Assembly (NCBI GenBank): GCA_022702545.1
Contig: JAHRBC010000002.1
Coordinates: 7,688,001 to 7,752,000 of the forward strand
Direction of reading: 5' to 3'
DNA: 64,000 nt
Origin: Phycomyces nitens
Taxonomy: Eukaryota; Mucoromycota; Mucoromycetes; Mucorales; Phycomycetaceae
Shown here: positions 1 through 64,000 of the stretch, piece after piece
Layout of the letters: the number at the start of each line of letters is the position of its first letter
Position numbering within the stretch: position 1 is the first letter of the stretch
Program-made: the position numbers and the translations under genes
Notes under the pieces: generated by a model
The model's database searches: none
Seen by the model: the letters and a program-made list of their open reading frames with translations, nothing else
What the model was told of the DNA's origin: nothing

Positions 1-534
1 TAAGGGTATTATGTAGATAAAACTTATAAAATAAGCTACTTAATTGTATAATTTTACTATGCTTTTGGTAATATATAATTGTGATCCGTAGTAGACTAAA
101 AAGATATGGGGGTGAACTGAATCATCCTACCTACTGGTGTACAAGAATCCAATGTAGAATATTTAAATGACCTCAAACAGTGCAAAACTTAAATATACAT
201 TGTAGCCACAATATATTCCTAGTCGATCTACCCTTTTTTGCATTGTATTTTATGATACACAGACAGTTTGTGTCAGGGGAGATTGGCTACTTACAAACAA
301 CCAGTTTTATCTTTCATTATATTTTATAGTGGGTTTTATAGTATGTTTTAACAGTCCATCAAGGATGATTGTAGACTATGGCAAGGTAATTGTAGTTATT
401 CTATGCAAACAAGCCTCCCTGGTTTGTTTGTTTTTTTTGGAGCAATAGATTCTGAAAATTTTTATTTTTCGTTTTATTTGATAAAAAAATACATTTGCGC
501 TATACATTCTAGTCTCTAGATTATTTCTTTGGTA
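1..534. other. No gene seen; AT-rich flank of Tc1 insertion
   Basis: No sustained reading frame, RNA gene or element terminus could be recognised here. Because the sequence to the right of the Tc1 element belongs to element B, this stretch is probably the outer end of B or the DNA it inserted into. I could not find a CACTG-type terminus in it. Confidence 0.4.
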
Positions 535-1885
535 CAGTCACACCGATTATTGTTAAATAAAAATAAATTTCAAGCAATTTCAAAAATAGGTATACACCTT
601 TTTCAAGAAGTATTTACTCTATGAATAAAATAGCTAGAACTCTTATATTTTGTAGAAACAAAGGTTATTATATATATTTTATAAATGTTGAAAAAAAAAT
701 AGTTTTTTTTAGTACTTTGTTGTACCACCACGGGCATCAATCACCGCTTGACATCTTCTTTGCATGCTCCCAACTAGACGCTTTGCATACTCGATGCCCA
801 ACCTCGCCCATTCTTCTTGTAGGGCTACCTCCAAATCATCTAGATTGTTGATAGAGGTTCTCCTCTTCTCAACCTGCCTTTCAAGAGCACTCCATATATG
901 CTCAATGGGGTTCAGATCAGGGCTTTGAGCTGGCCAGTACTCAAATCCCCTGATCTGATGAGTCTCCTTCCACCATCGAGCATATCTACCCGTATGGCAG
1001 CTTGCACCATCTTCCTGAAGGATGAAGTCTCTCTCCTCACTTTCGGTAATGGTTTTAAACCAAGGATGGAATGTAGATGCCAAAATATCTACATATGCAT
1101 CTTGGTTTACGGAATCCGTCTTGACAATCTTCAAAGGACCAAATCCTTTACCCCAAAAGCAGCCCCAAACCATGATGCCACCGCCTCCCCACTTCACTGT
1201 TGACATGGTATTCCTTTCTTCATATCTTTCTCCAACTTTTCGGAGCACTTGCTTGCCACAATCGTTACTGTTCAAGCAGAAACGAGACTCATCAGACCAA
1301 ATGACGTTATTCCATTGGTCGTCTGTCCAGTTCACTCGTTCTTTGGCCCAGCAAAGTCTATTCTTCTTGTGTCTTTCTGTTAAGCGAGGCTTATGTGCAG
1401 CAACACAAGATTTGAAGTCAAGCCGCTTGACAGATGCAATTAAAGTGTCTTTACAGACATTGATCTCCATGTTGCTTAATTCCGTTCTGAGCTGATTATA
1501 CGAGGCAAATGGATCCTCCCGTATAATTCTTTCCAAGTGTCTTTCTGCTCTCTCATCAATTTTTCTTGGAGCACCAGTTGATGTTCGAGGTAATGGACTA
1601 CCATGCAGCTTGATTCGTCTTTTGATCGTTTGCACACTAGGAATACTTATCTCAACAAGCTCTGAAATCTTACGAAGTGAAAGATTGGCTTTTGAGAGGT
1701 AAAAAACTCCAAAGTATTTTTCAAGTGATCGTTCCATATATGGTTCACGAGTGTTTTTCTCAGTTTCTTCAGTTGGCATGTTGATTTGATTAATGATGTG
1801 TTGAGAAATGTAGATTCTTTTTTTGAAATAGGTATAAAATTTTATCATTTTTTTCAATTTTATTTAACAAAGTTCGGTGTGACTG
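535..1885 (-). mobile_element. Tc1/mariner element, apparently complete
   Basis: Both ends begin CAGTCACACCGA and stay similar beyond this (NNTNTTGTTAAATAAAA). The element is flanked by TA on each side (533-534 and 1886-1887), as expected for Tc1/mariner target duplication. It is about 1.35 kb and encodes one unbroken transposase on the minus strand. It sits just beyond the micro-exon unit of element B. Complete ends, target duplication and an open frame make it a candidate for recent activity. Confidence 0.92.
709..1779 (-). CDS. Tc1-family DDE transposase
   Basis: This nuclear cut-and-paste transposase of about 356 residues binds the terminal repeats and inserts at TA. The N-terminal part has a helix-turn-helix pattern (LSLRKISELVEISIPSVQT). 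The catalytic core shows VIWSDESRF (first Asp), LQEDGASCHT (second Asp) and SPDLNPIEHIW (Glu), with about 35 residues between the second Asp and the Glu, as in Tc1 proteins. The frame is open further upstream (ATG at 1848), but the ATG at 1779 gives the usual family length; 1737 is also possible. No stop or frameshift is visible, and the gene fills the element between its terminal repeats. Confidence 0.9.
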   Translation of the reverse strand: MPTEETEKNTREPYMERSLEKYFGVFYLSKANLSLRKISELVEISIPSVQTIKRRIKLHGSPLPRTSTGAPRKIDERAERHLERIIREDPFASYNQLRTELSNMEINVCKDTLIASVKRLDFKSCVAAHKPRLTERHKKNRLCWAKERVNWTDDQWNNVIWSDESRFCLNSNDCGKQVLRKVGERYEERNTMSTVKWGGGGIMVWGCFWGKGFGPLKIVKTDSVNQDAYVDILASTFHPWFKTITESEERDFILQEDGASCHTGRYARWWKETHQIRGFEYWPAQSPDLNPIEHIWSALERQVEKRRTSINNLDDLEVALQEEWARLGIEYAKRLVGSMQRRCQAVIDARGGTTKY

Positions 1886-1889
1886 TATA

Positions 1890-2800
1890 TCTATTTTACC
1901 AATCGATATTTCTTGGTCGGCACCATCAACTGGTTCTTAATAGAGCCAGGATACTTACCTAGCTGAGAGAAAGCCAATACTGTCTAAAAGTAAAAGAGAA
2001 GATTGTTAGTAAATTATTTTTATATAAATCATTCATTCTTATACTTACATTTTTAATATAATAAACAGAATCTTTGATAGACCCTCTGTATTATGCCAAC
2101 AAATAATCATTGTCTAATAGATATATGTTAATATTTGTAGATAGGCAATATATAATACTAAAATATTGGTTCACTTACAAGATATAGTCGTTGGAATGGC
2201 CAGATAATTTCAATTGGGAATTCATACAAGAGCATAGCAAGACATCTGTAATAGATATTATTAAAGAGAACATATTTATAATATAAAAGGTTTACCAGAA
2301 TATTATATTGAGATGGATAGAAAAATAGAATTTGCGGCTACATACAAAAGAGTGATTTGGTTAATAAAGAAGAGCTTTAGCATAATATGATCTTACCTTT
2401 GGATATACAGACATGTGCAATAGAGAGACCCCATTATATATTTATAAGCAGTTACCTATGAATAATAAAATATATTGAGTAAAAAATATATTTACAAGAG
2501 AAAGAAAAGAATTAATTATCAGAGTATTTTGCGGTAATATTTAGGCACAAAAGAATATAAAAAATAAAAAGAAAAATAAATACTTTGTATTAAAAGGCTG
2601 TTTGACCCTGATAAAATGCGGGCAATAAAAATGATAATCTAAAAGAATATGCCTGCCGTCATTTTCATATCTTTGTAATTTATAGTTTATTAGGTTGAAA
2701 AAGATGTCTAGATATAGAACAAGAGTGTACACAATGCTGTTAAATAACAATAAAACTACAAGACGATTCATTATTTTCAGTCAACCTCTTTACTTGCAAG
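1890..2800 (-). other. Micro-exon transcription unit of element B
   Basis: On the minus strand, running away from the accessory gene that starts at 2857, there is a chain of short segments bounded by GTAAGT-type donors and TAG/CAG acceptors. The last ones end ...ATATCTT/gtaagtg, ...TTAAAAAT/gtaagtat and ...CTCAGCTAG/gtaagtatc, with acceptors atctattag and tacttttag between them. No long reading frame exists in any frame. Position and architecture equal those of the units in A, C and D, but I see little sequence similarity to A and C. I infer a spliced transcript from splice-site patterns only. Confidence 0.5.
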
Positions 2801-2856
2801 TATACTGACCATATTCCAATTGTCAAAATATATTAATAATTATTTATTGATAGAAC

Positions 2857-4002
2857 ATGAACAATCGTATTCCTCCTCCTCCCCGTCAGCGCAACCCAAG
2901 ACTTAACGCCGTTGCACGCAGTGCATTAGCTGCCACTGAAGATGTACAAATGTCAGACACCACTACAGTCACGGCACCAAGCATTCCTCAAGATATGGAT
3001 GCGACTGAGAGAATGTTTGCTCTGTTGACTGCCAACAATGGAAACTTTGTAACACTGGCAAAAGAAATGGCTGAGATGTCAAAGAGAATGAGTGGTGTAG
3101 AAAATGGTATTAATCTCACCAGCGAGATTAATATTTATCTCAAGAAAATGATCAAAGAGATCATGGCTGCCCAGGACAAGCTCAGCAAGTCCACCGAGAA
3201 TGGAATTTCTGAGGCAGATTCTGCGATAAAAGCAAGCTTTTCGTCTTTGATGGAGGAAGGGTATACTCCTGGAAAACGGCACGTCGGCATCTCTGTAAGT
3301 AAATCAATGATAGTAAATATAATTACCAATATATCTAACAGACATATATTAGCATGCACTCAATAAATACATGAAGAACCCAAACCTCACGGACACAGAT
3401 CCATTAAAAGTTGCCGAGAACAATGAGAAGCCAGGATGGTCAACCAATGGCACCTTCAAGGAAGGCTATAACCAAGCCCTTGCAATGGCCGTGATTTTGT
3501 ACTTGCGACAACAGCAAAGTGCAATTGGTGTTTCAACAAATGATATTGCAAGAATAGTGAAGAATCACTACAGGAACCAGGTTTGACATTACAAAACATC
3601 ACCTGATAAGATTGTAGCTCGGCAAAGAGCATCACGAAGACACAATCGAAAGATCTCTGTAAGAACAAAAATAAATAGGCTAATGTTTTATTATATATTC
3701 TAATATAGTATTTATGTCTAGCTTCTCAAACGTCGCACTGTTACATATCAGAAATACACCGAGGAGATTACAAGATTGATGCGAGGCTTGGATTGCAGCA
3801 ATGTTCTTGTATTAGAGGTGATGTCTGACGATGAATCTGACACTGAGAATGAAGTTCGGGCACACCGTCCCAGTTGGAGAAGTGATAAGGTAATGTACTA
3901 TATAACTAAAATTTATCTTAGCTTTAAGTTCACTAACTAACATTTGTTTAAAAAATAGCTCCAAGAGTTTATCGATGTGGTTGACAAATTTTCTGTCAAA
4001 AG
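2857..4002 (+). pseudogene. Accessory gene of element B, 5' part (exons 1-3 and start of 4)
   Basis: First part of the RPSWRS-type accessory gene. Exons: 2857-3294, 3353-3658, 3722-3889 and 3959-4002, where element A interrupts it; the rest is at 17051-17162. Residues 1-146 start with a Pro/Arg-rich segment followed by a likely coiled coil. Exon 2 has NPNLTDTDPLKVAENNEKPGW, aligned with NRKPRWNT and DAKQGW in the relatives. Exon 3 has the signature MSDDESDTENE and ends RPSWRSDK at the splice site. Exon 2 carries an in-frame TGA (3584-3586) where D has CGA (Arg), so the gene was probably dead by more than the insertion. Function is unknown; an En/Spm TnpA-like DNA-binding role is a guess from the two-gene layout. 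Confidence 0.75.
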
Positions 4003-4120
4003 CACTGGAAAAACCCCTCGATTTCACCTAGTATAAATGGTGCAGATGGGTACTAGAAACATAGAGCTTTTTTTCATCTCAGACATTATTTTTTTTAAAA
4101 ATAAAAAGTATAATTTTGAT

Positions 4121-4137
4121 GCATCCTATTGGTTCGG
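4121..4137 (+). promoter_or_regulatory. Conserved inverted CCAAT box upstream of A tnp2
   Basis: GCATCCTATTGGTTCGG lies 108 nt before the ATG at 4245. Element C has ACATCCTATTGGTTCGG at exactly the same distance from its tnp2 ATG, while the surrounding leader has diverged. ATTGG is the reverse complement of a CCAAT box, the usual NF-Y/HAP site. Promoter role is inferred from position and conservation. Confidence 0.5.
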
Positions 4138-4244
4138 GCAAAGGATCAAAGAACAATAGCCTTTTTCTTGTCTATAAAATGACAGCAAATAAAAATATGT
4201 AGCACTTGTTTCCTTTTTTATCTCACAATCAAATAATATAAACT

Positions 4245-6363
4245 ATGTCTTCTATTTCCGCACAAAACACTACTGCCTGTTACTGCAACAAATGCAGCAA
4301 TAACCAGCAAGGATTCACTATTGTATCCAAGCGCACTTACCAACGCCATAGTAAGAGAGCAAGAACTGAAGAAACTGGCGAATTTGAGAGCAGTATGTAT
4401 ACTAGTGTTAATTTTCATTTACTGCGCAATAATAACTTGTATTTTTCAATTGAACTCAGGCACACAAAGTGATATGATGGATTTGGACGTTGAGGGTAAA
4501 ATATATTTATTTGAAAACCAGTGCAGAGTAATAAACTAATCTAACCCATATTTGCAGCAATGCCGATTATTGAATCCGAATCCGTGGCAGTTGACAGTCA
4601 GCCCAGCTTACCTTTTGGGGATTATGACCAAATGGTTGATGCCGATCAACTTGACAATGAGGTCAATGGCGATGGTGCCGAAATCACCAACGACTCTGAC
4701 AATGACAGTGATGATGAAGCCGATGTCGAGGAGATTGAGGTCGAGGAGTTTGATAGTGAAGGTCAGTATTGAATAGCTATAATACAAAAGCAAGCAAAAA
4801 TTGAGTGTTAATAATTTTCCTTTTTAAATAATAGACCCTTTTGCTACTCCTGGTATGCCCGAAAACCCAGTGCACAGAGCAATTGCCATTTTCGTTGTTC
4901 TGTTTGCATCCCGTTATGTGGTCGATAAGGGTGCTGTTGTCTTGATTGAGTTCATCAACAAACTCTTGACGATTTACGGACAGGACTTCCAATTGCCCTC
5001 AAGCCTTTCTGGTCTCCAAAGCATGACGGGTTTCACTGCCTTGACCAAGGGTGTAAAGAGATTCGTTGTGTGCCAGGATTGCCACACGGTGTATGAGGAA
5101 GCTGGGTCTGCTCCACTTTGGTGCGATTCTGCTAAGCTCGGTTCCCAATCTGTATGTGGTTGTCAATTGATGAAGCAATCGTCATCTGGTGCTTTGGTTG
5201 CCAAGAGATCGTACGTCTATCAGTCCGTCAAGCAGGCGTTGAGAGTCCTTTTCCTCCGCCCGGATTTTGAGACCAAGATTCGTCACTGGAACCAGGAGCT
5301 AAAAGTTGTAGACACCATGTGCGATATCTACGATGGTGCAATGTGGAAGGGTCTCCAGGACATGGGTGGTGTTTCGTTCGTTGCAGATCCACGTTCTTTG
5401 ATGCTGACACTGAACATTGACTGGTTCCAGCCCTTTGATGGAATCAGCTATTCTTGTGGTGCCATCTATCTTGTAATCAATAATTTGCCTAGGGAGGAAA
5501 GGTTCAAGGCCGAAAATACTATTCTCGTCGGTCTGATGCCTGGACCCAAGGAGCCAAAGACAGATGAGATCAACAGTTATCTCAAGCCGTTGGTCGATGA
5601 ACTGGAGCAGTTGTTTGTTGGAATAAGGATCCCAACCTTTGAGTGCCCGTCTGGTGTCAATGTCCGTGGTGCATTGTTGATGGTGGCGTGCGATATCCCA
5701 GCTGCAAGGAAGACGAGTGGGTTTACGGCACACAACAGCACCAATGCATGCTACAAGTGCAATCGTCAGTTCTCTCGTTTGGAGGGGTCAAACCAGGTGG
5801 ATTTCCGTGGATTTGACTATTCACAATGGTCTCTTCGGACATCAGTTGACAACAGACACCATGCAACACTTTGGAAAGATGCCCAGACGATTTCCGAAAG
5901 GCATAGACTTGAAGTTGAGAATGGTGTACGATGGTCAGAGCTTCACCGCCTCCAGTATCTTGATCTTGTCCGCGCAACTGTGGTGGACCCCATGCACAAC
6001 CTCTTCCTGGGAACCGCCAAGAGAATGGTTGAAAACTGGATCTCTGGTGGTGATTTGTCCAATGACGATCTTCTTGTGATGCAGGAGATAGCAGACACCA
6101 TGGAGCTGCCAAGTGATTACAGTTCACTAAAGACAAAGATTGCCAGGGGATTTCCATTCATGAAAGCAGACGAGTGGAAATCTTGGGTACTGGTATATTC
6201 GCCTGTTGCATTGAAGCCCGTTCTCCTGCGTCAAAAGTTTAACAGTTGGATGAACTTTGTGGATGCCTGCCGCCTGATTGTCAAGCCATCTGTGTCCTTC
6301 CAGGATGTTGACAATGCCCATCACCACCTTCAGCAATTCTGCCAAGAGTGCGAGCGCCTTTAC
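4245..6363 (+). pseudogene. tnp2 transposase of element A, 5' part
   Basis: Exons 4245-4392, 4460-4495, 4558-4761 and 4835-6363; the gene is then cut by X1 and resumes at 13052. The N-terminus has a Cys/His finger-like pattern (CYCNKC, then GFTIV, T, RH) followed by a very acidic stretch of about 60 residues. The tnp2 core (Transposase_21-type) shows DIYDGAMW, NIDWFQPFDG, INNLPREERF, LVGLMPGPKEPK, CDIPAARKTSGF, a second Cys pair in CYKCNRQFSRL, and DPMHNLFLGTAKRM. Exon sizes 148/36/204 match element C (148/36/201). The gene is dead through the X1 insertion and two frameshifts in its 3' part. Confidence 0.88.
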
Positions 6364-6389
6364 CACTACGGCTAAGAAATCGGCAGTTA

Positions 6390-6890
6390 TCTACCGTTTT
6401 GGTCACATAACTACGGTTTTTTTGGTGGGGCAAAACGGTGGATATGACCCTGTGTAAGGCGAATTTGGTAGTAGCTACCGTTTTTATAGTGGCGAAAATC
6501 GGCAGATAACTACCGTTTTGGTCACATAACTACCGTTTTTCTTCACTAAAAAAACGGTAGTTATCTGCCGTTTTGGTAACATTGCTACCGTTTGTTTGGT
6601 GGGGCAAAACGGTGGATATGACCCTGTGTAAGGCGAGTTTGGTAGTAGCTACCGTTTTTTGCTAATAAAAAATCGGCAGATAACTACCGTTTTGGTAACA
6701 TAACTACTGTTTTTCTTCACTAAAAATACAGTAGATATCTGCCGTTTTGGTAACATTGCTACCGTTTGTTTGGTGGGGCAAAACGGTGGATATGACCCTG
6801 TGTAAGGCGAGTTTGGTAGTAGCTACCGCTTTTTGCTAATAAAAAAACGGCAGATAACTACCGTTTTGGTAACATAACTACCGTTTTTAT
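6390..6890. repeat. Subterminal repeat array, left end of X1
   Basis: About 2.7 tandem copies of a roughly 174-bp unit, each beginning near GGTGGGGCAAAACGGTGG (6424, 6598, 6772). Within each unit short motifs of the type AACGGTAG and CGGCAGATAACTACCG recur in both orientations. In CACTA elements such repeats are the binding sites of the element's own proteins; that role here is inferred. Confidence 0.8.
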
Positions 6891-6899
6891 CCAACCAAA

Positions 6900-7851
6900 A
6901 ATGCTTCCGTTATACACTATAACCTCTCTTTTATAGTACTCTATTTGATAATGGGTTCTGCTATTCTTTTACGACCATTCTTTTGAAAGAATGGTTTATT
7001 CTTTATTATAGAATGTCTTGATTTAATTCATACCGTATTTTGCGCACAATTATTATAGAAAAATACTTAAAACTAATGCTATTTAATATTATAAAACATA
7101 TATAGTACAAACCTTTGTTATAAGCTATACACGCATGATAATACTACGTTGATATACATTAGATGATCCTTAACATTCATTAATTGCTAAAAATTCATTG
7201 TGGTCAGAAAAATAAACAATTATATAAACCTAGTACATTATTTTGTACTGCTTACAAGTATATATTATACTTGTCAATTACTATACCATGCCTCTTGTAT
7301 TGAATGATTATACTGAAAGGGATCTCCAGATATAAACACCATATGTAATAGGAGGTGAATAGGATATGCGCGGTAAAATTAGTTGAAGAAGAATATAATT
7401 ATTAGACAATCGTCTTACCATAGAAAATCAACTTTGGCATATTCAAATCATATGATTCAAGACTGATTCGAATCTCATTGTAGCAAACAGAGTAATCAGC
7501 TCATTAGAAAAGAAAAGTGTATATCTTACAGAGATTGCCAAGTGTAAAAAGGACAAACCGTATTGTAATATAGCCGTAAAAAGTTTTCACTCTTTTGTTT
7601 CTGGGGGAAAAAGAGCGAGCTGCATTTCATTCCTAAATCAAAGGTAATCGAGCTAAAGATGGTTCAATCGGGATGTCAATCAGGTGTTTATAACCGTGCC
7701 GATCTTACATGAAGGAGGCTCATTTGGTTTTATTTCAAAGAGTCAATACAAAGACAAGACAAGAGAAGCAAAAAAAAAAAAGAAAAAAAGCACACTAAGC
7801 ATATGCTAAAAAATGCAACGGGGCCAATAAGAGTCGGCTAAACAAAAAATC
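6900..7851. other. Non-coding interior of X1 between subterminal repeats and accessory gene
   Basis: No gene seen. Parts of this stretch match X2-X4, including a segment near 7560-7760 that is present once here but twice in X2-X4. A possible minus-strand splice donor (CTATG/gtaagac) near 7420 is also conserved in X2-X4, so the accessory transcript may have a spliced tail. Confidence 0.4.
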
Positions 7852-8876
7852 TTAAACCCTTGTTCTCTTTCTCTTTCGTACTGGCTCAACACTTGGCCTT
7901 GGTGGTGTAGAGCTATATCAAACAGTAGAAATATTATGTTAGCATTGGATTAGCAACAGATGAGCAACAACAAAAACAACTTACAGCACATCTGCCATGA
8001 TCGGTGATTCAGCGCCATCGTCAGTCTGACCTGCCTCATCTGATATAGAAGAAGTGCTTGCTCCGTCCTGTTATAGCATAATAAAAATATCGTGTTAATT
8101 ATAAATTATTCAAACGGTTGTTAATTAATAAACTTGCCTGGCTGTTGTCTACCATTCTTCTCTTGTGAGTTTGGCTGTCGCTTTTGAAGGTGTCACGAAG
8201 AAGATTCTTCGCACACCACATTCTTTTGCACTTAAAGATGTCAAGGCCACTGTCCTTGGCAAGTTTTTCCAGATGCATCATATAATATTCCCTTTGATGC
8301 TCTGGAATACCTCTCCATTCTTTCTTAATTGCCGGATAGTCCTTGTCAATCAAGTCGCGCTTGGTTGCTCGGGCCAAGGTTTTGAGCAAAAGACGCTTCA
8401 TAGTCAATTCGTGCTCTGTCAGAAGGACCAACTGACACAAAGATTGTCCTTCTGGGACCTCCTTGCACTTTGCTTCCCAGTCTTGACGATGAAGCATTTG
8501 CAGCAGTATGCTATACCGTTGGCTATCATGCTTTCCTTTGAATTCTCCATCTGTATCAATCAATCGTTTTCCAAGCCGATTAGGATACTCAGTTAATTGC
8601 GCCCTCTTCACAGACTCGGCCACACGCTCAAGAGCTAATAGTAAATATATGTATATGTATTAATAAAACGATTGAATGCAAATAAGATAAGGAAACAATC
8701 TTACCACTTTGCTCCATGATACCCTGCTGTATTACGTTTACTTCTTCTTCATTGATTTTTGAGCCAAATTGGTTGTTAAACTGGTCTTGAAGACTGTGTA
8801 ACATTTGTTTAATGTCTGCAACATCACGTTCAACTTTCTTAACAGAGTTGATAAGGGTAGTGTTTATGTCAGACAT
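7852..8876 (-). CDS. X1 accessory protein, coiled coil plus basic tail
   Basis: Four exons on the minus strand: 8876-8705, 8634-8138, 8067-7985, 7912-7852, giving about 270 residues without a stop. Phases agree at every junction. Intron 2 has a GC donor (CAG/gcaagt), which is conserved in X2-X4. Residues 1-50 form a heptad-like coiled coil (INSVKKVERDVADIKQMLHSL). The middle is charged and probably helical (KCKRMWCAKNLLRDTFKSD). The C-terminus is acidic/Ser-rich and then ends in a nuclear-localisation-like cluster, RKRKRTR. It is divergent from the tnp2 gene, sharing an upstream region of about 690 bp. I do not recognise a named family; by position it would be the second protein of a CACTA element, possibly binding the subterminal repeats. 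Confidence 0.75.
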
Positions 8877-9562
8877 GTTGATAAAGTGAATTATTAATAA
8901 TATAAAATATAATGAAGGTTGTACTTTGAATTAAAGAATATATATACTTTGAATATATTATCACCTTGGTTTATTAAAAAGTATGATATATTGATATAAT
9001 CATTTGCAAGGCAAAGCTAGGATATAATAAATGATTTACAGTTATCAGGAATATATTGGTGTGTAAATTAAGAATCAAAATATAAACGAGCCTTATAACT
9101 AATGTACCATGGAGACACTATATATGTAATGGTTATAGTCTCTTAATAATCTAAAGTAAATGACATGACCCTAGTCATATCATACTTATTGTAATTATTG
9201 ACCGACGTGTATTTTATCTATTACCACCATTATTAACCAAGACATGTCTTACCTATTACCAAAATTATTGACCGATAGGTAATTTAACAGTTATCGCCAA
9301 CATTGAGCAAGAGACATCTCAACTACCATTGACATTATTATCAAGAGGTGTTTTGTCTAATAGATATATTAACCGAGAAGAATTTATACTGCCATCATCA
9401 TCATAATCGTCACTATGAGAAATAGAAAAATTGCTGCAATCATTCAGTGTAAAATCAATCCATATATAAAGCTACTCTTTTTACCAAGCTATCAACATTA
9501 GATTTTTATAACTCTATATTTCACATCCTCACCCAACCCAGCCAGTTACACTTTTTATTAAT

Positions 9563-12500
9563 ATGTCTTCATCCAATATCAACCAATCGAGAGACAAAAT
9601 GTCTATGTTGACATACCAGTGTGCTCAGTGTGCCTTGACTTTCAATAGTTACCAGCATCTAAAAAACCACAATAGACTTCACCAATGTTTGTCTGAAGAT
9701 ATTGAAATGCAGGATGATGATGAATCTATGAGTGATTCAGGTAATAATACAAAAATATAATCATATTCACTGATTCACAAACACTTATTCAAAATAATAC
9801 CTACCTTTTCTACAGATATCATAGAAGCCGATGAAAGCCTTTCATACAAATGTGGCTGTACTTTTGATACCACTGAGGGTAGCGCGCACATATACAATAG
9901 TGAGCAAATTGGGCTCAATACCTTCACAAAAGCTGAACTATTGAGTATCCATCTCTCTCACTTGGTGGTCCAGCATAAAATAACTAGGGCAGCCTACAGA
10001 GACATTGTTAGGTTTGCTAACACACTCATTCGGGATCACGATGAGATCATGCTGGGTAAATGATATTACTTACTGTTATTTTACTTAACAATCACTGACA
10101 TAAATTGTATCATTCATTTTCTTTTTAGAGCCTGGAGCCAAGATTAGACATGGTGAAGGAGTAGATGTTCTACTCAAGAAGAAGTCAGATCTGCAGGGCT
10201 ATGAATATGATGTGTGCCCAAAGGGTTGCAAGCTGTACAACCTGGACGATGAGCAAGTTGAATGTGCAGCCTGTGGTGAACAACGGTATAAGCCAAATAA
10301 CAGTATTGTTAAAGTCCCAATTGCCCAAATGAAGCTTTTGTCCATTGGGGACATTATATCCAAGATGTTGGCCGATCGAGATACCCGAGAGCTCCTACAA
10401 TACAGAGCCAACAGAGAATCACGTGCCGGCGAAATCAATGATATTTTTGATGGCAAAAATTATAAGGAGCTCGTAAGACAAGGCATGTTCGCCAATCCCG
10501 ACGATATTGCCTTGGGCATATATACCGATGGTTTTGTTAACCAGAAAAAAGGCAAAGCCTCATATACCATCATTCATTTAATCATTTTCAACATCGATCC
10601 ATCCATAAGGTAATTAATATTTTAAACAAACAAAATACTAATTAAAAGCTTAGATATACCACCCCATACCTCATACAACTCGCCATTTTGCCTGGTCCTA
10701 AAACCATCCAATTTGGATTCATTTTTAATACCCATCATAAATGAGCTAAAGGACCTTGAAGTTCATGGCCTCATTGTAAAGCACAATGGGGCTGAAATAT
10801 GCCGATCGAAAGTTCACTTGCTGCTCGCGTCTGGAGACATCCCTGCAGTTGCAGACATGGCCCATCTTGGGTCACATAGCAGTCTGTTTGGTTGCCGTAT
10901 TTGCGAGACCAAGGGAAAACCAGCAGATAACAGAAGGCATGGAGTATACTTTGACGACAGCTCTGCTCCTCTAAGACCTGTTGAAGATTTTTATACCAGC
11001 AACCCTGTAAGTATATGAATATTCAATTAATCATTCTTTTTATACTAAATAATTATTTATAATAGATCAAAAATATATACCAGCCAAGTCTCTTTACCGA
11101 GCTCGCAACATTTTCAGGTTCATCATTTTTTGCATTAGATGAACTGCATTTAATTGCAAGAGGAATCGGCAAACACCTCTTTGAACTTATATCCGTCGCT
11201 CAATCTAAAGACAAAATTTTTTACTATACCCAAGAAGACAATACCCAGTCAGCAGACAATTACCCTTTTTATATACCCAGATCTGACTTGGAGACCATTG
11301 GCAACTGCATTTCCAACTCTAGGCAGTTTATACCCGTTTCATTCCAAGGCAGCTTCGACAATATATTCCAGAAAATCGATGGCACTCGTGCAGTAGATTG
11401 GCTCGATTTCCTCCTTTACATTATACCCACAGTTGTCGTCCCCTATTTACCAAGCAGGGCTGCAAAAATTGCCGTCTTGTCCTTGGTAAAAGGGTGTGCA
11501 CTTGCCTTACAGTGGTCACTCACATATACCCTGATCGACGAAATGGAAAGGTATGTCAAACAAAAGTGAATCATTACTTTTATTTAACATTTATTATTAC
11601 CTTTTTTTTCAATAGGCATTTCAAAGACTGGCATGCATTCCTATTATACCAAGTTCATCAAAAGACACTATCTCGTAGTGTCTTCCGACCAGTCCAGCAT
11701 TATCTCATCCATATACCCCATATCATAAGACGCCAGGGCCCTCTAAGGAGTTATTCTACCAGATCAATGGAGAGGGTCATTGGCGTCTATTCCAAGCTCA
11801 TTAGGTCAAAGTCCAAAGGCGGGCGAAATGCCAGCTTACTCGTAGAACGATTTGCGATCCACAGATATATCCATACAGCCATCGATCTTCATAACCATAC
11901 CAGCATCATTCATCCTCATACCTACAACGAATCAAGTTTCATAAATATACCCAACGATGAAAGTGGTGCCCAGCTATGGGAACCATTTCATTGTAATACC
12001 CAGTTGCTTGATGATACCATTGAAGGCATAAGCAGCAACATTGTGAGAAATGCGTTGCTCAGATATTATACCCGAAATACCACCACATATACCACTGAGC
12101 TCGCTGACTCATCAATTGTTGTTGCTTCCCGCCTTTGGAAAGACTCTACAGTGTACTCTTCATCCATATACCGAAAAATGAAAAACGAGACCAGCCGCGG
12201 TAACCATCATATCATGTTTACTTGTACATATAAAAAGTAAGTATTGGTATTAGTCGAAATACAAAGTAGAGATTGCTCACATTCTTAAATCTTCATCTAG
12301 TCATCGCAATATACCCATCCAAAGCTGGCTCGTTGGCACTGTAGAGTTTTATTTTCAGCATAAAGATACCCATGGCATAACCCACTTTTTGGCATTTGTT
12401 GATGTCATGAAAGAGCATACCACAGCGGCACATGACTTTTCTGTCCCGATTGTAAAGAAGAGACCAACTGATACCCTGCATGGACATATACCCTCACCAA

Positions 12501-12649
12501 CTTTTGCCGTCATCAATGTAGATGACATCATCCATCAAGTTGGTCTCATTCAATACCCACCAAACAGCAATCAATTTTTTGTGATTGCGCCATATTTTGT
12601 TTTTAATACCAACTTACGTATCACCAAGGGTAACCTATCAATCCTATAA
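9563..12649 (+). pseudogene. X1 tnp2-type transposase, one frameshift
   Basis: Seven exons: 9563-9740, 9816-10055, 10129-10609, 10654-11006, 11066-11550, 11616-12236, 12301-12649. The N-terminus has a classical C2H2 finger (YQCAQCALTFNSYQHLKNHNRLH region), unlike the finger of A-D. The core includes CPKGC...CAACGEQRY, LAILPGPK, the segment LLASGDIPAVADMAHLGSHSSLFGCRIC (Cys pair), and DELHLIARGIGKHL, which align in order with tnp2 landmarks. A one-base break lies near 10700, between LPGPK and PSNLDSFLIP; it falls in an A run and may be a sequencing error. Otherwise all junctions stay open to the stop at 12649. The coding strand is strikingly rich in ATACC (see findings). Confidence 0.8.
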
Positions 12650-12729
12650 TCATTCTCTTATTTTCTCATACCCAAATATTTAATACCAAATAAAACAAAG
12701 TGGCTAATAATGTCAAAAACAAAAATTCG

Positions 12730-13048
12730 GTTTCAAAAAACGGCAGTTATGTTACCGTTTCGTTCACACAGGACAAAAATTATTTTTTTCAAGAATGCTC
12801 AACATCTTCAACACCAAATAAAATGCTCATTTCGATAAACAACGTTGCCTAAAAATTTACGGGCCCTTTCTATGGTACTACAACTACCTCATTGCCAGAT
12901 GAAAAGAGATTCCATGCGACTTTTATGAATCGGCATCGATGACATTACCTTTCAACCACAATCTGCGGAGAAAAAGCAGTCTAAAATCAGAAAAAACGGC
13001 AGTTATGTTACCGTTTCGGTAGCTGTTCCCACTCCTCTCGCCGTAGTG
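12730..13048. repeat. Subterminal repeats, right end of X1
   Basis: Contains AAAAACGGCAGTTATGTTACCGTTT-type motifs at both edges (about 12737 and 12993) around a 230-bp spacer that is highly similar to the matching end of X2-X4. It ends in CGCCGTAGTG, the inverted copy of the left terminus. This stretch carries no gene. Confidence 0.7.
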
Positions 13049-13051
13049 TAC

Positions 13052-14045
13052 CCTCCAAGTCTTCTCACCTGCAACATGCACCTGCACCTCCATCTTCATA
13101 AGACCATCAATGATTTTGGACCGGTGTACGGCTATTGGCTCTTTGGGTTTGAGAGGTACAACAGATTGCTAAAGAACGTGAGCACGAATGGAAAGAATGG
13201 GTTTGAGGCAACCTACATGCGGAAATTTGTCCAGGACGTATTCAAGAATGATTATGTCAATGCTGTTCTACAATCTCCAAGCCAAGACATCTTCACTCCT
13301 CTCTTTTCAAACCTCCTCTCTGCCTCCACCTCTGCCTCTATCCCTACCCCCACACCCACACCCACACCAACACCAACACGACGCCCGTTCAGATTGCTGG
13401 ATTTCATCAAAGCTTCAGAGAATTCTGAATTCCCAATCAAGGGTAACGAGCCTCTTCCCCCTCTGCGTTTCCTCTGCTTCAAAAGTCTGCCACAAAAATG
13501 AGTGATATTGACTATCCTCAATTGTTGGCTTACTATGTGGATACGTATGACATTGACACCCTCCAGCATTATCAACATGCCACTTCTTCTTCGTTGTTTG
13601 TTGACAATCAGATCGTGAAGCTGAAATCGATAAATCTCCTTGGCCAAGTTTATCGTGGACACAATAGCTCTGGAAATGGTGGATCTCGTGTACAAGCTTT
13701 TTTGGTAGCAGCACTGGTGAGAACCAGACCGCCTATACTGGGCAGATACAGTATATTTTTGTTCATCAGTTTACGCCGCCTCTCTCTGCCTCTGTCCGTT
13801 TAAATCGTCGTGGCTATCAAAGCCAGCATGTCTTTGCCTTTGTGCGATGGAATGGTGTCTGTTATGAACGATCACGCAAAGATGAAGATGTTGACATCTG
13901 TTTGCCCAGTTTTTCTCCTGCTACCAATGAGTGCATCTTGCCAGTGCATCGCCTTCTTTTGGAAGTTGCGACTGCCACACACACAAGCCGAAATGGTATA
14001 AAGAGGATGCTGGTCATTCCTTTGCCAAAGAAACTTTGCGTGTAA
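13052..14045 (+). pseudogene. tnp2 transposase of element A, 3' part, two frameshifts
   Basis: Continues the gene cut at 6363. It begins LTCNMHLHLHL, then FGPVYGYWLFGFERYN, a Thr/Pro repeat encoded by a CCCACA microsatellite, and KGNEPLPP. A one-base shift near 13460 moves the frame to SAFPLLQKSA, and a second near 13700 leads to YTGQIQYIF and the C-terminal ILPVHRLLLEVATA...LVIPLPKK. Each segment aligns with the unbroken copy in element C. These shifts plus the X1 insertion make the gene non-functional. Confidence 0.85.
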
Positions 14046-14167
14046 TAAAAAAAATAAATATCTTTTCTCTTTTATAAAGAACAAACAGAAATAGCATTGC
14101 CTTTATAAATGTTGTCAAAACGTAACGCGTGTCAAAAAAATAGATGGAGAGATAAAAAAATATTTTA

Positions 14168-15356
14168 TTAAAGCCCATGTCTAAGAGCCCACTGAGCAAG
14201 ACTGGGATTTAAATTGGTCGGGACTGCCACGTCCACAGTTCTGCCATAAACCCTTGACAGCAACTGGTGAGAGTTTGCTCCAAGTTGGAGACCAACGAAT
14301 CTATCAATGACTTGGATAAATCGGTTGTACTATCAATTGCACATTAGTAATCTAAAGTCATCCAAAATATTATTTATAATCAGCTCAACAACTCACTTCA
14401 TCGCTTCTCCAACTTGGGCGGACGGTCCGAATCACACGTCTTCTTCCAGTTTCGGAGACTTCGTCATCCGATTCTCCTCCAGACATTGCTTCCTTGGGGA
14501 GTGCATTGGCACAATCCCGGCCCATCTCTTGGTTGATGGCAACCATGTTGCTGCCGTATGCCTTTGTTCGGCGCTTGTGGTTCTAATAATAACCTTGTTA
14601 TTATTTTTTGGAATAGATTTTTAATATATCAAGGATAACTTACTTCACCAGCACGTCTGGCTCTCCGTGAACGTGTGTTCGTGATCTCTTTTGCAGCAGC
14701 AGAGATCTTCTCCTGTTTGCATCTGTTGATGAAGTTTTTGTGGAGCTTATCACGAAGATCCTTGGTTCTCATCCCATCACCAGCAAACTTGCGCTCCAGG
14801 ACGACAAGAAGCCTGTTCACTAACTCCTTGTTTGGAGTCACATTAAAGTGAACATCCGTGTTCCACCTGGGCTTGTTAGTGTTGGCCAAGATCTCTGCTG
14901 GAGTATTTGCATGGAAATTTGGCTCCCACAAGAACTCACGGATCTTTCTCTGATATAGTAAACAAGTTAATGAATTGATAATATAGTATAAGGTATAATG
15001 CTTACATTGACCTCCACTGATGTTTTATGGCTGGGTCCGGCCAAACCAATGGCCTCCACAACCGCAATATTGCTGGGTTCACTGGTGGCAGTGGCAGGAA
15101 CCTCTTCTCCAAAATTGTCAATGGCCTTAATGGCTTCACGGGTTCCAGCAATGATGACACCAAGTCTGGCATCCATCGTTACCAGTTTGGTGTTGGAGGT
15201 CACCAACTCGCCTTCTACATTGGTGACCTTATCTTCCACTCTGGTCATGTTGTCTTGAATTCCAGAGAGCATCTCAACAATTTGCTCCATGTTGGCAGGA
15301 GTGAGAGCAGGAGCAGGAGTGGGACGAGGAGCAATCGATCTTCTTTGGTTAACCAT
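14168..15356 (-). CDS. Accessory protein of element A (RPSWRSDE family)
   Basis: Four exons on the minus strand: 15356-15006, 14949-14644, 14582-14397, 14329-14168, about 334 residues, no stop. Exons 2-4 are 306, 186 and 162 nt, identical to element C. Exon 1 encodes a Pro-rich start and a coiled coil (MEQIVEMLSGIQDNMTRVED). Exon 2 has NKPRWNTDVHFN and NKELVNRLL, then an Arg/Lys-rich end. Exon 3 has MGRDCANAL, MSGGESDDE and ends RPSWRSDE at the splice site; exon 4 starts YNRFIQVIDRF. It converges on A's tnp2 gene. No known domain recognised; the basic segment and pairing with a transposase suggest DNA binding. It appears intact although its transposase partner is broken. Confidence 0.8.
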
Positions 15357-15467
15357 TTTCTAGAATATGGTAAAGTATATTTCGATTATAATTATTAGTT
15401 TTTGTTCAATTGAAATAAAAATAAATATAATATACATACAAAAACTGTTTTGTTGGGTGGGTGAGTA

Positions 15468-15494
15468 AGTGTGTGTGTGTGTGTGTGTGTGTGT
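15468..15494. repeat. GT dinucleotide microsatellite
   Basis: About 13 GT units lie in the roughly 200-bp gap between the start of A's accessory gene (15356) and the micro-exon unit on the other strand, a likely shared promoter region. Confidence 0.85.
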
Positions 15495-15559
15495 AAAGGT
15501 AAGAGAGGTTGAATATCAAAAAGGCCGTTATATATAGGCATTTTGAATGACTATAAAGA

Positions 15560-16590
15560 TGTTCCTCTATTGTCTTGAAGCACTGAGATGCAAATCGGCC
15601 TTGATATTGTTTTTGGGCTCAATCTATCATGCTTTCCGCAGCATGCTTCAAAGGTGAAAAAATTTCAGACTCTCTCCTTTTTTTGGTTCCCTTTATTTTT
15701 CCTTTTCCTTGCTTTTTTGATATTGGCGCCTTTCTCTGGTAAGACATTTTTTATACCTCTTTATACACACAAATTAACCTCTTTTTCATAGATGTGCGCT
15801 CCCATTGCAACTCATCCTTTCCACAATGGCCATCTAGACAAATACTCACTGGCCGCATTCACTGGTACCATCATCTTGATAAAAATTATTTTCACTTTCT
15901 CTTTTAGATTGGCCAAACAACTTATATAGGGATGCCATCGGCACCAGGTAAAATTTTTTCTTTCAATCATACTTGTTCCCTCTCTGACTCTATTCCATTG
16001 TAGACTGCCCTTTCTATTCATGCCATCGGCCTCCTCCATCATTCGCAATTGTAATCATAAAGGTAATATTCTTTATAAATCTCTTTTTGCTTATCCAAAA
16101 TATTATTCAGATTATTTATTAATTATTATTATTATGTGTTTTATAGACTCACTTGGGCTTCCTTTACACACCATACCCCCTACTTTGATAACCCATTTGG
16201 CTCCTGGTATGTAAATTAAATATATCATCACTCTGTTCACCCATATTAATTTTTATTCCCTTTTTTATAGTAAAACCTGCCACACAGCCCATCCAGCCTT
16301 AAAATTCAAGTCCCCTTTGCGCACTCTTGCCCATCTCTTGCAATGTAAGTATCTTTTGACACACAAAAATTTTCTCTTTGTACCCCACATCATTAACACT
16401 TCTTTATCTTTTACAGAACACTCCTGCAGCCCAAAAATTGCTGGATATTCATATTTTTGCAGGTATTTTTTATGTAGAAAAATATTCCATCCAAATAGCA
16501 GCAAGCAACCGGGTAGAAACGGCTAGGCATAGGAATAGGCGTAATAATAGACCCTAAACCTAGAAACATTCTATTCTTTCCAATAAAAAT
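15560..16590 (+). other. Micro-exon transcription unit of element A
   Basis: Divergent from the accessory gene. Splice signals delimit short exons: 15792-15864, 15908-15947, 16004-16062, 16147-16206, 16271-16344 and 16417-16462 (73, 40, 59, 60, 74 and 46 nt), separated by 43-84-nt introns with GT...TAG/CAG borders. The unit ends with CATTCTATTCTTTCCAATAAA (16568-16588), a probable polyadenylation region. Exons and several introns align with element C exon by exon. One frame is open through the 40-, 59- and 60-nt exons but meets TAA in the 74-nt exon, so protein coding is doubtful. An upstream frame starts at 15588 but is not clearly joined. Confidence 0.6.
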
Positions 16591-17047
16591 AAAAGCGTAA
16601 ACCATTACCAATCCAATATAAACGGGAAATCAAATAATGGGTGATATATTACTGGTGAAGAAGAATAAAGAGGCTTTCAAGTGTTTGATTTGATTGGTCT
16701 TGGGTAGTAACCACTAGTAGATACATCGAGTTTCTACAACTCGCAACATAAAGATATGTGACGTATCTGAACATTTCAATGACCACGTTGAGACGACCAA
16801 AATAGAACCGTTCTTTTAAATACTTTTTTTCATCGTTCCAAATCAGATCTATATACCGAAAGTGCTAACAGACCTCACCTGCGGCACATTTTTACATGTT
16901 TCTACTACTGCAAACCACGACACCGAGGTACCTGTGAAGCTAGCATGCCTCCTAGTTGAAAAAATATTTAAACTAGGTGAAACCCACCCCTTTTCAGTAC
17001 CATAATGCCGGATTTCTGGTACTACAAACAGCCCCTCTTTTGCAGTG
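16591..17047. other. Non-coding right terminal region of element A
   Basis: No gene. Much of it aligns in reverse with 25400-25712 (remnant G), for example CCGAAAGTGCTAACA and the following CCTCACCTGC. Near the end it has AAACTAGGTGAAA, the inverted copy of the left subterminal TTTCACCTAGT. Confidence 0.7.
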
Positions 17048-17050
17048 AAG

Positions 17051-17162
17051 GTTGCAAAAGAAATCCAACAGCTTATTGAAGCGTGTTCGTTTTGTAAAGG
17101 AAATGAGTGTCTCTCAGCATATGTCAGTCACGTTACCAGAGTGGTGTATTTCTACTGAATAA
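17051..17162 (+). pseudogene. Accessory gene of element B, end of exon 4
   Basis: After removal of element A and one AAG, the frame of exon 4 continues through SLLKRVRFVKEMSV and LPEWCISTE to a TAA at 17160-17162. Element D has SILKRVRVVRQKDV and LAVWTINNE in the same place. The joined exon is 156 nt, as in D. This is the clearest proof of the nested insertion. Confidence 0.85.
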
Positions 17163-17353
17163 ATAAATAAAAAAATTTTAACTAAGAATTTAATAGCTTC
17201 TTGTATACGTATGCACTTTTTGATGGATGCATTACAGGCAAATATATAAAATAATCAAAGTTATACTGTATGTGAAATATACATTAAATAATATAGAAAT
17301 ATTTAATGATATTTAATTGTAAGTCTTTATTGACGTTATTTTATTTTGGAATA

Positions 17354-20300
17354 TTATATATAGATCTTACGTAACAAGGGAACAACACACATCATCACTC
17401 GACCTCCATCACCTATGTGTTCACCTATAGCTACAGACAACAAAATCCTATGTACAGGAAGAATATTTTGAAGACTACTCGGTTCAAACTCCAGCTCATT
17501 CACCTTCACGCCCTCATCACTCCTGGGTTGCAGATTAGCCTCTCTATACCAATGTACATATGCAAACACATGCCGACTCGATTGACCAGCAAATGAGTTT
17601 GTGGCAGTATTCACAAAGAGGTACTGAATCTGGCCGGTGTATGCATTTGTATACTTGTGATATTTGTAGTAGAAATTGGGACGGTGGATACTTTGAGACT
17701 CTTTATTGTGGTTTAGAAAAAGTTAAAGTATATCCAGTTATTGATTTAAGAAGTATGTTAACTTAGTATTTATAATTATTCTTATAATTCTTATCAGCTT
17801 GGATATTCATTATCATAATAGCTGTGTTATCAGTTAATAGGTATTTTGGGACTTTGTCCCACAATAGATTGGGTATGGTATTTTCATATTTGGATAAGGA
17901 TTTCTGGATGGTATAGTTTGTCTTGATTTTAGATAATCCAGCTATCTGGGTTTATATATCACTTTTCTCTGATATACCATTATGCCAAATACAACAATAC
18001 TGATCATTGCTTGTCTTGAACAGTGCCTGGATGAATGAACCACGTTGCAGGGTTCCATTACTCCCTTTATACACCTGGCCAAGAAGATTGATCGATGGGA
18101 ATTTTTGGATGCGGTTGTTGACAATGGTTTGTGAGGGACTGGCCTGGCGATAATGAACAAGTTGCTCATTGTCATACACCTCACGATAGTACTCCAAAAG
18201 GTACTGGTACTCGCTCTCCTTCATCGATACCTCTTCCTTCAAAGACAAAGGAAGCGCAGATGGTGGCAATGGCTCGTTGCCCTTCACAATGTCAAAGTCT
18301 GTCTCTGCAGCAGCAAGAAATGCGTTCAGATCAAATGGCAAGGTGGAAATGGTGGTGGCAGTGGTGGCAATGGTGGCAGTGATGGCAGTGAGCTCAGCAA
18401 GGATGTTGGCATGTGAAGGCACAAGAACTGGTGCAAGTATACGCAGGAGGTCTCCTTTGTACGCGTCTTGATGGTACCTCTTCATATATGTGGCCTCAAA
18501 GCCATCTCTCTGGTTTGTCAAGAAATTCTTGAGAATGCCGTTGAATCTCTCAAAGCTGAAGAGCCAGTATCCATAAACCGGTCCAAAATTGCTGACGGTG
18601 TCTTGAAGATGCAAATGGAGGTGCATGTTTGGTGAAATCAATTGGGCATCATACAATACTTGGCACTGTCTGCAAAATGCCTCAAGAGAGCTATGCGCTC
18701 CCTCCAGCTTGGCCATGGAAATGCTTGGCTTAACAAGGTACTGACAGGCATTGACAAACGATATCCAGTTGCCAAGGTGGACATTGGGCAAACGGCCGCG
18801 CAGGAGAACAGGAGAGTACACCAAGCACCAGGACTTCCATTCATCTGCCTTCATGAATGGAAAATCCTTGCCAATCTTCTTTCTCAATGGTGTGTAATCA
18901 GGAGGGAGGACCATCTTCTCAGAATCCTTTTGCATGGCGGCCAGGTCTCTGTTTGTGATCAAACCAGTTGATCTCCACTTCTCCATCATTCTTTTGGCAG
19001 TTCCCAGAAAGAGGTTATGCATTGGATCTATTATAGTGAATTCCACTGCATTAAAGTACTCAAGATCGTGGAGTTCCGACCAGCGGACTCCATTCTCCTT
19101 TTCCATCCTCTTTCTTTCTACCTCACTGGACGCGTTCTTCCAGGCCACAGCATCACGACGATTCTCTTGATCAGTGCGAGCCACCCACTCGGAGAAGACA
19201 AACCCAGAATAGTCAACACCACCATTGCCTGGGAGGCGAGAGAACTGGCGGTTGCACTTGTGACATGCATTAGTACTTGCATGGGACATGAATCCACATG
19301 TTTTCCTGGCGGCAGGGATGTCACAGGCGACAAGAAGAAGGGTGGCACAAACCAAGGCACCAGAAGGACACTGCGCCGTTGGCATCACCACACCCACATA
19401 CAAGGACTTGAGCTCGGCAACAAGGGGACGGAGGTAGTGGTTGATCTCGCTTGTCTTGGCTTCCTTTGGTCCAGGCATTAGACCAACAAGGAGAACATTT
19501 TCCTTCTTGTAACGTTCGGCCCTTGGCAAATTGTTGACAGAGAGATAGATGGCTCCGCAAGAGTATGTAACCCCATCAAAAGGCTGGAACCAATCGATGT
19601 TCATGGTGAGCATGAGAGATTGCTCATGATCCACGAATTGCCTATCATTGCCATCTTTCAACTCACTCCACTTGGCACTATCATAGATGTCGAACATCAT
19701 TCCAGGAACTTGGTGTCTTGCTCTCCAATGGTTGATGGATTCCTCAAATCCAGGGCGGCGAAAGAGGACTGACAATGCACTGATGATTGGGCTATACATG
19801 TATACCTTGTTAGGCAAGGACGTGTTTTTTGGAGGAGCCTGGAAGAGCTGGCTTCCACAAGTATTTCCAGAGAGCCTTTCAAAATCGCAGCATTGGGGAA
19901 CACCTTCAGACTCCAAGTATGTCTTGTGACAATTGCCGCATGCCACAAAACGCTGGATACTCTTGGATAAAGCTGTCATGCCAGCCATTGAGTTGAGGCC
20001 GCTCAAGCTAGATGGAAGGCGGAATGATTGGCCAAAGTGAGACAGGACCTCGTTCAGAAACTTGATCAAGATCAAACCACCTGAATTGACGACATATTTC
20101 GAGATGAAGAAAGCAGCAAAGGCGGCAACAAAGGCATGAAGAGGGTCTGCAGGCATAGACGTCTCAAATTGCTCTGTTTGGTTTTCGTATTAATATATGA
20201 TATATGCTTATTTATTTTGTACTAACCTTCAAGTTCTTCAACCTCATCTTCAGAATCGTCCGAACCATTCAACTCATTGTCATCGGCATCTTCACTTTCA

Positions 20301-20710
20301 ACTAAAAATAATAATGTAGCAAGAGCAAAAGGTAAGTATTCGTATTCTGTTACATAAAGAATATCCTTGCAAGTCATTACAATTTATTATATTGTATAAA
20401 TAAAATTATATACTTACATTCAACATTCTCTTCGGCATCATTGACTTCAATGTCAATCTCCATGTCATTCTCATTCACCATCAGAGAAGCTTTAGAATAC
20501 GATTATATATTTTAAAGAAAACGGTTAATTATGACAAAAAATAATAATTTATGGCATATACTTACAAGAACTTCTAGCTTGAAAGCTTCTTACAATATCA
20601 TTGGTGATATGTCTTCGGTATGTTTGAGTTGATACCATGACAAAGCCTCTGCTATTAGAAGAGCAGATAGCACACTTGCATTCTACTTGATTGTTTGAGT
20701 AGCTGGACAT
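17354..20710 (-). pseudogene. tnp2 transposase of element B, split by a solo LTR-like insert
   Basis: Minus strand. Exon 1 20710-20566 (145 nt), two short acidic exons near 20487-20418 and 20301-20227, then a long exon to 17354. The N-terminal finger reads ECKCAIC, GFVMV, T, RRH. The core has DIYDSAKW, NIDWFQPFDG, LVGLMPGPKEAK, CDIPAARKTCGF, CHKCNRQFSRL and DPMHNLFLGTAKRM. The frame stops shortly after NDQY because 17665-17996 is inserted; beyond it the frame resumes at YTNAYTGQIQYLF and ends LPVHRILLSVAIGEH...RKIYI. Apart from this insert I saw no stop, so the gene was probably intact when the LTR element arrived. Confidence 0.88.
17665..17996 (-). mobile_element. Solo LTR-like insertion inside B tnp2
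   Basis: A 332-bp non-coding insert that reads TGTTGTATTTGG ... TTTCTACTACA on the minus strand, so it starts TG and ends CA. The flanking 5-mers are near-identical (ATATT left, ATACT right on the plus strand). Deleting the insert and one flank rejoins the transposase frame exactly (NDQY to HKYTNAYTGQ). Size, ends and duplication fit a solo LTR left by LTR-LTR recombination; family not identified. Confidence 0.65.
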
Positions 20711-21405
20711 ATTGATTTTTAATAGTCTTTTTAATTGACAAGAAAGGCAAATGGCTCAGGAACATATTTTAATATATATAATTTTTAGAATATCAACTGC
20801 CAAAATGACATAGCTAGCATTGACACCCAAAACTGAGATTTGTCTATAAGCAGAAATAGTTGTCTCATTCCTGGTTACAGGATTGTGAACATGTGTTTGT
20901 TTATATGCCTTTTATAATATACGTCATTATATCTCTCTTACAGAACTGACATCACTTATAATAAATCGAAAAGAGAAATATATACTCTTTAAGCTATTAA
21001 TTATTTCAAAAGGGGTTTTACAATAATAAACTAGATGCTATCTTGTAAAAAATCTTGTTTGCTTATAAAAATCACTATTCTAATTGATTCTGCGACATAG
21101 TTACAAGGAGTATAAATGAATTACAAACGAATATCATGCCTAAAAGACTCTACTTTATTATTCTATCCAATAGAACATATTGAATATTATAATCGCCGTC
21201 AAAAATAAAAAAGTTTATTATGTTTAACTTCAGTCTACTAATGGTAAGATAATATAGTAGTTTGCTATAAATGAAACCACTTAATTTTTGTAGTGTAAAG
21301 GTGTTCTTCACTTTTTTTATAAAATGTAAAAAAAGAAATTATCTAAATTTAGTAAATTAATTAATTATTATGGTAGGTATTAAGCCCCTATTTAGTAGAA
21401 ACTTT
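20711..21405. other. Upstream region of B tnp2 and possible right terminus
   Basis: No gene. TGTTCCTGAGCCATTT (minus strand, 20763-20748) matches TGTTCCTGAACCATTT upstream of D's tnp2 and may be a promoter or leader element of this subfamily. A possible element end lies at 21295 (see element B). Confidence 0.45.
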
Positions 21406-21580
21406 ACTAATATAAAAGGATTGTGTTTATTTTTACCAATATAAAAGGGTTGTGTAATATTTTTACTGATATAAAAGGGTTGTGTATTATTTTTTACCAA
21501 TATAAAAGGGTTTGTATATTATCTTTACCGATATAAAAGAGCTTGTATATTATTTTTACTGATATAAAAGGTTGTGTAAG
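21406..21580. repeat. Tandem repeat, about six 29-31-bp units
   Basis: Units of the form ACYRATATAAAAGGGTTGTG followed by a T-rich tail recur about six times with slight variation. Each contains a TATAAAA core. It lies between element B and the Crypton-like gene and belongs to no recognised gene. Confidence 0.85.
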
Positions 21581-22089
21581 CCAAATTACTAAATAAAATA
21601 AAACACATCTAAAAAAGAAAATTTATACATCCAAAACATACACTGCAAAAAATAAAGAAATTCCAATAACGTAAAAGTGGAAATACTGTAACGGTATAAT
21701 TCCTCAGAAAAAATTAAAATAATCAGCCAATCAGAAAAATAGGTGATCTATTGGCTCAGACTATGGAAAAATTTCTAAATATGGGCAAACTGACTTTTTT
21801 GGAAAAAATGATGAAAATACCAAAAATTAATACTGGCACCCGCAGGGCAGCCAAAAACATGGTGTTTTTCTCAAGTTGCATAATTGTCGATACGTTTTAT
21901 ACTCTATAGGAGCTAATGCTGGTATATATTACTTTGGAAAATCCAAATAAAATCCTGTTAGATATGTACATTTCTTTAGAAACAATTATTTTTATATGTA
22001 ATCAATTCTATATCCATGTTTAGCTGATATACTTTAAGATGTAAATATTTTATTGTTTTATATGCGATATCTATATATATGTGTGTGTG
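21581..22089. other. AT-rich DNA downstream of the Crypton-like gene; no gene seen
   Basis: No coding sequence recognised. CACTGCAAAAAATAAAG at 21642 looks like the left end of an A-D-type element, but no matching right end was found, so it could be a truncated element or chance. A TATATGTGTGTGTG stretch precedes the gene end. Confidence 0.35.
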
Positions 22090-24826
22090 TTATTCTAGTA
22101 CTTGAGGGTTATAGCTAACCCATTTCGCCTTTCTTTTGCCTTTTGAAACTGATGATTGAGTAAGACTATGACTATTTTGAGCTAGTGTTGGAGCAGAAGG
22201 CACAATGGCAGGGTGATAGATTGGAGGAGCAGAGTATTGGATTGGGGATGGTTGGATAAAGGTAGAAGAAGAAGAAGTGAAATCCCGAGACATGTTGGTG
22301 CTTTCAATGTTGCTCATAGTGTTTGGAGTATTGGTAGGCATCAATAATTGAACTTGAGAATTGAGACACTGTTGATTAACAAGTAGGACCTGCTGGTTTC
22401 TTGCAACTTGCTGCAACTGTTGGCTCAACCCAACCAAAATAGATTCTACCTGAGAGCTATCCTGATTCTGGTTGTGGAAATGATTTTCAACTCTGCCAAA
22501 CTGACGAGTACTCTGCTGTTGTATGCTTGTCATTTGATGGGTTATTTCACCTAACCGAGTTGAAACCTCTTTGTGTGAATTGACAATGTTTGGGACAAGA
22601 CATTCATACTCTTGGAGTCTGTTAATTGACGGTGTAGTGATGGCTTCTACAATGCTGTCTTGAAAAATCTTGAATTCTGCACTGAGAAAAGGATTGGTGC
22701 CTAACCCATTTCTCTTGATGTTTGTGTTGACAATGCTGTTTTCTTTCTTCAGGTATATGTATACCGCAGCATCTTGCAAAATTACTCTTCTACACTGGAT
22801 CAAGAGCCTCAAAAATCCTCGTTTGGCAGTGTCGGTGCTTCTTTGTATTGCCAAGTGCTTCTTCTTGATCTGCTTGATCCTCTGCTGAACTATCCTTCCA
22901 TCTTCTTCTATGAACTTGGCTTGATTGCCTGCATCCTCATCTTTGTCAGTAACATTTTCATCTTCATTCTCATCTACTTTTTTCATCTCCTTGTCACAGA
23001 CTTTTTTCCATACAGCATTGCTACATCCAAAGTTATCTTCGATCCAAGGAAAAATTGTTCGTTGAAGCTCAAGAGAAGGTGAGATACTGTTTCTTGGCAA
23101 GCTGAATGGCTTGTCCCAAAACCCTGCCATGCCTCAAGCAAACTGGGATGGAAGTTTACCAAGGTAGTGAGTCTCCAAACAGCCAAGGCGATCCTTCCAC
23201 CCTCCTCCTCTTTTGATAAAATCATATGGGATTCCAAGTGCTTCAGCTTCAATAGCACCAGCATGGCACCCACCGTGCGTAACTCTTGTAGTAAATATGT
23301 TGTGCTTGGCAAATGCACTTTTTGCTGTCTTATATTGCTGTGCTCCACTGAGACTCTTCTCAGGGTCATCTTGTCCTCTCAAGACCTTCCAGTTGTGCCA
23401 CCTTTCTTCACCCAAGAAGTTGGCATCATCCTTTTTTATAAAAGAATCATTAGATATATGTATTGACAAACAGCAATCATTTTAATTTGTCAACATACCT
23501 GGATCAAGCTAAACATGAAAAAAGCAAAGGCACCAACAGGACAACGAAATAAGTTCTCATGGCGTATGGCACAAGCAAACTTAACTTTGCCTTCTTTCAG
23601 CGTTTTGCCTTTGTCTAGGCAGAAAACTAGAGCTACTGCTTGCTGGGCTCCCCTATGCTGCTTCTTTGGGATTATTGTGCAAAAACAATCCGAGAAGTTG
23701 AGATTTCTGAGATCCTGGTCTCGAAGGAGTATGTGGTGGCGAGTAGAGATTGAGAAGATATCTCGTAAATCGGCCTTGTTGGTGGATATCCAAAGAGATT
23801 TAAGGATCTTAATCAGTTGGCCGGATTTATAGGAGTCCCTGATCACACAATGAGCAGCTCTGTCTGCATTTGTCTGAACTTGGTCATAGACAAGGTTTCG
23901 TTTATATTCCTTCAACAGGTCAATGAGTTCTTTTGTTTTTTTTTGGTGATGGCCAAATGATTTGTCGAGTTTCATGCTGGTAACTGTGCAGATACATCAA
24001 TGCTTTCTTGTACTGGTTGACAGACTCAAAACTCAAAGGCACTTCAAGGATTTTGGATTTTCCGTCTTTACTGATGGGAGCAGCCTCTGTTACTACAAGC
24101 CAAATTTAATCCAGGATTAATTAAATATATAATTTACAATTGACTAAATTTTATATCCAGATCTAATTATTTCTTACATTGAGGTAAAGTTGCGGAAGTT
24201 GTTGGTTCATCTTCTATCCTTAGATAGATTTGGGTTCTAACATCTGAGCCGATTGAGATGTTCTTTTTGTACATTTGCTTAAAGACGAATTCGGTGAAGA
24301 AAGCAACCACTAGCTCAGTAGGACCCACAGTATAAGGGTATTCGGAATCAATATTAAATCTATGTTTGTTGGCATCGCAGAATCCCTATAATACATGAAG
24401 TAAAATACATGTAAGATTAATAACAAAACTATAATAATATATTAAAAAATCAAAATGACAAAATACCTTCCAGTGTGCCAAGGGCTGTCTATAGGCCAAT
24501 GCGGTACTTGGGCGCACTTTTCTCATTAATGCCTCAACTGCATAGTCCAACTCATCAAGATCTCTTGAAGCCACGGTACAGAAAGAGGTGTTGTTAGATA
24601 CAACAGTTCTGGGATCAACGACATTGGATACTGTGGCACTCTCAATCTGGACATTCTTTCTTGGATGGCCTCAGCTGCACTTTGCTGGCTGCGTCTCAGT
24701 AGAGGCCACCCTTTGGATAGGTAGCACTGCTGGTTGCAGCTCTCTTTCTTCACCAGTTCTTTCATTGACAGAACTTCTGACCATACATCTTTTAGAGGCA
24801 TTGCTAGTAGGGAGTTTGGGTTGCAT
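22090..24826 (-). pseudogene. Crypton-like tyrosine recombinase (Ndc10-like domain plus GCR1_C-like domain), decayed
   Basis: Minus strand; exons about 24826-24467, 24385-24178, 24092-23499 and 23430-22090. Landmarks: KVRPSTALAYRQPLAHW (SAM-like N-terminal part), LLRDQDLRNL (first catalytic Arg region), THGGCHAGAIEAEALGI, GGGWKDRLGCLETHYLGKLP (Trp and the Tyr nucleophile), MAGFWDKPFSLPR, then FPWIED typical of the C-terminal GCR1_C-like region, and a Gln-rich tail. Damage: TGA in exon 1 after AKCS, a frameshift near 23980 (SYQ to KLDKSFGHH), TGA at 23134-23136 where relatives have Arg, and the catalytic Arg of H-x-x-R replaced by Cys. Such elements insert by recombination and lack inverted repeats; I could not define ends. 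Confidence 0.8.
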
Positions 24827-25339
24827 GCTGAGTATTTATTATCAGGTAGAGAGTTTGGGAAGATGTGTTTAAATAAAGATGTTGTTTGGATGGTTTTTTA
24901 TGAGCAAGATCTAGGGGTATTTATATGAATAATGCTAGATAATGTTTGTAAAGATAATTATAACAATTGGTTCTAGGAGGGGTCTTTACAAGGATATAAA
25001 ATCATGAATACTATTGGTTTGCACGAAAATAGCCGGATATGATCTTGATTGGTTAATCAGAATTACCAATTGGATGTTCTTTACAGTTCTTATAAGAGAA
25101 AAGTGTTTTTTTTGTTGATAAATAGTATTGTCGATGAAGCAGTATTTGAGAAATAAAAAAAATATATTAACTGGTATTCATAACTCAAAAAGTTAATTAT
25201 TCTAAAAACTTCCCCTTTATTTCATAGTATTCAAATATCCTTCTCAGTATTATTAACTCTTTTACTCCCATATTAGGAAATTTCGGAGATGAAATAGAGG
25301 GCTTTAATTGGACAATCGATTTTTTGTATACTAAAAAAA
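24827..25339. other. AT-rich DNA upstream of the Crypton-like gene; no gene seen
   Basis: No reading frame of note. It should contain the promoter of the Crypton-like gene and perhaps its boundary, but no repeat or terminus is recognisable. Confidence 0.35.
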
Positions 25340-25712
25340 GAAAAAAAATATTTGATACTGTACTATAAAGCAATGTTTTAACATAGGGTGGTTTTTTTTC
25401 CAACTATGAGACAAGCTACCTTGTCAGCTATCTTGTTGACGTGCTATCTAGTAGTGGATTTTTGAAATAATGTGCTGCAGGTGAGGGTTGTTAGCACTTT
25501 CGGTGTACTGATCTGATCTGGAAAAACAAAAAGAAATATTTAAAAGTATGGTTCTATTTTGGTGCCATATTTATGGACCTGGAAATATTGGGAGAATCAT
25601 ATATTCATGAAAATACATGGTTGTGTATTTGTCAAAAATATTGAGCATACTCTTCATGAAAGCCAATTAAATGAATGCATTGAAAGCCTCTTTATTCTTC
25701 TTCACCAGTAAT
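25340..25712 (-). mobile_element. Remnant G: terminal region of an A-type element, reverse orientation
   Basis: Read in reverse, 25400-25712 aligns with the right terminal region of element A (about 16635-16950): shared blocks include GAAAGCCTCTTTATTCTTC, CACCAGTAATA and CACTTTCGG. The match stops exactly at 25712, where element E begins, so G was the target of E. G's own CACTG terminus is not visible. Confidence 0.7.
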
Positions 25713-26316
25713 ACACTGCAAAAGAAGGGTTGTATTAGCCAGAATTAGAGATTTTGAATTATTACAAATTTTTAAAAATGAATTCTAACTCCATTATTTT
25801 GATGATTTTTTAATGATGAGACCTAATTTCGCATTTTATTTCATATATGAGCTCTAAATCGCAGATTTGACGCAAAATAGCACACATTTAAAATGACTTT
25901 GCAAAACAAATAAATAAAATTGGTACTATTTTTTTCATTTTTATAAACTATATCAATTTTTACGATTCTTGCTTTTTTATTGATTTTATAGACAAAACAT
26001 TCAATATATTTAAGATGAATCAATGTGTACATAATAACAATGACCAATATTTTAAAATAAAAAAATAATATTCAAGGATAATTAATAATTTCGGCACCAT
26101 TAGTAATCCACCATTTTTTTTGAATTTAACAGAGATTGGGTTTGTAATGCTTATAAATATTAAGGGAGATTGATTCAAAGCCCAGATATCAAAAGACGAT
26201 GATGAATAAATAGTGTGTTTGATGATAGGATTAATAATATATATCGTCTCGCTCTGAAATATGATTCATATAAAAAAGAGCCAAATATAATACCTCTTGC
26301 TCATATAATCTTTATT

Positions 26317-26958
26317 ATGAATAACATTAAAAACAAAACATACAACCTCCTGTGCAAATGTTTGGCCTGTACCAAATATACAGCCAATGGAATATTGCAG
26401 AATGCACAGACATTCATGCGCCATAAGAATTCTGATAATGTGTCAAGCATTAGTCCCAAGGATAGAGATGATTGTAAGTGAAATTGTATATCATTATTCA
26501 TAATCTAATAATGTTTGTTGTTAATTATTACAGCCAATGTCAGAAGCACAGTTGAAGAAGAGTCAGATATCATAATGCCTGATGTTTCTAATGAGTTTAT
26601 TGATTGTAAGTGCGATATATTTTGGTTATCAATTACAGGTACTAACTTTTATTTTATTATAGATGAAGACAACTTTTCTATCATGTCAGTCGAAACTACT
26701 GGACAACAAATACCTTTCTTGAGAGAAGACGATGTTTTTGACGTTGAGGAGGAATCAGATGTTGAGTTATCATTCATTGCAGCTGACAATGAGGATTCCG
26801 ATTCAAATGATGAATCTAGCGATGAAGATGAGACTGAGATTGATGGCGGCAATGGTTTTGAACAAATGATGGCTTCAAGTATGCATACATAAAATACAAA
26901 CATATTTAATTGTATACAAGTTATTTATCATATACTTTCCTTTGTAGTTGGATCCCTG
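26317..26958 (+). pseudogene. tnp2 transposase of element E, part 1 (exons 1-3, start of 4)
   Basis: Exons 26317-26473, 26534-26605, 26663-26878 and 26949-26958. The first exon has the finger pattern LCKCLAC, NGIL, T, RH. Exon 3 is strongly acidic (DVEEESDVELSF, DSNDESSDEDETE), as in A-D. The coding exon 4 is interrupted after 10 nt by X2 and resumes at 30301. Confidence 0.75.
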
Positions 26959-27368
26959 CACTACGGCGGAAGGACCGGTAGCTGTGCCGAAAACGGTAGC
27001 ATAACTACCGTTTTTTATGATTTTTGAGCACTTTATCTCCGCAGATTGTGGTTGAAAGGTAATGTCATCGATGCCGATTCATAAAAGTCGCATGGAATGT
27101 CTTTTCATCAGGTAATGAGGTAGTTGTAGTACCATAGAAAGGGCTCGTAAGGTTTTAGGCAACGTTATTTATTGAAATGAGCATTTTATTTGGTGTTAAC
27201 GATGTTGCGCATTTTTGAGAAAAATAATTTTTCGCCTGTGTGAACAAAACGGTAGTTATGCTACCGTTTTTTTGAAACAATTTTTTTGTTTTTGACATTA
27301 TTAGCCATTTTATTTTATTTTATTTGGTATTGATATTTATAAAGAAAGAAAAAAGAAAAAGAAAATTT

Positions 27369-28356
27369 TTATAAAGTGGCAAGATTACCCCTGGTCACAT
27401 GCAGATTGTCATTAAACACATAATATGATGCAATGATAAAGAACTGATTACTACTCGGAGGGTACTGGATGAGCCCAACTTGATGCTGAATGTCATCCAC
27501 ATTAACAGCATATTTTGGCTGGGTTGTTTGTCCAGTTGAGCTGTGTGACCGCCGTATTACGATTGGCACAGATGAGTCATGGGCTGCTGTACCATGCTCT
27601 TTCATCACTTCAACGAATGCCAGAAAGTGCGGTGTGCCATCAACCTCTTTATGCTCAAAATAAAATTCCACGGTGCCAACAAACCAGCTTTGAATAGTTA
27701 TATTGCGACGGCTAGATAAAAATATAAAAAATGCGAGTGATCTCTATTTTGTATTTTGACTAATACCAATACTCACTTTCTGTATGGACAGGTGAACATC
27801 ACATGATGATTGCCACGTCTGGTCTCGTTTTTTATTCTTCGGTACATACATGAAGAATGTACGGTTGAATTTTTCCAAAGACGAGAAGCAACAACAATCG
27901 TCGGGTCATCAAGTTCAATACTGTCCATACCACTGTTTCGCACATAGTACTTTGCCAAAGTATTCTTGACAACAGGGCTGCTGACACCTTCCAAGTCATC
28001 ATCATTCAAGCTGGCATGTCAGTTGAATGGCTCCCATAGCTGGGCAGCACTTACACCATCTGGAAGATCTAAGAAACTTGCTTCATTATATGTGGACGGC
28101 TGACTTGTACTAGGATAATTCTGAGAGCTGTTTGCTGAACTGACAAAGCTATGAACAGCAAAGCGCTCAACAAGCAAACTGGCATTTCTACCGCCCTTCA
28201 AGTTTGACGTGATAAGCTTGGAGTATACTCTAATTACTTTTTCCATGGGTAGGTAAGAGATTATTTGACTAATAATAGCAACAGCAGCAAAGACACTTCT
28301 TGGTCAATAATGACAAAATCAACGTACCTGTCATCAATGATTGTGGCCAGTGAGGC
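27369..28356 (-). pseudogene. tnp2 3' remnant in X2
   Basis: Corresponds to the end of X1 exon 6 and exon 7: EKVIRVYSKLITSNLKGGRN, SLLVERFAVHSF, QLWEPF, VVASRLWKNSTVHSS, GNHHVMFTCPYRK, then VEFYFEHKEVDGTPHFLAFVEV-like sequence to the stop. A TGA follows WEPFN in all three deleted copies, so it predates their spread. No start region is present. Confidence 0.85.
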
Positions 28357-28775
28357 ACGGCTAGGACAATAGCACTCCACATTTACAAGTGCAAAAGAAT
28401 GTGGTGTGCCAAGAATCTTCTTCAAGACACCTTTAAGAGTGCAAACCAGACTTGTAAGAGAAAAATAGCAGAGAACAGCCAGGCAAGTTTATTAATTAAC
28501 AAACATTTGAATATACATTATAATTAATACAATATTTTTATTATGTTATAGCAGGAAAGAGCAAGCAGTTCTTTTCTTTCGGAAGATGAGGTATTTCAAA
28601 CGGATGACGAGGCTGAATCCCCAATCATGACAGATGTACTATAAGTTAGAGCTTTTTTGTTGCTCATCTATTCTCAATTTAATATTAATATAATATTTCT
28701 ACTGTTTGATATAGGTTTACACCACTAGGAATGAGCAATGAGCCTTCATCTAAGAGAAACAGACTAAGTCTTTAA
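28357..28775 (+). pseudogene. Accessory-gene 3' remnant in X2
   Basis: Matches the end of the X1 accessory gene: YKCKRMWCAKNLLQDTFKS, then the conserved GC-donor intron (CAG/gcaagt at 28482), an exon from 28555, and a last exon FTPLGMSNEPSSKRNRLSL. At the third intron the donor reads ct/ataagt instead of the X1 ct/gtaagt, so splicing there would fail. The basic C-terminal cluster is reduced to SKRNR. Confidence 0.75.
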
Positions 28776-28859
28776 TATTCTTTAGGCTGCTCTTATTGGT
28801 TCTCTCATATTTTTAGTATATGTTTTAGCGCACTTTTTCTTTTCCTCTTTTCCTTTAGC

Positions 28860-29290
28860 TGTTTTATCTTTGCTTTGGTCCTCTCCTTTGAAATAAAATC
28901 GAATAACTCTCCATCACGTAAGATTGCCACCTTAATAAATGCCCGATTGGCATCTTGTATACCACATCTTCAGCTCTGTTGTTTTTAATCTAGGAATGAA
29001 ACACACATCTCGCCCTTTTTCAAGCACCAAAAAAAATGAAATTTTTTTATAGCTGTATTACGCGCGAGGTTAGTTTATATTTCTTTTCTTTTCTTTGCTC
29101 TACTTTTTTGAAATAAAACTAAATGACCCTCCCTTATGTAAGGTTGTCAATTACATAAACATCCGATTGGAATCTTGTATACCACATCTTCAGCTCTGCT
29201 ATCTTTAATCAAGGAATGAAACACTCATCTCATAATTTTTCAGACACTAAAAAAAGGTGAAAATTTTTTACAGCTATATTACACTAAAGT
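28860..29290 (+). repeat. Diverged direct duplication in X2 (about 215 bp, two copies)
   Basis: Two blocks each contain TCTTGTATACCACATCTTCA followed by GCTCTG and a GGAATGAAACAC motif, spaced about 215 bp. X1 has the block once (near 7560-7760), whereas X2-X4 have it twice. The duplication therefore predates the amplification of the deleted form. Confidence 0.75.
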
Positions 29291-29564
29291 TTGTCGTTCC
29301 CCACCTCCCCACCTGGGAATCTCTGTGGAATATGCATATTGTTTTCTTAATGATGTACTCATTCTGCCAACTACCATTATATTCGAATTAGTTTTAAATC
29401 TTATGAGCTGACTTTACAGCAATATATTTTCTATGGTAAGAATATTATAATATGTTTACACTCTTTAATTAATCATATTGCGCATTCTCTATTCTCCTTC
29501 TACTGCATCTAGTATTTACATCTGTACGTTTCATATAGTGGCATTAATTCAAGAGATGCTTGGT

Positions 29565-29870
29565 ATACCGATTAACAAGCACAATATATACTGGTATGCT
29601 ATCCAAAACAATATGCTTGGTTTATTTGATCGCTTCATTCTCTGACCACAATATCTTTATAGTAATTGATGAAGACCAAAGGCCTTCCAAGTCATGACAG
29701 TGATTCACAACAAGATGCTCGGCACGCTGATTAACAAGCACAATATATACTGGTATGCTACCCAAAACAATATATTCGGTTTATTTGATTGCTTCATTCT
29801 CTGACCACAATATTTTTATAGCAATCGATGAAGACCAAAGGCCATCCAAGTCATAACAACATGTTGTTGG
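29565..29870 (+). repeat. Tandem duplication of about 160 bp in X2
   Basis: ATTAACAAGCACAATATATA starts two successive near-identical blocks (about 29569 and 29728). X3 has the same duplication (about 48328 and 48486); X4 has a single copy. This separates X2/X3 from X4 as a sub-lineage. Confidence 0.8.
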
Positions 29871-30300
29871 CATCGTGTATAGATTGAGTAAAAGGTTTGT
29901 ACCATATACGTTTTATAATATTAAATAGTATTTGCTTTTGGTATGTTTCTATATTATTATTATATATATTTTAATATTATTTGAAATAAATCGAAATTAT
30001 AATAAAAAATAAACCATTATTTCAAATAAATGGCAGTAAAAAAAGAATGGGTGCTAGTATATAAAGTAATATAAAAGAGAGGCTATAGTATATAAAGAAA
30101 CGATTTTGGTTGGATAAAAAAACGGTAGCTGTGCCTATTCCTGCCTCATAACTACCCTTTTTTTTCGCACTAAAAAAACGGTAACAGCTACCGAAATCGC
30201 CTTATACAGAGTCTTTACTACCGTTTTTTTTTGGTGGGAAAAAACGGTAGTAATGCTACCAAAACGGTAGTTAGCTACCGTTTTTTCCGCCATAGTGCTG

Positions 30301-30745
30301 AAAATTCATGACATGTCCCAAACCAGCCAGTTCATGGCCATCTTTGGCGTTATCTTCCAAGCATTCTACTTGGTGCAAATGGGAGGATCGGCCATGCTCA
30401 AATTCTTCCGACATCTTCTTGTTGCATTTGAGAAGGATGCTGACCTGCCTCTTACTGTCAACGCCTTGAAAGCAATGACCGGATTTGACGTAATGACCAA
30501 AGGCATTGTAAAGTACACTGTTTGCAACAAGTGCTTTGCAATCTACTCGCCAGACAATCATCAGCCAACATGCACGTTCAAGAAGTATTCCACCACACAA
30601 GCCCAAATTTGCAACAATCCTCTTTTCCACAATTCATCAGCCAGAGATCCTATTCCGTTCATGGTATTCCCATACAATTTGCTCAAGAACACTTTGACAC
30701 AGTATCTCTGTAAGCCTGGATTTGAGGACAAGATGTTGCAATGGA
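30301..30745 (+). pseudogene. tnp2 transposase of element E, part 2
   Basis: Continues exon 4 after X2: SQFMAIFGVIFQAFYLVQMG, ALKAMTGFDVMTKGIVKY, VCNKCFAIY, KPGFEDKMLQW. These align with residues before DIYDGAMW in the other tnp2 copies. The sequence is cut at 30745 by the left end of element D (CACTGCAAAAAATACCC) and continues at 44098. Confidence 0.85.
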
Positions 30746-31272
30746 CACTGCAAAAAATACCCGATTTCAACTCTGAATACATCAATTGAAACGAGGGGAG
30801 TATAGGTCTTGGATTAGCCCTTTTCTTGATTGCTCACTTTAGACGGCGTTAAGAATATTTGGTAGTTCTATTGGATGGACATTAGAATATGTCTTTATTT
30901 TTGTTGATTATTCAACTATGATATTTTCTCTGTCTTTTGAAGGTCGCGAAATTAATATTCTTGGGGATGTTGAAAATAAATTATCAAATATGGGCAAGAG
31001 TGCGCAGCTGAGACTACTTGAAATATATATTTAGTTAAAGTATATTTTAATGACGATGTACTTTGGTTAATGAAGAGTTGGAGAAATAGACATGATATCA
31101 TATTATTAAAAGATGTATATACAAAACAACTACTTGGTATATAGTCATATATTTAAAATGAAATAATGTCATTTTCCAAATACAATCATTAAGTGAATTT
31201 GTTAATATTTATAATAACGGCATGTACGTAATGTAAATGGTTCCTGAACTATAAAACAAGCAAAATAAACTA

Positions 31273-31288
31273 TGTTCCTGAACCATTT
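31273..31288 (+). promoter_or_regulatory. Conserved leader motif of the B/D subfamily
   Basis: TGTTCCTGAACCATTT lies about 35 nt before the tnp2 ATG of D. B has TGTTCCTGAGCCATTT at a similar place. A partial second copy, GGTTCCTGAACTAT, is found just upstream at about 31242. It could be a promoter element or part of the mRNA leader. Confidence 0.4.
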
Positions 31289-31323
31289 TTCTTTACATCA
31301 ATCCTATAACCTCTTTAAACAAT

Positions 31324-32829
31324 ATGTACAACACTTTCAATAACGAAGTTCAATGCCAGTGCTCAGTCTGCTCTCTCGATGTCCAAGGATTTGTAGCAGT
31401 ATCTGCCCAAACAGCATGAAGACATGCTGATAACGATCTTGTCAGACATTTTATGCAGACAGCTTCTTGTAAGTAATATATATATAATTTGTTTGCATTT
31501 CAAAGTGTAATTAAACATTTTAAAAAATATAGCATTGTCAGCTGAAGCAATTCAGATGGAGAATGACAATAACATGGAGATTGATGCCGAGGTCCATGAT
31601 GTTGATGCTCATGTTGAATGTAAGTATAAAATTTTATTCAAATTGCATAATAAATTGCAGCCACTTGAATATTTACTTTTTTGCTCCAAAAAAAAAACAA
31701 TGGAAAACTTACCTGTGTCTGTTACCAATTTTTGTTTATAGCTGAAAATGAAGATGAGGATATCATTGAGCTTGATACAATGGAAGGCTCTGAATATGAA
31801 GCTGAAGAATTTGAAGGTTAGTAAAAGTACAAGAAAAACATAGATATCATATATTAATATACAAAACCCAAATAGAACAATTCTCATCCTCCAACATGCC
31901 AGCGGATAACACCCATGCTTTCATTGCTGCCTTTGCCACCTTTTTCATATCAAAATATGTTGTAAACTCTGGAGGAGCAATTTTGATCAAGTTCCTCAAT
32001 GAGGTTTTGGCGCACTTTGGCGAATCATTCCATCTGCCATTGAGTTTGAGTGGTCTTTCCTCCATGACAGGGTTCAACCAAGTCTGCAAAGGTGTCCAGC
32101 GCTACGTGGTGTGTGGCGAGTGCCACAAGACATACATGGAGTTTGACGGTGTTCCCCAGTGCTGCAACTTCAGAAGACTTTCTGGCGGTATATGTGGCGC
32201 CGATCTCTTCAAGCCTTCGAGAAACGTAGCACTGCCAAAGAAGGTGTATATGTACAACTCCTTGATTTCTGCCTTGTCCGTTCTCTTCTGTCGCCCTGGA
32301 TTCGAAAGCAGTATCAATCACTGGAGACATAGACAGCAAGTTGCAGGCATGATGTTTGATGTCTATGATGGTGCTAAGTGGAGCAATATGGAAGACAGCA
32401 ATGGTCAGCAATTTGTGGCTCATGAACAATCAATCATGTTGACTCTAAACATCGATTGGTTTCAACCTTTTGATGGGGTTACTTACTCTTGTGGGGCAAT
32501 CTACATGTCCATAAACAACTTGCCACAAGACGAACGATACAAGAAGGAGAACACCATTCTTGTTGGCCTCATGCCTGGCCCAAAAGAAGCCAAGACCAGT
32601 GAGATCAATCACTACCTCCGTCCTCTTGTTGCCGAGCACCAATCCTTGTATGTGGGTGTGGTGATCCCTACTGTGCGCTGTCCTTCTGGTGCTCTTGTCC
32701 GTGCTGCTCTTTTCCTTGTTGCCTGTGACATTCCTGCTGCTCGCAAGACATGCAGATTCACGTCCCACATGAGCACCAATGCCTGCCACAAGTGCAATCG
32801 CCAGTTCTCCCATCTCCCAGGGAATGGTG
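31324..32829 (+). pseudogene. tnp2 transposase of element D, 5' part
   Basis: Exons 31324-31468, 31533-31619, 31742-31816 and 31876-32829; then element C interrupts. Exon 1 holds the finger QCQCSVC, GFVAV, T, but has TGA (31417-31419) where B has CGA (Arg) just before the conserved RH. Core motifs: SKYVVNSGG, DVYDGAKW, NIDWFQPFDG, LVGLMPGPKEAK, CDIPAARKTC, CHKCNRQFSHLPGN. All exon sizes summed with the 3' part give a multiple of three. Confidence 0.88.
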
Positions 32830-32949
32830 CACTGGAAAAACGGCCCTGAATACACTGGTGGTATAGTAGCCCTGAACTGGTGTGAAAGCTAGTCTATTTT
32901 TCAACTCCACAGTTTTCCTTTTTTTTTATTTCGAAAATATAATTTTACT

Positions 32950-32966
32950 ACATCCTATTGGTTCGG
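32950..32966 (+). promoter_or_regulatory. Conserved inverted CCAAT box upstream of C tnp2
   Basis: ACATCCTATTGGTTCGG ends 108 nt before the ATG at 33074, the same spacing as in element A. The probable NF-Y-type site lies in an otherwise AT-rich leader. Confidence 0.5.
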
Positions 32967-33073
32967 ATACAATGAGCATTAGAATATTACTTTTTATTAT
33001 TATAAAAGTATAGCAAATAAAATACATGTAACACTCGTTTCCTTTTAATAATAATATTACAAACACAAACATC

Positions 33074-36000
33074 ATGTCTTCTTCCAACAGTATTTACAAC
33101 ACCAAGTGCTATTGCACTGTATGCGGTGATAATGAAGAAGGATTCACCTATGTGACAAGAAGAACTGTCCAACATCATAACAAAAGAGCCAGAGTAGATG
33201 CAGTATTCACATCTTCAAGGGGTATTTTATTTAAAACAACAGAGTATACTTGTATATTAATATTATATTATAAATAAAGACTCTCAAAGAGAAATGATGG
33301 AAGTTGATTCTGAGTGTAAGAAATATATTTATTTAAATGTCAATGGTGTCTAACACACTATTATATTCTATATTTGTAGCTGTCATGACTTACCAACCTG
33401 GTCCCGTAGAAGAGGGCGGCCAAACAAATGTTCCTGTTTTGGAAATTGAGTCCATGCCTGCCAACGATGTCTCCATTGAGAATCGCGATGATGACAATGA
33501 GATCTCGGTTGAGAATGACGATGGCGCCAGTGATGATGAAGATGTTGTTGAGCTTGAGCTTGAGGAGTTGGATGCCGAAGGTTTGTACATAATCATTGAA
33601 TAAAAGAAAAAGCCTGAAAAATTGAGTATTAATATTTTCTCTTTTTTTTTACAATAGCCCCTTTTGAAGCCCCTGGTATGCCTGAGAACCCAGTTCACAA
33701 GTTTATCGCCATCTTCACGGTCCTTTTTACATCCCGCTACGTGGTCAACAAGGGTTCCATTGTCTTGATCGAGTTCATCAATGAGCTCTTGAAGATTTAC
33801 GAGCAGGATTTCCAGCTTCCAATAAGTCTTCTTGGGCTCCAAAGAATGACTGGATTTTCCGAGATATCCAAGGGAATCCACAGATTTGTAGCATGCCAAG
33901 ATTGCCATCAAATCTACGATGAATGCATGACAGTTCCTCCCACCTGTGTGTTCCAGAAGCTTGGATCCAACTCTGTCTGCGGGTGTAAGTTGGTGAAGGA
34001 GTCGTCTGTTGGTGCCTTGGCCCCAAAAAGGGTGTTTGTCTATCAATCTGTCAAGCATGCTATGAAGACACTCTTTCTTCGCCCTGGCTTTGAGGCCAGA
34101 ATCAGACACTGGAACTCAGATCTCAAGATTCCACAGACAATGTGCGATGTCTACGACGGCGCCATGTGGAAGGACGTCAAGGACATCAACGGCGCCCAGT
34201 TTACAGCGGATCCGCGCTCCCTCATGTTGGCTCTCAACATCGACTGGTTCCAACCTTTCGATGGTGTGGTGTACTCTTGTGGTGCCATTTATTTGGTCAT
34301 CAATAATCTACCTCGGGAGGAGCGATTCAAGCCAGAAAACACCATCCTCGTTGGTCTTATGCCTGGACCAAAAGAGCCAAAGTCAGAGGAGATCAACCAC
34401 TACCTGGAGCCGTTGGTAGATGAGTTGAACGAGCTCTATGTTGGAATGAATATTCCAACATTTGAGAGGCCAACTGGTGCCAGTGTCCGTGCTGCACTAA
34501 TGATGGTGGCGTGTGACATCCCAGCAGCAAGAAAGACCAGTGGATTCACCGCCCACAACAGCACATGCACATGCTACAAATGCAATCATCAGTTCTCTCG
34601 TCTGGAAGGCACGACCAGTGTAGATTTCCGCGGTTTCGAGTTTGCTGAGTGGAGGCTTGCGAGTGGTGCTGAAAACCGGGTGCATGCTGAGGTGTGGAAA
34701 AGTGCAAGTACATCCTCAGAAAGACATCAGCTGGAGGTCGAAAATGGTGTTCGATGGTCGCAGCTGCATCGTCTTGGATACTTTGATCTAGTACGTGGAA
34801 CGATCATCGATCCCATGCACAATCTCTTTCTGGGCACGGCAAAAAGAATGGTGGAAAAGTGGACTGCCAGTGGTCTGATCGTAGACAGGGATCTTCGCGA
34901 GATGCAGAAGATAGCCAAGACCATGGTACTGCCTGTTGGCTACAGCATGCTGAAGACGAAGATTGGCAAGGGGTTCCCCAGGATGAAAGCTGACGAATGG
35001 AAGTCGTGGGTATTGGTGTACTCTCCGGTTTTGCTGAAGTACGTTCTTCCACCAGCAAACTTTGCCAACTGGATCGATTTCGTGGACGCATGTCGTATTC
35101 TGGTCAAGCCAACAATAACGTATGATGATGTCGAGTCAGCTCACCTCCATCTCCAGCAATTCTGTCAATCGTGCGAAACGCTTTACCCTGCTACAATCCT
35201 CACCTGCAATATGCACCTGCACCTCCATCTTCGTGACACCGTTCGTGATTTTGGACCCGTGTACGGTTATTGGCTCTTTGGGTTTGAGAGATTCAATGGC
35301 TTGTTAAAGAATATTAACACGAACAGAAGAGATGGGTTTGAGATGACCTATATGCGAAACTTCCTGGAAGATGCATACAAGAGTGACTATGTCAATGCCG
35401 TTTTTCCCAATTCGAGCCAAGTCCTCTTTTCTCCTGTTCTCCAGAAACTCACGTCCACCACACCCACCATCCTCTCCTCTCCCTCTACAACCTACTGCAC
35501 ATTTGACTTGCAAGACTTTCTTCGACTCTCCAACGATGCAACAATTCTTGTCAAAGGCAATGAACCGCTCCCTCCGTCTGCATTTCCTCTCTTGACCAGT
35601 AAGCCTTCCTCAATAAGTGATGTCCACTATCCTTTTTTGTTGGAGTATTACAAGAAGCAGTATGACATTCCAGACCTAGTGGACTATCGTCACGCCTCCC
35701 TCTCGCCGTTTTTCGTTGATAATCAGATTGGCAAACTGAAATCAATTGATATTCTAGGCCAAACATACGTTGGCAAGAATAGTTCTGTCAGTCGTGGGTC
35801 TTTTGTCCAGGCACTGTTCCTTGGCAGATACGGCGACCATGCAAATGCATATACTGGCCAAATCCAGTATATGTTTACTCATTCCTTCATGCCACCAACC
35901 AACCAGACAATCTGCTCAAGTCATGGAATCCAGCACACCGAGCATGTTTTTGCATTTGTCCGATGGCTTCCTCTGTCTTCAGATAGATCACGAGAAGACG

Positions 36001-36158
36001 ATGGTGTGGACATTTGCCTGCCTGAATTTTCAGATGATGACTATCAGTGCATCCTGCCTGTTCATCGCATCTTGCTTGAGGTGGCCACTGCCAAATATAC
36101 AAAGAACAATGAGACGACAACACTAGTCATTCCTCTGCCAAAAAAGCAATATGCTTAA
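33074..36158 (+). CDS. tnp2-type CACTA transposase of element C, intact
   Basis: Exons 33074-33221, 33280-33315, 33380-33580 and 33658-36158, about 961 residues, no stop or frameshift. N-terminal finger: CYCTVC, GFTYV, T, HH. An acidic segment (DDDNEISVENDDGASDDED) spans exon 3. The core has FTSRYVVNKG, CQDCHQIYDE, DVYDGAMW, NIDWFQPFDG, NNLPREERF, LVGLMPGPKEPK, CDIPAARKTSGF, CYKCNHQFSRL, DPMHNLFLGTAKRM, KADEWKSWVLVYSP, then the C-terminal NMHLHLHL, FGPVYGYWLFGFERFN, KGNEPLPPSAFP, YTGQIQYMF, ILPVHRILLEVA. It would bind and cut the CACTG ends. The Asp residues of DWFQPF and DPMHN are likely catalytic, from family resemblance. It faces the accessory gene, 127 bp between stops. Confidence 0.93.
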
Positions 36159-36285
36159 ATAAATAAATAAAAACATCTTTCCTCCAAGGCAAACAATTTT
36201 ACCTTCTAAGTATGTTATTAAGACAAACTGTAACAATCAGCTTAAGAAGAGATTTTTTTTTTTAATTTTTTAATTGTTTAATTTT

Positions 36286-37415
36286 TTATTCGTCATCTCT
36301 GACGGTCCACTGTGGTGGTGGGGGGAGCATGCTGTCAGGGACTGGTTTGGTCACGACACTGTGGAAGCATCTTTCCATCAGCTGTCGAGAATTGTTGCCC
36401 AAGTCGACACGGGCATACAAGTCAACCATTTCGAGGAAATGGTTGAACTAAAAGGACAATTAGTTTCTATTTATTATATTTCAAAAACAATAAACTTGGC
36501 TGGAAAACAATTTACCTCGTTGCTTCGCCAACTTGGGCGCTTGACGTGAACGATGCGCACACCTGGAGTCCCAGGTGTCTCATCACCAGACTCACCATCA
36601 GACATTGCTCCTTTCTGAATGAGATTGGAGCAATCCCTACCCATTGCAGCATCAATGGCAGCCTTGTTCTTGGCATAGGTAAGGCCACGGCGTTTGAGGT
36701 GCTATAGATCAATTGGTATTAATATTACTCTTAAAACTAAGCTCTGATTAGAATATAAAACACAACTTGCATCACCCTCACAAGAAGAGCGCCGTGTCTT
36801 TGCCTTTGCGGCATCCCTCTTGCTAGAAGTCTGGGACTCCAGGTGACACCAACTGCGGAAGTGGTTGTGAACCTTTTCACGGATGTCACTGTTTCGCAAC
36901 CTGGGGTCCCGAGACCTTTGCACCAGGAAGGCCATTAGGTTGTCCACCAACTCTTTATTTGGACTGTCGTTGAAGAAGACCTTGGTGTTCCACCTGGGCT
37001 TCCTGTTGTTGGCCTCAATTTCGGCCTGGTCATTCGACCTGAACCTTGGCGTCCACATGTAGCCATGAATAAGTCTCTATTTTATAGCATTAAATTAGTG
37101 AATTATTATTACTCTGTTACTTACAATCACTTCCGTGAGGTCCTTTGGTTTTGGCTCAGGAAGAACATTGCCAGTAGTGCTGACAACTGGGGCCACAGCA
37201 ACAGGAACCACTGGCCCAGCATTTGAAGGCTGACCAGTGTTGGTGTTGCCTCCAACATTGGTACCACTTTGGCCGTTCATGGTGGTATATGCTTGTTTGA
37301 GAAAGCCTACGTCGTTGCTTATTGTCAAGACAGTTTGCTTCATAGCAATTATCTCCTCCATCATCCGAGGATTCTCTGCATTGGGCTGAGGAGCGAGTGC
37401 GCATCTGTTTGCCAT
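36286..37415 (-). CDS. Accessory protein of element C (RPSWRSDE family), intact
   Basis: Minus strand; exons 37415-37125, 37076-36771, 36701-36516 and 36447-36286, about 314 residues. Intron 2 uses a GC donor (GAT/gcaagttg). Exons 2-4 are 306, 186 and 162 nt as in A. Exon 1: coiled-coil start (MMEEIIAMKQTVLTISNDV) and a Gly/Asn/Pro/Val-rich linker. Exon 2: NRKPRWNTKVFFNDSPNKEL, HFRSWCHLE, basic end (KTRRSS). Exon 3: MGRDCSNLI, MSDGESGDE, RPSWRSNE at the splice site. Exon 4: FNHFLEMVDLY, PPPPQWTVRDDE. No known domain recognised. Position opposite the transposase gene is the same in A, B and D, so it is a fixed part of the element, perhaps a subterminal-repeat binder. Confidence 0.85.
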
Positions 37416-37849
37416 TGTCTAAAGAATATTAAAATAGTCAGTGTCAATTATATTATACTGTGTCTGGATTTAATATAAATGATATTCTTTACTTGTAACT
37501 AAAAAGATAATAAGATGATGAGAACACAAAAGAGTGAGAAAGAACAAGTCAATTATACGAAAAGCATATTATATATTAATAGCCATATACATGGCTGTAT
37601 CCAAAAAGACTTCTTGTAGACTATCAGAGTTGATATCGGCAATCAAAATTGTCCTTTATTAATTAACTAGTGAGTTGGTCTCTTTGGATAAAGAAAAAGA
37701 CTTTGTAAAATCGGTTTTTATATATATATACTTTGGGTTTATTCTATAACACAATTAATATTACTATTCATTTAGCTTTAAATCTATTTGTCTATATATT
37801 TTATTCTGTTTAAATTATACAGGCTCTTTAACAATAAACATTATCCATC

Positions 37850-39185
37850 TATCCCGAAAACCTTATTCTTTGAACCAAACGATTCTTGATAGTGTTGATT
37901 ACACAGCTTTTTTTTCACATTGATTCTGCGCCTTTATTGTAAGCCCAAGAAAATAATAAACAGCAGACTGAAACCTAGCAAAGCATATTAATCGCTCAGG
38001 ATATATTTTGGATTCCATCCATTACACCTATTCTGTCTCTATTTCAAATTCGATGTGGGCCCTTGTAATTAATCTCTCTTTTTCCCTATATCCGCGCCAA
38101 TTTACTTTTCTCTTTACACTCCCATAAACACAGGCTGATTCCGATGCATCCTTTCCACATTGCCCATCCAGGTTAACAATCATCAGTTAAACTCTCTGTA
38201 ATCTTATAATTTATTCTGACTCTCTCTCTTTCTATCAATCTTATAGACCTCTTTGACTCACACATCTCATTATATTATACTGTCATCGGGACCATGGTAA
38301 AAAGTCTTTTCAAATCAAAATTTTCCTTATCTGACTTTGTTTACTCTGCAATAGACCACCCCTGCCATTCACCCCATCTGCCTCTTCCATAATCTACGGC
38401 TGCTATCATGATGGTAATGCCGTTTCTTGTTCTTTATACTTTTCTATAATATTATTTCCGTTTGCTCTTTTTATCTTATAGCCCTATTCCACCCGCATGG
38501 CCTATTATATAGCACCATCATCAGTGCCCAGGTAAAAAAACTTTTTTGTGTCAAAAAAAAATAATTTTCTTTTCTAACGTTGCTTATTCTAATTTAGGCT
38601 ATCACCATCACTGTCCACCCCATCTGCCTCTCTCATCATCTACGACTGGTTATCATAATGGTAATGCCGTTTCTTGGCCTTTATTCTTTTCCATAATATT
38701 ATTCTGGCTATTTACTAATAATTTTTTATACTCTTAACAAGACACTATTATTGGCCGCCATATACCATCCCTCTACTATAATCACCAACTCTGTTTTTGG
38801 TATGTAAATAAATTTTTCTATCACTCAATTCACCCATATTAATTTATTTTATCCCATCTCTAGTCAATCCAATCATACAAGATGCCATGTCACACAATTC
38901 AGCCCCTCTTTGTCCATTCTTATCCAATCTTTGCAATGTAAGTATAATATCCCTCGCATCTTGAATAGCACCCGCACTCTTGAATATATATCGCTAATAT
39001 AACTTTTATTATATCAGAACACTACCGCAACCACCTAAATTGCCGCCAGACCCTATTTTCAGGTATTGTTCAGTAGAGAAGCACCCGATCCAAGTAGTAT
39101 CAAGTAGGCTGGTAGAAGCGGCAAGGATAGACCGTAATAGTATTAGAACTCGTGTATAGAACCATTCTATTCTTTCCAATAAACA
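37850..39185 (+). other. Micro-exon transcription unit of element C, with a duplicated exon pair
   Basis: Divergent from the accessory gene. Exons delimited by splice signals: 38247-38296, 38355-38413, 38482-38531, 38598-38660, 38742-38799, 38864-38937 and 39018-39062 (50, 59, 50, 63, 58, 74 and 45 nt). The 59- and 74-nt exons have exact size partners in A. The last intron donors (gcaat/gtaagtat) and the intron TTCACCCATATTAATTT are also shared with A. Exons 38482-38531 and 38598-38660 with the following GTAATGCCGTTTCTTG repeat the preceding pair. It ends CCATTCTATTCTTTCCAATAAA near 39163-39184. No frame stays open through the exons. Confidence 0.65.
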
Positions 39186-39646
39186 CAAATATAAACCATA
39201 AACAACCTAATAAGTACGGGATATAAAATAATTGAGAGTATATCACTGGTCGAGAGTAATAAAGAGGATACCAAAATCAATAAATAATGGGCTATCTACT
39301 GTAGGCAAAGTACCTTATACTACAGTTATGTGACTTCTCAAGGGTGTAGGCAAAGGAACCTCGCCATTCTATTTTTAATAGACTTATTGAATATAATAAA
39401 ATTAAAACTGAGATTTGCATAGGTAATTCTGGTATTCACTTCAAGTTGACATATTAAGAATACTAACTCCCCTTACTAGCATCACCCCTAGTGGACTAAA
39501 CACCAGTGTTTAGCGCGAAAATGCTCAGGCACCAAAGGTACCTTGTGCACTAGGCATTTGTTCACATAAACTCCAGTATATACCTTACCTTTGTCCAGGA
39601 ATATACCTACCTATATACCAGTGTATATCAAATGGTTTTCCCAGTG
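39186..39646. other. Non-coding right terminal region of element C
   Basis: No gene. Near the end TATACC and ACTGGTATATA-like motifs recur (39575-39625); the left end of C has TACACTGGTGGTATAG in the matching position, so these are probably subterminal repeats. Confidence 0.55.
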
Positions 39647-39649
39647 GTG

Positions 39650-41214
39650 GTGTTGATTATTCTGGTTTTGTCTTTTCCGAGTGGGTGCCTCGAACCGAAG
39701 CAGATAATCGTCGTGGTGCCCTGGCCTGGAAGCATGCATCGAGTGAGGCAGACCAAAAGAGGATGGAAAAGGAGAATGGAGTCCGCTGGTCGGAACTCCA
39801 CAATCTTGAGTACTTTAATGTAGTCGAGTGCACCATCATTGACCCGATGCATAACCTCTTCTTGGGAACCTCAAAGCGAGTGATGGAGAAGTGGAGATCA
39901 GCTGGTCTGATCACCAACAGAGACTTGGCCGATATGCAACAAGAGGCTGACAATATGGTCCTTCCCCCAGATATGAGCACCCTCAAGAAGAAGATTGGCA
40001 AGGACTTCCCGTTCATGAAGGCCGACAAATGGAAGTCCTGGTGCCTGGTATACTCGCCTGTCCTCTTGAAAGACCAGTTGCCAAGGGACAATCTTGACAA
40101 TTGGATGTGCTTTGTCAACGCCTGCCGATACTTGTCCAAGCCCAGCATATCAGAAGATGAGTTAGCCGAAGCCCATTTCTGTTTGGAGTTGTTTGGACAA
40201 GGATGTCAGAACTTGTATGGTGCAGATTTTATCTCACCTAACATGCATCTACATCTGCATCTTCATGAGACGATCGTCAACTTTGGGCCAGTATACGGCT
40301 ATTGGCTTTTCAGCTTCGAGAGGTACAATGGTGTACTGAAGAACTACACGACGAACAAGAGAGACGGCTTTGAGGCCACGTTCATGCAAAAATATCTTGA
40401 GGACTCTTGCAAGGTTGATATTGCTTGTAGAATGATGGCCGTAATTGGAAATGCATCGTATATTGCATTGCTTTCTGAACTCGTCGAGTTTACTCCTCCT
40501 CCTGCTCCAATTGTCCATGCGTCCACTGCAACCACCACTGTCACCACCGCCCCATATTTCCAAGTTGCTTCTCCTAGGTTTGACCTAAAAGTCTTTCTTG
40601 ATTCCGCGCAGTTCAGTACTGTCAACATCAAAGGCAATGAACCTCTTCCTTCGTCGGCCTTCCCACTTTCCCTAGGGCAATATGAACGAATGGTAGAAGA
40701 AGAGTATGAGCATCTTCTTGAGTTCTACAGAGACTCCTATGACAATGATTCTCTTCGCAGTTACCAGCAAGCTTCGTTCGGCAATGTCTTTGTCAACAAT
40801 ATGATCCAGAAGTTCCCATCGATCAACTTGCTTGGCCAGATATACAAAGCGAGCAATGGTGCAGTTCGCCGCGGGTCATATATACAGGCAATCTTCCAAG
40901 AGAACAATGACAGTGGTATAAGTGCCTTTACTGGTCAGATTCAGTATTTGTTTGTCAACTCACTTGTGAATCCCCAGACTCTTCAACCTGACAATCATAC
41001 CTTTGCTTATGTCAAATGGTATAGGTCATCTGGTCTGAACACAAGAAGTGATGAAGGGATAGAGTTGAATGAGTTTGCCTTTGCCCGAGGGGATTATCAA
41101 AATATCTTGCCAGTGCACCAAATCTTGCTGTCGGTTGCCATTGGTGAGCATACAACTGAGACAGGAAATGTTAAGATGATTGTTGCTCCTGTTCTTAGAA
41201 AAATATATGCTTAA
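39650..41214 (+). pseudogene. tnp2 transposase of element D, 3' part
   Basis: Continues D's exon 4 after C: GGVDYSGFVFSEW, ENGVRWSELHNLEYF, DPMHNLFLGTSKRV, NMHLHLHLHETI, FGPVYGYWLFSFERYN, KGNEPLPSSAFP, FTGQIQYLF, ILPVHQILLSVAIGEH, LRKIYA, stop. The frame is open throughout; only the C insertion and the TGA in exon 1 inactivate the gene. Confidence 0.9.
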
Positions 41215-41299
41215 AAATAAATATCTTTACCTATCCTTATCTCACAAAAGTATCTGCAGCAAAAGATAGCCAAAAAATATAAAACATAAAATAGATAGT

Positions 41300-42539
41300 T
41301 TATTCATTATTTATTGTCCACACGGCCAATGGGACTGCTAAATCCTTTGGTACATCCTTTTGACGAACTACTCGGACGCGTTTCAAAATGGAGCTTCCCT
41401 TTTTCTTTAGTGACTGGGAAGCAAAATCATCAACAAGATCTATAAAAGTCTGGAGCTATTGAATATAATAAGGTGTATCAATAAAAGATATAGAATTTTA
41501 ATATGAAAAACTATGCTAAAATAATTACCTCGTCACTTCTCCAGCTAGGGCGAAAGGCCTTTACCTTATCTTCTCCATCAGTCTCATCTTCAGACATGGT
41601 TTCCTTTTGGAGGGCATGGTCGCAATTTTTTCTGCCCATCTCTCTGTCAATCTGGTCTCTGTACTTGTTGTATGCCTTGATTCGGCGACAAAGAATCTGT
41701 ATATTAAGTGTGTAAGAAAATAACAGTTTTATATTGATTAAAATATAAACTTACCGTAACAGTTCGCTGTCGTCTTCTGCATGCAAGTCTTTTTCTGTCT
41801 GCAGCCTCTGGGGTTCGCTGGCGCTGGCGCACCTGGTTGACAAAATGGTTTTTTACCATTTTGGCAAGATCATTCAAAGGGATCGCCTTTCCTGCCTCTT
41901 GTCTTCCCAAGTAGGTGATCAGCCTTATGGCCAGTGCATTGTTATAGCTACTGTTGTAGTAGCTAGTCAAGGACCACCCTTGCTTGGCATCATTCTCCAT
42001 TATCTTGACAGGGTTGTCACTGGTGAAGTTTGGGTGCTTGATATAGCCATTGATTAATTTCTATAAATTGGTTTTAGATACTCTTCTTATTGATTTTATG
42101 TCTAGTCAAGACTTACTGAGATCTTTGGATATCTCTTTCCAACAACATAGGGTTCCTCACCCTGAGGTACCAAACTGGCCACTGCAATCGTTCTTGCAGG
42201 AGTATTTCCACCAGACAAAATATCCTTGATGCTGATTTGGCCAGTGACAAGTCTATCAATGACCTTCTCAAGCTGCGAAATTGACGTCTTGCAATCACCC
42301 ACTTCACTTGCAATTGTCTTGTTTTGATTTTCAAGAGAATCCATCTTGATATTTGCCAAGTTTAGCAAGCTACGGATTTCATTATCATCCTGGTAATTGG
42401 ATGTCTCTTCTGCTGTTACAGTGGCCAAAGTAGATGCAGTGGTAAGTTCACTGTTCTGGACATTAGCCATAGCACTACGCATAATAGATGCATAGATAGG
42501 ACTACTGGTAGAGATTTTGGAGATGTCAAAGTTGTTCAT
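41300..42539 (-). CDS. Accessory protein of element D (RPSWRSDE family)
   Basis: Minus strand; exons 42539-42117, 42060-41755, 41696-41529 and 41455-41300 (423, 306, 168, 156 nt), about 350 residues, open. Exon 1 has a coiled coil (LLNLANIKMDSLENQNKTIA). Exon 2 starts KLINGYIKHPNF, then DAKQGWSLTSYYN, and ends in an Arg-rich stretch (RKRLACRRRQRTVT). Exon 3 has MGRKNCDHAL, MSEDETDGE and RPSWRSDE. Exon 4 has LQTFIDLVDDF and SILKRVRVVRQKDV. It converges on D tnp2. Intact although its partner gene is broken. Confidence 0.82.
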
Positions 42540-42749
42540 TTTCTATATGAATAAATGTTTAAATGACAATTATTAATATTTTATCTTTATGATATTATAA
42601 TGTTTCTTACAAGTAAAGAAGTATAATGAACTGTTACTGATGTTTATTCTACAATATATAATCATATTTTACAATGACTTGCTTAAAACTAATTAGTGTA
42701 TTTCATTGATTAAATAAAGTGTCTAACTGTAAAATGAAAATGACGATTA

Positions 42750-43500
42750 TATTATGTTTTTGGGATTATTGATTTTAGAGACCACACTTTTTTTAGGGGT
42801 AAACCACCTTGGAACTCAAATTATTTTTTGTTCTTTCTCTTTTGCCTCTTGCTCTTATACACATACTGGTAATTATTTTATTCTTATTATTTTATGTAAT
42901 TACTTAATAATTTTGCCATTATCTTTACAGATCATCAACAAGCTTCTTCTCTTTGGTCATTTTACATGGTTTAATAACATAAAATAATATTTGCTCAAAG
43001 CTTCTCTTTACTAATGACTTGATGCCTCCAGTCATCACGGCTTTGCATGTCACTCAATCTTGTAATCAAATATCATGGTAAGCTATTATATTATTACAAA
43101 TTATATATATCTCTTTACTTATACATATATAACTATGTTCTATTCTCTATTAGATATATTAAGAATCTCATCCGCATGCCTGAACAAACAATCACACAGG
43201 TAAGAAAACCGCTGATAATATAGTATATATGAATATCTAGAACACTAATAACTTTACAATTCTTAGACAATCTCAACTGACAGCTAATATGCTGAGATAT
43301 TCTCATGAATCTATCAAGTAGTCCATCTACTCACGATATCAACATTGTAAGTACAACAGCAAATAATTTGATCCATTATGATTATTTAATTAATCTTTGC
43401 TCCTATTACTATTAAATAGCACCATTCTTCTCCAAGACAGTACCCAATATCTATCAGGTAGGAACTTGTTGGTCTTGCTAGATGCAAAATATCAAACAAT
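42750..43500 (+). other. Micro-exon transcription unit of element D
   Basis: Divergent from the accessory gene at 42539. Short exons end at donors such as acatactg/gtaatt, atatcatg/gtaagc, atcacacag/gtaaga, tcaacatt/gtaagt and tatcag/gtagg, with acceptors ttacag, tctattag, attcttag and taaatag between. Joining the exons ATATATTAAG... and ACAATCTCAA... gives stops in all three frames, which argues against coding. The order (a longer exon ending in gtaagt, then a final exon of about 40 nt ending CAG/gta) is the same as in A and C. Confidence 0.55.
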
Positions 43501-43643
43501 ACTCTAGAAATAGCATATATTATTATTATATGATTAGAGCATTCATCTAGAAATATATATATTAAATAAATAAAAAATAAATAAAAAACAATTTATTTTT
43601 TAAAAATCAACAAATGAGGCTTGTATGTAAACGTATGATACGG

Positions 43644-43756
43644 TGCTTTTCAGTCTAAAAGACATTATTTCCCTTTGCTTTTCAGTCTAAAAGACATTAT
43701 TTCCCTTTGCTTTTCAGTCTAAAGACATTATTTCCCTTTGCTTTTCAGCCTAAAGA
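43644..43756. repeat. Tandem repeat, about 3.5 units of 31-32 bp
   Basis: GCTTTTCAGTCTAAAAGACA followed by TTATTTCCCTTT recurs three times, then a partial, changed unit (TTTTCAGCCTAAAG). It lies in the right subterminal region of element D, where protein-binding repeats are expected. Confidence 0.88.
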
Positions 43757-43995
43757 GATGAGTTACTGAGGTTAAAAGTAAAGGATATGAATAGATTGTA
43801 AATCGCAATATTGCGATTAGCTTTATATGGCACAAAATACAATAAATAATAGGCTTACTCGACACAAAATATAAAATAAACTAGACCTCTTTAATAACAG
43901 AAAAGTTGGGGGGTATCAAAGGTTTTTCAAGCGGAACTAAAGACCTATTTCTCTGATAGACCAGGCGTCATTCCCTATAGTATCATTCATATTTG

Positions 43996-44073
43996 TATGG
44001 TGGAGAAATATAGATTGAAATAACAATAAATCGATGATGGTACTTTAATACTACAGATATTTCTCCACCATAA
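43996..44073. repeat. Perfect 16-bp inverted repeat near the right end of D
   Basis: TATGGTGGAGAAATAT (43996-44011) and ATATTTCTCCACCATA (44057-44072) are perfect reverse complements around a 45-nt AT-rich loop, 22 bp from the terminus of element D. Confidence 0.85.
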
Positions 44074-44097
44074 AATTGTATACTTTTTCCAGTGGGA

Positions 44098-45721
44098 GAT
44101 CAAGAGAGACTGTTGAGAACACCTTCCTTGACATATATGATGGTGCAATGTGGAATGAGTTGCTCGATGATAATGATATGCCATTTGTTGATGATAACTA
44201 TTCTCTCATGTTGACATTGAACGTGGATTGGTTTCAGCCATTCGATGGGCGCACTCATGCCAGTGGTGCGTTGTATCTGTCAATCAACAACTTGCCCAGG
44301 GAAGAAAGGATGAAGCCAGAAAATATCATTCTTGTTGGTGTCATGCCAGGGCCAAAGGAAGCAAAGACTGATCAGATGAACAGCTTTCTTGAGCCTCTTG
44401 TTGACGAGTTGGTTGACTTCTACAGTGGAATGACAATCAAGATGGCCATGTTCCCTGGTGGTGTTCGTGTTCGTGCTGCTCTCATGTGTGTTGCCTGCGA
44501 TATACCAGCTGCAAGAAAAACCGCGGGATTTACAGGGCATGCAAGCACCAACGCCTGTCACAAGTGTGCACGTCAATTTTCGGTGATCGATGGATCAAGC
44601 AAGATTGATTACTCTGGATTTGACGTCGATAATTAGACACCAAGAGAAAAGGCAACCAATGCTGTGCATGCTGAAATGTGGTTCAATGCAGAATTAGACG
44701 TTGAACAAGCAGAGTTGGAGAAGCACAATGGTACCCGGTATTCTGAATTGCATCACCTACACTACTTTGATCCTGTCCAGTGTACAATTGTGGATCCTAT
44801 GCACAACTTGTTTCTTGGCACAGCCAAACAGATGGTCAACATTTGGAGAGACCTCGGTTATTTTCCCAGCACCACTCTTGCCCGCATGCAACATCTGGCA
44901 GATTCCATTCTTGTTCCTCCTGGATATGCTGTATTGTCCAACAAAATTGCTTCTGGGTTCCCATATATGAAGGCAGACAAGTGGCAATCGTGGTGTCTTG
45001 TGTATTTGCTGGTTGTCCTGGAGAATGCTTTGCCAGAAACAGACTACAATAACTGGCTAGTATTCATTGATGCATGTTGCCTATTGACAGGACCATCTGT
45101 CACAACCCAGAGTATAGATGAAGCACACCAGCTCCTTGGTGATTTTGGCGAAAAGTGCGAGATATTGTATGGAACTGTCAGTATCACGCCAAACATGCAT
45201 CTGCATATGCACTTACGTGAGTCCATGCTTGACTTTGGCCCTGTCTATGCATTCTGGTTGTATAGCTTTGAACGATACAATGGCAAGCTCAAGAACATCA
45301 AGACAAATCACCGCAATGGATTCAAGGTCACTTTCATGAAGGTCTTCTTGGAAAAGGGATTCATCAGCAACTTTCTTCAGTTCTATTCTGCCAAACTTTC
45401 ACCACCCATGGTAGAATTTCTCCAAGAAGTTGCTCAAATAACACCGACGCCTGTCAGATCCTTGGTGAACTCTGAGTACGGCCACCCTCCACATCTTCAA
45501 TTCAACCTCAACATGTTCCTCCAAGCTGCCACCAATCCATGGTTTAATGTCACTGGAAGTGAAGCCCTGCCATTGACCTCATTGCCATTGAAATTGTCGC
45601 CTTTATCTATAATGACTGGCAATCATTATAAGTACTTGGTCGAATTTTATAACAAGGCTTACCAAGACACTGGCATTTCCTTCTGTGCCACGGATAGCAT
45701 CCCACTTGGAGGGCATGTCTA
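44098..45721 (+). pseudogene. tnp2 transposase of element E, part 3
   Basis: Resumes after D: FLDIYDGAMWNELL, NVDWFQPFDG, NNLPREERM, LVGVMPGPKEAK, CDIPAARKTAGF, CHKCARQFSVI, a TAG at about 44635 where other copies have Trp, then ELHHLHYFDPVQCTIVDPMHN, KADKWQSWCLVY, NMHLHMHLRES, FGPVYAFWLYSFERYN. Interrupted by X3 at 45722 and continued at 48999. Confidence 0.88.
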
Positions 45722-46129
45722 CACTACGGCGGAAGGACCGGTAGCTGTGCCGAAAACGGTAGCATAACTACCGTTTTTTATGATTTTTGAGCACTTTATC
45801 TCCGCAGATTGTGGTTGAAAGGTAATGTCATTGATCCCGAATCATAAAAGTTGCATGGAATGTCTTTTCATCAGGCAATGAGGTAGTTGTAGTACCATAG
45901 AAAGGGCTCGTAAGTTTTTAGGCAACCTTGTTTATTGAAATGAGCATTTTATTTGGTGTTAAAGATGTTGCGCATTTTTGAGAAAAATAATTTTTTGCCT
46001 GTGTGAACAAAACGGTAGTTATGCTACCGTTTTTTGAAACAATTTTTTTGTTTTTGACATTATTAGCCATTTTATTTTATTTTATTTGGTATTGATATTT
46101 ATAAGGAAAGAAAAAGAAAAAGAAAATTT

Positions 46130-47116
46130 TTATAAAGTGGCAAGATTACCCCTGGTCACATGCAGATTGTCATTAAACACATAATATGATGCAATGATAA
46201 AGAACTGATTACTACTCGGAGGGTACTGGATGAGCCCAACTTGATGCTGAATGTCATCCACATTAACAGCATATTTTGGCTGGGTTGTTTGTCCAGTTGA
46301 GCTGTGTGACCGCCGTATTACGATTGGCACAGATGAGTCATGGGCTGCTGTACCATGCTCTTTCATCACTTCAATGAATGCCAGAAAGTGCGGTGTGCCA
46401 TCAACCTCTTTATGCTCAAAATAAAATTCCACGGTGCCAACAAACCAGCTTTGAATAGTTATATTGCGGCGGCTAGATAAAAATATAAAAAATGCGAGTG
46501 ATCTCTATTTTGTATTTTGACTAATACCAATACTCACTTTCTGTATGGACAGGTGAACATCACATGATGATTGCCACGTCTGGTCTCGTTTTTATTCTTC
46601 GGTACATACATGAAGAATGTACGGTTGAATTTTTCCAAAGACAAGAAGCAACAACAATCGTCGGGTCATCAAGTTCAATACTATCCATACCACTGTTTCG
46701 CACATAGTACTTTGCCAAAGTATTCTTGACAACAGGGCTGCTGACACCTTCCAAGTCATCATCATTCAAGCTGGCATGTCAGTTGAATGGCTCCCATAGC
46801 TGGGCAGCACTTACACCATCTGGAAGATCTAAGAAACTTGCTTTATTATATGTGGACGGCTGACTTGTACTAGGATAATTCTGAGAGCTGTTTGCTGAAC
46901 TGACAAAGCTATGAACAGCAAAGCGCTCAACAAGCAAACTGGCATTTCTACCGCCCTTCAAGTTTGACGTGATAAGCTTGGAGTATACTCTAATTACTTT
47001 TTCCATGGGTAGGTAAGAGATTATTTGACTAATAATAGCAATAGCAGCAAAGACACTTCTTGGTCAATGATGACAAAATCAACGTACCTGTCATCAATGA
47101 TTGTGGCCAGTGAGGC
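46130..47116 (-). pseudogene. tnp2 3' remnant in X3
   Basis: Same content as in X2, including the TGA after WEPFN. One A is missing from the run encoding the segment after YRRIKN (near 46590), giving a frameshift relative to X2 and X4. No promoter or start. Confidence 0.85.
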
Positions 47117-47534
47117 ACGGCTAGGACAATAGCACTCCACATTTACAAGTGCAAAAGAATGTGGTATGCCAAGAATCTTCTTCAAGACACCTTTAAGAGT
47201 GCAAACCAGACTCGTAAGAGAAAAATAGCAGAGAACAGCCAGGCAAGTTTATTAATTAACAAACATTTGAATATACATTATACTTAATACAATATTTTTA
47301 TTATGTTATAGCAGGAAAGAGCAAGCAGTTCTTTTCTTTCAGAAGATGAGGTATTTCAAACAGATGACGAGGCTGAATCCCCAATCATGACAGATGTACT
47401 ATAAGTTAGAGCTTTTTGTTGCTCATCTATTCTCAATTTAATATTAATATAATATTTCTACTGTTTGATATAGGTTTACACCACTAGGAATGAGCAATGA
47501 GCCTTCATCTAAGAGAAACAGACTAAGTCTTTAA
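47117..47534 (+). pseudogene. Accessory-gene 3' remnant in X3
   Basis: Same as in X2: YKCKRMW start of similarity, GC-donor intron, mutated third donor (ct/ataagt), and end SKRNRLSL with the stop at 47532-47534. Confidence 0.75.
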
Positions 47535-48998
47535 TATTCTTTAGGCTGCTCTTATTGGTTCTCTCATATTTTTAGTATATGTTTTAGTGCACTTTTTCTT
47601 TTCCTCTTTTCCTTTAGCTGTTTTATCTTTGCTTTGGTCCTCTCCTTTGAAATAAAATCGAATAACTCTCCATCACGTAAGATTGCCACCTTAATAAATG
47701 CCCGATTGGCATCTTGTATACCACATCTTCAGCTCTGTTGTTTTTAATCTAGGAATGAAACACACATCTCGCCCTTTTTCAAGCACCAAAAAAATGAAAT
47801 TTTTTTATAGCTGTATTACGCCGAGGTTAGTTTATATTTCTTTTCTTTTCTTTGCTCTACTTTTTTGAAGTAAAACTAAATGACCCTCCCTTATGTAAGG
47901 TTGTCAATGACATAAACATCCGATTGGAATCTTGTATACCACATCTTCAGCTCTGCTATCTTTAATCAAGGAATGAAACACTCATCTCATAATTTTTCAG
48001 ACACTAAAAAAAGGTGAAAATTTTTTACAGCTATATTACACTAAAGTTTGTCGTTCCCCACCTCCCCACCTGGGAATCTCTGTAGAATATGCATATTGTT
48101 TTCTTAATGATGTACTCATTCTGCCAATTACCATTATATTCGAATTAGTTTTAAATCTTATGAGCTGACTTTACAGCAATATATTTTCTATGGTAAGAAT
48201 ATTATAATATGTTTACACTCTTTAATTAATCATATTGCGCATTCTCTATTCTTCTTCTACTGCATCTAGTATTTACATCTGTACGTTTCATATAGTGACA
48301 TTAATTCAAGAGATGCTTGGTATACCGATTAACAAGCACAATATATACTGGTATGCTATCCAAAACAATATGCTCGGTTTATTTGATCGCTTCATTCTCT
48401 GACCACGATATCTTTATAGCAATTGATGAAGACCAAAGGCCTTCCAAGTCATGACAGTGATTCACAACAAGATGCTCGGCACGCTGATTAACAAGCACAA
48501 TATATACTGGTATGCTACCCAAAACAATATATTCGGTTTATTTGATTGCTTCATTCTCTGACCACAATATTTTTATAGCAATCGGTGAAGACCAAAGGCC
48601 ATCCAAGTCATAACAACATGTTGTTGACATCGTGTATAGATTGAGTAAAAGGTTTGTACCATATACGTTTTATAATATTAAATAGTATTTGCTTTTGGTG
48701 TTTCTATATTATTATTATATATATTTTAATATTATTTGAAATAAATCGAAATTATAATAAAAAATAAACCATTATTTCAAATAAATGGCAGTAAAAAAAG
48801 AATGGGTGCTAGTATATAAAGTAATATAAAAGAGAGGCTATAGTGTATAAAGAAACGATTTTGGTTGGATAAAAAAAATGGTAGCTGTGCCTATTCCTGC
48901 CTCATAACTACCCTTTTTTTTGCACTAAAAAAACGGTAACAGCTACCGAAATCGCCTTATACAGAGTCTTTACTACCATTTTTTCCGCCGTAGTGCTA

Positions 48999-49310
48999 TA
49001 TTAATGACCGGATTCGCAAGATGAAGAAGATTTCGTTGCTAGGACAAGAGTATTGAAGTGGTGAAAAGAAAAAGCGCAGTTCTTTTGTACAAGTCTTGTT
49101 TCTGGACAATTTGACAAGTGAATTTGTTGCATTTCCCGGCCAGATTGAGTATTTATTTACTCATGTTATCAAGATTGGTGGAATCGAAAGAGTTTCTACT
49201 TTTGCTTTTGTCAAATGGTTTCCGACGTATAATGCTGGCAGATATCAACCGTTGATAAACCAAGGTCTGGAGCTGTGGGAGAAGGGGTTTTTAGAGGAGA
49301 CCGTTGAGTG
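48999..49310 (+). pseudogene. tnp2 transposase of element E, part 4
   Basis: A 312-bp island between X3 and X4: INDRIRKMKKISLLGQEY, an in-frame TGA, then SSFVQVLFLDN, FPGQIEYLFTHV and STFAFVKWFP, matching the C-terminal third of the other tnp2 proteins. The final part (ILPVHRILL in relatives) is missing because E ends at the X4 boundary. Confidence 0.85.
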
Positions 49311-50672
49311 CACTACGGCAGAAAAAACGGTAGCTAACTACCATTTTGGTAGCATTACTACCATTTTTTCCCACCAAAAAAAATGGTAGTAAAGACTCTG
49401 TATAAGGCAATTTCGGTAGCTGTTACCGTTTTTTTAGTGCAAAAAAAAAGGGTAGTTATGAGGCAGGAATAGGCACAGCTACCATTTTTTTTATCCAACC
49501 AAAATCGTTTCTTTATACACTATAGCCTCTCTTTTATATTACTTTATATACTAGCACCCATTCTTTTTTTACTGCCATTTATTTGAAATAATGGTTTATT
49601 TTTTATTATAATTTCGATTTATTTCAAATAATATTAAAATATATATAATAATAATATAAAAACATACCAAAAGCAAATACTATTTAATATTATAAAACGT
49701 ATATGGTACAAACCTTTTACTCAATCTATACACGATGCCAACAACATGTTGTTATGACTTGGAAGGCCTTTGGTTTTTATCAATTGCTATAAAGATATTG
49801 TGGTCAGAGAATGAAGCAATCAAATAAACCGAATATATTGTTTTGGATAGCATACCAGTATATATTGTGCTTGTTAATCGGTATACCAAGCATCTCTTGA
49901 ATTAATGCCACTATATGAAACGTACAGATGTAAATACTAGATGCAGTAGAAGGAGAATAGAGAATGCGCAATATGATTAATTAAAGAGTGTAAACATATT
50001 ATAATATTCTTACCATAGAAAATATATTGCTGTAAAGTCAGCTCATAAGATTTAAAACTAATTCGAATATAATGATAATTGGCAGAATGAGTACATCATT
50101 AAGAAAACAATATGCATATTCTACAGAGATTCCCAGGTGGGGAGGTGGGGAACGACAAACTTTAGTGTAATATAGCTGTAAAAAATATTCACCTTTTTTT
50201 AGTGTCTGAAAAATTATGAGATGAGTGTTTCATTCCTTGATTAAAGATAGCAGAGCTGAAGATGTGGTATACAAGATTCCAATCGGATGTTTATGTCATT
50301 GACAACCTTACATAAGGGAGGGTCATTTAGTTTTACTTCAAAAAAGTAGAGCAAAGAAAAGAAAAGAAATATAAACTAACCTCGGCGTAATACAGCTATA
50401 AAAAAATTTCATTTTTTTTGGTGCTTGAAAAAGGGCGAGATGTGTGTTTCATTCCTAGATTAAAAACAACAGAGCTGAAGATGTGGTATACAAGATGCCA
50501 ATCGGGCATTTATTAAGGTGGCAATCTTACGTGATGGAGAGTTATTCGATTTTATTTCAAAGGAGAGGACCAAAGCAAAGATAAAACAGCTAAAGGAAAA
50601 GAGGAAAAGAAAAAGTGCACTAAAACATATACTAAAAATATGAGAGAACCAATAAGAGCAGCCTAAAGAATA

Positions 50673-51094
50673 TTAAAGACTTAGTCTGTTTCTCTTAGAT
50701 GAAGGCTCATTGCTCATTCCTAGTGGTGTAAACCTATATCAAACAGTAGAAATATTATATTAATATTAAATTGAGAATAGATGAGCAACAAAAAAGCTCT
50801 AACTTATAGTACATCTGTCATGATTGGGGATTCAGCCTCGTCATCTGTTTGAAATACCTCATCTTCTGAAAGAAAAGAACTGCTTGCTCTTTCCTGCTAT
50901 AACATAATAAAAATATTGTATTAAGTATAATGTATATTCAAATGTTTGTTAATTAATAAACTTGCCTGGCTGTTCTCTGCTATTTTTCTCTTACAAGTCT
51001 GGTTTGCACTCTTAAAGGTGTCTTGAAGAAGATTCTTGGCACACCACATTCTTTTGCACTTGTAAATGTGGAGTGCTATTGTCCTAGCCGTGCC
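50673..51094 (-). pseudogene. Accessory-gene 3' remnant in X4
   Basis: Reverse-strand counterpart of the remnants in X2 and X3, with the conserved GC-donor intron and end SKRNRLSL. It meets the tnp2 remnant at the deletion junction near 51094. Confidence 0.75.
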
Positions 51095-52079
51095 TCACTG
51101 GCCACAATCATTGATGACAGGTACGTTGATTTTGTCATCATTGACCAAGAAGTGTCTTTGCTGCTGTTGCTATTATTAGTCAAATAATCTCTTACCTACG
51201 CATGGAAAAAGTAATTAGAGTATACTCCAAGCTTATCACGTCAAACTTGAAGGGCGGTAGAAATGCCAGTTTGCTTGTTGAGCGCTTTGCTGTTCATAGC
51301 TTTGTCAGTTCAGCAAACAGCTCTCAGAATTATCCTAGTACAAGTCAGCCGTCCACATATAATGAAGCAAGTTTCTTAGATCTTCTAGATGGTGTAAGTG
51401 CTGCCCAGCTATGGGAGCCATTCAACTGACATGCCAGCTTGAATGATGATGACTTGGAAGGTGTCAGCAACCCTGTTGTCAAGAATACTTTGGCAAAGTA
51501 CTATGTGCGAAACAGTGGTATGAACAGTATTGAACTTGATGACCCAACGATTGTTGTTGCTTCTTGTCTTTGGAAAAATTCAACCGTACATTCTTCATGT
51601 ATGTACCGAAGAATAAAAAACGAGACCAGACGTGGCAATCATCATGTGATGTTTACCTGTCCGTACAGAAAGTGAGTATTGGTATTATTCAAAATACAAA
51701 ATAGAGATCACTCGCATTTTTTATATTTTTATCTAGCCGTCGCAATATAACTATTCAAAGCTGGTTTGTTGGCACTGTGGAATTTTATTTTGAGCATAAA
51801 GAGGTTGATGGCACACCGCACTTTCTGGCATTCGTTGAAGTGATGAAAGAGCATGGTACAGCAGCCCATGACTCATCTGTGCCAATCGTAATACGGCGGT
51901 CACACAGCTCAACTGGACAAACAACCCAGCCAAAATATGCTGTTAATGTGGATGACATTCAGCATCAAGTTGGGCTCATCCAGTACCCTCTGAGTAGTAA
52001 TCAGTTCTTTATCATTGCACCATATTACGTGTTTAATGACAATCTGCGTGTGACCATGGGGAACCTTGCCACTTTATAA
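51095..52079 (+). pseudogene. tnp2 3' remnant in X4
   Basis: Same two-exon remnant as in X2 and X3: EKVIRVYSKLITSNLKGGRN to GNLATL, with the shared TGA after WEPFN and the intron at about 51674-51736. A few substitutions distinguish it (DLLDG for DLPDG). Confidence 0.85.
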
Positions 52080-52488
52080 AAATTTTCTTTTTCTTTTTCT
52101 TTCCTTATAAATATCAATACCAAATAAAATAAAATAAAATGGCTAATAATGTCAAAAATAAAAATTCAGTTTCAAAAAAACGGTAGCATAACTACCGTTT
52201 TGTTCACACAGGCGAAAAATTATTTTTCTCAAAAATGCGCAACATCTTTAACACCAAATAAAATGCTCATTTCAATAAACAAGGTTGCCTAAAAACTTAC
52301 GAGCCCTTTCTATGGTACTACAACTACCTCATTGCCTGATGAAAAGACATTCCATGCAACTTTTATGATTCGGGATCAATGACATTACCTTTCAACCACA
52401 ATCTGCGGAGATAAAGTGCTCAAAAATCATAAAAAACGGTAGTTATGCTACCGTTTTTGGCACAGCTACCGGTCCTTCCGCCGTAGTG

Positions 52489-53070
52489 GGAGGTGTGGAA
52501 CGCTTCATGTCCACCTTGAGAAACATGATTGTCTGTTTCACCGATCAGAGCACAATCCACTCCACCTGGGACCATCACGTGGGACTCTTTCAACTTGCTT
52601 ATAACTCATCCATCCACCCTGCTACCAGGTTCTCTCCTTTCTTCTTGGTACATGGCCGTGAGCCCAGAATTCTAGCCACAATCTCCCAGCATCCTCAAGA
52701 CATTGCCCCTAGCGACTACGCTTCTGGAGTCAAGACTGCGCTTTCCTCTGCCCTAGACCTGGTGTGGTTGGCCAACATCCAGACGCATGCTGCCAACGCA
52801 TTGGTGCTCAACCAGCTTCATAAGCCACCGACTTTCCAGTTGGACCAAGAGGTTCTTCTATTTACCAAGCCCCTATCAAAACCTCAGAAGGCTGGCAAGC
52901 TCATCCGCGCCTGGAAAGGGCCGTATCGAATCACCTTGGCATCTGGCAATCGGTACTCTCTGCTCCCTCTTCATACAATGTCTCAAAGAATCCTCGTCAA
53001 TGTCCATGCCCACAGGCTCAAGTTATTTCACCCTTCTGTTCCTCTCGCGATTGAGGACAATCATTTCTAA
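52489..53070 (+). pseudogene. Ty3-type retrotransposon integrase, C-terminal fragment
   Basis: About 190 residues from the last part of the integrase catalytic core (GGVERFMSTLRN, LAYNSSIHPATRFSPFFLVHGREPR) through the GPY/F-type region (WKGPYRITLASGNRYSLL) to a stop. The upstream half of the polyprotein (gag, protease, reverse transcriptase, RNase H) is absent because X4 abuts it. The frame has no stop, so the truncation may be recent. Confidence 0.88.
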
Positions 53071-53385
53071 ACCCCCCGGATGTTGTGTGCTGGGCCCAAG
53101 TCCCGTTCCATGTCCGACACCTATCCTCTATACACTCTGTCTCTTCTGCAAGGATTAACCCTTTGCATCTCGGTTCCTTCTGTGTTGTGGTGGTATACGT
53201 AGGCATACGTATACCACCACAACATCTTGTTCTCTTTCTCTTGCCTCTCGAAATAATATAAATACTCACTCAATTGTTATCAATAAAAGAGCATCTTTCA
53301 CAAGCTCAACTCTTCTTCTCCTTCATCTTCAAAGTCCGGTTTCCCAAAACCGGTACTATCACATCTAAAAAGACCGCTAGTTGTG
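53071..53385 (+). repeat. LTR-like sequence with a perfect 19-bp palindrome
   Basis: Downstream of the integrase stop. TGTTGTGGTGGTATACGTA (53183-53201) pairs perfectly with 53206-53224 around a GGCA loop. A TATA-like AATATAAATA (about 53257) and CAATAAAAG (about 53281) follow, and the stretch ends ATCACA (53363), so a 181-bp LTR 53183-53363 (TG...CA) is plausible. No polypurine tract is obvious, so the LTR boundary is uncertain. Confidence 0.5.
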
Positions 53386-53545
53386 ACACTATGACTGAGC
53401 CAAACCGGTCGAAACATTTAAACTGCAAAGTCTATGACTGAGCCAAACCAGTAAACGTATTACTTGCAAAGTCAATGACTGAGCCCAACCGGTGTGGTGC
53501 CTGTGTAAGCGGGGAAGGAGCGTAAGCTCCTGGTCTATATATTTA
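53386..53545 (+). repeat. Helitron 3'-end fragment: three minisatellite units and twin hairpins
   Basis: Three units containing ATGACTGAGCC are followed by CCTGT-GTAA-GCGGG and AGGAGC-GTAA-GCTCCT hairpins and GGTCTATATATTTAAAATT. The same string ends the Helitron at about 60465-60565, so this is the 3' end of a second copy lying just upstream. Confidence 0.7.
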
Positions 53546-53562
53546 AAATTCTATAAAATTAG

Positions 53563-53858
53563 AAGTCATGTGATTTACGTTTTTTTCTTCTCCCCTCTCT
53601 CCTTTCAATTTATTTTTCTTTTTACAAATTCTTTTCTTTTTATACATCCACACACAAAAATACACTTAAACACCTCTCTTAAAATCAGACATCTTTATAA
53701 ATCACATGACTTATAATATAAATTCTTTTCTTTTTATACATCCACACACAAAAAAAATATACTTTAACACCTCTTTTAAAATCAGAACATCTTTATAAAT
53801 CACATGACTTATAAAAACCTTTCTTAAAATCAGACGGTATTAGAAGTCATGTGATTTA
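53563..53858. repeat. Foldback repeats with AAGTCATGTGATTTA arms, copy I plus partial copy
   Basis: AAGTCATGTGATTTA (53563-53577) and its inverse TAAATCACATGACTT (53698-53712) enclose a 150-bp unit; a further inverse copy (53796-53810) closes a repeat of the right half, and a direct copy follows at 53844-53858. The unit recurs at 59255-59405. MITE-like, but no clear target duplication. Confidence 0.75.
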
Positions 53859-54165
53859 TACCCAAGCTCTATTTAAATACATTTTATTTGTTCCTCACTC
53901 TCTCTTTTTCACAATGTTCTTTCTCTTAATACAGTAATATACCTCTTGCCTCTACAAATATAAATTGCTTTAAAAGGCTATCATACCAGATCTTTATAAC
54001 TGCATTAAATAAAAAACCAGCTGCCCTGATATATTTTCTGTTTGGTCTTGAAAAATAAATAATAATAAAGAGAAACTTTGCAATCATCTCTTAAGAATCT
54101 TGCAATCCCCAAGCATCAATCACCAATCCCAATCCCAATCCCCCTTTCCTCAAAACCTAACAAAA

Positions 54166-57100
54166 ATGCTTTCAACTGAGAAACGTTGCGCTTCATGCAA
54201 GCTGACTGGCCATAGCCGCAGATCTAATGCCAAATGTCCTATAAACCCTAAAAACACTTTGCTCTTTATCCCTCAAAAGAGAACAAATGATGCTATTTCC
54301 ATTGAACAAGAGTATCCTGCAGAGAGTAGCAGATGTAATAACTATTATAATTATATTAGTATAGTACCAATCCTTATGTTAATCGTATTTTCTTCATATT
54401 CCTCTATACAGCTGCTGCTTTGAGAGTGAGAGTAGAGACTCCTCAGGAACCCGAATTGCCCATAGAACACCCCCAAGTTTCTCTTCTCATCTCTCCTGAG
54501 ATTCACAGTGAAGAACAACAACAGGATATTCTGGCTATCAACCCTGTATCTGTTCCCCTGTTTTGTCCCAGCTGCCTTGGAACTGACCATCGTCGTATTA
54601 CAAGCATTCAGTGTCCTAATAATTCAAGACATGCAAACAATACTGTTAGAACCCGAGAATCAGGCATGCACAACATTGCCCGACTCCCTGCAACTATAGA
54701 GCCAACTGTAGACAATAGAGGGAGAATGGACATCGAATGTCAATTCTGTGGAGCCAGCATGTGGATCAAAGAAAAGTGTCAGAGCTCTTCTCTCAGTAAC
54801 CCAACATTCACCATGTGTTGTGGCCGAGGAAAATATGTTCTCCCTCAACTTGAGCCAACTCCCCCCGGAATTACAGAACTTCTCAACAATGCAACACCAG
54901 CTGGAAAAGATTTCTTTTCCAAAATCAGAAGATACAACAGCACTATGAGCTTTACTTCTTTGGGTGCAAAGATCGACCATTCGGTCGGCAACAATATAGG
55001 TGGCGCCTACAGCTTCAGAATCCATGGTACTATTTGCCACAAAATTGGTTCAATCTTGCCAATGAGTGAAAGAGAGCTTGCCAGACCCCAATTTGCGCAG
55101 ATATATATTTATGATCCAGCCTCTCAAATTGAACAGCGCCATCGTAATGCGCCAAACTTGGAGAGAGACGTTTTGGAGAAGATCCAGGCTGTTCTTATGG
55201 ACATAAATCCATTTGTATCTTTGTTCAGAACTATGGATCAAGTCTCCCGCCAAAATCCCAATATACAAGATCTCACTTTACGCTTGGTTGCCAAAGGTCC
55301 CCAAGACCATAGGCGTTACAATGCCCCAACTGCCGAGGAAGTGACAGTCTTGATAATGAACAATGAGCCTGGAACTTCCAGAGATATTGTTCTCCATACC
55401 CAGACCAATTTCCACCAAAAAATTGACGAGTATCATCGATCATATGATGCTCTGCATTATGTCTTGCTCTTTCCTTTTGGTGAAGATGGCTGGACCATCA
55501 ATTCCAAATCCCTGGCTGGAAATAATATGACAGTTATGCAGTGGTATTCTGGCCGCTTGATGTACCGCCCCAACTCCCACCATCACCTCCACCTCTTCGG
55601 CCGTCTCTTTCAACAGTACATTATTGATATGTATGCAAAGCTTGAGCATAACAGGCTGAATTACATTATGAGTAACCAGGACCGCCTCCGAGTGGATCTC
55701 TATAGTGGTGTCCAGGATGCCATAAACCTCAATGACAATGATTTGGCAAATCTTGGTCGGCGAGTTATCCTCCCATCATCTTTCATAGGCAGTCCACGCC
55801 ATATGAGACAATTGTACCAGGATGCAATGAGCATTGTGCGTCACTTTGGCAAGCCTGACCTCTTTGTAACGTTTACCTGCAACCCGACTTGGCCGGAAAT
55901 CTCCTCTGCTCTTTTGGCTGGACAAAAGGCCAACGACCGCCCTGATCTCTGCTCCCGAGTCTTTAACCTCAAGTTAAAAGAGCTTATGAATGACTTGACA
56001 AAGAACCATATTTTGGGGAAGGTCAAGGCATTTATTTATGTCATTGAGTTTCAGAAGAGAGGTCTTCCTCATGCCCACATCCTGTTGATACTTCACACAG
56101 AAGATAAACCAACAAGTGTAGAAGACTATGATCATATAGTCTCAGCCGAGTTGCCTGATCCCCAAACCGAGCCACAAGCATATGCGACTGTCCATCGTAA
56201 CATGATGCATGGGCCGTGTGGTCCTACCCATCCCAACGCCAGGTGTATGGAGAACGGGAAATGCCAAAAGCGTTACCCCAAGATGTTCAATGAGGAGACA
56301 GTGGAAGATGGTACAGGATACCCTGTTTATCGCCGCCGACAAAACGGACGTTCTGTCAAAAAAGGTCCAATTGAGCTGGATAACCGCTGGGTGGTTCCCC
56401 ACAACCGCTACCTTTGTGCAAAGTACCATGCACACATCAATATCGAAATTAGCACCTCAATTTCCGCTGTAAAATACCTCTACAAGTATGTATATAAAGG
56501 ACACGATCGTGCAATGGCAGCCGTGCGATCCTCAGGCCAGCAACAACCACAACAACAACAACAGCAAGTAGAACAAACTGACGAAGTCGCCGAGTTTCTT
56601 GATGCACGCTATGTTTCTGCTTCTGAAGCATCATGGAGAATTTTCTCCTTCAAGCTTCATAAAGAGTATCCGGCACATCAAAGACTTGCCATACACACCG
56701 AAAATGCTCAGCAAGTTTACTACCATGACTCTGATGACATAGCTCAGCTATCAAGTATCAACACCAATACAACTCTGACATCATGGTTTGACTACAATGT
56801 TGTCAATGAAGAAGCTCGACAATATTTATACACGGAATTTCCTACGTATTTTGTCTGGGTCAAAAAGGGGAAAACATGGAGCCCCCACAAAAGATCTGAG
56901 AAAGGGACCATAAGCAGAGTGTATGCAGTCTCACCAAGAGATGTTGAGAAGTACTGCTTGAGGATTCTCCTCCATAACGTTTGTGGTGCCACCAGTTTTG
57001 CTGACATTCGTACTGTCAATGGTCATTTATATGAGTCCAACCAAGCTGCCTGCCGTGCTCTGGGTTTGCTTCTCGACGACAATGAATGGAGTGCATGTAT

Positions 57101-58928
57101 GGAGGAAGCTGCATCCTATCAGATCCCATCATCATTGAGACGTTTGTTTGCTGTCCTTTTGGTATTCTGCGAAGTCTCAGATCCTTTTGTCCTCTGGATG
57201 TCTCATCGCACTTCTATGATCGAAGATTATCTTCACCTGGCCAGAATGAACGAGGCAGATCCTTCTTTGGAGCCCACCCAAGACATGTACGACAGATGTC
57301 TGTGGGATATTGAAACACACCTGTCCGTAAACTCCCTCACTCTCACTTCCTTTACCGGATTTATTCTCCCACCTATGCCCCAAAACCTCACTCCTTTACC
57401 GAATCACCAGTCATCACAGCCAATCATTCAAGAACAGCAACAGCTCTGTGATGATGCCCATCTCTTGCCCTGTCCCAACAACTTTCCTTACAATGAGGAC
57501 CAATGCTTAGTATATGACACTATACTTGAAGCTGTTGATGCCTCCCAAATTGCACCAAGGCTCTTTTTTGTTGATGGACCCGGTGGTACAGGAAAGACAT
57601 TTGTCTTTAATGCCTTGCTCCAGAAAGTGCGCCAAACAGGAAAAATTGCTCTTGCTGTTGCAACCAGTGGGATTGCTGCCCTTCTGTTAGATGGTGGCCG
57701 TACAGCCCATTCTCGGTTCAAGATACCAATTGATGTTGATACCCATTCCATTTGATCAATTTCGGCAAATTCGCAGTTAGCTGAATTGATCAGATTAACA
57801 GAGTTGGTTATTTGGGATGAGGCATCCATGATAAGTAAGGATATCTTTAATGCCATAAGCCGATCTATCCAGGACATCATGAAGGCTGTGGACCCCTTGC
57901 TTGAGCATGTCCCATTTGGTGGTAAACTATTTGTCTTTGGTGGTGACTTTCGTCAGGTTCTTCCTGTCATCCCCAGAGCGTCCAGGTCCCAGATCGTGTT
58001 CCAGTGCATCAGTAGAGCCAGTGCATGGAGACATGTAAAGACACTGAAGCTGAGGAGAAACATGAGAATTGCCCAGGCAAACACTCCTGAAGATGCAATG
58101 CAGCTCAAGAATTTTGCGGCATTTCTCTTGCAAGTAGGCAGTGGCGTTGTCCCCACCACAGGCGGTTCTGACACAGTCCCAATACCTCCAACAATGTTGA
58201 TCCCGGGCCGTAACATCACTCACCTGGCCAGTGCTGTATTCCCCAACCTCTCCCCGATTCCGCCACACCTCAATTCCTCATGGGTCGCGCCATACTAACT
58301 CCAAAAACACTGAAGTCTCCAGGCTCAACAACCTCATTATTGATCAGTTTCCTGGGGAACTTAAAGAGTACAAAAGTGTTGATCAAGGCACAAACGAAGA
58401 CGACCTCTTGGCATATCCAATTGAGCTCCTCAATTCTCTTGATCCTGGATCCCTGCCACCCCACAACCTTCGCCTAAAAAAGGCTGCCCTATCATGCTGC
58501 TCAGAAACCTTGATCCAAAGAATGGGCTCTGCAATGGCACACGCCTTATATGCAGTCATCTTGGCAGATATGTCATCAAGGCAATGATTGTCACTGGGTC
58601 TAATGCCGGAAAACAGGTTCTTATCCCAAAGATCAAGCTTAATCCATCCGGATCAAATGCTTCGATTGAGTTCCAAAGATACCAATTCCCAGTCCGTCTT
58701 GCTTTTGCCATGACTATCAATAAGTCCCAGGGCCAAACATTGGACAGTGTTGGCTTATACCTTCCTTCCCCAGTTTTTGGCCATGGCCAATTATATGTTG
58801 CCCTTTCCCGTGTGCGAAACCCATCCGGAATTAAGATTATGCTTGACACCCCCTATGACCCCAATACGCCCCAAACTACTACATTTACAACCAATGTAGT
58901 ATATAAGGAAGTGTTTACAAGACATTAA
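54166..58928 (+). pseudogene. Helitron Rep/Pif1-like helicase, broken in four places
   Basis: Exon 1 54166-54334 starts MLSTEKRCASCKL with a Cys/His knuckle; intron to 54411; then a long exon. Zinc-type Cys pairs follow (CPSC, CQFCG). The Rep core has DLFVTFTCNPTWPEI, the HUH motif in EFQKRGLPHAHILLIL, and the tyrosine motif YLYKYVYKGHDRA. The helicase has DGPGGTGKTFVFNALL (Walker A), LVIWDEASM, GGDFRQVLPVI, and AFAMTINKSQGQT...YVALSRV. Breaks: TGA at about 57753 after DTHSI, frameshifts near 58283 and 58302, and another at an A run near 58483. Several fall in homopolymers and may be sequencing errors. The function would be rolling-circle transposition. Confidence 0.9.
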
Positions 58929-59254
58929 CTACTATGCAATTGACTTTAAGCACTTTATGCCCTTATACACCTATGCTCTCATACACCTATTTCTATTTTT
59001 TATTCAAGCCTATGCCACCTATGATTCTATTTCTCCTTCACCCATTTAATATATATATTTATGCAATTACCAGCTATACACATTTGGTGACCATGCTACT
59101 TCTAATATTACAGATATGAGTAAAGACAACAACTGAACCAAACCAGCCAACTTATTTGTTGCAAAGTCTACAACTGAGCTAAACCAGTAGAAATGTATAA
59201 CTTGCGAAGTCTACGACTGAGCCAATCTATATTCTTAAAATTCGACGGTGTTAG
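58929..59254 (+). other. Helitron interior with three diverged minisatellite units; no gene
   Basis: CAACTGAACCAAACCAG and related units begin at about 59128, before the main array. AAAATTCGACGGTGTTAG precedes the foldback unit, as it does near 53826. Confidence 0.5.
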
Positions 59255-59405
59255 AAGTCATGTGATTTACCTTTTTTTCTTCTCCCCTCTCTCCTTTCAA
59301 TTTATTTTTTCTTTTTACAAATTCTTTTCTTTTTATACATCCACACACAAAAATACACTTAAACACCTCTCTTAAAATCAGACATCTTTATAAATCACAT
59401 GACTT
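59255..59405. repeat. Foldback repeat with AAGTCATGTGATTTA arms, copy II
   Basis: 15-bp arms (59255-59269 and 59391-59405) enclose a centre almost identical to 53578-53697 (CTTCTCCCCTCTCTCCTTTC and CATCCACACACAAAAATACA). A lone arm is found at 60576-60590, just outside the Helitron 3' end. Confidence 0.8.
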
Positions 59406-59459
59406 ATCATCAGAGTTATTTTTCACCCATTTTTTTAAAAAAAACCCAAATTGCCAGTA

Positions 59460-60512
59460 AAATCAACGAATCAACCAAACCAGTAAATTAGTAATCAGTG
59501 AAGTCGACGACTGAACCAAACCGATGAATTAGTAATCAGTGAAGTCAACGACTGAACCAAACCGATGAATTAGTAATCAGTGAAGTCTACGACTGAGCCT
59601 AAGCAGTAGAAACATATAAGTTGCGAAGTCTACGACTGAGCCAAACCGGTCGAAACGTATAAGTTGTGAAGTCTACGACTGAGCCAAACCGGTAGAACCA
59701 TATAAAATGCGAAGTCTACGACTGAGCCAAACCGGTAGAAACATATAAGTAGCGAAGTCAACGACTGAGCCAAACCGGTAGAAACGTATAAGTAGCAAAG
59801 TCTACGACTGAGCCAAACCGGTAGAAACATATAAGTTGCGAAGTCTACGACTGAGCCAAACCGGTAGAAACGTATAAGTAGCGAAGTCTACGACTGAGCC
59901 AAACCAGTAGAAATGTATAAGTTGCGAAGTCTACGACAGAGCCAAACCGGTAGAAACGTATAAGTAGCGAAGTCTATGACTGAGCCTAACCAGTAGAAAT
60001 GTATAAGTTGCGAAGTTTACGACTGAGCCAAACCAGTAGAAACGTATAAGTAGCGAAGTCAACGACTGAGCCAAACCGGTCGAAACGTATAAGTTGCGAA
60101 GTCTACGACTGAGCCAAACCGGTAAAAACGTATAAGTTGCGAAGTCTACGACTGAGCCAAACCAGTAGAAACATATAAGTAGCGAAGTCAACGACTGAGC
60201 CTAACCAGTAGAAATGTATAAGTAGCGAAGTCTACGACTGAGCCAAACCGGTAAAAATGTATAAGTTGCGAAGTCTACGACTGAGCCAAACCGGTCGAAA
60301 CATATAAAATGCGAAGTCTACGACTGAGCCAAACTGGTCGAAACATTTAAACTGCGAAGTCTGCGACTGAGCTTAACCAGTAAAAATATTTAAACTGCGA
60401 AGTCTACGACTGAGCTAAAGAAGTAGAACCATATAACATGCGAAGTCTACGACTGAGCCAAACCAGTAAACGTATTACTTGCAAAGTCAACGACTGAGCC
60501 CAACCGGTGTGG
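59460..60512. repeat. Minisatellite, about 24 units of 43 bp
   Basis: Unit GAAGTCTACGACTGAGCCAA followed by ACCGGTAGAAACGTATAAGTTGC, repeated about 24 times with point differences; the first three units have a variant tail (GATGAATTAGTAATCAGT). Located just inside the Helitron 3' end. Reading frames through it are artefacts of the period. Confidence 0.93.
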
Positions 60513-60514
60513 TG

Positions 60515-60546
60515 CCCGCGTAAGCGGGGAAGGAGCGTAAGCTCCT
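60515..60546 (+). terminator. Twin GTAA-loop hairpins at the Helitron 3' end
   Basis: CCCGC-GTAA-GCGGG (60515-60528) and AGGAGC-GTAA-GCTCCT (60531-60546) are perfect stems with identical loops. Helitrons typically end with a short hairpin that terminates rolling-circle transfer; two in a row with the same loop is unusual. The usual CTRR after the hairpin is not clear (GGTCTATA follows). Confidence 0.6.
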
Positions 60547-60611
60547 GGTCTATATATTTAAAATTTGATGGTCGCTAAATCACATGACTTAGCTGAACTT
60601 AAACTTATTTT

Positions 60612-60629
60612 CACTGCAAAAATACACCC
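60612..60629 (+). other. Possible left terminus of another tnp2-type element
   Basis: CACTGCAAAAATACACCC closely resembles the left end of D (CACTGCAAAAAATACCC). If real, the Harbinger element 22 bp to the right landed next to this end, and the rest of the element would run past 63240. No tnp2 gene is seen in the window to support this. Confidence 0.35.
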
Positions 60630-60902
60630 TCTTTAGAGACATTTGGGGATTCTTTTTAATAGCCATAAAAGTAATTTTTAAACAAATGTTACACAGGATT
60701 ATTAAAAATTCGGCCTGTTTTTATTAATAATATTAAAAACGTTTTTACTAACTTGCTTTTAAAATAAACCAATCAACCACATTATAAGCATGCTTTTATA
60801 TCGCCAAATATAATACAAATTTGAAATTTATAAAGGGCATTCATATTATTCTATCTTGTTCTATTCACTCTTACACTTATATATCTTTTCATATTTACTC
60901 AA

Positions 60903-61847
60903 ATGTCTGGAAAATCAGTTGACAACAACCCCAACAACTTGCAATTTGTTGAAGGAAGTTTAGAGCCATCTGCAAAACGTGGAAAGCTCAATGATGTAAG
61001 AAAGCTAGCTTGCATTGAAGCTATGCTTGAATACCGTCCTTTTGAGCAATTACAAGGCAATATCATCAAGGCATGGGATATGGTTCAAGACGAAGTCAAC
61101 AAGAGTGATCCCAGCACCCACCCAGTTGGTATATCTACAATCAGAAACTTTGTTCGGGACTCCAGAAAACAAATCAAAGAGAAGCATAGAAAAGAAAGAG
61201 GGGATACTGGTACCAATGATTCAGAAACTACTCTGGAAAACCAAGTTCTTTCCTTGGATCAATTGGTATGCTTTTTTAATATACAGTCTTATATATGCTT
61301 ATTTGAAATTTTATTTGCTTATGAATATTAGATGACAGCTGTAGAGTTGAAGAAGAGTAAGGATGATGAAGATGCAGCACAGAGCATTGCTAGGAAGAGA
61401 GATGCGGAAGTAATGATGAGTGTCAGAGCATTGCAAGGGACAATCAAGAAGAAGGAGACTCTTATTAGAGTCCCCACACAATCACCACAACAGGCATGGA
61501 TGGATAGTGAGCAATCCAATGCAAGTGGCAGTACTTCTACTTCTCAAGAGATTCCTACTAAGAGAGTTCCAATGTATCAAAGGCTTAGTCCCAGGGAATC
61601 TCTTGAGAAAGACATTGCATTGGCAATGGAAGCAGATGAGAGGGAGAGAGCTCGTCAGCACAAGCTGGCCGACGAAATGATGAAGGTGATGCTTGAGATG
61701 AAGCAAGAGCTTTGCAAGACCAAGCAAGAGCTTTGTGTGGTCAATGAACGATTGGGAAAGCTAGAAAATAGTAGCAGAAGTCCCTATCCCTCTGCCTACC
61801 AGCAACCTTCTGGGACATCTTATCCCTTTTTCTACCATCCACAGTAG
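60903..61847 (+). CDS. Harbinger accessory protein, basic and coiled-coil
   Basis: Exons 60903-61265 and 61332-61847, about 293 residues, phase 0 junction (DQL/MTAVELKK). Residues 20-100 are helical and basic (KLNDVRKLACIEAMLEYRP, TIRNFVRDSRKQIKEKHRKE), plausibly a DNA-binding region; Harbinger partners often carry a Myb/SANT-like domain but I cannot confirm one. Residues 120-170 and 230-260 are charged coiled coils (ERERARQHKLADEMMKVML), and the end is Pro/Tyr/Ser-rich. In known Harbinger systems the second protein brings the transposase to the nucleus and the ends. Confidence 0.8.
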
Positions 61848-61883
61848 TAAACGTTTTTAAAAAAAAACATTCATAAATCAATT

Positions 61884-63014
61884 TTATTGTGTGGTGATTC
61901 TGTCTAGGTATATATGCAATTGGGGAGGTGCAATACCAAAGAACATGCTTGTCTGATTTCCATTGTTAATGCAAGTATGAATGTTCTTCATTAATGTAGA
62001 AATGAGGTAGAACTTTCCTACCCGGCTCTGCCCAACACGCTGTCCATTTCTAAACTTGACATAAGCAAAGAAAGCACCAACATGTCCAAACTCCCACTCA
62101 ACACACTCTCGAACTTTTGACATGGCATTATTGATGAGGCGCTCCTCAGAAGTCATGTCAGGTCTTCTTCTGAATAGCTTGACCACCAATACATTTGCTC
62201 TGTATGCCGGATCACCATAGATGGCATAATGGTGATCACCATTATCAGCATGACAGAGTTGCTGTTCCAGTTGAGCCATGATTCCACTGGTCTCAAGCAT
62301 TCTCTGATCGTGCATTGATCCAGCAAACGGCCCAGACATGCTCACCGTGATTCCATCTGGAGTCACAATGGACTGGAACTTCAAACCATGTTCCCTCTTA
62401 TGACCATTATAGTTGATCTCCTGGTCTTCCCCTGGTCTGCATACGGAATTTAGGGTTCCATCAATGAACCCAATAATGCCAGTATATGGCGACCCTTTTT
62501 CAGCAATGGCATTGCTGAAGCGCCACAAGTTGAATGGATGCAAGTGATCCTTGGTAAAGTGTAGTCCCCTGGCATACTTGTCATGCAGAAGATCAACCAT
62601 CGTGTTGAAAACCGTATATAAAGTACTGCGATTAACCTTGAAGAAGTGCTCAAGGTCAGCATACCGCCCAGGATATGACAATCGTCGAAGAGTGATTGCC
62701 AATGCTGACAGTATATCCCAAGAGAATTGGTGGGTTGTATCTTGGTGTAATATGACAGTTGATGGCAGTCCCATGGCATTGACAATGTACTCCATCTGAG
62801 AGTAGGTGAATTGAAAGAATTCAATACATGAAGCATCACCCAAAGCTTGGATCTCTGCACGTTGGTGAATACTTTGCTTGTTAAGTAGTGCATAATCTTC
62901 TACAGCATCTTGGAACTTGCTATGAGGGATATCAGTCTCGGCAGAGTAGTTATCAAGACGTTCTGCATTAAGTTGGTAGATGGTATTGCGTAAGTTGCTT
63001 GTATATCCAAACAT
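61884..63014 (-). CDS. PIF/Harbinger DDE transposase
   Basis: Single exon, 376 residues. A helical N-terminal region with a likely helix-turn-helix (RYADLEHFFKVNRSTLYTVFN) precedes a DDE_4-type nuclease core: IGFIDGTLN (first Asp), HYAIYGDPAYR (second Asp) and CVEWEFGHV (Glu), plus the conserved NYNGHKREHGLKFQ between the first two. Size is typical for the family. It converges with its accessory gene inside 19-bp terminal repeats. Confidence 0.93.
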   Translation of the reverse strand: MFGYTSNLRNTIYQLNAERLDNYSAETDIPHSKFQDAVEDYALLNKQSIHQRAEIQALGDASCIEFFQFTYSQMEYIVNAMGLPSTVILHQDTTHQFSWDILSALAITLRRLSYPGRYADLEHFFKVNRSTLYTVFNTMVDLLHDKYARGLHFTKDHLHPFNLWRFSNAIAEKGSPYTGIIGFIDGTLNSVCRPGEDQEINYNGHKREHGLKFQSIVTPDGITVSMSGPFAGSMHDQRMLETSGIMAQLEQQLCHADNGDHHYAIYGDPAYRANVLVVKLFRRRPDMTSEERLINNAMSKVRECVEWEFGHVGAFFAYVKFRNGQRVGQSRVGKFYLISTLMKNIHTCINNGNQTSMFFGIAPPQLHIYLDRITTQ

Positions 63015-63239
63015 TTTTATATATAAAAGAAGTGTGAAAAGTGAAAGAGAAAGTAATAGAAAGCAAAAGAAACAAAGTAAATTATACTCTCAGATAATAT
63101 TGTTTAAATCGCAGTTATTTTATTCTCAAATATCATTGGCTAAATATTTTACTAAAAAGGATTACTAATATTTGTCAAGATCATATTTTATCCTACCAAA
63201 ATAAGAATTTTAAAAATTATGAATCCCCAAATGTCTCTA

Positions 63240-63390
63240 TTAAAGGCTTAATTTTAATGACCCATAAATCATATTACATACTTTATTTGCGCTTCTATGA
63301 ATGCCTCCCAAGTGCCCGTAAAGAACTCTAAATTAATTGCTTCATGTGCTTGTCTTATTTTTACATAAATAATAGAATCTGTAGATAATT
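63240..63390. other. Short AT-rich flank of the Harbinger element; no gene resolved
   Basis: May contain the first exon of the gene that follows (an ATG at about 63299), but the splice join to SVDNSTANSV could not be fixed. Confidence 0.3.
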
Positions 63391-64000
63391 CTACTGCCAA
63401 CTCTGTTTTGGTTTCTGAGCCAACTTCCTCTGTTCAGAACGACGATAATGACTATTCTTGTAGTAAGAAAAGAGTTTTTTTTTTAATTAGATAAATGCTA
63501 AACACATTATGATTATCTGTTTATGTTTATTAGGTGAAGATTTCGAGGTGGATGAAGACGCCGAAGATTGCGATGATGATGAAACTGATCCTACGAGTGC
63601 TTTGTTGAAAGATGAAAAAGATGCTGATCAATTTGATGAAAGTCAGCGTACAAAATTATATTGGTCATTTCTTGAAACTCTTGTTCTTGGTCTAATGACT
63701 CGTGTTTTTTATATAAAATTTAGATCTGAAAAAAGCCTGTTCATCCAACAAAGAGGTCTTACTAGCACGTGTAGAACAACTTCTTCATGGGATATACAAC
63801 ACGATCACTTTATACAGTACCCAGCAAGAGATTTCCGATGCAATCAAAATTTTGGAGAAAACAGAGGCAGCAATTCTTAAGCCAGCTATAAATATGGATC
63901 TCTTGATGCCTCCTTCGACCAACACCAATCGCAAAGGCAGAAAGTCAAAGAGAGGGGTTAAGAGTGGAACAGGACGGCTGAGAATCCTCCAAGAGCTATT
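63391..64000 (+). CDS. Unidentified partial gene, acidic then basic region, runs off the window
   Basis: Three exons inferred: about 63389-63460 (SVDNSTANSVLVSEPTSS), 63534-63648 (EDFEVDEDAEDCDDDETDPT) and 63726 to the window edge. Joining them at gtaagaaa and gtacaaaa donors with ttattag and atttag acceptors keeps one frame open. The last exon reads LKKACSSNKEVLLARVEQLL, EISDAIKILEKTEAAILK, then a basic NTNRKGRKSKRGVKSG. That tail recalls the Gly-Arg-Lys ends of some MULE transposases, but no catalytic part is visible. The acidic first exons are like those of tnp2 genes. Start and end unknown. Confidence 0.45.

Follow-up and report, generated by a model that had tools for sequence, protein, structure and literature searches.

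Four Tnp2/CACTA transposons (elements A to D) lie in the analysed window, a stretch of 64,000 nucleotides of Phycomyces nitens (contig JAHRBC010000002.1, assembly GCA_022702545.1), and each of them carries an array of GT-AG introns between its accessory gene and its right end. Judged by its sequence, this array very probably has the anatomy of a spliced, non-coding unit, and we tentatively favour the explanation that it is a product-free cassette whose transcription, splicing and termination are what is useful to the element, probably in cis. The initial annotation had proposed a third gene of the element, perhaps a spliced non-coding RNA: such a unit, carried by many CACTA families, is supported by the strength of its splice signals, the conservation of its donors, frame-shifting exon indels and its constant place, while a functional exonic RNA is not, since the exons change at least as fast as the introns, Rfam gave no match, covariation is not convincing and the predicted RNA folds little.

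Element C (32830..39646, plus strand) is a complete CACTA-type element, delimited by terminal inverted repeats with a CACT(A/G) start (CACTGGAAAAAC at 32830 and TTTTCCCAGTG ending at 39646) and flanked on both sides by a GTG 3-bp target duplication (32827-32829 and 39647-39649). Read together across the insertion site, the flanks belonging to element D restore an open transposase frame (i.e. an empty site in frame), so that C is nested in the transposase of D. Its components follow in the order transposase gene (33074..36158, plus strand; introns near the 5' end, main exon 33660-36158), accessory protein gene (36286..37415, minus strand; convergent with the transposase and divergent from the unit), spliced unit (plus strand), approximately 465 nt and right end. 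The main exon of the transposase matches PF02992 Transposase_21 (Tnp2; E 1e-20, 74.2 bits against a cut-off of 28.6) and shows 100% identity, along 99% of its length, with a protein of Mucor saturninus, and 127 nt separate the stops of the transposase and the accessory gene. The accessory protein of C has no Pfam match at E 1, and the four relatives found for it belong to Mucor saturninus (three) and Phycomyces nitens (one). It evolves very fast (23-58% identity to C's over the matched stretches in six other elements), and this fast gene adjoins the non-coding unit, the 3' half of which is the most conserved part.

All seven exons with canonical splice sites that the initial annotation had described in C were recovered on the plus strand (50 nt, 38247..38296; 59 nt, 38355..38413; 50 nt, 38482..38531; 63 nt, 38598..38660; 58 nt, 38742..38799; 74 nt, 38864..38937; 45 nt, 39018..39062), the first two being exons E1 and E2 of module copy 2 and the following two E1 and E2 of module copy 1 (modules are described below). 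Upstream of them lie the predicted promoter region and 5' end of the unit (37416..38133, plus strand) and a further exon of 38 nt (38134..38171) with a weaker upstream intron, which the annotation did not contain. Also new is a final intron (39063..39146, GTATTG to ATTAG), which the 45-nt exon enters through an acceptor/donor-like junction (TATTTTCAG|GTATT) and which leads to the start of the terminal exon (39147..39183, with CATTCTATTCTTTCCAATAAA at 39163-39183). In total, C has about eight introns of 58-84 nt (more module copies bring more introns in other families), and its unit ends at a conserved AATAAA region approximately 465 nt before the right terminus. The final introns of the other three elements were likewise absent from the annotation. 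In A (15792..16587, plus strand) the exons span 15792-15864, 15908-15947, 16004-16062, 16147-16206, 16271-16344 and 16417-16462, with the final intron at 16463-16550 and the terminal exon from 16551; in D (42931..43570, plus strand) they span 42931-43077, 43154-43199, 43267-43346 and 43420-43457, with the final intron at 43458-43537 and the terminal exon from 43538; in B (1959..2455, minus strand) they span 2455-2397, 2337-2296, 2245-2179, 2113-2049 and 1983-1959, with the final intron running from 1958 downwards. This last intron of B is split by another element (approximately 535-1888, minus strand) inserted at TA, which by its look is Tc1/mariner-like and is missing from copy L085.

The four units follow a common plan: exons mostly of 25-80 nt (with the exception of a 147-nt one in D), GTAAGT as the last donor but one, a short exon that ends with AG|GTA, a last intron of approximately 80-100 nt, and then a short terminal exon with AATAAA. 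That A carries the same unit as C is confirmed by their homology (66% identity over 576 nt, E 5e-26; A exons of 40, 59, 60, 74 and 46 nt) and by the intron core, the gcaat|gtaagtat donor and the CATTCTATTCTTTCCAATAAA sequence that both contain. The equal 59-nt exons to which the annotation had drawn attention do have equal lengths but do not correspond, and their equality is partly coincidence, as the A exon aligns with the 63-nt exon of C, and the 59-nt exon of C is a paralogous module copy; the 74-nt exon is indeed equal in A and C, and measures 79 or 89 nt in some other families. For B and D the claim of the same architecture holds for the plan (each has its own array in the same place) and fails for the sequence, all unit pairs among A to D other than A-C lacking a significant match (best E 0.010 to 0.031). 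In the last short exon (39054-39067 in C, with equivalents in A, B and D) a pyrimidine-rich AG is directly followed by a donor, in the manner of a recursive splice site, and the nine bases before the TATTTTCAG|GTATT join show zero changes on the tree of 69 units introduced below.

Across the genome scanned (49 Mb in 11 contigs; L-numbers denote individual unit copies or families there) we found at least 41 matches to the unit of C, at least 41 to that of A, at least 40 to that of D and at least 42 to that of B (40 candidates scored for each). The poly(A)-side 21-mer CATTCTATTCTTTCCAATAAA recurs at 405 places with at most 2 mismatches, and its reversed pattern at 0. Many of the scored Transposase_21 places (the best 150 of 785 candidates) sit in open frames of 829-867 aa, and thus several families look recently active. 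Among the 57 transposase-domain matches listed on contigs C1 and C4, 33 are followed on their own strand, at a distance of 4.3-5.9 kb, by the exact motif, and three have it at 2-8 kb on the opposite strand. From 100 motif places listed, 73 were taken (27 near-identical A and C copies being left out) and, together with A and C of the window, they make up a sample of 75 units, all with the exact motif because they were found by it. Intact units, defined by a single match of at least 640 nt over the last 770 nt, number 69 (the six others are L009, L015, L025, L036, L046 and L060). A minus-strand accessory frame lies within reach of 48 of the 75 units (49 with a wider query set), and those without one include long arrays that fill the examined stretch as well as interrupted units. 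Four copies (L041, L062, L068 and L077), approximately 99% alike upstream, have kept the unit and the right end of the L012 family, and in L041 the 790 nt upstream of the unit, when translated, show no long frame; by these features they are possibly a non-autonomous family that retained the unit.

Much of the variation among units concerns a module of two exons and two introns (approximately 220-245 nt, typically 235 nt), of which, counted by exon E2, L017 and L054 have one copy, C and L011 two, L012 and L024 four, L018 five and L013 six. The distance from the accessory start codon to the motif is 1133 nt in L017, 1458 nt in L011, 1747 nt in C, approximately 1900 nt in L012 and L024, and 2141 nt in L018. 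The modules of C were detected by a profile search and not reported by Tandem Repeats Finder; the C-derived profile query detected none in A-type units, where the 59-nt exon of A nevertheless aligns with E2. In 38 modules of 12 units the E1 acceptor is kept in all 38, the E1 donor in 31, the E2 acceptor in 30 and the E2 donor in 36, most of the losses being shared module types.

With donor and acceptor weights trained on 16 coding-gene introns of the window (none of them from the units; introns of 45-110 nt), the best intron chains scored 44.3 in C, 42.2 in A, 41.4 in D and 51.5 in B, in each element above all 300 dinucleotide shuffles, and reverse-strand chains scored 26.9, 13.9, 14.0 and 25.5, respectively. 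Across the intact units (n=69) the four donors nearest the 3' end are retained almost throughout (GTAAT in 67, GTATG in 68, GTATT in 68, and the GTAAGT that follows the 74-nt exon of C in all 69), a fifth donor further upstream reads GTAA in 59 (eight of the remaining ten being apparently shifted by one base), and the acceptor AG is present in 66, 60 (and nine more if a one-base shift is allowed), 68 and 69 of them. On the tree of these units the donors (+1 to +5) underwent 0.20 changes per site (n=20), as against 0.87 in the intron bodies (n=204; p 0.0016) and 1.16 in the exons (n=240), which are not slower than the introns (p 0.99); with 18 distinct units the values were 0.40, 1.00 and 1.18 (p 0.0097). 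Donor sites are hence 2.5-6 times slower-evolving than introns or exons, in a test that comprises few sites, picked as canonical in C, and that assumes a single tree, an assumption which exchange among the families breaks. A and C agree at 94% of 18 donor bases, 78% of 9 acceptor bases and 60-61% of the positions in exons and introns; here, as in the rates, the figures for the tail, the last intron and the terminal exon are approximate (the final intron having gone unrecognised or been taken 4 nt short), and the donors are unaffected. The exons of the transcript that the initial annotation called conserved are therefore not so relative to the introns, the conserved sites being the donors. Decay of the splice sites at the pace of the introns, which had been named as evidence against a spliced unit, is not seen at the donors, while the constraint on the acceptor AG alone is not significant (p 0.15 with 18 units and 0.12 with 69, where one of the four acceptors was misplaced; n=8 each). 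Two exon-junction patterns, searched as signs of spliced retrocopies, had 0 matches in the genome, a weak indication given one junction each.

These rates weigh on the reading of the unit as a trans-acting long non-coding RNA, the spliced exons of which would act, e.g. by binding a host or element factor. The conserved place, donors and terminal exon are in line with it, and so is the base composition: the sense-strand G content of the four units (9.7-10.3%) lies within the bottom 1% of 700-nt windows taken from the two strands, so that the RNA would fold little, and such an open, G-poor RNA could expose binding sites. The folding energy of the predicted spliced RNA is -0.10 kcal/nt in C, -0.15 in A and -0.12 in D (-0.33 for 600 nt of transposase coding sequence); this low folding is mostly a matter of composition, since only C stands out as less folded against shuffles of equal composition (z 2.6; A 0.6 and D 0.7, not clearly). 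We regard a trans-acting RNA as unlikely, given that the exons change no less than the intron bodies, that the number of modules varies from 1 to 6, and that Rfam gave no match, either for the whole window at the gathering threshold or for 37850-39300 at E 0.5. Moreover, the 3' end yielded only a weak consensus fold (-5.1 kcal/mol, 14 sequences), which has no convincing covariation, as in six of the seven pairs with changes on both sides these are confined to four of the 14 sequences, which is the number of A-type ones. A host gene for snoRNAs or other small RNAs finds no backing in the Rfam search, which placed no known small-RNA family within the introns.

C was compared part by part with L011, L012 and L017. 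Their transposases share 63-71% protein identity with that of C (dN/dS approximately 0.1) and differ from it at 0.67-0.73 of the silent sites (i.e. at saturation), and nucleotide identity amounts to 0.67-0.70 in the transposase main exon, 0.44-0.65 in the accessory exons and 0.50-0.59 between the genes. Along the unit it increases from 0.44-0.66 in the 5' part to 0.75-0.79 in the modules and 0.87-0.92 in the last introns and exons, reaching 0.94-0.98 in the final intron (which in C ranks with the best-conserved stretches of the element in all three pairs), 0.87-1.00 in the terminal exon and 0.85-0.89 just past the motif, and the rest to the right end is unalignable (0.46-0.51). In these three family pairs the 3' half of the unit is thus the most conserved DNA despite saturated silent sites in the transposase, which, on these identities, would reflect either extreme constraint or exchange. 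The transposase of A, about equally far from five others (67-73%), is accompanied by a unit that is only 0.60-0.63 identical to theirs. The break in right-end identity is sharp, approximately 55-75 nt after AATAAA, and the right ends beyond the common motif region (39185-39646 and L009-L081) are of unrelated kinds: by eye, C, A, L024 and L054 stand apart from L010, L011, L012 and L017, with 78% identity between C and L024 and most others unalignable.

Exchange was mapped in L024, which is close to C in its transposase (0.87, four-fold sites 0.36 different), its right end (78% identical) and its accessory coding region (0.81-0.88, vs approximately 0.5 for L012), and has a unit that is 0.87 identical to that of C and 0.90 to that of L012, an element from which it is remote in transposase (0.65, four-fold sites 0.53 different) and right end (unalignable). 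The units of L024 and L012 each have four modules, which agree in type, and two decayed sites are common to both. L024 resembles L012 (0.86-0.99, vs 0.42-0.83 for C) between approximately the start codon of the accessory gene (-1900) and approximately -500, is near both over the final 500 nt preceding the motif (0.82-0.93 and 0.88-0.92), and past the motif is again C-like (0.94, 0.62, 0.88 and 0.82, vs 0.74, 0.42, 0.48 and 0.50 for L012). The left limit of the exchanged segment thus falls near the accessory start codon, and the right breakpoint cannot be placed within the last 500 nt, where both C and L012 are close to L024. The C-like flanks around an L012-like middle indicate that the promoter passed between these two lineages (in either direction) together with the array, or at least most of it; read as such a mosaic, L024 shows that cassette exchange occurred at least once.

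Such observations could also be accommodated by a relic, that is a once-useful spliced gene which drifts, is carried along by recent transposition bursts and is homogenised by exchange. The likeness among copies (94-100% for most of those listed for A, B, C and D), the similar rates of exons and introns, and the loss of some module splice sites as shared types would agree with drift of this kind. We consider it improbable, because the donors change several-fold less than their surroundings and match between A and C far better than the exons (94% vs 60%), because the arrays of B and D do not resemble those of A and C in sequence, and because the unit is far more alike than the transposase silent sites in three family pairs.

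Alternatively, the region might serve at the DNA level, as a subterminal stretch of repeated binding sites for the transposase or the accessory protein that is splice-like by accident. Its vicinity to the right end and its tandem modules would suit such a role, as would the strong conservation that extends approximately 55-75 nt beyond AATAAA and the four L041-type copies that keep unit and right end (with no long frame upstream in L041). In CACTA subterminal regions the two ends of an element have their repeats in common; the left end of C contained no copy of the unit, the best match there being 10 nt long and of the chance kind. As, furthermore, the splice chains beat the shuffles in four elements and conservation is centred on the donors, we judge this alternative to be decidedly unlikely.

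With respect to coding potential, the exon lengths in the 18 distinct intact units (74/79/89, 55/57/58/59, 45/46/47 and 58/59/60/63 nt, another exon exceeding that of C by 7 nt in L011 and L010) change by 1, 5 or 7 nt across the compared units, and in D, where the initial annotation had seen one exon join closed in all frames, two exons of 147 and 80 nt lack an open frame in any of the three phases; on both grounds the unit is not a protein gene. The longest spliceable frames (65 aa in C, 148 in A, 89 in D, 98 in B and 101 in L017) all fall within their own 40 shuffles, and three accessory genes, run through the same method as positive controls, gave 278-317 aa, above all of theirs. The lack of a conserved coding frame is what is expected of a long non-coding RNA gene (the longer frames of L011 and L018 being noted). 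A protein-coding gene, with some exons missed or with alternative splicing that is rare, is consequently very improbable and was rejected: the frame open over three exons of A, which the annotation had pointed out, and the spliceable frames of 209 aa in L011 and 247 aa in L018, which exceed the best of 40 shuffles and have nothing comparable in C, are outweighed by the closed exons of D, the frame-changing indels, the mere 65 aa of C and substitutions with no clear codon-position pattern.

We therefore return to the product-free cassette. The unit would be read outwards from the intergenic region that it has in common with the divergent accessory gene, and selection would keep the act of splicing and 3'-end formation and not the spliced message. 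It would make the element resemble an intron-rich host gene, keep the promoter common to both genes in an open state, resist silencing by small RNA or heterochromatin, and stop transcription before the right terminus. Convergent transposase and accessory genes could, by our own reasoning, yield double-stranded RNA. A cis device that mimics an intron-rich host gene would fit the product-free exons, the gain of modules and the exchange of cassettes, as intron-module gain and array swapping between families are expected of a dosage-like device without a product. In its full form (a third gene without product, made of amplifiable introns and a promoter, swapped as a cassette and serving the element selfishly, by splicing that shields it from silencing through small RNA or chromatin) the proposal is possible, if rather doubtful, and its anti-silencing step in cis is inferred by analogy with other eukaryotes. 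If confirmed, it would mean selection on splicing itself, and not on the message, in a mobile element; the natural copies with 1 to 6 intron modules would offer a ready dose series, the idea that genes are shielded from silencing by their introns would be directly testable in a fungus with RNAi, and the CACTA plan would gain a non-coding, exchangeable third module.

The elements described here share with CACTA (En/Spm) and fungal Tnp2 elements the Transposase_21, the CACTG-type ends, the 3-bp duplication and a second protein gene, and differ from them by the third, non-coding, intron-dense unit. Stalled spliceosomes are reported to feed RNAi in Cryptococcus (SCANR; Dumesic 2013), where poor introns are said to trigger silencing; the likeness lies in transposon introns tied to RNAi in a fungus, and the difference in the donors, which are strong and kept in the units. 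In C. elegans, and in plants as the same source cites, nuclear RNAi is impeded by introns (PMC5554785), and introns also counteract HUSH silencing in human cells (PMC10915761), which resembles the effect proposed for the unit, although both barriers were shown on reporters and transgenes and not on a dedicated intron array in a transposon; RNAi is described in Mucor circinelloides (PMC6386414). The closest precedent among CACTA-type elements is SmTRC1 of Schistosoma mansoni, which has spliced transcripts, some outside the transposase frame, that are read as alternative protein-coding products (SmTRC-PrA, PrB and PrC; PMC1636069), whereas the unit here has no shared frame. Spliced transcripts apart from the transposase frame are accordingly known already, and the predicted non-coding array is apparently new: the titles and abstracts of the open-licence literature searched contained no CACTA element with such an array, in agreement with the initial annotation.

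The window holds two further kinds of repeat. Another element is present in three near-identical copies (26956-30122, 45719-48921 and 49442-52488; 95-100% alike in most stretches), which contain internal repeats of the AACGGTAG type and of which the third is inverted, and a 43-bp unit forms a tandem array of at least 20 copies at 59453-60569.
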